From a virus: a stretch of 27,623 bases of DNA. Where the stretch lies: positions 1 through 27,623 of the IMG/VR virus record IMGVR_UViG_3300031616_000021. The stretch is one strand, 5' to 3'. The notes beneath the pieces are model-generated. The model made no database searches and was not told where the DNA came from. It saw only the letters and a program-made list of their open reading frames with translations. Positions 1 to 27,623 of the stretch are shown here, piece by piece. Position 1 is the first letter of the stretch, and each line of letters begins with the position of its first letter. The position numbers and the translations under genes were made by a program.

Positions 1-1
1 C

Positions 2-130
2 GTGTTCTACGTCACTCAGGAAGAGCTATCGACGTTGCGCGATTTGCCGCCCGTAAATCATCCTATGCTCAATGCCAACCGCGACAGGTTGTGCGGGCTC
101 ATGCTCAATATAGTCTCTGACGTGAGGTGA
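2..130 (+). CDS. 3' end of an unidentified plus-strand gene
   Basis: The frame is open from the left edge to a TGA at 128-130 and gives 42 residues. The composition looks like real protein (YVTQEELSTL, then NRDRLCGLML), with no low-complexity or stop-rich character. The stop lies 4 bases before the ATG of the next plus-strand gene, and the GGTGA ribosome site of that gene overlaps the stop, as expected for two co-transcribed phage genes. The 5' part lies outside the window and I recognise no family. It points towards the late operon on the other strand, so it belongs to a different transcription unit. A chance open frame of this length is possible. Confidence 0.45.
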   Translation: MFYVTQEELSTLRDLPPVNHPMLNANRDRLCGLMLNIVSDVR

Positions 131-134
131 TCCC

Positions 135-305
135 ATGATTATGTTTCTGCGAATTGTGGCAGGCATCGCCTATCTGCTGATGCTCGGAACGGTCATGACA
201 TCGATTGACGGTGGCGCGATCTACTTCACCCTGTGGCCGATCTTTGGGATATGGGGAACGGTAGCGATTGCGGCGGCGGCAATTTTGAATGAGGTGAAGA
301 AGTGA
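135..305 (+). CDS. small two-TM membrane protein, unknown function
   Basis: This 56-codon frame starts at ATG 135 with GGTGA four bases upstream, overlapping the stop of the preceding gene. The product is almost entirely hydrophobic: one segment at about residues 4-22 (FLRIVAGIAYLLMLGTVM) and a second at about 30-50 (YFTLWPIFGIWGTVAIAAAA), ending in a short charged tail NEVKK. It is likely an inner-membrane protein. Its stop is 4 bases from the stop of the convergent minus-strand gene at 310, so the two transcription units meet tail to tail with no visible terminator between them. No family is recognised; a membrane-acting phage accessory protein is a guess. Confidence 0.55.
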   Translation: MIMFLRIVAGIAYLLMLGTVMTSIDGGAIYFTLWPIFGIWGTVAIAAAAILNEVKK

Positions 306-309
306 AGAC

Positions 310-609
310 TCAGGATAGCAACTTGATTGCCGCCTGAGCACGCGCTAGGTCACCGGCAATCGCACCTTCGCAGTGACCCTTCTGCAATGTGTTGAGGACT
401 TTGTGCAGCACGTACCAGAACGCAGGAGGGTTCCCGCGCTTCCAGTAAAGCCCGCACTGGCTCGAGATCGTGACGCCGAAGTCTCTCGACCACAGGACCG
501 ACACGAAATAGTCGAAGGCAAGCAGCGCTTTCCCAACGAACGTCTTTCCCGCAATCCGGTTGCTGATGACCAGCGCCACCAAAACGACGAAGATGACCAG
601 CGCGATCAT
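310..609 (-). CDS. small membrane-anchored protein, last gene of the late operon
   Basis: The protein has 99 residues with an N-terminal membrane segment (residues 2-16, IALVIFVVLVALVIS) and a soluble remainder. The remainder has a conserved-looking core (AFDYFVSVLWSRDFGVTISS, then GLYWKRGNPPAFWYVLHKVLNTLQ) and a C-terminal helix GHCEGAIAGDLARAQAAI. Its ATG overlaps the TGA of the Rz gene (ATGA), so translation is probably coupled. Small proteins with an N-terminal anchor and a tail of this kind are common next to lysis genes in proteobacterial phages, but I know no assigned function. It is the most downstream gene of the leftward operon. Alternatives include an antiholin or a lysis-timing factor; neither is shown by the sequence. 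Confidence 0.7.
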   Translation of the reverse strand: MIALVIFVVLVALVISNRIAGKTFVGKALLAFDYFVSVLWSRDFGVTISSQCGLYWKRGNPPAFWYVLHKVLNTLQKGHCEGAIAGDLARAQAAIKLLS

Positions 610-1100
610 AGCTGCGGCTTTATTTGGGCAATGAGGGCGTTGAGCTGGCTGACGCAGCGCTCGTATCCGTCTGCGACGTCGACAACCAGTCCTTCAAGTT
701 TTGTAGGGGCTGCAGGGTCGCTGGCTGTAGCAACTCCGGGCTGATTTGTGGTTTGGGGCAAGCTATGACCAGTGGTGGCGGGTCCGGCCTGACTGGCGAG
801 CAGCCGGCGAGCCAGCAGCAGATTGGCATCCCGATCACGAATGATTTCAGCATTTTCATCAGCGAGCCTCGCGAGTGAGTCGGCGTTGTTCTTGGAGGTG
901 GCCTGCGCCTGCGCCAGTTGAGCGGTGAGCTCCGCTCGTACGGCTTCCTCCCCGTGCATGCGCTCGATGGCATCGGCCGCCTGGAGGCTCTTGTAGCGTC
1001 CCTCCCAAGGATTGAGGTGGTATCCCGTATACGTTCCGGCGCCGAAGACCACTAGCACGCCAGCCAGCCAAGGAGCAAACTTGATCAGAAGCGCAGTCAT
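606..1100 (-). CDS. Rz: Rz-like inner-membrane spanin (i-spanin)
   Basis: The protein has 164 residues. A single N-terminal transmembrane anchor (about residues 7-27) is followed by a periplasmic, strongly helical stretch rich in Ala, Glu, Gln and Arg (about 36-106) that looks like a coiled coil, and a Pro/Thr-rich C-terminal part. This is the usual i-spanin plan, in which the inner-membrane protein spans the periplasm and fuses the membranes together with an outer-membrane lipoprotein. The assignment is strengthened by an Rz1-type lipoprotein frame wholly inside this gene (859-620, +1 frame). It lies downstream of endolysin and holin genes, separated from them by two plus-strand tRNA genes. 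No good Shine-Dalgarno is visible before the ATG at 1100. Confidence 0.8.
   Translation of the reverse strand: MTALLIKFAPWLAGVLVVFGAGTYTGYHLNPWEGRYKSLQAADAIERMHGEEAVRAELTAQLAQAQATSKNNADSLARLADENAEIIRDRDANLLLARRLLASQAGPATTGHSLPQTTNQPGVATASDPAAPTKLEGLVVDVADGYERCVSQLNALIAQIKPQL
620..859 (-). CDS. Rz1: Rz1-like outer-membrane spanin lipoprotein, embedded in Rz
   Basis: A 79-residue frame lies entirely inside the Rz gene in the +1 frame. It starts at ATG 859 with GCGAGG seven bases upstream. Residues 1-20 form a lipoprotein signal: positive start MKMLK, hydrophobic core, and lipobox LAGC with the lipidated cysteine at residue 20. The mature part is short and proline-rich (PDPPP, CPKP, SLPK), as expected for an o-spanin, and it has a second cysteine (residue 34) that could form a disulfide as in lambda Rz1. 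The open frame continues upstream to 973, but that part has no signal character and is ignored. The embedded layout matches the classical lambda Rz/Rz1 arrangement and is the best evidence that the host is Gram-negative. Confidence 0.85.
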   Translation of the reverse strand: MKMLKSFVIGMPICCWLAGCSPVRPDPPPLVIACPKPQISPELLQPATLQPLQNLKDWLSTSQTDTSAASASSTPSLPK

Positions 1101-1108
1101 GTTACGAT
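1081..1108 (+). promoter_or_regulatory. possible sigma70-type promoter for the tRNA pair
   Basis: TTGATC (1081-1086) and TACGAT (1103-1108) are separated by 16 bases, each matching four of six consensus bases, and lie 47 bases before the first tRNA. The site overlaps the start of the minus-strand Rz gene. The match is weak and chance is a serious alternative. Confidence 0.22.
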
Positions 1109-1155
1109 GTGTCCTATGCGTCCCGAAAACTCATCTAGTCCCTCGCGATAATCGC

Positions 1156-1242
1156 GGAGGGTTGACCGAGCGGTAAGGTACTGGCTTGCTAAGCCACGGT
1201 CGCTATAACGGCGCATAGGTTCGATCCCTATCCCCTCCGCCA
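1156..1242 (+). tRNA. tRNA-Ser (anticodon GCT)
   Basis: This is an 87-base tRNA on the plus strand, opposite to all late genes. The acceptor stem GGAGGG pairs with CCCTCC (position 7 is a T-C mismatch), the discriminator is G, and the 3' CCA is encoded (1240-1242). The anticodon loop is TTGCTAA with anticodon GCT at 1188-1190, closed by TGGC/GCCA. The long variable arm has a 4-bp stem (GTCG/CGGC with one G-T) as in serine tRNAs. The T arm is ATAGG-TTCGATC-CCTAT, a perfect stem. It would read AGC and AGT codons. It sits between Rz and holin, in tandem with a second serine tRNA 6 bases downstream. Confidence 0.88.
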
Positions 1243-1248
1243 CTCCAC

Positions 1249-1335
1249 GGAAGATGCCGCTGGGTAGGCTGGCAACCGGTCCCGAAAACCGGGGTGGTGT
1301 AAAAGCCAAGGGTTCGACTCCTTCATCTTCCGCCA
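1249..1335 (+). tRNA. tRNA-Ser (anticodon CGA), atypical
   Basis: This is an 87-base tRNA on the plus strand with a perfect 7-bp acceptor stem (GGAAGAT/ATCTTCC), discriminator G and encoded CCA. The anticodon arm is CCGGT-CCCGAAA-ACCGG, so the anticodon is CGA (serine, reads TCG). It closely resembles the anticodon arm of bacterial tRNA-Ser(CGA) but has C at position 33 where U is nearly universal. The variable arm (GGTGGTGTAAAAGCC) pairs poorly, about 3 bp, and the T stem AAGGG/CCTTC contains a G-T and an A-C pair. It may be a diverging or degenerate phage tRNA, or one with altered decoding. Its CCA ends two bases from the stop codon of the opposing holin gene. Confidence 0.78.
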
Positions 1336-1336
1336 T

Positions 1337-1660
1337 TCATCCTACGCCGGCCGGTTTGATCGGCGTCTGTGGTTCCACTGGCGTAATCTGGACTGGCGGC
1401 AATGCGGACTGTGCGGTGTCCAGTGCGTCCCTGACCTGTTTCCCTTTATAGCCCGTGTATATGCCGCGGATGAATGCCAGGATGAACAGTCCAATGCCAA
1501 TCTTTGCGACCCACTTGTCGCCGAGATAGTTCTGTGCCTGCTCTTTCACCACGGCCGGGTCAATGAATGCCACCATCGACATGAATGAGGCGCCCGCAGC
1601 AGCAATGACCTTGGTGAGATGATCGATGATCCACCGATAGGTCGCTTTGAACCAGTTCAT
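1337..1660 (-). CDS. holin-like protein with two transmembrane segments
   Basis: The protein has 107 residues with two likely membrane spans, about residues 16-33 (TKVIAAAGASFMSMVAFI) and 50-70 (WVAKIGIGLFILAFIRGIYTG). A charged, then Pro-rich, C-terminal cytoplasmic-type tail follows. Size, topology and position directly after the endolysin gene (its ATG follows the endolysin stop with no gap) fit a class II holin that forms the membrane lesion releasing endolysin or triggering lysis. It is followed not by the spanin but by two opposite-strand tRNA genes. No specific holin family signature is recognised, so the call rests on topology and context. Confidence 0.7.
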   Translation of the reverse strand: MNWFKATYRWIIDHLTKVIAAAGASFMSMVAFIDPAVVKEQAQNYLGDKWVAKIGIGLFILAFIRGIYTGYKGKQVRDALDTAQSALPPVQITPVEPQTPIKPAGVG

Positions 1661-2185
1661 TTACATTGCTCCAGTAGCCTTGAGTGCGACAATCCAGTAT
1701 TGAAGCCGCTCGTCCAGATGAGTAAAACCGCCGTTAATTTTTTTGGTGATGGTGCCGAATGAGTTGGTATCCGCCAGTTCGTTCAATCCATGCATTTGCC
1801 ACCACCAGGCAGAGGCCATGCAGGCATTGACGGGTTCTTCGATCAGATCAGGATGGTTGATCAGATCAACGCCGATCGCCGTGCCACACTGTTGGTAGTT
1901 GTATCGGCCGGTGATCTCGATGAGTCCGCCACCCTTAAAAAGTGGGCCATCCCCTGGCTGAGTGTTGCCCAGATCCGCGCGCCCCTCGTAAGCATTGCCC
2001 GAGGCGAGTTCCCTCATGTAGAGCAACTCTCCACTTTCATGTGCACATTGCGCGAGAAAGGCTGCCTGTCGGCGCGGCGTGAAAATTGAGAATCGACTCA
2101 GCGCGTCATTGATCGGCTGAATGAATGTGGGGATTCGCGATCCTGCGTGCGGGCAAATCGCTTGTAGCTGAATCGTGGAGATCAA
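1661..2185 (-). CDS. endolysin, GH19 (chitinase-type) muramidase
   Basis: The 174-residue protein matches phage GH19 endolysins over its whole length. The motif LAQCAHESGE supplies the first catalytic glutamate (Glu50). Glu59 in the following MRELASGN stretch is the likely second acidic residue. The conserved substrate-cleft motif LFKGGGLIEITGRYNY (about 82-97) corresponds to the usual F-R/K-G-R/G-G-L-I-Q-L-T-G-R. It should cleave the glycan backbone of peptidoglycan. There is no signal peptide, so it depends on the adjacent holin. The start is TTG at 2185, overlapping the TGA of the preceding 50-codon ORF (TTGA). No later ATG would keep the N-terminal domain, so the rare start seems real and may keep expression low. 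Confidence 0.88.
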   Translation of the reverse strand: MISTIQLQAICPHAGSRIPTFIQPINDALSRFSIFTPRRQAAFLAQCAHESGELLYMRELASGNAYEGRADLGNTQPGDGPLFKGGGLIEITGRYNYQQCGTAIGVDLINHPDLIEEPVNACMASAWWWQMHGLNELADTNSFGTITKKINGGFTHLDERLQYWIVALKATGAM

Positions 2186-2334
2186 GGTTTATCGCCTGTA
2201 GTTGTTTCGTGCACCTCATCGAGCTTCTGTTTGGCTCGATTCAGTTTCAATCCATTGATGCAGGAGGAGATCCAGGACCCACAGGCTGCAAGCGCTGTGA
2301 GTACCTGGGCCAACTCTCCAATGGAGAATTTCAC
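2182..2334 (-). CDS. 50-residue protein upstream of the endolysin
   Basis: A short frame from GTG 2334 to TGA 2182 fills the only gap between the 87-residue gene and the endolysin, and its stop overlaps the endolysin's TTG start. The product has a moderately hydrophobic first half (about residues 6-30, GELAQVLTALAACGSWISSC), perhaps one weak membrane span. A charged helical tail follows (NRAKQKLDEVHET). The sense of the frame, tight packing and lysis-module position argue for a real gene, possibly a small holin or antiholin. The ribosome site before the GTG is poor, and no family is recognised. Confidence 0.5.
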   Translation of the reverse strand: MKFSIGELAQVLTALAACGSWISSCINGLKLNRAKQKLDEVHETTTGDKP

Positions 2335-2338
2335 TAGC

Positions 2339-2602
2339 TCACGTATACAGCGCGTTCAACATGTCATTGATCGTTTGGCGATCGTGCGGTGACCAGTTTG
2401 GTTTACCCATGATCGCGCAGACGGCATCCACCTTTTCATCATCCTCGAATGCCCGGTTTATTTCCGTGTGTGCGCAGCACTTCACGATTTTCGCATCGAA
2501 CTCCGGCAGCAGTGTCGGATCCGTCGGTACAACTGATTTGTTACCCGCCACAAAGGGTCGCATGATGGCCAAGTGAGGAATTGCGCAAGCGGCTCCGCCC
2601 AT
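2339..2602 (-). CDS. hypothetical phage protein, 87 residues
   Basis: This small soluble-looking protein starts at ATG 2602 with AGGAG nine bases upstream; the TAA of the preceding gene sits between ribosome site and start. It contains several cysteines (residues 6, 42, 43 and 62) and a helical C-terminal half (EINRAFEDDEKVDAVCAIMG, then DRQTINDMLNAL). There is no membrane segment and no recognised domain. It is packed between the single-TM protein gene and the 50-codon lysis-module gene. Function is unknown. Confidence 0.65.
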   Translation of the reverse strand: MGGAACAIPHLAIMRPFVAGNKSVVPTDPTLLPEFDAKIVKCCAHTEINRAFEDDEKVDAVCAIMGKPNWSPHDRQTINDMLNALYT

Positions 2603-2604
2603 GA

Positions 2605-2985
2605 TTATTTACTCCTCTGCTTAGGTTTCAAAAGCTCAGGGTTGAATTGCAAGTTGCCTTCAGGTCCCATCCATTCATCGCCGGGTTTAACAAATCCCTC
2701 ACGCTGTAGGATTGCATTCTGGCTGAGGACCTGCACGCGCATCTGTTCGAATGAACGCTGGTCACGCAGCATCTGATCGTGCATGTAGAAAAATGTTAGC
2801 ACCGAAACTGCGATTGCAAATCCGGAAAGAATCGATGTCACGTAGACCAAGGTTAGAGTTTCTTTCCCAAGATCTACTTTGACATCAACTTCAACAGGGA
2901 CATTGGCGATATTGCCGCCGCCGCGAGCATCTTGCTTCAGCGGATTATGGATATCCCGCGTCGTGTTCAGTGTTTGTGGGGCCAC
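2605..2985 (-). CDS. single-TM protein of the pre-lysis region
   Basis: The frame is open back to 3342, but the upstream part lies in the shadow of the neighbouring gene. I therefore place the start at GTG 2985, which overlaps that gene's stop by 19 bases and gives 126 residues; an in-frame ATG at 3090 is the main alternative. The product has a polar N terminus, one clear membrane span (about residues 44-67, TLVYVTSILSGFAIAVSVLTFFYM), a helical stretch with Arg/Gln (MHDQMLRDQRSFEQMRVQVL) and a basic end KPKQRSK. Function is unknown. It pairs with the next gene upstream, also a single-TM protein with a helical tail, suggesting a two-component membrane complex. Confidence 0.55.
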   Translation of the reverse strand: MAPQTLNTTRDIHNPLKQDARGGGNIANVPVEVDVKVDLGKETLTLVYVTSILSGFAIAVSVLTFFYMHDQMLRDQRSFEQMRVQVLSQNAILQREGFVKPGDEWMGPEGNLQFNPELLKPKQRSK

Positions 2986-3452
2986 AGCTCCCGCTCGATC
3001 TCGTCTAGCATCTTGTCGTGCGCTTCCAAGTGTTTCTCCTGAGCGCTGCGGTCCGCTTCCATGGTCGCCATGCGCGAACTGATATTCCATAGCGTCACCA
3101 GAATCGCCGGGATTCCCAGCACGATCAGCGGAGCTACTATCTTGCCCAGTAGAGAATTCTGCCATGACGGTTCCTGCGATGGGGGACGCCTGTCCCCATA
3201 GTCGATATAAACACCGGGTGCCGGCCCCATCTGGTAGTCCGGAGGTCCGCGCGGAATGCGATTCTCCATCTTCATAATAAGTGCGGCCAAATGCCTCGCG
3301 GCCATCTGTGAACGTTCTAGGAGGCCATCTATTCGAAGCCACAATGCAGCCTGCTTTATGAGCGTGTTCCTTTCCTGGTTGTCGATATTGTCAGCAGAGT
3401 CTGGAAATGATCCTTCTTCACTCATTGCTCCTTCCGGCATGATCGACCCCAT
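2967..3452 (-). CDS. single-TM protein with C-terminal coiled coil
   Basis: The protein has up to 161 residues: an acidic N terminus, an amphipathic helix region (about 30-62), a Pro-rich linker, one membrane span (about 101-124, LLGKIVAPLIVLGIPAILVT) and a C-terminal charged helix (RMATMEADRSAQEKHLEAHD). Two in-frame starts compete. ATG 3452 gives the longest form. ATG 3425 is preceded by GGAAGGAG but at very short spacing. The gene follows the 144-residue gene after 21 bases. No family is recognised. Possible roles are superinfection exclusion or lysis control, unsupported beyond topology and place. Confidence 0.6.
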   Translation of the reverse strand: MGSIMPEGAMSEEGSFPDSADNIDNQERNTLIKQAALWLRIDGLLERSQMAARHLAALIMKMENRIPRGPPDYQMGPAPGVYIDYGDRRPPSQEPSWQNSLLGKIVAPLIVLGIPAILVTLWNISSRMATMEADRSAQEKHLEAHDKMLDEIERELWPHKH

Positions 3453-3473
3453 CCAACTCGTTATGTACTAATG

Positions 3474-3908
3474 TTACCCAGCAAGGTGCTTGCGTAGTTC
3501 CGCGATCTCGTCATCAATGTTTTGCGATTGTTCACCATCTATCCCAAGACGGTTGGCTATCTTGAGAAGTAATTCTCGCTGCGCCCTTGGCTGCACGTTT
3601 GATTCCAAGTGAGCAATGCGGGCGCGAGCCATAGCGCTACGCTCTACGCGAGCCGCAACTTCAACCTTGAGCTTCCAGCGCTTCGAGGCTTCATCCCATT
3701 CGTGATCCACATTCGGCTGCAGCGGTTGGTAGTCCACTACAAGTCCAGTGGCGATATCGACACGGCGGCTCAAATGATCATGCTCTCCCTCTACCGCGGA
3801 CTGCCCATCTGGAATGTTGACCAAAAGTGTAGATGCATCAGTGGCACCGAAGACTTGCCCGGTAAGCAATCCAGTTGCTTTGTCGTAGAAGGACCAATGA
3901 CGAATCAT
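3474..3908 (-). CDS. hypothetical protein coupled to the tail tip gene
   Basis: The 144-residue protein's ATG overlaps the stop of the large tip protein (ATGA), so it is probably translated with it. The N-terminal half looks beta-rich (HWSFYDKATGLLTGQVFG, then RRVDIATGLVVDYQP). The C-terminal half is a charged helical region (about 85-142) ending EIAELRKHLAG. Small genes directly behind tail tip or fibre genes often encode fibre-assembly chaperones or accessory tip proteins, but I see no diagnostic motif. There is no membrane segment. The call is deliberately generic. Confidence 0.6.
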   Translation of the reverse strand: MIRHWSFYDKATGLLTGQVFGATDASTLLVNIPDGQSAVEGEHDHLSRRVDIATGLVVDYQPLQPNVDHEWDEASKRWKLKVEVAARVERSAMARARIAHLESNVQPRAQRELLLKIANRLGIDGEQSQNIDDEIAELRKHLAG

Positions 3909-6900
3909 CGCTTCACTGCCTCTACCTTTAATGCAACACTAGTCACAGATACCCAATCGGACGGATGAGATACCGAATTTGCTGGCTGATACCATAACTT
4001 GGCTGTAATTGTGTCACCTAACGTCATGGTTGACACTATCTGCAGTGCATAGGTATTCACAGTTGGGCTTGCAGGAATTGTACCGACATACGTTATTGTT
4101 GACCCCAACAATGGCGAGGTAACTTCCAGCCACATAGTGTTTAATGAAGTTACATTAGTTGCTGTCCAACCTGCATTGAATGTACAAAGCGCAGTAGCCG
4201 TCCCATCCGTCAATGCAGTAAAAGATACCTGAACAACAACAGCTGGAGTTATTGGTGATGCGCTGAATCCATACGGTCCAGCCAATGTAGATTTGTAAAC
4301 ATCAGTAGCCGCGTTCGTGCCGATCTGAGACGTATCAGTGAGCTTCAAGTTAGTCGTCGGCCCAAACTGTATGCTATTGCAGCCTGCGCCTGATGCGAAG
4401 AATGAGGAATCCATGAAGAGGATCTTTCCCACTGCGCTGACGGTGCGCTTTGATACGCCGTCCATCAGATACGTAATAGTCGATCCATCGTAAGTGATAG
4501 CGAAAACGGTCGTTAGGCTGTAGCTTCCTAAGTTGGCTATCGAGCCTCCGTTCTCATAAATATACGCGCCAGCCGCTGCACAGTACCAAGCATAATCGAT
4601 CGATGTGAATGAAGAATCCTGGCCCGGTTTTGTCCCGAGGCCGACCATGAATGCATCTGCACCTGTGGTATTGGATTTGAACGATACATGCGCGTTCGGG
4701 TATCCCTCCAGAGAATAGACATCCGAGTCCCACACACCCGGAGTTCCGAGTTTGTAGATATTCTCGCCGCTGACAGTGCAGTTATTGCGCGCAACGAATG
4801 GCGACGAGTTGGCGGGGTTCAGCGCACCAAAATAGACATTGTCGACGGCGGCGGTTGGTTGGTTGAACGATGAGTCCATAAAGAACGTCTTGTTCGGATC
4901 GGCAACCGTCCGCCATTGCACGCCGTTTATAAAATAATTGACAAACCTTCCGTCGTACTTGATCTCGAAAATGTCGCTGGTCGTATAGGACCGAGTCGCC
5001 TGAATGAGAATCCCACTTTCGTATATGTATGCGATCCCATCGCCAGCTATATTCCAAGCGTGATCAATGCTGACGTAGCTCTGATCCGTCAACGGGTCAG
5101 AGTTGAGACCCATCAGCAGATAGAGATTGGTCTGCATGGGCCTGAATCTCACGGTGCAACCGCCTGAAAATGCATCGGCGGAATAGCAGTCCGAATCCCA
5201 GCCGACAGAACCTGTCGACTTCTTGAAAATCTGCGAGCCAACATTGACGCAGTCGCCCCTTGCGATGAGCGGAGTCGCACCAGGAGCTAGCAACTGTCCG
5301 TGGTTCTGACCCTGGAAGAACGCTTGAAAGGCAGGCACTTTCGAGATGTCTTGCGTGCCGCCGCCCCAGTAGTTCGAGCCCACGAATTTGAACCAGACCG
5401 GCTGTCCTGAAAGTCCCGGGTCAAATGGCATCCGAAAGATTGCATCATCCAAAATGGCGAAGAATGAACCGGCCGCGTGGGCTGCGATTGAGCTCCCATA
5501 GTTACCGCGCCTGAGATAGTTCAGCCGGAACGTATTGTTCCCCATCGGGATGACGTTCTGATAGCTGATGATCTCGCCGTCCACGATGCACAGGTTTCGC
5601 AGACCGTCTGCGGCAGCACGAGTGGCGGAGTCGAGCTCAACGGGAAGCGAGCCCGAGAACACGATCGTCAACTGATTCGTGGTATCCGGATCTGCTCCGC
5701 TCGGCAATGCATTGACTAGCGTTCCGTATCGACTCGGGCTGCTCTTGATGCCGACATGGTCGTACGTGATGTTGTCCAAGGAGGCGAATACATCCGCCCA
5801 GCCCCAGAGTCCCGTCAATCCGCAGACTGCAATCCATTCTTCGTAGCCGCTCTTGGCGAGTGCTGGAGGAGCGGTGAAGATGTAAGGTGTCGCCACATTA
5901 CCCGGATCGGCGCCATAGTTGGCGGCGTATCCTTGCGCCAATTCGGTATCGTAGAGTGGCGCACTCGCCGGCCCGACGAGTACTTCCTCAGCGGTGATGG
6001 TGAAGACTTCGCCGAGATCTGAATCAACAGCATCTTCAACTTTGGTGATTCTAACGAGCTTGTCGACGATCCCGCTGGTCGAGTCATCGATCGCGACGTA
6101 ATCCATGGGCTCGAGCAGGCTGAAGTCTGCGCGAACCTTGAAGGTGTACGTGGACCGTACGTAGAGGCTGCGAAAGCACAGCAGCGTCGCGACGCTGAGC
6201 GCTACCGAGGCGCGAGTGATCGAATGCAGCGTGACCGTCGGGGCAGGACGTTCGCCATTGATGGAAATATCCTGCTCGTCCTGAAAGGTCTCCGTGTCGA
6301 TGTTGTACTGATTGGCCCGATTGAGGTACTCGACAGTCCAGACGTTGAACGTCTGATTGGATGGGATTGGAGTTTCAACAACCGGCTGCTGGCCAGACTC
6401 ATAAAGGTAGTCGAGGTCACCAAACCGATAGAGCGGCGTGAGGTTGGGCGTATACGTCACGCCATTGCCCGTCACCGGCTGGTCGGCATACGGAACAATC
6501 CGAAGCCCCACGCCAGGGGTGAAGACCGCGTTCGAGTTGGTGAGCTGGAGAATCTCCCGCAGGAACTCCTGTGCCTGTCTCTGCGTGGTTTCCTGCGGCG
6601 AGATCAGGAAATCCATGGCGATGCAGTACGCCTGATAGGAATTGGTTCCCGTCAGGTTCGACAGATACGGGAATTTAACTCCATGGTTCGGATCGGTGCA
6701 ATAGTCGACGATGATCTGCGAGGGCTCCGCATCTGGCCCCCCCGCGTAGAGGACCAGTCCCTGGAGTTCGAAGGACAGATTCGGAAGTCCTGCCTGACCA
6801 CCCAAATCGAAGTTAGCCCCGTCGACATGCGCCATATGGTCATATGGCAAAGCATGGTCCGGATGCTTCGAGGTCATGTATGACCACGGCGCCTGGTTCC

Positions 6901-7243
6901 CAGCACCGTTGAACAGCGTCAGATTCAGCGCGGCGAGAGTCGTCTGCGTCTTGTCACTGTAGACCGCTGGGATGCCCTTGATCGGGCCTTCACATAGGAG
7001 CCCTACAATCGAGGCTGTATAGGTGTAACTCGACGTCGATCCGCCACCGCCGCCCTTACCACCTGACGACTGCGATTGCGGATGTGGAGTGAAGTCGACG
7101 TAATCGATCAACTTCATCGGCAAACGGGAAGTCCCGTATACCAGCGGAACTACGCTGCCGTAGAGGCTCTGATTGATGGCAATGCCGTTCAGGCGCGTCG
7201 GAGTGCTCGACTGCGCCTTGTTGCCTCCGAACAAGCCACCCAT
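3905..7243 (-). CDS. tail tip / central hub protein with two lectin-like repeats
   Basis: At 1112 residues this is the largest gene. The first ~600 residues resemble the tail hub proteins of gene-transfer-agent-like and related siphoviral tails: Gly-rich start MGGLFGGNK, short-chain hub strands, a Gly/Ser linker at 59-72, and an upper hub region to about residue 600. It follows the expected DUF2163-NlpC order, with its ATG overlapping the NlpC stop (TGATG). Residues about 663-808 and 819-963 are two copies of the same ~145-residue beta domain. Both contain WDSD, SIDHAW/SIDYAW, YIYE, IKYDG/ITYDG and FFMDSSF/LFMDSSF, with the look of LamG/concanavalin-type lectin folds. A further Ig-like C-terminal domain follows. 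The hub seals the tail tube and contacts the cell surface; the repeats probably bind glycans. Confidence 0.85.
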   Translation of the reverse strand: MGGLFGGNKAQSSTPTRLNGIAINQSLYGSVVPLVYGTSRLPMKLIDYVDFTPHPQSQSSGGKGGGGGSTSSYTYTASIVGLLCEGPIKGIPAVYSDKTQTTLAALNLTLFNGAGNQAPWSYMTSKHPDHALPYDHMAHVDGANFDLGGQAGLPNLSFELQGLVLYAGGPDAEPSQIIVDYCTDPNHGVKFPYLSNLTGTNSYQAYCIAMDFLISPQETTQRQAQEFLREILQLTNSNAVFTPGVGLRIVPYADQPVTGNGVTYTPNLTPLYRFGDLDYLYESGQQPVVETPIPSNQTFNVWTVEYLNRANQYNIDTETFQDEQDISINGERPAPTVTLHSITRASVALSVATLLCFRSLYVRSTYTFKVRADFSLLEPMDYVAIDDSTSGIVDKLVRITKVEDAVDSDLGEVFTITAEEVLVGPASAPLYDTELAQGYAANYGADPGNVATPYIFTAPPALAKSGYEEWIAVCGLTGLWGWADVFASLDNITYDHVGIKSSPSRYGTLVNALPSGADPDTTNQLTIVFSGSLPVELDSATRAAADGLRNLCIVDGEIISYQNVIPMGNNTFRLNYLRRGNYGSSIAAHAAGSFFAILDDAIFRMPFDPGLSGQPVWFKFVGSNYWGGGTQDISKVPAFQAFFQGQNHGQLLAPGATPLIARGDCVNVGSQIFKKSTGSVGWDSDCYSADAFSGGCTVRFRPMQTNLYLLMGLNSDPLTDQSYVSIDHAWNIAGDGIAYIYESGILIQATRSYTTSDIFEIKYDGRFVNYFINGVQWRTVADPNKTFFMDSSFNQPTAAVDNVYFGALNPANSSPFVARNNCTVSGENIYKLGTPGVWDSDVYSLEGYPNAHVSFKSNTTGADAFMVGLGTKPGQDSSFTSIDYAWYCAAAGAYIYENGGSIANLGSYSLTTVFAITYDGSTITYLMDGVSKRTVSAVGKILFMDSSFFASGAGCNSIQFGPTTNLKLTDTSQIGTNAATDVYKSTLAGPYGFSASPITPAVVVQVSFTALTDGTATALCTFNAGWTATNVTSLNTMWLEVTSPLLGSTITYVGTIPASPTVNTYALQIVSTMTLGDTITAKLWYQPANSVSHPSDWVSVTSVALKVEAVKR

Positions 7244-7674
7244 CAGATCACCGACCAGTATGAATCGAGGCGTTCCTGCATGGACGAACGCTCGCAGAGG
7301 ATCACTTGACCGTCTCTCTTGTGGGCATGAATCATGTGAATGTCAGAGACAATGATGGCTGCGTGGCTCGGATGCCTTCCGAAACGGAACATCGCGAAAT
7401 CCCCAGGCAATCCCTTATCAACTCGCTTGGAGTATCGCTCAACACCGTTCATGTACTTGGATTCGCTTTGATGCAAATGCCAATTTGAACTGTATGGCCT
7501 AGGATCAAAGTACTCTCTCGCGCCGACATTTGAGTACACTCGAATTAGCAACATCAAACAGTCAACGCATCCATTCGGACCCTTGATATCTCCACAATTT
7601 CCGTACGGTGTGCCCACCCACTCGTAGGCTTCGCGCACGATAGCGGCTCTCAGTTCGTCAGGGCTTGTATACAT
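7243..7674 (-). CDS. NlpC/P60 family tail-tip peptidase
   Basis: The protein has 143 residues from ATG 7674. The frame is open further upstream, but that part is a shadow of the DUF2163 gene and lacks domain character. With this start the two genes overlap by 17 bases. The NlpC/P60 pattern is clear: an N-terminal helix (LRAAIVREAYEWVGTPY), then the catalytic cysteine in GCVDCLML (Cys39), and the histidine in HPSHAAIIV (His104), with a third polar position probably in IHAHK. It is the putative phage cell-wall peptidase found between DUF2163 and the hub gene in many siphoviruses and gene transfer agents. It would cut peptidoglycan peptides during DNA entry. Confidence 0.87.
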   Translation of the reverse strand: MYTSPDELRAAIVREAYEWVGTPYGNCGDIKGPNGCVDCLMLLIRVYSNVGAREYFDPRPYSSNWHLHQSESKYMNGVERYSKRVDKGLPGDFAMFRFGRHPSHAAIIVSDIHMIHAHKRDGQVILCERSSMQERLDSYWSVI

Positions 7675-8668
7675 TTCGCTGCCCCAATCCCGATGAGAAT
7701 GGCGAACCCACTCCCGAGCCACCATCACCGCCAATGGACTGTGTTTGATTCTGGGTCGTGCCGCCGTCATAGAGCGTTTCCGGCACGGGCACGAAGAGAA
7801 TCCCTCGGAATCGGCCACCGTTGTTGAATGGCGGAGATATTGCAGAATTCGTGTTGATACAGGCCGCCCGAGTCTTTGGGCATCCTGGAAGCGCCGTGAA
7901 GAGATCACCAGCCTGCGGCACATTCGGCAGCGGTCTGACGAGCTGGAACTGACCGCTGGTGTGTGAAAATAACTTCACGAAATATGTAGTGCTGGGATTA
8001 GTGGCGTTCAGTCCAGACAAGAACGTGATCCGGCCCAGCGAGAAATACTTATCAGGCTGCGTCAGGTTGGTATTGACGTTGAGTACCGTGCTCCCACTCG
8101 CCACGGTTCCGTTGACTTGGAAATTGGCTGGCACCAATGCGCAGCCCGCATCGAATAGGGTATGACGACAGCGCTTCTCGATGAGGTTCGGAGGAGCACT
8201 GACGTTCAGCATCTCGCCATCAGAACTGATCTGGAACGACACCGTGAGTCGGCCGATATTCTCGACGTCCATCCGACCTTGGAAGGCGTCGACCTTGCCA
8301 TTAGACAGATCGTTGAAATCGGGCAGCATCATCTTCGAAAACAAAAGCCGAGCGCCGTCGAATACTCGCGCTCTGGCTGCCTTGATGAGTGGCAGCCCTG
8401 CAATCAACGGCGCTCCGGAACTGCTGTTCGGATTCGGCGAGAGAGTCAGCGGCATCTGATCGACTTCGAGACCGACTGTTTGCGTCCGAGTCCCGCGATT
8501 GATAATCAGTCCTGTTTGGTACAGTTGCCCACCGAAAGGGACAGGCACTTGATGCGACGTGAAATAGTATGTCGCCGCACCACCAGCTAACGTAATCGTA
8601 TAGAGGTCGATTCGCTTCATCTGGCCCGCGGCCATGGTAGCGAGTGTGCCGGAACTAGCGGGTAGCAT
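7658..8668 (-). CDS. DUF2163 / BR0599-type tail tip protein
   Basis: The 336-residue protein matches the DUF2163 family. Its N-terminal half carries the typical start (LATMAAGQMKRIDLYTITL) followed by the FTSHQVPVPFGGQLY stretch. The C-terminal half has the cysteine-containing family signature: a zinc-site-like cluster KRCRHTLFDAGC, and GCPKTRAAC followed by FNNGGRFRGI near residues 270-300. The start ATG directly abuts the TAA of the preceding gene. In gene-transfer-agent-like tails this protein sits between the DUF2460 and NlpC proteins and forms part of the distal tail/hub. The Gly/Ser-rich C-terminal extension after about 305 is longer than I would expect. Confidence 0.87.
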   Translation of the reverse strand: MLPASSGTLATMAAGQMKRIDLYTITLAGGAATYYFTSHQVPVPFGGQLYQTGLIINRGTRTQTVGLEVDQMPLTLSPNPNSSSGAPLIAGLPLIKAARARVFDGARLLFSKMMLPDFNDLSNGKVDAFQGRMDVENIGRLTVSFQISSDGEMLNVSAPPNLIEKRCRHTLFDAGCALVPANFQVNGTVASGSTVLNVNTNLTQPDKYFSLGRITFLSGLNATNPSTTYFVKLFSHTSGQFQLVRPLPNVPQAGDLFTALPGCPKTRAACINTNSAISPPFNNGGRFRGILFVPVPETLYDGGTTQNQTQSIGGDGGSGVGSPFSSGLGQRNVYKP

Positions 8669-10090
8669 TTAGACGATGACCGACTTTATTCGGAGTGATT
8701 GCAAATCCCACAATTTCGAAAGGAATTGCGATGGCTCCAGATCGTCCGTCTCGAATTGCGCGAGATAGTAGAAGCTTCCCGACCAAGTGAGAGTATGGCC
8801 GCTCGTGGGAGCGGTGTTGAATGTCACAATCCCAGTCGCGCCGATCGTATAGGCAGCGGTGGATACCAGGGATCCGTTGTCGAAGATGGCCGGCAACGCC
8901 TGTAGATTCTGGATGATCTCCGGTACTGACGGGCCGCCGACATTGCCGAAGGCCGCAATCAATTGGAATTGTGTCTTGGTTCCATTGCCCGTTCCAAACG
9001 GCTCAGTGGTAACCGTGTTGAATATCGGGTCGAGATACAGGAACGTGCCAGCCTGTGCCTGCTTTGCGTTGAACAATCCCTCGATCGCTCTCAGTTCGTC
9101 AACCGCGAGCGTCTGATTCAGCACCTCGTAGTTCAGATCCCAGTGGATAGTGGGATACTGCATGTACCCCAGCGTGGAGACCTTCTGCGCCAGCGTGCCT
9201 TGAAGCCCAGTACGGAACTCATAGGATCGCTTTGACTCAAAGGTGATTCCAGCGAGGTTTGGCGGAAAGAGATTCGGCACCGTCGTAAAGGTCGCGGCGT
9301 TGGAATGCGTGAACGTAATCGACAGTCCAGGCGCATTAATGACCGTGAACGGTGGAATGCTTTGCGTGATGATCGTGTTGAGCGGCAGACTAGAACTGAC
9401 AGCCGAACTCGAAGACGTCACACCCAAGGTCGTTAGGGTCGCTTGCGCTTGTGAGACTAGTTGCCCGCGGAAGTCCGGCAGGATCGCGATCACCGCGACT
9501 TGCTCGACCGAATCGCTGAACCGTCCATAGGGATCTGCCAGACGAACCGTGAAGCCGAAATTTCCGTAAGTGGTTGGAGTTCCGGTCGTTAGTCCCGTCG
9601 TCGAATTGATTGTGATTCCTGGAAACGGAGCACCACCGCCGAGGACCGTGAACGTGATGGTATCGTTCTGCAGATCCTTCGCCCGCAGTTGCATGTTCAG
9701 CGCCTGACCAATGGTGAAGGTGCCATTGCTGAACAAGGTTCCGTCGGGCGTATCTGGCTGCGGCGGATCGTCATTGACGGCAAGGGTACCCTCGCCATTC
9801 AGTCCGCTGGATGAGCGAAGGTCCGCCAGGACGAACTGGCGGGACTTATCACCTTGGGCCTCGTACCAATACGTACCATCTTGGCGTAGGTTCAGGCGGT
9901 AGAGACCCGAGGTCCAAACACTAGTGATATAGATATCGCCGTCGACGGCATTCGACGTGAAACGCGTCTTCAACGAATCGGCGCCACCTGGAGGGCTGCC
10001 CAGAGCGCGCAGCGTTTGGTATCCGAGAAGGGATCGACCGGCAAAGCCATCCCACCGGCGCAGAGTGCCGTTACAGATTCCTCGCAGCAT
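8669..10090 (-). CDS. Ig-like + PASTA-like + DUF2460 fusion tail protein
   Basis: The 473-residue protein is modular. Residues 1-108 are unassigned. Residues about 110-203 look like a cadherin/He-PIG Ig domain, with the typical ending GLTTGTPTTYGNFGFTV. Residues 205-262 resemble a PASTA repeat (PDFRGQLVSQAQATLTTLGV, then QSIPPFTVINAPG). Residues about 268-473 are a DUF2460 domain that aligns over its whole length with the separate 201-residue DUF2460 protein of this tail (shared GLFNA, FLYLDP, FNTVT, IIQN, FDNGS, LTW-GSFY, SVI). DUF2460 proteins are distal tail proteins. Here one occupies the usual slot before DUF2163, while its paralogue lies 4.5 kb upstream after the tape measure. PASTA and Ig domains suggest contact with cell wall or surface polymer. 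Confidence 0.78.
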   Translation of the reverse strand: MLRGICNGTLRRWDGFAGRSLLGYQTLRALGSPPGGADSLKTRFTSNAVDGDIYITSVWTSGLYRLNLRQDGTYWYEAQGDKSRQFVLADLRSSSGLNGEGTLAVNDDPPQPDTPDGTLFSNGTFTIGQALNMQLRAKDLQNDTITFTVLGGGAPFPGITINSTTGLTTGTPTTYGNFGFTVRLADPYGRFSDSVEQVAVIAILPDFRGQLVSQAQATLTTLGVTSSSSAVSSSLPLNTIITQSIPPFTVINAPGLSITFTHSNAATFTTVPNLFPPNLAGITFESKRSYEFRTGLQGTLAQKVSTLGYMQYPTIHWDLNYEVLNQTLAVDELRAIEGLFNAKQAQAGTFLYLDPIFNTVTTEPFGTGNGTKTQFQLIAAFGNVGGPSVPEIIQNLQALPAIFDNGSLVSTAAYTIGATGIVTFNTAPTSGHTLTWSGSFYYLAQFETDDLEPSQFLSKLWDLQSLRIKSVIV

Positions 10091-10096
10091 GGATGT

Positions 10097-10861
10097 TTAA
10101 TAGATCAGGATGGTATCGCCAGCGGCGAGCGCGCCACCCGGCAAGGACGCGCAGGTAAACCTACGACCTGAAGTGCCCACTTGATCGGCGAGAATAGTGC
10201 CAACCTCGCCAGTCTGAGTACCGCTCGTGACTTGGAAAGCTCGATTCTGGTTGACCGTAAAACCCACCGCCGAAGTGATGTCAGTACATTCGAAAGAGGT
10301 CGCGGTATTTGTGTAGGTACCGCTCACTGTTCCAGTGATTCGCTGATCGAGCTCCAATCCCAATTTGGCCACGCGCGAGGCGATGCCCCCGATCTGATTC
10401 ACATCCACGTCCAAAATGCCTGATGAGGCGGAAGCAGCGGAACCGCCGATCATTCGCAAATCGACCTGTGAGCCGAGGTCCACCAAGAAGCTTTGTGCAG
10501 AGCACTTGAATCCAGATGCTCTGACAGTGACGATGATATAACCCGCGTTGCCAACCGAAAATCGGGTATTGAGCAGTTGCAGTTCATACATGCCGGGATG
10601 ATTGGTTGCGTCGAACTCCTTAAATCGACAATGACCGGTCGACGGCGCAGCATATGTTCCGAGGGTGGCGATGGTGTCGATCGTTCCACCGGCTTGGCTA
10701 TAGACCGTTGCGGTCGGCTCGATATCGGCGGTCACTGCAATGGCCAATGTTGTCTCAGTGATCGCAAGGCCCACGAGACCACCACCTGTGGTGGACGTAT
10801 TGTCCATGAGCATGAATCTCAGGATTCCACTGCTCCAACCGTTTACCCGTGACAGCAACAT
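10097..10861 (-). CDS. beta-rich tail-associated protein, 254 residues
   Basis: The start ATG 10861 is well supported by GGAGG six bases upstream. The N-terminal ~120 residues look like the small Ig/BppU-like beta domain common in phage tail and baseplate proteins (GILRFMLMDNTSTTGGGLVG, then NHPGMYELQLLN, GYIIVTVRASGF). A helical linker follows (VDLRMIGGSAAS, then DVDVNQIGGIASRVAKLGLE). A C-terminal beta domain closes with AAGDTILIY. It belongs to the cassette between the two DUF2460 proteins and is probably a virion protein that bridges fibre-like components. No enzymatic motif is visible. The family assignment is by pattern only. Confidence 0.65.
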   Translation of the reverse strand: MLLSRVNGWSSGILRFMLMDNTSTTGGGLVGLAITETTLAIAVTADIEPTATVYSQAGGTIDTIATLGTYAAPSTGHCRFKEFDATNHPGMYELQLLNTRFSVGNAGYIIVTVRASGFKCSAQSFLVDLGSQVDLRMIGGSAASASSGILDVDVNQIGGIASRVAKLGLELDQRITGTVSGTYTNTATSFECTDITSAVGFTVNQNRAFQVTSGTQTGEVGTILADQVGTSGRRFTCASLPGGALAAGDTILIY

Positions 10862-10864
10862 TGA

Positions 10865-12091
10865 TTAGCCTCCAATCATGCCGCCGGAAAAGATTCCAGC
10901 CGGCAGCATCAGCCCAGAGCCACCACCACCGCCCGAGCCGGTCACTGTGATGGTGAAAAGATCCGAATCCGCCATCAGTGCCGAATTTCCTGAGCACGTA
11001 GCGCGGAAGAAACAGAGTGTGTTGGTCGCCGCTGAGGTCGGCGTACCACTGAATGAGCCGCTGGAAATAGCCAGACCCGGAATCGTCAGTGGCGAGACGC
11101 CAAAGCGATACACTGCAGCCCCGGAGGAAGCGGTCTGATCGTTGGCCACCAGCGCCGTCGTGCCATTCATCGCCAGCACGCGCGTGGGCGTACCGCCGCT
11201 CGTGAGCTTGATATAGTCGCCGGCAGCGATACCTGTTGCAGAGGTGAGCGGAACCTCACGTGCTGCAGTCAATGCACCCGTCGTCGTTGTCAGCGACGCG
11301 GGGGTTCCCAACTGACTCAGCGCGGAAGTAAACGCAGACGACACGTCATCGAAGACGTGCCCGGCATTCAGGTTGATGGCCGTGATTGCAGTACCGGCGG
11401 TATAGGAAAGGCTTCCGACCGGACCGCCCGTCATATACGTCTGGAAGTTCGGGTCAGACGTTCCGGCGCCCATCGTGCCGGATGGCGTCAGATCATTCGT
11501 GCCGATCTGGTCGCTGACGGGCGTTTCCGCAACTCCGCCCGACGTCGACATTTTCCAATAACTAACAGTTCCCTTGATCGCGCGGGGATTGCCACCACCG
11601 CCCAGATACGCCGCCTCGGTATCGCTGAGCGCCCGCGACCAAGCGGCTGCGTGCGCGGCCTGGCCATTGATGCCCGTTATAAAGTCGCTTGGCCGACCCG
11701 AGATAGTCAGGTTCGTCAGCGTAGCCGGCGAAACCGTAGTGCTCGAAGTCCCTTTGCTACCGCCGTTAAGATAGGCGGCGGCAGCGGAGGAGCCGGATAC
11801 TACAATGGCAGCATGTTGCCATGCGCTCGTGGTAATAGCGGTTGAGGATAGCGCTTGGTTTGAAGTGGTTGACGATACCCGATATGCGCTGACCTTATTC
11901 GTCGCGCCGCCGGTGATGTCCAGGATCGCGGCGATAACGCCCGTAGTCTCACTGGCGCCCGCTGACAGTTCGAACAATCGACGACCCTGGCCCCCAGTAA
12001 TATTCACCCAAATAACGAGCGATACGGGAGCGGCTGTGGCCGGCAACGAAGTGCTGGAAAGGTGCAGCGTTGAGGAGAAGGTTTGTGCCAT
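10865..12091 (-). CDS. LamG/concanavalin-like tail protein
   Basis: The protein has 408 residues. Residues about 1-190 show the LamG-3 pattern: VSLVIWVNITGG, then SAWQHAAIVVSGSSAAAAYLNG, INGQAAHAAAWSRALSDTEA, and the strand VSYWKMS. Such jelly-roll lectin domains usually bind carbohydrate or act as trimeric spike domains. Residues about 225-385 look like an Ig/He-PIG domain with a small inserted beta unit (REVPLTSATGIAAGDYIKLT). The end is a Gly-rich tail (GGGGGSG, then FSGGMIGG) that could be disordered or pack against a partner. It lies inside the cassette bracketed by DUF2460 proteins and is probably a receptor-binding or spike component. There is no good ribosome site at ATG 12091; coupling to the upstream gene is likely. 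Confidence 0.68.
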   Translation of the reverse strand: MAQTFSSTLHLSSTSLPATAAPVSLVIWVNITGGQGRRLFELSAGASETTGVIAAILDITGGATNKVSAYRVSSTTSNQALSSTAITTSAWQHAAIVVSGSSAAAAYLNGGSKGTSSTTVSPATLTNLTISGRPSDFITGINGQAAHAAAWSRALSDTEAAYLGGGGNPRAIKGTVSYWKMSTSGGVAETPVSDQIGTNDLTPSGTMGAGTSDPNFQTYMTGGPVGSLSYTAGTAITAINLNAGHVFDDVSSAFTSALSQLGTPASLTTTTGALTAAREVPLTSATGIAAGDYIKLTSGGTPTRVLAMNGTTALVANDQTASSGAAVYRFGVSPLTIPGLAISSGSFSGTPTSAATNTLCFFRATCSGNSALMADSDLFTITVTGSGGGGGSGLMLPAGIFSGGMIGG

Positions 12092-12097
12092 TAGTTG

Positions 12098-14647
12098 CTA
12101 CTGCGGATAACCGGGAGGATAGGCGGTCACAGCCATCGAACAGCCGGACCCTGGTCCAGAGTTAGACTCAACTCCTGAATAGAACGTGTTGCCCGTCAGC
12201 ACATCAATAATGTTCGGCCGAGACGCCGTTGAACCCGCGCCAGGACCTGGAGTTGGATTTGCAGGAGAACCGCTGTAACCACGGCGGTTTACCGGAGGTC
12301 CGCCGAATGCATCCACATAGATATCCACGTGGGAAGATTTCATCACGTTGATGCGCGTCCAGATGCCGGGATGGCCTGAACCACTCTTGTCGTAGTAGAG
12401 TCCTGAGCCGTAGGTAGCAGGCGGAATAGCGGCGGCTCCATTGGAGTTGAGCCACAACTCGGCCGGGTCAATGTTGCACTGGTAGTCCCAGTCCGTTCCG
12501 CCGCCATTCACGGTCGTGTGATTCACCGGAGTACTGGCCCACTGACCCAAGTAGGCTTTCTGACCCCAGTCGCTGCGGCTGTCGGCGCAATCCTCAGTGC
12601 CCCACGATATGAAGTTCGCTTTCGCCGCACTCATCATGGCCGGGTACGAACTACCATCGTTCGGATTGATGTAGGTTGGCTTGACGGTGATCACCGTTTT
12701 AGGAGCTGCCTGACGCAGTCCTGCCATCAGTGAGGGCCACACAGCGAGCAGCGCAGAGGGGCTGTATCCTTTTGCGCCCGCGTTGACAGAGATTTCTTGA
12801 TATGGGTCCCAGCGATAAATTCCGCCGGTGTTTGTATCGGGCCCAAATTCCGCGTAGTAGGCCGCGAAAAGCGCAATCACCCGGTTCGTGACGTTCTGAT
12901 TCCAGATGACAAGATAGGGTCTGTCGAGCGGCGTTCCGTTGGAGGCAAGATGAGTTTCACCACCGCCGTATGCCGGGTCGTTCATGTACGAGGGACAGAA
13001 ACTCGATAGGAAATTCGTCGTACTCTGAGAGCTATATCCGTTGCCGCCCCCATTTAACAAAATGGTCAAATCGCGCGGCGGACTGTAACTCTTGAGCAGG
13101 TTGATAATGTTCCTGATCTTCGTGAAGCCATTCTCAGTACCGAAGTTGTCATACTGACCGAGCGTTGGCCCTTCCAACTGTGCCATCGTCGGCGAGATGC
13201 AAATTCCCTTGATCTGATTGTTGATGTCCAACGCAATGATCGAATCCAGATTCGATTTCAGCGTCGCGAACGACTGCATGTTCGCATAGCCGCCAATGCG
13301 AATACGTATACCCGGCTTCCAGACGATGGAGCCTGTCGTAGTGGTTTGAGTCTTGGGAACTCCCTGGATTGCAGTGGATAGCGCGGAGGAATTGTTATTC
13401 GCATCCCACGAACGCAACTGGATCGAGACCGGTGAGGATGCATTGACGGTCGCAGTCAGAGGCGTTCCAGAAGTAATGGACACTTCCTCGACGTTTGCCG
13501 TGGCTATGGTTCCAGCCGACTGGGATGTGAGGAAACCTCCATAATTGACGGAGGCGCCCATAGTGAGCGTCTGGACCGTAATCTGATTACGACCCAACTC
13601 GTTCAGAGAGTAGGAGATCGTCCAAGTCTTGTTATCAGCGGCCCGCTGGATGAACACATAGACTGGGCCGACGATGGGCTGACCGTTCTTGTCATTGATC
13701 TGCGTGGCGACCTGACTGCTGGTACCGCTGACCGCCGAACGTGATATGACATACAGGCCGACAGTTCCATTGCTGGGCCGTAATCCGATGCAGATAAATC
13801 GCCCGCCAGCCGCTGCCGTCTCATGGACCATGATGCCGCTGAGTGCCGTCGAGGCGCTCGAGGTATACGGATCCAGCAGCGCGACGATCTGCTGCGCGCC
13901 GCTATACGGGCCGAAGTTGTAGAACAGGCACTGTTCAGAGGCGGTTGCCGCGATTCCAGTTCCAGCCGCTGAAGCGCTCCATACCTTTCCAGCCTGAGAC
14001 AGGGCTGGACTCGTCGCCATGGACCCGATGTTGACGATCGTCGGCGTCGGAAGTGAATTTGACAGGGTGACGATGGGACTGGGAGGGCTGACGGCTCCAT
14101 TGACGAGGAGATCGATGTGCGTGGCGCCGCTGGCAGGCGTAGAGCCTGGTGCGACGTCGCTCGGTTGATCGCAGGTCACTGCGATCGTACCCACTACCGA
14201 TCCCGGGACCGCCGTTATCGAGGTAGGTACGGTGGGTGCAACATTGTCGACTGCAGCGGCAGTTGAACTGATCGCAAACGAGATGGGGTTACTGAGACGG
14301 CTAATGCCATTCCTGACTGCCACCAGGCGGAAAGCACCGGTTGTAATCAGCGTGCATGCATTGGATAGCACGGTTCCAGATATCGAAAAGCCGGCCGGTA
14401 AAGCCGGCTGACCTGAAACGTAGTTGAAGCCGAGCTCAGACGAGGGTGATCCCGGATCGACGAAGAATCCGATATCTGCAAGATCGATTGAGAGCGCGGT
14501 TCCGACTTGCAGTTGTGACAGATCCGGCTGAAGCGTCGAGGTCCAGGACGGAGTTGATCCAGACCCGTCCGCACCCGTAGTAAATGCGGAGTCAATGCGG
14601 CCCGTCGGCGTCAGTGCAATGACGCTGTTTTGAAGTCCGAATGCCAT
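12098..14647 (-). CDS. multidomain tail spike candidate with glycoside-hydrolase-like C terminus
   Basis: The protein has 849 residues. In order I see an Ig-like region (about 30-130), a fibronectin-III-like segment (about 137-190), a concanavalin-like beta-sandwich (about 215-395), the end of a second FN3-like segment, and from about 446 to 790 an alternating alpha/beta region. That region is reminiscent of a glycoside hydrolase TIM barrel: strands KGICIS, DLTILLNG, RPYLVIWN, GIYRWDPYQEIS, TVITVKPTY, ANFISWGTED. Candidate catalytic acids are Glu618 (YQEIS) and Glu685 (WGTED). A Pro/Gly-rich stretch and a Cys-containing end follow. The most economical reading is a tail-borne depolymerase acting on capsule or O-antigen. 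Enzyme activity is inferred from pattern, not shown by a named family match. Confidence 0.65.
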   Translation of the reverse strand: MAFGLQNSVIALTPTGRIDSAFTTGADGSGSTPSWTSTLQPDLSQLQVGTALSIDLADIGFFVDPGSPSSELGFNYVSGQPALPAGFSISGTVLSNACTLITTGAFRLVAVRNGISRLSNPISFAISSTAAAVDNVAPTVPTSITAVPGSVVGTIAVTCDQPSDVAPGSTPASGATHIDLLVNGAVSPPSPIVTLSNSLPTPTIVNIGSMATSPALSQAGKVWSASAAGTGIAATASEQCLFYNFGPYSGAQQIVALLDPYTSSASTALSGIMVHETAAAGGRFICIGLRPSNGTVGLYVISRSAVSGTSSQVATQINDKNGQPIVGPVYVFIQRAADNKTWTISYSLNELGRNQITVQTLTMGASVNYGGFLTSQSAGTIATANVEEVSITSGTPLTATVNASSPVSIQLRSWDANNNSSALSTAIQGVPKTQTTTTGSIVWKPGIRIRIGGYANMQSFATLKSNLDSIIALDINNQIKGICISPTMAQLEGPTLGQYDNFGTENGFTKIRNIINLLKSYSPPRDLTILLNGGGNGYSSQSTTNFLSSFCPSYMNDPAYGGGETHLASNGTPLDRPYLVIWNQNVTNRVIALFAAYYAEFGPDTNTGGIYRWDPYQEISVNAGAKGYSPSALLAVWPSLMAGLRQAAPKTVITVKPTYINPNDGSSYPAMMSAAKANFISWGTEDCADSRSDWGQKAYLGQWASTPVNHTTVNGGGTDWDYQCNIDPAELWLNSNGAAAIPPATYGSGLYYDKSGSGHPGIWTRINVMKSSHVDIYVDAFGGPPVNRRGYSGSPANPTPGPGAGSTASRPNIIDVLTGNTFYSGVESNSGPGSGCSMAVTAYPPGYPQ

Positions 14648-14651
14648 GTTG

Positions 14652-15257
14652 TTACAAAATGACGCTGGAAAATGGGAGGCTATCGAGTTTCCACCAGTTC
14701 TTCAGGAACTGCTGCGCGTCGAGCGTGTCACTCGTAAAATGGCAGCGCTGATAGAAGCTCCCCGTCCATGTCAGGATGTGACCAGTAGCGGGAGGAGATG
14801 AAAACGTTAAAACACCGGTTGGCCCGAGCACAGAGCTACCAGCAGGGCTGCCGTTATCGAAAAATGAAGGAGCGCCGTTAAAATTCTGGATGATGTCAGG
14901 TCCACCAGGGCCTCCAGTATTCTGAAACGTGGCAATGATCTGAAAGGCCGTTGTGGTTCCATCGCCCACGCCAAACTTTTCTGCGGTGACCGTGTTGAAA
15001 ACAGGATCCAGATAGAGGAACGAATCGAATCGGCCTCCGCAGGCATTGAAGAGACCCTGAATAGCACGGTATTCCGAAGGCGTGACGTCATCGCGAAGCA
15101 ACTCGTATTGCAGTTCGTACGAGTGCACCGCATATTGCTGGAGCGCCAAGTTTGCCACTTGATTGGCGACGGACGTGTCTGACAATGTCTTGTAGGATGT
15201 CGTCCGCTTGACCGGGAATCTCAGTCCCGGCAGGCTCGGCAGGACGAGGCTACTCAT
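14652..15257 (-). CDS. DUF2460 distal tail protein (stand-alone copy)
   Basis: The 201-residue protein has a clear DUF2460 pattern: an N-terminal strand PGLRFPVKRTTSYKT, the central RAIQGLFNA helix, FLYLDPVFNTV, the GTTTAFQI strand, FDNGSPAG and the terminal WKLDSLPFSSVIL. In gene-transfer-agent-like tails this is the protein placed after the tape measure that starts the distal tail tip. Its ATG comes 1 base after the tape-measure stop region. The same domain recurs as the C-terminal part of the 473-residue protein downstream, so this phage has two DUF2460 copies per genome, possibly forming successive or mixed rings. Confidence 0.88.
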   Translation of the reverse strand: MSSLVLPSLPGLRFPVKRTTSYKTLSDTSVANQVANLALQQYAVHSYELQYELLRDDVTPSEYRAIQGLFNACGGRFDSFLYLDPVFNTVTAEKFGVGDGTTTAFQIIATFQNTGGPGGPDIIQNFNGAPSFFDNGSPAGSSVLGPTGVLTFSSPPATGHILTWTGSFYQRCHFTSDTLDAQQFLKNWWKLDSLPFSSVIL

Positions 15258-15260
15258 TCA

Positions 15261-17717
15261 CTAACCCAACTTGAATCGATGTCCGAGCTGTCTGAGCATG
15301 GCAGCCAGTTGGTCGCTCGTGAATACGTCGCCTTTCTTGCCATGAATGTGCACGATACCGGCACGACCCGAGTTACTATTATCATCGCCGCTTGCCATTC
15401 GCCGAACGGCATTTGCCTCCGGAGCTGGCAATACCATTTCACGCTGATGCAATTGGACAACCGGATTGATACCGGAAGGGACGCTATAGCCCTGCTCGGC
15501 CGCAAGCCCCGCGTTATAGGATTCCGCGATGGCGAAGGTGCTTGCCCCGACTCCCGGCGCCATGGCCCAACCAATGAATGGAATTGCAGCAACGGATGCC
15601 ATTGCGGCAGTCGCGGCAACTGCCGCATTTGCAGATATTTGACTCGCCGCAGTTGTCTTTCCGATCAACATTTGGGCGATCTGATTGGTGAGCCAATCCG
15701 CCGCCATCTGTGCCAACGCCTGCGTTACCGAGTCGACAATTGAACTGAAAAGACCCTGAATCGTCGTCTTCAGAGACGCAGTACCATTCAAAAAATTCTT
15801 GATAACCCCTGAAAATCCACTATTCATGCTGCTGAAGATGCCAGTCCAGTACTTGGATTGCTCTACGGTCGACTGATTGGCAATCTGATTCATGCGCTTC
15901 CCATGCTGAAGCGCCAACTGCTCTATCTGCGCATTGATCTTTGCAACCTCAACCGGATTTTTGTCCGGCGAGCGTGCCGCGAGAGCCAATTCCTGCTGCA
16001 AGGCCTGAAGCTTGATTTGATAGCGGCGGTTCTCGAAATCCCGCTCCTGCGCGAGTAACTTGGCGTTGGTCTGTATACCCAGAGACACACCGAGTTTTGC
16101 CTGCTCCTCTTCGCGATCAACGGCCCCGAGCTGCATCTCTTCCGTAATTTTCAGACGCTGCTGTTCTATCTGCTGGAGTTGAGAGGCCTTCTCTCGCTCA
16201 ATGCTCACGACTTCTTTAGCAGCAGTGGCATACTCCTTGGAGTCACTGCCGTAAGCAGCGCCGATTCTCGCGGCGTACTCCTTGGCAATAGCGAGCTTCG
16301 CATCCAGGTTGTTCTTGAATGCGGCCTCTTCCTCTTTCAACTGCGCGAGCTGGGCATCGAACCCATCCTTGGCGATCTCCACCCGAAGTCGCGCCACCTC
16401 CATCTCGACGCCAATCCGCTCGTTCTTCGATAGATCCACGCGCTGCGCGATTCCACTCCAATAAGAAAGCTCAGCCTCTTTGCTGAATTCCAGAAACTGC
16501 CCGTGCGCGGCATTCTCTTCGGCGAAGCTTGCCTTTCGCTGTTCGAGTTCGAGTTTGAATTCCGGGATGCGGGAATTCTTTGGATCTGCGGTCGGCGCGC
16601 TGCCGCCCCCAGTAGGTCGCGGGATTTCCTTATTCTCCGGATCCTTCTGCTGCAGGAAATCTATCGACCATATCTTTCTGATGCGCGTGGACGATGCCTT
16701 TGCATCCGCTTCCATTCGATCATAGGTCTGCTTTCCAATCGCATTCAGATCTGCGAGCCCTTTATTCCATGCGTCCTTCGCTCCATGGAAGTCCAATACG
16801 AAAGCGCGACCAATCACTGTTGCCACGGTGACTGCGAGCGAGGCCAGTTGTTGGAATCCGCCGCGGAATAATTCGAAGATGAAATTAGCCGCCGCGTTCA
16901 GCCCCTCGAAGGCAAGTTGCAGAGTGCCCACGGCTTGACGAAAAGTGGCGACAACCTGAGGCCCAATGTCCCCGAACCACTGCCCCATCGCGGTGAGAAT
17001 CGGTAGCAGGGCATCGCCGATGACTTTCCAAACACCCTCGATAGTCTCATGCACTTCGTTCATCGCAGTGCGATATGCTTTGGTTGCGGCAACATCCTTG
17101 CTGCCAACCTCCAGTCCCAATGCTTCAGCGCGCTTCTTGGCCTCCTCCATCGTTTCAGCGGTGAGCTTGATAGTCGGCGCGACTTCGGCCCATGCCTTGC
17201 CGTAAATGCGCTGCCCTTCAACGTTGCGGTCAGTGCCTTGCTTGAGAGCGGCGAGTTTCTCGTTGACATCCAGAATGATGTCGAGCGTGTTGCGGTATTC
17301 GCCGTTCTGGTCGCGCGTGGCGACACCCAGTGACTTGAACGCATCCTCGTGGCTTCGCAAGGATCGTGTCACAGCATTGCCGGCAGCAGCGAGTTGGTCC
17401 TGTGTCACGAATACGGATGCGAGCGCCACCTTCAGGTCAGAAGCTTCAGTCGCACTGATGCCGAATTGGCGCCCGAGTGCCACCGATTCCTTGGTGAGAT
17501 TCACGCTCGCGTCAATGGCTTCCTTGAAGACCTTACCGCCCGCTAGTACAGCCGTGAATGCTACGAAGACCTTGTTGATTTTCTCGAACGTACTCCCCAC
17601 GCTTTCAAATGAGGACTTCATCGACTCCGTGGCGCCGGTAACCGCCGCCCGGGCTTCCGCCAATGCCGTCAGGAGCGGCGCATTATTGCCGGTGATTTGG
17701 AGACTGATATCGGCCAT
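15261..17717 (-). CDS. tail tape measure protein
   Basis: The 818-residue protein is long and mostly helical, sized for a medium-length siphoviral tail. It has the usual parts: an N-terminal coiled coil, a hydrophobic hairpin region (about 50-65 and 280-318), a long charged coiled coil rich in Glu, Lys, Gln and Ala (about 385-620), then a hydrophobic Ala-rich segment (about 690-725, AAVAATAAMASVAAIPFIGW) and a polar C terminus. It sets tail length by acting as scaffold for tube subunits with the G/GT chaperones, and it probably inserts into the host membrane on ejection. Its start overlaps the stop of the GT frame (TAATG). Its place directly after the chaperones is canonical. Confidence 0.92.
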   Translation of the reverse strand: MADISLQITGNNAPLLTALAEARAAVTGATESMKSSFESVGSTFEKINKVFVAFTAVLAGGKVFKEAIDASVNLTKESVALGRQFGISATEASDLKVALASVFVTQDQLAAAGNAVTRSLRSHEDAFKSLGVATRDQNGEYRNTLDIILDVNEKLAALKQGTDRNVEGQRIYGKAWAEVAPTIKLTAETMEEAKKRAEALGLEVGSKDVAATKAYRTAMNEVHETIEGVWKVIGDALLPILTAMGQWFGDIGPQVVATFRQAVGTLQLAFEGLNAAANFIFELFRGGFQQLASLAVTVATVIGRAFVLDFHGAKDAWNKGLADLNAIGKQTYDRMEADAKASSTRIRKIWSIDFLQQKDPENKEIPRPTGGGSAPTADPKNSRIPEFKLELEQRKASFAEENAAHGQFLEFSKEAELSYWSGIAQRVDLSKNERIGVEMEVARLRVEIAKDGFDAQLAQLKEEEAAFKNNLDAKLAIAKEYAARIGAAYGSDSKEYATAAKEVVSIEREKASQLQQIEQQRLKITEEMQLGAVDREEEQAKLGVSLGIQTNAKLLAQERDFENRRYQIKLQALQQELALAARSPDKNPVEVAKINAQIEQLALQHGKRMNQIANQSTVEQSKYWTGIFSSMNSGFSGVIKNFLNGTASLKTTIQGLFSSIVDSVTQALAQMAADWLTNQIAQMLIGKTTAASQISANAAVAATAAMASVAAIPFIGWAMAPGVGASTFAIAESYNAGLAAEQGYSVPSGINPVVQLHQREMVLPAPEANAVRRMASGDDNSNSGRAGIVHIHGKKGDVFTSDQLAAMLRQLGHRFKLG

Positions 17718-18363
17718 TAGGTTCTCGTATTGCCCATCGCACCGAAGAGTTCATCCAACAGGCGATTGCCATGGTCAGCCACTTCCACTTTGGGCTTCTC
17801 GGGTTTGATTCCAAAGTAGGCGGCGACCATGATGTGCAACGGAGGATGCGATCGACTGTAGTCGTTGAAGGCCTCTACGTCCGACAGATCCCACTCAGCG
17901 GCGATCTGTGCCCGCGTCTGGCCGGTACTGACCATCAGATGACTGTAGAGCTCGCCCCAGTTGACTCGCTGTTCTTGATCGCCGCCAGCGCTTTTCCCGC
18001 TTCGATTTCCTTGCGCTTCAGGCCTGAGATATCCATGAGTGCGCCCATCATGTCCTGCATGTTGGCCAGATCGAGTGTCTGCTCAATCAACCACAATGGC
18101 ACGCCGCGATAATTGCGTCTGAGCGCGAGACGGATCGCCTCCAGGATGGTCTGCATGGACTGCAGATCCATAGGCCCCACCTTGGAAAGCTTGTCCTGCA
18201 GCCTCTCCAAGGCACCCAGGTTGAGCGGTGGCAATTCAAGATCCACCTGGACGAATGCCCCAATCGGCTCGCCCTCTGCATCCGGTTCGCAACCGCTGAA
18301 CCGAAAGACAATACCCTCTCGAAAGGCCGGCATTTCTTCAAATCCCGGCAACATGCCGATCAT
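17717..18363 (-). CDS. tail assembly chaperone G-T, -1 frameshift product
   Basis: If ribosomes slip back one base at GGGAAAA (17998-17992), the 124 residues of G continue into a frame encoding 91 more residues, giving a 215-residue G-T protein. The sequence just after the slip (VNWGELYSHL) runs directly into MVSTGQTRAQIAAEWDL and HPPLHIMVAAYFG. This is a typical T-domain pattern in which an Asn-Trp-Gly motif precedes an EWDL and a PPLH motif. Part of this domain lies upstream of the only ATG of the downstream frame (17935), so independent initiation there would lose conserved residues. G-T recruits tail-tube subunits to the tape measure and is not in the virion. The fusion is inferred from sequence logic, very much as in lambda G/T. 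Confidence 0.82.
17935..18363 (-). CDS. tail assembly chaperone G
   Basis: The protein has 142 residues from ATG 18363, which overlaps the tube gene stop (TGATG) and has GGAG six bases upstream. A TTG at 18375 opens the frame earlier but has no ribosome site. The N-terminal part is beta-rich with a tail-chaperone flavour (GIVFRFSGCEPDAEGEPIGA); the middle is helical (ALERLQDKLSKVG, then IRLALRRNYRGVPLWLIEQT). A slippery heptamer at codons 123-124 lets a fraction of ribosomes make the longer G-T. The gene sits between tube and tape measure, the canonical position. The most abundant product should be this unshifted form. Confidence 0.85.
   Translation of the reverse strand: MIGMLPGFEEMPAFREGIVFRFSGCEPDAEGEPIGAFVQVDLELPPLNLGALERLQDKLSKVGPMDLQSMQTILEAIRLALRRNYRGVPLWLIEQTLDLANMQDMMGALMDISGLKRKEIEAGKALAAIKNSESTGASSTVI
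17992..17998 (-). promoter_or_regulatory. -1 ribosomal frameshift site GGGAAAA
   Basis: Read on the minus strand, the heptamer is G-GGA-AAA in the G frame, the canonical X-XXY-YYZ arrangement, close to the GGGAAAG site of lambda G/T. It lies 18 codons before the G stop. The -1 frame is open from here through the whole downstream T-like frame. Confidence 0.83.
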
Positions 18364-19166
18364 CAGTTGCTCCAAGAGATAGTGAACGGGCTCGACTGCC
18401 CCGGCGCGAACGCCGACACATCAAATTCTGGATATGTGAAATCATCGAGCTTGGTGGCAAGCGCGAACTTCGTCGACACGCAATTTGGAAACGTCAAGTT
18501 GACCGCACCACCGAGTGGTGAGGGAATCTTGATGTCCAGTTGGAAGTACGGTGATTGGCCCATGAGCTGGTTTTGCACGACCAACTTCTGCGCGACAGTC
18601 GATGTCGCCGTATAGTTGTAGTCGATGTATACCGTCTTGCCAACGTCAGCAGCAGCGAACAGATAGGCGCCGCCGGTAAGTGAATACTGCCCCGTGGTGG
18701 GCGCGCTCGCGACCCTCGCATAGGGCAGCCCGTTGGAATCCCGAACGCCGAGGTTGTATCCATAGATGCCGGCCGCATCCGGTATCTGCACGTGCGTCGT
18801 ATCAGCCGCAGCCGTCGATACCGTCACGGTAAACGGAGTCGCCGGGATCGCAATACCGGTTGAATCGTACACGGCATTGTAAGTAGCAGTTGAGAGCGAC
18901 TGCCCAAAATACAACGCATTCCACAAGCGGCCGTGCAACTGAGCGTTCTTGATTTTGACGGCCAGTTTTTGCTTACCGCGAGCCACCGCGAGTGCGAAGG
19001 AGTTCTGACCAAACAACTCCTTGATATCAGCGGAGCCGTCGATCGAGATATCCTGCATGCCAGCGATGAGAATCGGCGGCGGATTCGCGATGGTGTTGCC
19101 TTGTGAGTCAGTCTGCTGCGTCGCCCAGGCCGTGCCGGCGCCGAAGAGATATAACGGATTGGCCAT
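18363..19166 (-). CDS. major tail tube protein
   Basis: The protein has 267 residues from ATG 19166, preceded by GGAGAAG at five bases. An upstream in-frame ATG (19202) lies within the terminator hairpin and adds no plausible sequence. The product is beta-rich with the usual N-terminal pattern of siphoviral tube proteins: MANPLYLFGAGTAWATQQ, then ISIDGSADIKELFGQNSFAL, and GKQKLAVKIKNAQLHGRLWN. A variable central region follows, then a compact end (KLDDFTYPEFDVSAFAPGQ). Its position between the tail terminator and the G/GT chaperones is the standard one. It probably builds the hexameric tube rings. A terminator just upstream suggests its transcript dose is set separately. Confidence 0.85.
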   Translation of the reverse strand: MANPLYLFGAGTAWATQQTDSQGNTIANPPPILIAGMQDISIDGSADIKELFGQNSFALAVARGKQKLAVKIKNAQLHGRLWNALYFGQSLSTATYNAVYDSTGIAIPATPFTVTVSTAAADTTHVQIPDAAGIYGYNLGVRDSNGLPYARVASAPTTGQYSLTGGAYLFAAADVGKTVYIDYNYTATSTVAQKLVVQNQLMGQSPYFQLDIKIPSPLGGAVNLTFPNCVSTKFALATKLDDFTYPEFDVSAFAPGQSSPFTISWSN

Positions 19167-19178
19167 TCGAGCTTCTCC

Positions 19179-19209
19179 AAAAAAAGAAAGCCCCGCATAC
19201 AAGCGGGGC
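19179..19209 (-). terminator. Rho-independent terminator upstream of the tail tube gene
   Basis: On the minus strand a perfect 7-bp GC-rich stem (GCCCCGC / GCGGGGC) with a 6-base loop is followed by TTTCTTTTTTT. It lies 13 bases upstream of the tube ATG and 34 bases after the previous stop. On the plus strand no T tract follows, so it works leftwards only. It would reduce read-through of late transcripts into the tail genes unless overridden by antitermination. Confidence 0.82.
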
Positions 19210-19242
19210 CAAGAGGGGGTTATGTGCGGATCGGCGAGAAAG

Positions 19243-19668
19243 CTATTGCATGTTCGCCAGAGTGGAGGCGAGCGTTTGATAAAGGATGTCTAAGCGCAGT
19301 TCAGCTCTACCGGCCGTCAAGTCAGCTTCCGCAAATGACCATCGCGTACTCTGCTCTACGACCTGGGCGCATAGACCGCCCAATGTCGGATCATTTATGA
19401 GCGCGGTGTTGATTTGCTGTAAAAAACTGTCTGCAATTTGATCTGGAACGTCACCACGTGTGATTACGGTCACCACAATGGTGAGCCGACGAATGACGAG
19501 TTGGGGGGACTGCGTGCGCTTCTCGACGCGCTCTTCCTCGGGCTCGAGCAGAATCGCGGTGCCTTCATTTCGGCCGAAAGCGGCTTCCCGAGATCGAAAG
19601 AACACAGCGCCCGGAATAACTGTGAGCGCAGACCCGACCGCAGCCATGATGTTCTCGCGCGCGCTCAT
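19243..19668 (-). CDS. tail terminator-like protein (gpU / minor tail family)
   Basis: The protein has 141 residues and its ATG overlaps the stop of the preceding gene (ATGA). The pattern fits tail terminator proteins: an N-terminal helix (MSARENIMAAVGSAL), a strand IPGAVFFRSR, a central beta hairpin (QLVIRRLTIVVTVITRGDVP), a helix DQIADSFLQQINTALIND, and closing strands (STRWSFAEADLTAGRAELRL). These proteins cap the tail tube at the head-proximal end and stop tube growth. The gene order, head-tail connector then this then the tube, agrees. No exact family name can be given without profile search. Confidence 0.72.
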   Translation of the reverse strand: MSARENIMAAVGSALTVIPGAVFFRSREAAFGRNEGTAILLEPEEERVEKRTQSPQLVIRRLTIVVTVITRGDVPDQIADSFLQQINTALINDPTLGGLCAQVVEQSTRWSFAEADLTAGRAELRLDILYQTLASTLANMQ

Positions 19669-20015
19669 ATGCGTTGTAACTGGGCTTCCATGAATGCGCC
19701 GTCGTCCATCTTGTTGGGCGTTCCCAATACACGGAATCGAGCGGATTCAGGAGACAAATCGGAGCCTACGTATTCCAATCGAGTGCCTGTGGAATCAAAC
19801 TTCCAATCAGGACCGATACCGATCAGCACGACGCTGTTATTGACGAGACCGATCAAGGCCGCGCGCGGATATTCGATGCGGTATTGCGTCGATTGCGCGC
19901 GGCCACCCAATACGTCTACATCAGGTTGGTCGAGAATGGCCCAGGTCGTCTGAATGCCGAAGATAACGGGCGAACCAAAATCGCGGACAAAAAGGTCCGC
20001 GTCCTCGATGATCAT
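19665..20015 (-). CDS. head-tail joining protein (lambda FII-like)
   Basis: The 116-residue protein has the look of the small beta-barrel head completion proteins: N-terminal EDADLFVRDFGSPVIFG, a central ILDQPDVDVLGG strand-turn, VNNSVVLIGIGPDWKF, and a closing EYVGSDLSPESARFRVLG. It lies between the capsid-region gene and the tail terminator, where such neck proteins sit. No membrane or enzymatic motif is visible. It could alternatively be a head completion protein of another neck type. Its stop overlaps the next ATG, so the two neck proteins are translationally coupled. Confidence 0.68.
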   Translation of the reverse strand: MIIEDADLFVRDFGSPVIFGIQTTWAILDQPDVDVLGGRAQSTQYRIEYPRAALIGLVNNSVVLIGIGPDWKFDSTGTRLEYVGSDLSPESARFRVLGTPNKMDDGAFMEAQLQRI

Positions 20016-20039
20016 TCTCTGGCCCCAACTATTGGGCGT

Positions 20040-20420
20040 TTAGATGTATTTCTTGCGGCCTATGAGCACGGCGCCAAAGAGCACCGGACCTGTGACCACA
20101 GTCCCTACAATGCCGACGAATTTCTTCGTCGCGGATTTGCGGTCGATCGCAATAAAGGCAACGCCCGTTGCATTGATCGCTGTCAGCGCCGCGCCCGTGA
20201 TATCCACTGGGTTGGTACCGTTCGCATCATCGGCGCATTGCAACTTCGGAGTTACGGTGCCGGTGATCGCGCCCACATTGATAACCGCCACCATGTCGCC
20301 TTCGTAGGTCGAAATGTCGGTCCACTGGGCATTACCCGAGGTCGCGGCGGCCGTATTGGCTGCCGAAATGCTCGGCAACAGCGGTGTGGCGGTCAGGTCT
20401 TGAAGATGTACTGCGTCCAT
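20040..20420 (-). CDS. capsid-associated small beta protein
   Basis: The 126-residue protein starts at ATG 20420, with GGGAG about nine bases upstream. The sequence is beta-rich with low charge. It resembles a widespread group of small phage proteins encoded just after the major capsid gene, with the pattern DISTYEGDMVAVINVGAITG, then PKLQCADDANGTNPVDI, and a basic C-terminal end GRKKYI. Such proteins are often capsid decoration or stabilising proteins, but that role is inferred from position. No named family is recognised. Confidence 0.62.
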   Translation of the reverse strand: MDAVHLQDLTATPLLPSISAANTAAATSGNAQWTDISTYEGDMVAVINVGAITGTVTPKLQCADDANGTNPVDITGAALTAINATGVAFIAIDRKSATKKFVGIVGTVVTGPVLFGAVLIGRKKYI

Positions 20421-20462
20421 TAGCAGGAACTCCCGAGTCGTGAGAATGAGGATAGGGTCGAG

Positions 20463-20849
20463 TTACTTGGTAGGGTCTTTGCCGGTGTCTTTGGCTTTCG
20501 CGTCCGCGGCTGTCTTGATCTTTGCGGCCTTCTCGGCTTTCTCGGCCTTCGCGGCCTCGGAAAGGTTCTCCTTGGCATCGGCATTGCGATCAGCGACCGC
20601 CTGCGCGGCCGCGGCTGCCACCATGGGGTCTTCGGCTTCCTGGACCTTGTTGGCGGAGATCAGTTCGCGCGCAAAGTGATAGGGAATCTCCAGGGTCTGG
20701 CCGGCATCCGCCATGCGGCCCGGGCCTAGCACGAAGGGGCTGTTGACGAGAACGAACATAGTCTTGGGTGGCATGAGCGGCTCCGGCGGAACGGCCGACG
20801 AGCGCGGATCGGACGAAACGGGAATTCCGTCGAGTCCCATGACGAGCAC
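20463..20849 (-). CDS. small head-region protein with Ala/Lys-rich tail
   Basis: The start is placed at GTG 20849, with GAGG five bases upstream; the frame is open further but overlaps the capsid gene, and ATG 20840 is 14 bases from the same ribosome site. The product has 128 residues: a Pro-rich start (VPPEPLMPPKTM), a compact core (FVLVNSPFVLGPGRMADAGQ, then TLEIPYHFARELISANKVQE) and a long Ala/Lys/Glu/Asp helix or disordered tail (about 75-128). It follows the capsid fusion gene after 25 bases. The core resembles small connector-type proteins with an entry beta strand, but no family is recognised. Confidence 0.6.
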   Translation of the reverse strand: MLVMGLDGIPVSSDPRSSAVPPEPLMPPKTMFVLVNSPFVLGPGRMADAGQTLEIPYHFARELISANKVQEAEDPMVAAAAAQAVADRNADAKENLSEAAKAEKAEKAAKIKTAADAKAKDTGKDPTK

Positions 20850-20874
20850 GTCGGCCTCGAGAAGTGAACTTGAA

Positions 20875-22302
20875 TCAGGTGACCGACGTACCGATACAGA
20901 ACGCGGCCGGATACCGCAGTCCCACATCGAGCGTCATGATCGAACGTACACCGATGATTCCCGCCTGGAAGTTGGCATAGGGGTTCACTTCGATCTCGAG
21001 CACGCCCCACTCCGCCACGATCATCTGGGCCCAGTCGCCGAAGACGATATCGCCGGCCGGAATCTGCAACGAACTCATGCCGGGGAAGTTGCAGCAGCCG
21101 TTGGCGCCGTTCGCATCCCACAGATTGCCATCCCACAGCGGGGTTGCTGTGTTGGCGAACTTGACCCGCGCCATCAGCAATGCCGCTACGGTCGGAGTCG
21201 TGGCGTAGCCGCCATTGATCGGCACCACGTTCGCGTTCGCAACCTGAACCTGGAAGTTCAAAATGCCGGCATAGGCGACCGAGGTCATGCTGCCGGCTGA
21301 GCCAACGCCTGGGACGTTGATGATGCCGAGCGGCTGGCCCGCGGCCCCAGTGCCGCTGATGCCTCCGGAGTCGATAGCCAGCGACGTAATCGTCGCGAGG
21401 TCGGCGTTTACAATGCCCTCGATATCCGGCGAACTTTGCAGCAGCAACTGACGGCTGATTTCAGTGTATCCGCCGACCGTCTTGGGCGTGAGCGCCAATT
21501 GGCCGAAGGTCTGCTCCTTCTCGGTAATGGTTGCAGTCTCGGTGGAGAGCCAGGTCACCGTTGCAGCGCCAGTCTGTTTCGGAATCGTCACGTTGCCGAC
21601 AAGACCTGAGAGCTGTCGCGCGCCCATGCGATAGATGACCGAGCGATTACGCAGCAACTCGATGAAACCGACATTCAGGGTCGAGACCAGGTAACCGCCC
21701 GCGTTGGAGGTCTGCACTACATCGGCGCGTGTACCAAACATGTCACCGCGCATCGAATCGCGGGCCTGGAGCGCTCGCCGGCTGATGTTCTGCCGGCCCT
21801 GCACCTCGTAAGGCACATAGAACTTCTTCGGATCCGGCACCTTGTTGTGGCGCTGGGCGATCTCGCGCGAGCACTCCGCCTCAAAGCCGGCCTTCTGCCA
21901 GTTACCATCAGCGCACGCCTGGATAGCGCGCACCATGGAAAACTGCTTGGTCTCATCCTCGGTGAGTCCCAGCAGTGCAATACTCTGGGGCTTGCTCTTG
22001 CCGCGATCCTCAATGATCCGCAGCATTTCGTCAGAAACCTTGTTGAGGGGGGCGCCGCTGCTGATCCACAGATCACGCATGCGATCTTCGAAGGCATTCG
22101 CCTTGCAGAGGTTCTTGATCGCCTCCACCCGCTCCTTCTCAATCTGCATGGGGTTGGGTTGATAGGCCGCGCGCGCCTCGCGCTGGACCGTCTCGGTTGC
22201 GTCGCGCTGTGCGGCATCGATTGCGCGGGTTGCCGCCTCGTTGGCTGCGGTCGTCCGAGTTGTTTCGGCGCTTGCGCCCGCCGCGGCAGTGTTGTCAGGC
22301 AT
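20875..22302 (-). CDS. internal-start product: scaffold + major capsid protein
   Basis: Inside the fusion gene, ATG 22302 is preceded by GAGGA at six bases (22313-22309), a stronger ribosome site than most in this operon. Starting there yields 475 residues (MPDNTAAAG onwards) lacking the protease domain. This would explain how one gene supplies many capsid subunits but few protease copies, comparable to the nested C/Nu3 logic of lambda. The evidence is the ribosome site plus its position exactly at the protease-scaffold boundary; no protein data are available. An in-frame chance match is the alternative. Confidence 0.6.
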   Translation of the reverse strand: MPDNTAAAGASAETTRTTAANEAATRAIDAAQRDATETVQREARAAYQPNPMQIEKERVEAIKNLCKANAFEDRMRDLWISSGAPLNKVSDEMLRIIEDRGKSKPQSIALLGLTEDETKQFSMVRAIQACADGNWQKAGFEAECSREIAQRHNKVPDPKKFYVPYEVQGRQNISRRALQARDSMRGDMFGTRADVVQTSNAGGYLVSTLNVGFIELLRNRSVIYRMGARQLSGLVGNVTIPKQTGAATVTWLSTETATITEKEQTFGQLALTPKTVGGYTEISRQLLLQSSPDIEGIVNADLATITSLAIDSGGISGTGAAGQPLGIINVPGVGSAGSMTSVAYAGILNFQVQVANANVVPINGGYATTPTVAALLMARVKFANTATPLWDGNLWDANGANGCCNFPGMSSLQIPAGDIVFGDWAQMIVAEWGVLEIEVNPYANFQAGIIGVRSIMTLDVGLRYPAAFCIGTSVT

Positions 22303-22899
22303 GGAAGTTCCTCGTGTGGCGGAAGTCGCCGGTTGAGCAGTGGGAAGGGATGGAGTTCGATTCAACGTACGCACTTCAAAGGCTTCGCCGACGCCGCGGC
22401 CCTGGCCGACAGTGGGATCGGCTGGGATGGGTTCCATTGAGACCTCATAGGGCTCCCAGTCGGTCGCCGTGTATTCATCGGTATCGAGGTTTTCCTCAAC
22501 CGTATGAATGCGATAGCCAATGGAGACGTTGCGCATACCCTCATCGATCTGCAGGGCGCGCATTTGTGAATTCGGATCTGAGAAGAAGCTGACATCAGTT
22601 CGCAGCCGCTTGTCTTTGACCGCACCGCTCGTGACCATGCCGATTGGCTGGCTGGAGTCGTGATGAAACAGGAACGGCACGGCCCCGGAACGCACGCGAT
22701 CCATGCGTACCGCGCTCGCATCGTGCGAGAGGATTTCTGTACCCCACCAGCGCTGAACCTTGTATTCCGAGGACACAGAAAAACTGGCGCCCTCGTACTT
22801 ACCGTCCTTGGACTTGCGCACCTGCAAATCCTCCATGCGGATATCGCGCCGCATGGATTCGATCTTCAGTGGCTCGGTTCGCTTTTCTTTCGCCATCAT
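20875..22899 (-). CDS. prohead protease - major capsid protein fusion
   Basis: This 674-codon gene combines two head functions usually encoded apart. Residues about 20-175 are a U35-type (HK97) prohead serine protease: FLFHHD carries the catalytic His (79 or 80) and NVSIGYR the Ser (126), with a downstream acidic segment. Residues about 200-395 are Ala-rich then helical and charged, a likely scaffold/delta region. Residues about 395-674 are an HK97-fold capsid protein (TSNAGGYLVS, E-loop-like IPKQTGAATVTW, GGYTEISRQLL, SIMTLDVGLRYP end). The protease would cleave the scaffold from the capsid during maturation. The start overlaps the portal stop (ATGA), with GGAG four bases upstream. An internal start at 22302 could also give capsid without protease. 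Confidence 0.88.
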   Translation of the reverse strand: MMAKEKRTEPLKIESMRRDIRMEDLQVRKSKDGKYEGASFSVSSEYKVQRWWGTEILSHDASAVRMDRVRSGAVPFLFHHDSSQPIGMVTSGAVKDKRLRTDVSFFSDPNSQMRALQIDEGMRNVSIGYRIHTVEENLDTDEYTATDWEPYEVSMEPIPADPTVGQGRGVGEAFEVRTLNRTPSLPTAQPATSATRGTSMPDNTAAAGASAETTRTTAANEAATRAIDAAQRDATETVQREARAAYQPNPMQIEKERVEAIKNLCKANAFEDRMRDLWISSGAPLNKVSDEMLRIIEDRGKSKPQSIALLGLTEDETKQFSMVRAIQACADGNWQKAGFEAECSREIAQRHNKVPDPKKFYVPYEVQGRQNISRRALQARDSMRGDMFGTRADVVQTSNAGGYLVSTLNVGFIELLRNRSVIYRMGARQLSGLVGNVTIPKQTGAATVTWLSTETATITEKEQTFGQLALTPKTVGGYTEISRQLLLQSSPDIEGIVNADLATITSLAIDSGGISGTGAAGQPLGIINVPGVGSAGSMTSVAYAGILNFQVQVANANVVPINGGYATTPTVAALLMARVKFANTATPLWDGNLWDANGANGCCNFPGMSSLQIPAGDIVFGDWAQMIVAEWGVLEIEVNPYANFQAGIIGVRSIMTLDVGLRYPAAFCIGTSVT
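22303..22313 (-). promoter_or_regulatory. internal ribosome site for the capsid product
   Basis: GAGGA (22313-22309) and a 6-base spacer precede ATG 22302 in the middle of the protease-capsid gene, at the end of the protease domain. It decides the proposed nested start. Confidence 0.55.
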
Positions 22900-24590
22900 C
22901 GTCTCCGCATGGGAATGACGCGGTCCTCTTCGTCGCCTTCGGCGCCGGCAGGCTCGTCATCGCTTTCTTCGGGTTTGGCCGCAGGCTCTGCGGATGCTTT
23001 CGCCGGCGATTGAGTTCCGTCCGGGTTTTCGGTAGGCGCCACCGTGGCCGCCGGTTCGACTCCATCAGGACCGCCTTCAATCATCTGGCCGCGCGTTTCG
23101 GCTGGGATGTACACAGCGGGGCTCGTATCAAACACGAGCGCCTGATTCTTGAAATAGGTCAGTTCGTCGCGGCGCGCACTGATAACGTCCTCGAGATCCT
23201 CTCCACCCGAGGTCTGCGCAATGACATTGGAGACTGTCGTAAAACCGGCCTTGACTGCTTCTTTGAAGGCCGCGACTTCTTTCGTTGGATCAACCCAACT
23301 CCAACCGCGTGGCCGGAAAATCGCCGCTTCATATTTTGGAATGTCCGAAGCATAGAGTTCGACCGGCAGCTCCGGAATCGCTCGCGCCATGATCGCGGTC
23401 TGCAACCATTCTTTGTGCAGACGTGCCCGGAAGCTGCGCACGAACCAAGCTTGCAGCGCGCGCCAAACATCGCGCTCATCCAAGATAGCGAGGCGCCCAG
23501 ACGAGTAGGTTGTCTGGGAGTAATCGGCCGACAGTGCGGCATAAGAAATACCGGCGCCGGCGGCGAACTCGCGCAGCATGTGCCGCATGAATGGGTCGAG
23601 GGCCGCATTGGGGCGGTTCGGCGAGACAAAATTAAGCTGCTCACCGGGCTGCAAACGATAGACCGATCCTGGTTCGAGCCCCATCTGCGTTGAGCCATCA
23701 GGCTGTTTTTCGCCGAGCGATTCCGTTTCCGACGGCGTCTGAATGGTCGCGAGATATGAAGCAGCCCCGCGCGCGGCGATGATCTCTGCTTCCGTATAGC
23801 CATCCATGTCTTGGAGCTTGCGGGCGACCGCATGCATCCACGGCTCACCGCGGGTCTGCGGCCAGCGATCAATAATTCGCAAGTGAAACATGTCGGCTGC
23901 AGGCACGCGCTGCGCGCGGTCCGTGCGTTCGGCATTCAGCCGAATATCCCCGGGATGCAGATCGCGCACCCAATAGGCGATGGGCCTGCGAAACTCGTCG
24001 ACCTCCACGCCCATGCGCAATTGGCCGCCCGTCAATATCTCCGAAGGCACCGCGAACCCGTCGACGATGCGTTCCGGCTCTATGATCTCGAGCGCCATCG
24101 GTACCTGTGACTTGCCGAAGGCGCGCCGATGGATCCGGATGAAAATCTCACCGGTTTCGAACACCTGGCCCATCATCAGGCGTTCCATATCGTGGAAATG
24201 GACTTCGCCACCCGTATGGCAACTGTCCGCTTGGCACCACGTCTGCCAGGCTGCCTCGATACCGTCATTCACTCGCTCGTTGAGTGAGCCTCGCGCGTTC
24301 TGCACCAATCCCTGCAACTTGATGCCGGTGCCGATGACGTTGTTGATGATCGTGCGCTTGGCGCTCTTGGCGTAGGCCGCATCGCGAACCAACTGCCGCG
24401 AGCGCGAGCGCAGATTGCGCAAGCTGACAACGAGCTCAAAGTCCGCACTCGTGTTGAAGCTTGGAAAACCCTTATTGATGCGGTTCGGCGCGGCCGAGGC
24501 ATACATACGAGTGCCGCCCTGAGCCGAAGGGCGGCCCACGGGCCGGCTCTCAAAGCCCGCCAGCGCTTTGAGACGAGACCAGATGCCCAT
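22896..24590 (-). CDS. portal protein, lambda B type
   Basis: The 564-residue protein has the pattern of the lambda-type portal family (Phage_portal_2). An Arg-rich N terminus leads to SRSRQLVRDAAYAKSAKRTI and NNVIGTGIKLQ. The core contains WQTWCQADSCHTGGEVHFHD, GEIFIRIHRRAFG, and LEIIEPERIVDG. The clip/wing region includes TETESLG-type turns and GLEPGSVYRLQPGEQL, and the stem-crown segment ends DPTKEVAAFKEAVKAG. The C-terminal ~65 residues are Pro/Ala/Glu/Asp-rich and probably disordered (EESDDEPAGAEGDEEDR), ending MRRR. It forms the dodecameric DNA channel at the capsid vertex. Its gene lies between the gpW-like protein and the protease-capsid fusion, as in the lambda order A-W-B-C. Confidence 0.92.
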   Translation of the reverse strand: MGIWSRLKALAGFESRPVGRPSAQGGTRMYASAAPNRINKGFPSFNTSADFELVVSLRNLRSRSRQLVRDAAYAKSAKRTIINNVIGTGIKLQGLVQNARGSLNERVNDGIEAAWQTWCQADSCHTGGEVHFHDMERLMMGQVFETGEIFIRIHRRAFGKSQVPMALEIIEPERIVDGFAVPSEILTGGQLRMGVEVDEFRRPIAYWVRDLHPGDIRLNAERTDRAQRVPAADMFHLRIIDRWPQTRGEPWMHAVARKLQDMDGYTEAEIIAARGAASYLATIQTPSETESLGEKQPDGSTQMGLEPGSVYRLQPGEQLNFVSPNRPNAALDPFMRHMLREFAAGAGISYAALSADYSQTTYSSGRLAILDERDVWRALQAWFVRSFRARLHKEWLQTAIMARAIPELPVELYASDIPKYEAAIFRPRGWSWVDPTKEVAAFKEAVKAGFTTVSNVIAQTSGGEDLEDVISARRDELTYFKNQALVFDTSPAVYIPAETRGQMIEGGPDGVEPAATVAPTENPDGTQSPAKASAEPAAKPEESDDEPAGAEGDEEDRVIPMRRR

Positions 24591-24593
24591 GGT

Positions 24594-25172
24594 TTAACTG
24601 ATCCGGTCGAACCGGATATGAAGATGCCGGTCTTTGGCGCCGCCTGCGATTGACTTCTCAGTGATCACACGCGCGCGCCAGTAATCGACCTGTGTTTTGA
24701 TCTGCTGCAAGTCCTGAAACATCATTTCGCGGGTGCCAATGCGGTACATCTTGATCGTCCCGCCGCTGCTAGAGAATGTTGAATAGGCAGCTTCCGCCTG
24801 GGCCAAAGCAATTTCGGCCTTCGTTCGGCCATCAAAGTTTGAACCGACCTGAGCTAGGTCCGCCTTGATGAGCAGTTCGCCCTGCGCCACTGTGTTGCGG
24901 ATTCCGGTGGCAAACAACTGCATCTGCCACCAGTAGGTGCCGGGGGTGAGTGCTTGGCTCTGCGTGCTCGTGAGCGTGGTCGTCCAATCCTGGCCGTTGG
25001 CGGCGGTCACGGCCGTCAGAATCAATGGGGCCGCGATCGGACCTGAAATCGCGTACTTCAATGTGTAGGTCACGCCATTGAAAGACAGTCCATCCTGATC
25101 CACGAACGCAGGATCAGTCCAGACCGCCGAATCACCCTGCAAAAGCTGTGGCGGAATGCGTGAAACCAACAT
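24594..25172 (-). CDS. gpW-like head-tail joining protein with N-terminal beta domain
   Basis: The protein has 192 residues. The C-terminal ~80 residues (AEIALAQAEAAYSTFSSSGG, then KMYRIGTREMMFQDLQQIKT) have the helix-hairpin-helix pattern of gpW, which lambda uses for head-tail joining. That matches the lambda order terminase-W-portal. The N-terminal ~105 residues are an extra beta-rich domain with Ig-like character (TDPAFVDQDGLSFNGVTY, LTPGTYWWQMQL). gpW itself is only ~68 residues, so this is a domain addition and may be displayed on the virion neck or tail-proximal head. The ATG at 25172 has GGAG twelve bases upstream, rather far. An unusual but coherent fusion. Confidence 0.65.
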   Translation of the reverse strand: MLVSRIPPQLLQGDSAVWTDPAFVDQDGLSFNGVTYTLKYAISGPIAAPLILTAVTAANGQDWTTTLTSTQSQALTPGTYWWQMQLFATGIRNTVAQGELLIKADLAQVGSNFDGRTKAEIALAQAEAAYSTFSSSGGTIKMYRIGTREMMFQDLQQIKTQVDYWRARVITEKSIAGGAKDRHLHIRFDRIS

Positions 25173-25235
25173 GAGATCATCAATCTCCGTGAGATAAGTG
25201 TTCTGAAACGCTCTGCAGCCATCGAAATCTGTCTG

Positions 25236-27197
25236 TCACCATTCCGTGGTCCAATTCTTTCTCGGAAACGGCGTTGCCATTCGCTGCGGAGACTGGAATG
25301 CCGGTTGCGGCTTGGGAACTGGGGCCGCCACTTCCGGCGCACTCTCCGCAGGCGCCGGCAATTGTTTGGCCCGCGCCGCAAGCAGTTCGACGCCGCCGCG
25401 ACCCAACATGGCCGCATAGGCATACACCGTACAGTCGAGTCCTTCCTGTCGTACCCCGAGTCGTTTGGGTTTCCAGGTTTGGAAGCGACGGCCTTGGCTC
25501 AGTCGTGTGATACATACTTCGCTGGTCAACTGCTCGAAGTAGTCATCATCAATGCTGGCATCGAAGTGAAAATAACCTGGCCCCGGTGCGATGACCTTAC
25601 GCAAGCGACCATAGATCAACGCCTTGATCGTATCGACACCAATCAGCCATAACGACACAGCGACCGATTTTCCGCGCCCCGCCTTCTTGGGCCAGCCGGG
25701 TCTACCCGGACCACCGATGCCCTTAATGGCCCAAATCCGATATTGCTTTCGCTTCAGGCAATATCGATAAACCTGCTCGGTGAAATGGCCTCCCGAGTCT
25801 ATGCAACATGATTCGATCAGTAGTGACCGGCCATCATCCGTCGGAAACCGGCGCCGTAGAACGGCGTCATGCTCATTCCAAAGAGCCGAGCCACCCGGGT
25901 CGCCGCGCAATACGATGTGTTGTATGCGCCAACTCTCTTCATCGATGCCCCAGCCATAGATCGTCATCTCGAGGCGATCGTCCTGAACGTCGGTTCCGGC
26001 CGTGAGCAGCAATATTCCGGGTGGCAATGACTCGTCTGTGTAGGCTTCGCGACGCTGCGCCAGATTGCCTGAGTCTAGTTTCTCGGCCGACTCTTCCCAG
26101 GTCTCTCCGAGCGCCTCGTTCGTCCATTGCTGCAGGGTTTCTGGTAGAGGCTTGGCGTCCAGGAACGCCACTACCACATCCCCCCAACTCGAGAATGGCG
26201 AATAGAGCTCGGAAATATGAAACCCAGCAATACCGTTCGCGGGCTTGCTCGCGCGCCATTCGCCGCGGCGAAGCATCTCCCCTTTATCGCGATGGTCGAT
26301 CAGCGTTCCGCATTGCGCACACTGGTAATGCGCATCGCGTGGCTCGAAACTCGCTTCGGCCCATTTTACCTGTGCCCACACCAGACGCTGGTATGCATCG
26401 CAATGCGGGCATGGAACAAAATAGTACCGCTGATCCGAGCCCTCGAACCCCTTCTCGATTCGACTCGCGCCTTTGACCGTCGGCGTTGAACCCACCAGGA
26501 TTTTCCTGTTCCAAAAGGCCGTGGTTCGTTTACGGCCCAGCGCCACCGGGTCGCCGGCATGGCGCGCACTCGGCGGGTACTTATCCACTTCGTCGAATAA
26601 CGCAACCCGAATCGGCTTCGAGGCGAGGCTCGAAGGCGAGTTTGATATCGCGACCGCCAGCAGCCCGCCTGGGAAGGTCTTGTGCCGCAGCGTGTTCGCC
26701 GACTTGCGCGATTTGTCGTCCGCGAACTTGCCCGCCAAGCACGGCGTGTCCCGAATCATCGGAGCCAGCCGATCCCTAGACCAATCCTCGGCTGCATCCA
26801 TCGTTGGCTGTACGATCATGATCGGCGACGGATCCTGATCGACGAAGTAGCCAATGCAGTTGTTCAGAACCTCCGTCCAGCCAACCTGCGCGCTCTTCAT
26901 GCACCAGATTTCGCGGATGGACGAGTCGCTGATCGCGTCCATGATCCCGCGCTGATACGGCGCCCTATCTGTTCTCCAGGCTCCTGGCTCTGCGCTGCTT
27001 TCGCCGGAGAGTCTTCTTTTGGCGTCGGCCCACTGGCTGACCGTCAGTTTCGGCGGCGGCCGAAGCACCGTCGCGGATGCCCTGATTCGATTTCGATACT
27101 CGCTGAGTGGCAGCGTCGCCCGAATGACCTGAGATCGAGTGGAGAAGCGCGAAGACCTCCCGTTCGAGAAGGTCTTTACGCTGGTTGACATCTCCAT
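25236..27197 (-). CDS. terminase large subunit (GpA family)
   Basis: The 653-residue protein matches the lambda GpA packaging motor. The DNA-packaging core begins near VSQWADAKRRLSGES. The Walker A-like motif is KSAQVGWTE (about 101-109), the Walker B is VALFDEVDKY (Asp202/Glu203), and the coupling motif is VGSTPT. A zinc-ribbon pair CPHC/CAQC (263/266 and 293/296) is present. Nuclease-domain acidic residues lie in AGTDVQDDRLEM, CIDSGGH and LDCTVYA. The first ATG (27197) overlaps the small-subunit gene by 233 bases; a GTG at 27068 is an alternative start closer to the conserved core. It cuts and translocates phage DNA into proheads. Confidence 0.93.
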   Translation of the reverse strand: MEMSTSVKTFSNGRSSRFSTRSQVIRATLPLSEYRNRIRASATVLRPPPKLTVSQWADAKRRLSGESSAEPGAWRTDRAPYQRGIMDAISDSSIREIWCMKSAQVGWTEVLNNCIGYFVDQDPSPIMIVQPTMDAAEDWSRDRLAPMIRDTPCLAGKFADDKSRKSANTLRHKTFPGGLLAVAISNSPSSLASKPIRVALFDEVDKYPPSARHAGDPVALGRKRTTAFWNRKILVGSTPTVKGASRIEKGFEGSDQRYYFVPCPHCDAYQRLVWAQVKWAEASFEPRDAHYQCAQCGTLIDHRDKGEMLRRGEWRASKPANGIAGFHISELYSPFSSWGDVVVAFLDAKPLPETLQQWTNEALGETWEESAEKLDSGNLAQRREAYTDESLPPGILLLTAGTDVQDDRLEMTIYGWGIDEESWRIQHIVLRGDPGGSALWNEHDAVLRRRFPTDDGRSLLIESCCIDSGGHFTEQVYRYCLKRKQYRIWAIKGIGGPGRPGWPKKAGRGKSVAVSLWLIGVDTIKALIYGRLRKVIAPGPGYFHFDASIDDDYFEQLTSEVCITRLSQGRRFQTWKPKRLGVRQEGLDCTVYAYAAMLGRGGVELLAARAKQLPAPAESAPEVAAPVPKPQPAFQSPQRMATPFPRKNWTTEW

Positions 27198-27603
27198 CTA
27201 ATTGCGGCGCCAGCTTGACGGGAAATGCCAGAAAGGCAGCGCGCAACTCACCGAAGAATTTCTCCAACTCACGCTGCCAAATACTCAGTTCGCCCAACTC
27301 GCCAGTGCGAGTGGCATTATCCAGGGCTACCTTTCTGGATTGCTCATCAGCCAGTCTCGTCCTCGCTCGGTCGAGCTCCAATCGCTCGTAATTCTCTGAG
27401 AAATACCACTCAGTGGCCTTGCGCAGCGAAATGGTCGTGGCATTACCGCGCCCTTGCTTCCCCTGCGTCACGACCGGCATCCCGGCTGCAATCCAACCAC
27501 GAACGGCCTTCTCAGTGACCCTGAAGACCCCTGCGACCTCGTCCAGACTGAGTGTGTCAGATTCCAAAAAAACCGACCCTATGGAAGTGTTGTGGCTAGG
27601 CAA
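26965..27603 (-). CDS. terminase small subunit (Nu1-like)
   Basis: Up to 212 residues from a TTG at 27603 (in-frame stop seven codons upstream, inside the window). Another TTG at 27567 has AGGG nine bases upstream and would drop the first 12 residues. Residues about 18-66 are a winged helix-turn-helix of Nu1/DUF1441 type (LSLDEVAGVFRVTEKAVRGW, TISLRKATEWYF), and a helical oligomerisation region follows (YERLELDRARTRLADEQSRK, then LEKFFGELRAAFLAFP). It recognises packaging sites and activates GpA. The C-terminal ~55 residues become basic and low in protein character where the GpA frame runs underneath. The overlap with the large subunit is unusually long. Confidence 0.85.
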   Translation of the reverse strand: MPSHNTSIGSVFLESDTLSLDEVAGVFRVTEKAVRGWIAAGMPVVTQGKQGRGNATTISLRKATEWYFSENYERLELDRARTRLADEQSRKVALDNATRTGELGELSIWQRELEKFFGELRAAFLAFPVKLAPQLDGDVNQRKDLLEREVFALLHSISGHSGDAATQRVSKSNQGIRDGASAAAETDGQPVGRRQKKTLRRKQRRARSLENR

Positions 27604-27623
27604 CCAGCACGGTTTGAACTACC

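Follow-up and report, generated by a model that had tools for sequence, protein, structure and literature searches.

Two diverged distal tail proteins encoded around three putative adhesin genes in a gene-transfer-agent-like phage tail tip

Introduction

The closest described counterparts of the locus analysed here are the tail tips of the gene transfer agent RcGTA and of roseophage R4C, which have one hexamer of a Rcc01695-type distal tail protein (Dit) (PMC7296036, PMC10276861). In these particles a single Dit ring must fit both a six-fold tube and a three-fold hub. The R4C Dit presents its long loop on the hub side and its short loops, alpha1 and the beta2-alpha2 loop on the tail-tube side (PMC10276861), and in RcGTA hub and megatron are bound by the N-terminus, the long loop and the C-terminus of Dit (PMC7296036). 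Three other arrangements are relevant. Two Dit hexamers have been proposed in one tip for the baseplate of lactococcal phage p2 (PMC7472080), the only instance of a duplicated Dit found in our literature search; in T5 an additional tube-like ring of p140, above Dit, carries the fibre collar (PMC10038345); and in the evolved Dits of lactococcal and other phages Dit itself carries binding domains (PMC10688798).

A sequence-only reading of a viral record had pointed to two paralogous DUF2460 domains, the family of these distal tail proteins, on either side of three genes. We have asked what this arrangement is, how widely it occurs and how it may have arisen.

Results

A tail-tip operon with two DUF2460 copies

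The window, that is the whole stretch of DNA analysed, is a viral record of 27.6 kb (27,623 nucleotides) that carries a tailed phage's late genes; all window genes described below lie on the minus strand. The late genes include small and large terminase, a head-tail joiner, a lambda-type portal, a capsid fused to a protease, a tail terminator, a tail-tube candidate (18363-19202), tape measure, tail tip, endolysin and a possible spanin. The capsid fusion places a prohead protease (S78, a weak match) and the major capsid protein in a single 674-aa frame (20875-22899).

The GTA-like order of RcGTA and R4C—tape measure, Dit, hub, NlpC/P60, megatron—is present: an 818-aa tape measure (15261-17717; PHROG phrog_2854, E 2.8e-31), the upstream neighbour of the first Dit; a hub with DUF2163/Gp84_N and BR0599 regions (7658-8668; PF09931, E 2.1e-24, and PF09356, E 4e-9); an NlpC/P60 peptidase (7243-7923; PF00877, E 1.1e-5), the start of which is uncertain and may truly lie at about 7854; and an 1112-aa megatron-like tail protein (3905-7243; PF13550, E 5.2e-20, and Rcc01698_C, E 1.5e-15). 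In place of the one Dit gene expected between tape measure and hub there are two copies with three genes between them, all on the minus strand exactly as first noted and separated by gaps of 0-6 bases. The locus is an operon for the tail tip of a long-tailed phage, and this tip is gene-transfer-agent-like.

The viral record that contains the tail tip also contains terminase, portal, capsid and endolysin genes. A 105.8-kb relative (the contig of loci L091 and L201) encodes QueC, GTP cyclohydrolase I and QueF of the 7-deazaguanine pathway (L201:4390-7147); no integrase match was found in it, and it appears to be a large lytic phage. Together, the window's terminase, portal, capsid and endolysin and the metabolic genes of this relative suggest that we are dealing with ordinary phages rather than with a gene transfer agent.

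The copy next to the tape measure, D1, is a stand-alone DUF2460 distal tail protein of 201 aa (14652-15257; PF09343, E 6e-22), conserved in four lineages. The second, D2, makes up residues 268-473 (206 residues; 8669-9289) of a 473-aa protein (8669-10090), where it follows an N-terminal domain, an Ig-like He_PIG domain (residues 121-194; 9509-9730; PF05345, E 2e-7) and a PASTA domain (residues 204-261; 9308-9481; PF03793), both above cut-off. The profile search thus bore out the proposed fusion: PF09343 matches residues 280-471 above cut-off (E 4.6e-22), and the orthologues of all four lineages are fused alike, with PASTA above cut-off in 4/4 and He_PIG in 3/4. PF09343 covers most of the domain in D1 and D2; NCBIfam TIGR02217 matches them solely below its cut-off. 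The whole record contains exactly these two DUF2460 places. The copies are identical at 91 of 197 positions (46%; E 1e-60), far beyond chance and close to the "roughly half" originally estimated by eye.

Both copies match solved Dits, a profile reaching that of RcGTA at 5.5e-17 and that of R4C at 1.2e-10. When the 473-aa protein was modelled with AlphaFold (mean pLDDT 76), the solved fold that the model matched best was the R4C Dit 8gtc_G (E 4.3e-9; TM 0.72 by target length), and the best viral match was Gp83 from phage PhiJL001; the Dit fold of core plus insertion domain is present, the model comparison being for D2 alone. Judged by sequence, D1 and D2 are genuine Dit-type DUF2460 proteins in a GTA-like tail module.

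Fusion raises the question of whether both copies form rings. One of them could be the tip ring while the other, D2 or D1, is a decoration that anchors adhesins without completing a ring on the tube, as might be expected from the frequent fusion of DUF2460 to binding or enzyme domains and from the Ig and PASTA domains of D2. Fused DUF2460s elsewhere, however, are usually the sole Dit, so that fusion does not abolish ring function, and the core and insertion domains are kept in both copies, which are alike in overall fold and length. We consider a purely decorative copy unlikely.

The layout is conserved and uncommon

A search of relatives for the same three-gene insertion, which had been put forward as a check, was successful: the order tape measure, D1, three genes, D2, hub, NlpC, megatron recurs in eight other viral contigs. 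In five from IMG/VR (3300025941_000121, 3300026035_000135, 3300028536_000023, 3300005563_000031, 3300025949_000037) tape measure through hub are collinear, and NlpC and megatron then follow save where the contig ends; 3300010400_000037, 3300005842_000214 and 3300012927_000225 agree as far as their ends allow. By sequence there are four lineages, the window's own included, across which identity to the window is 54-61% for D1 and 44-50% for D2. Between the window and a close relative (L003) dN is about 0.09 for D1, for D2 and for the hub alike, and synonymous sites are saturated or nearly so; both DUF2460 copies are thus constrained: substitutions are mostly synonymous, and both D1 and D2 are under purifying selection.

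These data bear on the idea that recombination in a gene-receiving interval merely left behind a second Dit and its cargo, a neutral by-product with no special architecture. It would fit the assorted genes found before or after a single Dit in four relatives (L111, L116, L071, L083), but the order and both Dits have been kept at the divergence just given, and a useless copy should have decayed rather than accumulate mostly synonymous changes. We regard this account as very improbable.

That a second DUF2460 is unusual for GTA-like tails, as first claimed, was confirmed in sequenced Pseudomonadota, where 88 of 398 genomes have a DUF2460 match and none of the 88 has two listed places on one contig. 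Scans of sequenced bacterial genomes found no two-Dit module. Cultured-phage records gave a few distant DUF2460 matches, one place per record, none of which covers the Ig/PASTA part; and among the loci compared 111 have the usual layout, a lone DUF2460 without a wide gap on either side (in a few cases the same contig is counted again). The layout is thus real, conserved and uncommon. It had been put forward as a possible new tail-tip architecture; what is new is a variation on a GTA-like plan that was already known.

Other phages show other layouts. In L024 (5772-10609; contig 3300025916_000004, a phage with an integrase) two full DUF2460s, 57% identical to each other, bracket three genes for proteins of 230, 480 and 460 aa, which have no Pfam match and are unrelated to the window's three. 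L081 (6979-10651) arranges two copies in a third way: first comes a GTA_TIM protein whose C-terminal DUF2460 has no insertion domain, then an ORF that looks methylase-like by eye, then a normal DUF2460. In L120, L121, L123, L135-L138 and L143, which are relatives of the two-Dit group, the only Dit is interrupted near position 132 of its DUF2460 by an insertion of about 160-220 aa, and L143 has a second insertion near position 61; related phages also resort to fusion (L115) or have other genes next to one Dit, as in L116 and in L111, where a GH26 protein is encoded there.

Origin of the pair

D1 and D2 orthologues form separate groups in two trees, with supports of 95/97 and 98/93 in one and 81/71 and 97/94 in the other. 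The nearest relative of D2 in the trees is the sole Dit of L015, the N-terminal extension of which aligns weakly with the Ig part of the 473-aa protein. A single clade of D1 and D2 is rejected (AU test, p 0.024), which disfavours a simple local duplication; D2 may be an acquisition. It was probably not copied from D1 within the lineage, its likely source being a Dit with an N-terminal extension.

The L024 copies, by contrast with D1 and D2, are sisters (99/97). That they share the duplication of the window group is disfavoured, since their grouping with D1 or with D2 is rejected (p 0.019 and 0.010). The two-Dit layout, on this phylogenetic evidence, arose at least twice, in the window group and independently in L024, around different genes.

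The earlier suggestion of one duplication in which a spike cassette was captured therefore lacks support on several counts: the two copies are not each other's closest relatives, modules of the cassette occur in phages without DUF2460 (below), the L024 layout surrounds three unrelated genes, and L111 and L116 have genes beside a single Dit.

The three intervening genes

The sequence-only reading had counted exactly three large proteins between the copies; there are three, of which the smallest, at 254 residues, is not large. They are a protein of 849 aa (12098-14647), conserved over its N-terminal ~430 aa and with a C-terminus that varies between lineages, as seen by alignment, there being no family match; one of 408 aa (10865-12091) with a LamG/concanavalin-like, putatively sugar-binding domain (PF13385, E 2.6e-10) and a conserved Gly-rich C-terminus; and one of 254 aa (10097-10861), the N-terminal ~115-150 aa of which are a widespread phage module.

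A hydrolase-like region had also been proposed in the 849-aa protein. No Pfam, PHROG or NCBIfam match supports it and no solved-structure relative was found, and the model (mean pLDDT 41) is too poor for a fold search. It is a reading of the alignment only: the C-terminus shows alternating strands and helices in that poor model and acidic residues at matching alignment places, which suggests a possible TIM-barrel hydrolase. This C-terminal domain (12098-13360) is swapped among close relatives (L003, L005, L006, L091) that share the N-terminal ~430 aa, an exchange like that seen in receptor-binding or depolymerase proteins. The protein has no similarity to the GH26 protein of L111.

The N-terminal domain of the 254-aa protein occurs at 37 other viral loci outside the module, in frames of ~130 to 1212 aa; no Pfam or PHROG family match was found for this N-terminal third in the four tested. 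The 254-aa protein is not similar to TP901-1 ORF48 (BppU), nor to the small tail ORF T5.143 of T5, considered as a p132 candidate.

Two phages, which we read as P22-like, carry relatives of these modules. L159, in which the portal belongs to phrog_156, lacks DUF2460 but encodes relatives of three modules: the N-terminus of the 849-aa protein, the N-terminal part of the 473-aa protein and the 254-aa domain. L162 shares that portal family and also encodes an Hc3 head-closure protein; of the three modules it has the latter two. The cassette is thus made of general phage appendage modules, not tied to the Dit pair. It is plausible that the three intervening proteins are adhesins docked on D1/D2 rings.

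Reciprocal conservation of ring faces

D1 and D2 were each scored against a profile built from 19 relatives that have one copy, with the faces taken from the R4C and RcGTA cryo-EM structures. The tube-facing motif LRD..PS of the beta2-alpha2 loop is kept in D1 (residues 54-62; 15072-15098) and changed in 5/5 D2 orthologues (residues 324-332 of the 473-aa protein; 9095-9121). The hub-facing long-loop motif (Q, SGK, S, Y, P) is mostly kept in D2 (residues 292-313; 9152-9217) and changed in D1 (residues 22-43; 15129-15194). In statistical terms D1 retains the tube-binding loop but not the hub-binding N-terminal strand and long loop, and D2 shows the reverse; the contrast between the faces, tube minus hub, amounts to 2.46 (permutation p 0.0009; 2/195 circular shifts). 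The short loop, which also faces the tube, and the C-terminal strand do not separate D1 from D2 significantly. Gene order agrees with the faces, D1 adjoining the tape measure gene and D2 the hub gene.

The sample is 5+5 sequences, the pattern had been seen before it was tested, and it was not seen in the two L024 copies, for which reason we have dropped it as a general rule. The reciprocal conservation is accordingly support rather than proof for two stacked rings; of the origins and architectures first envisaged, two successive distal-tail rings is the one that it favours.

The same test bears on a single mixed hexamer, in which three D1 and three D2 subunits would alternate so that two specialised subunits bring the six-fold tube to the three-fold hub and megatron. 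Odd and even RcGTA Dit subunits already differ in the long loops by which they reach hub and megatron (PMC7296036), and D1 and D2, having kept fold and length, could presumably share a ring. Both copies would then touch the tube, though, and the tube-facing loop of D2 is changed in every orthologue; a mixed ring seems to us an outside chance.

Discussion

In the reading that we prefer, the single distal-tail ring of the GTA-like tip would have become two: a D1 hexamer would cap the tail tube, and a D2 hexamer would lie below it, on the hub/megatron trimer. The Ig and PASTA domains of D2, together with the three intervening proteins, would form a host-binding collar at or near the double ring. 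Given the conserved faces, a D1 ring on the tube with a D2 ring stacked below it on the hub is an evenly balanced proposition. Tips with two rings have precedents in p2, with its two Dit hexamers, and in T5, with its additional p140 ring. The fuller proposal—that two Dit genes yield stacked tube- and hub-specialised rings with a collar, encoded between them, held at the ring-ring junction, and that this has been reached at least twice independently, in the present group and in L024—is a tentative one, and somewhat doubtful.

Two diverged Dits in a single tail would let each interface be studied alone, and a two-Dit tail would show how a phage adds a level to its tip for more host-binding parts. 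The recurrence in L024 suggests a repeatable route to such a layout, and the mapped surfaces of D1 and D2 offer a direct binding test with recombinant proteins.

Certain likenesses are to single Dits. The insertion-type relatives (L120, L123 and others) resemble the evolved Dits of lactic-acid-bacteria phages; an evolved Dit has its insertion inside a single protein, whereas the window has a second Dit with an N-terminal extension, and so is not of that type. Such N-terminal fusion is what D2 has in common with single DUF2460s bearing large extensions (GTA_TIM/NCTSP, F5/8 type C), which are usually the sole Dit; L081, with its reduced DUF2460 and a normal one, is the exception. Nor is the extra copy like T5 p140, which resembles a tail tube protein, since it is Dit-type. 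In p2 both hexamers come from a single gene and are placed back to back, whereas the window has two diverged genes. The nearest systems remain RcGTA and R4C, which share with the window the order and families of tape measure, Dit, hub, NlpC and megatron; in place of their one Dit hexamer, the window encodes two Dits, with three genes between them and Ig and PASTA domains on the second.
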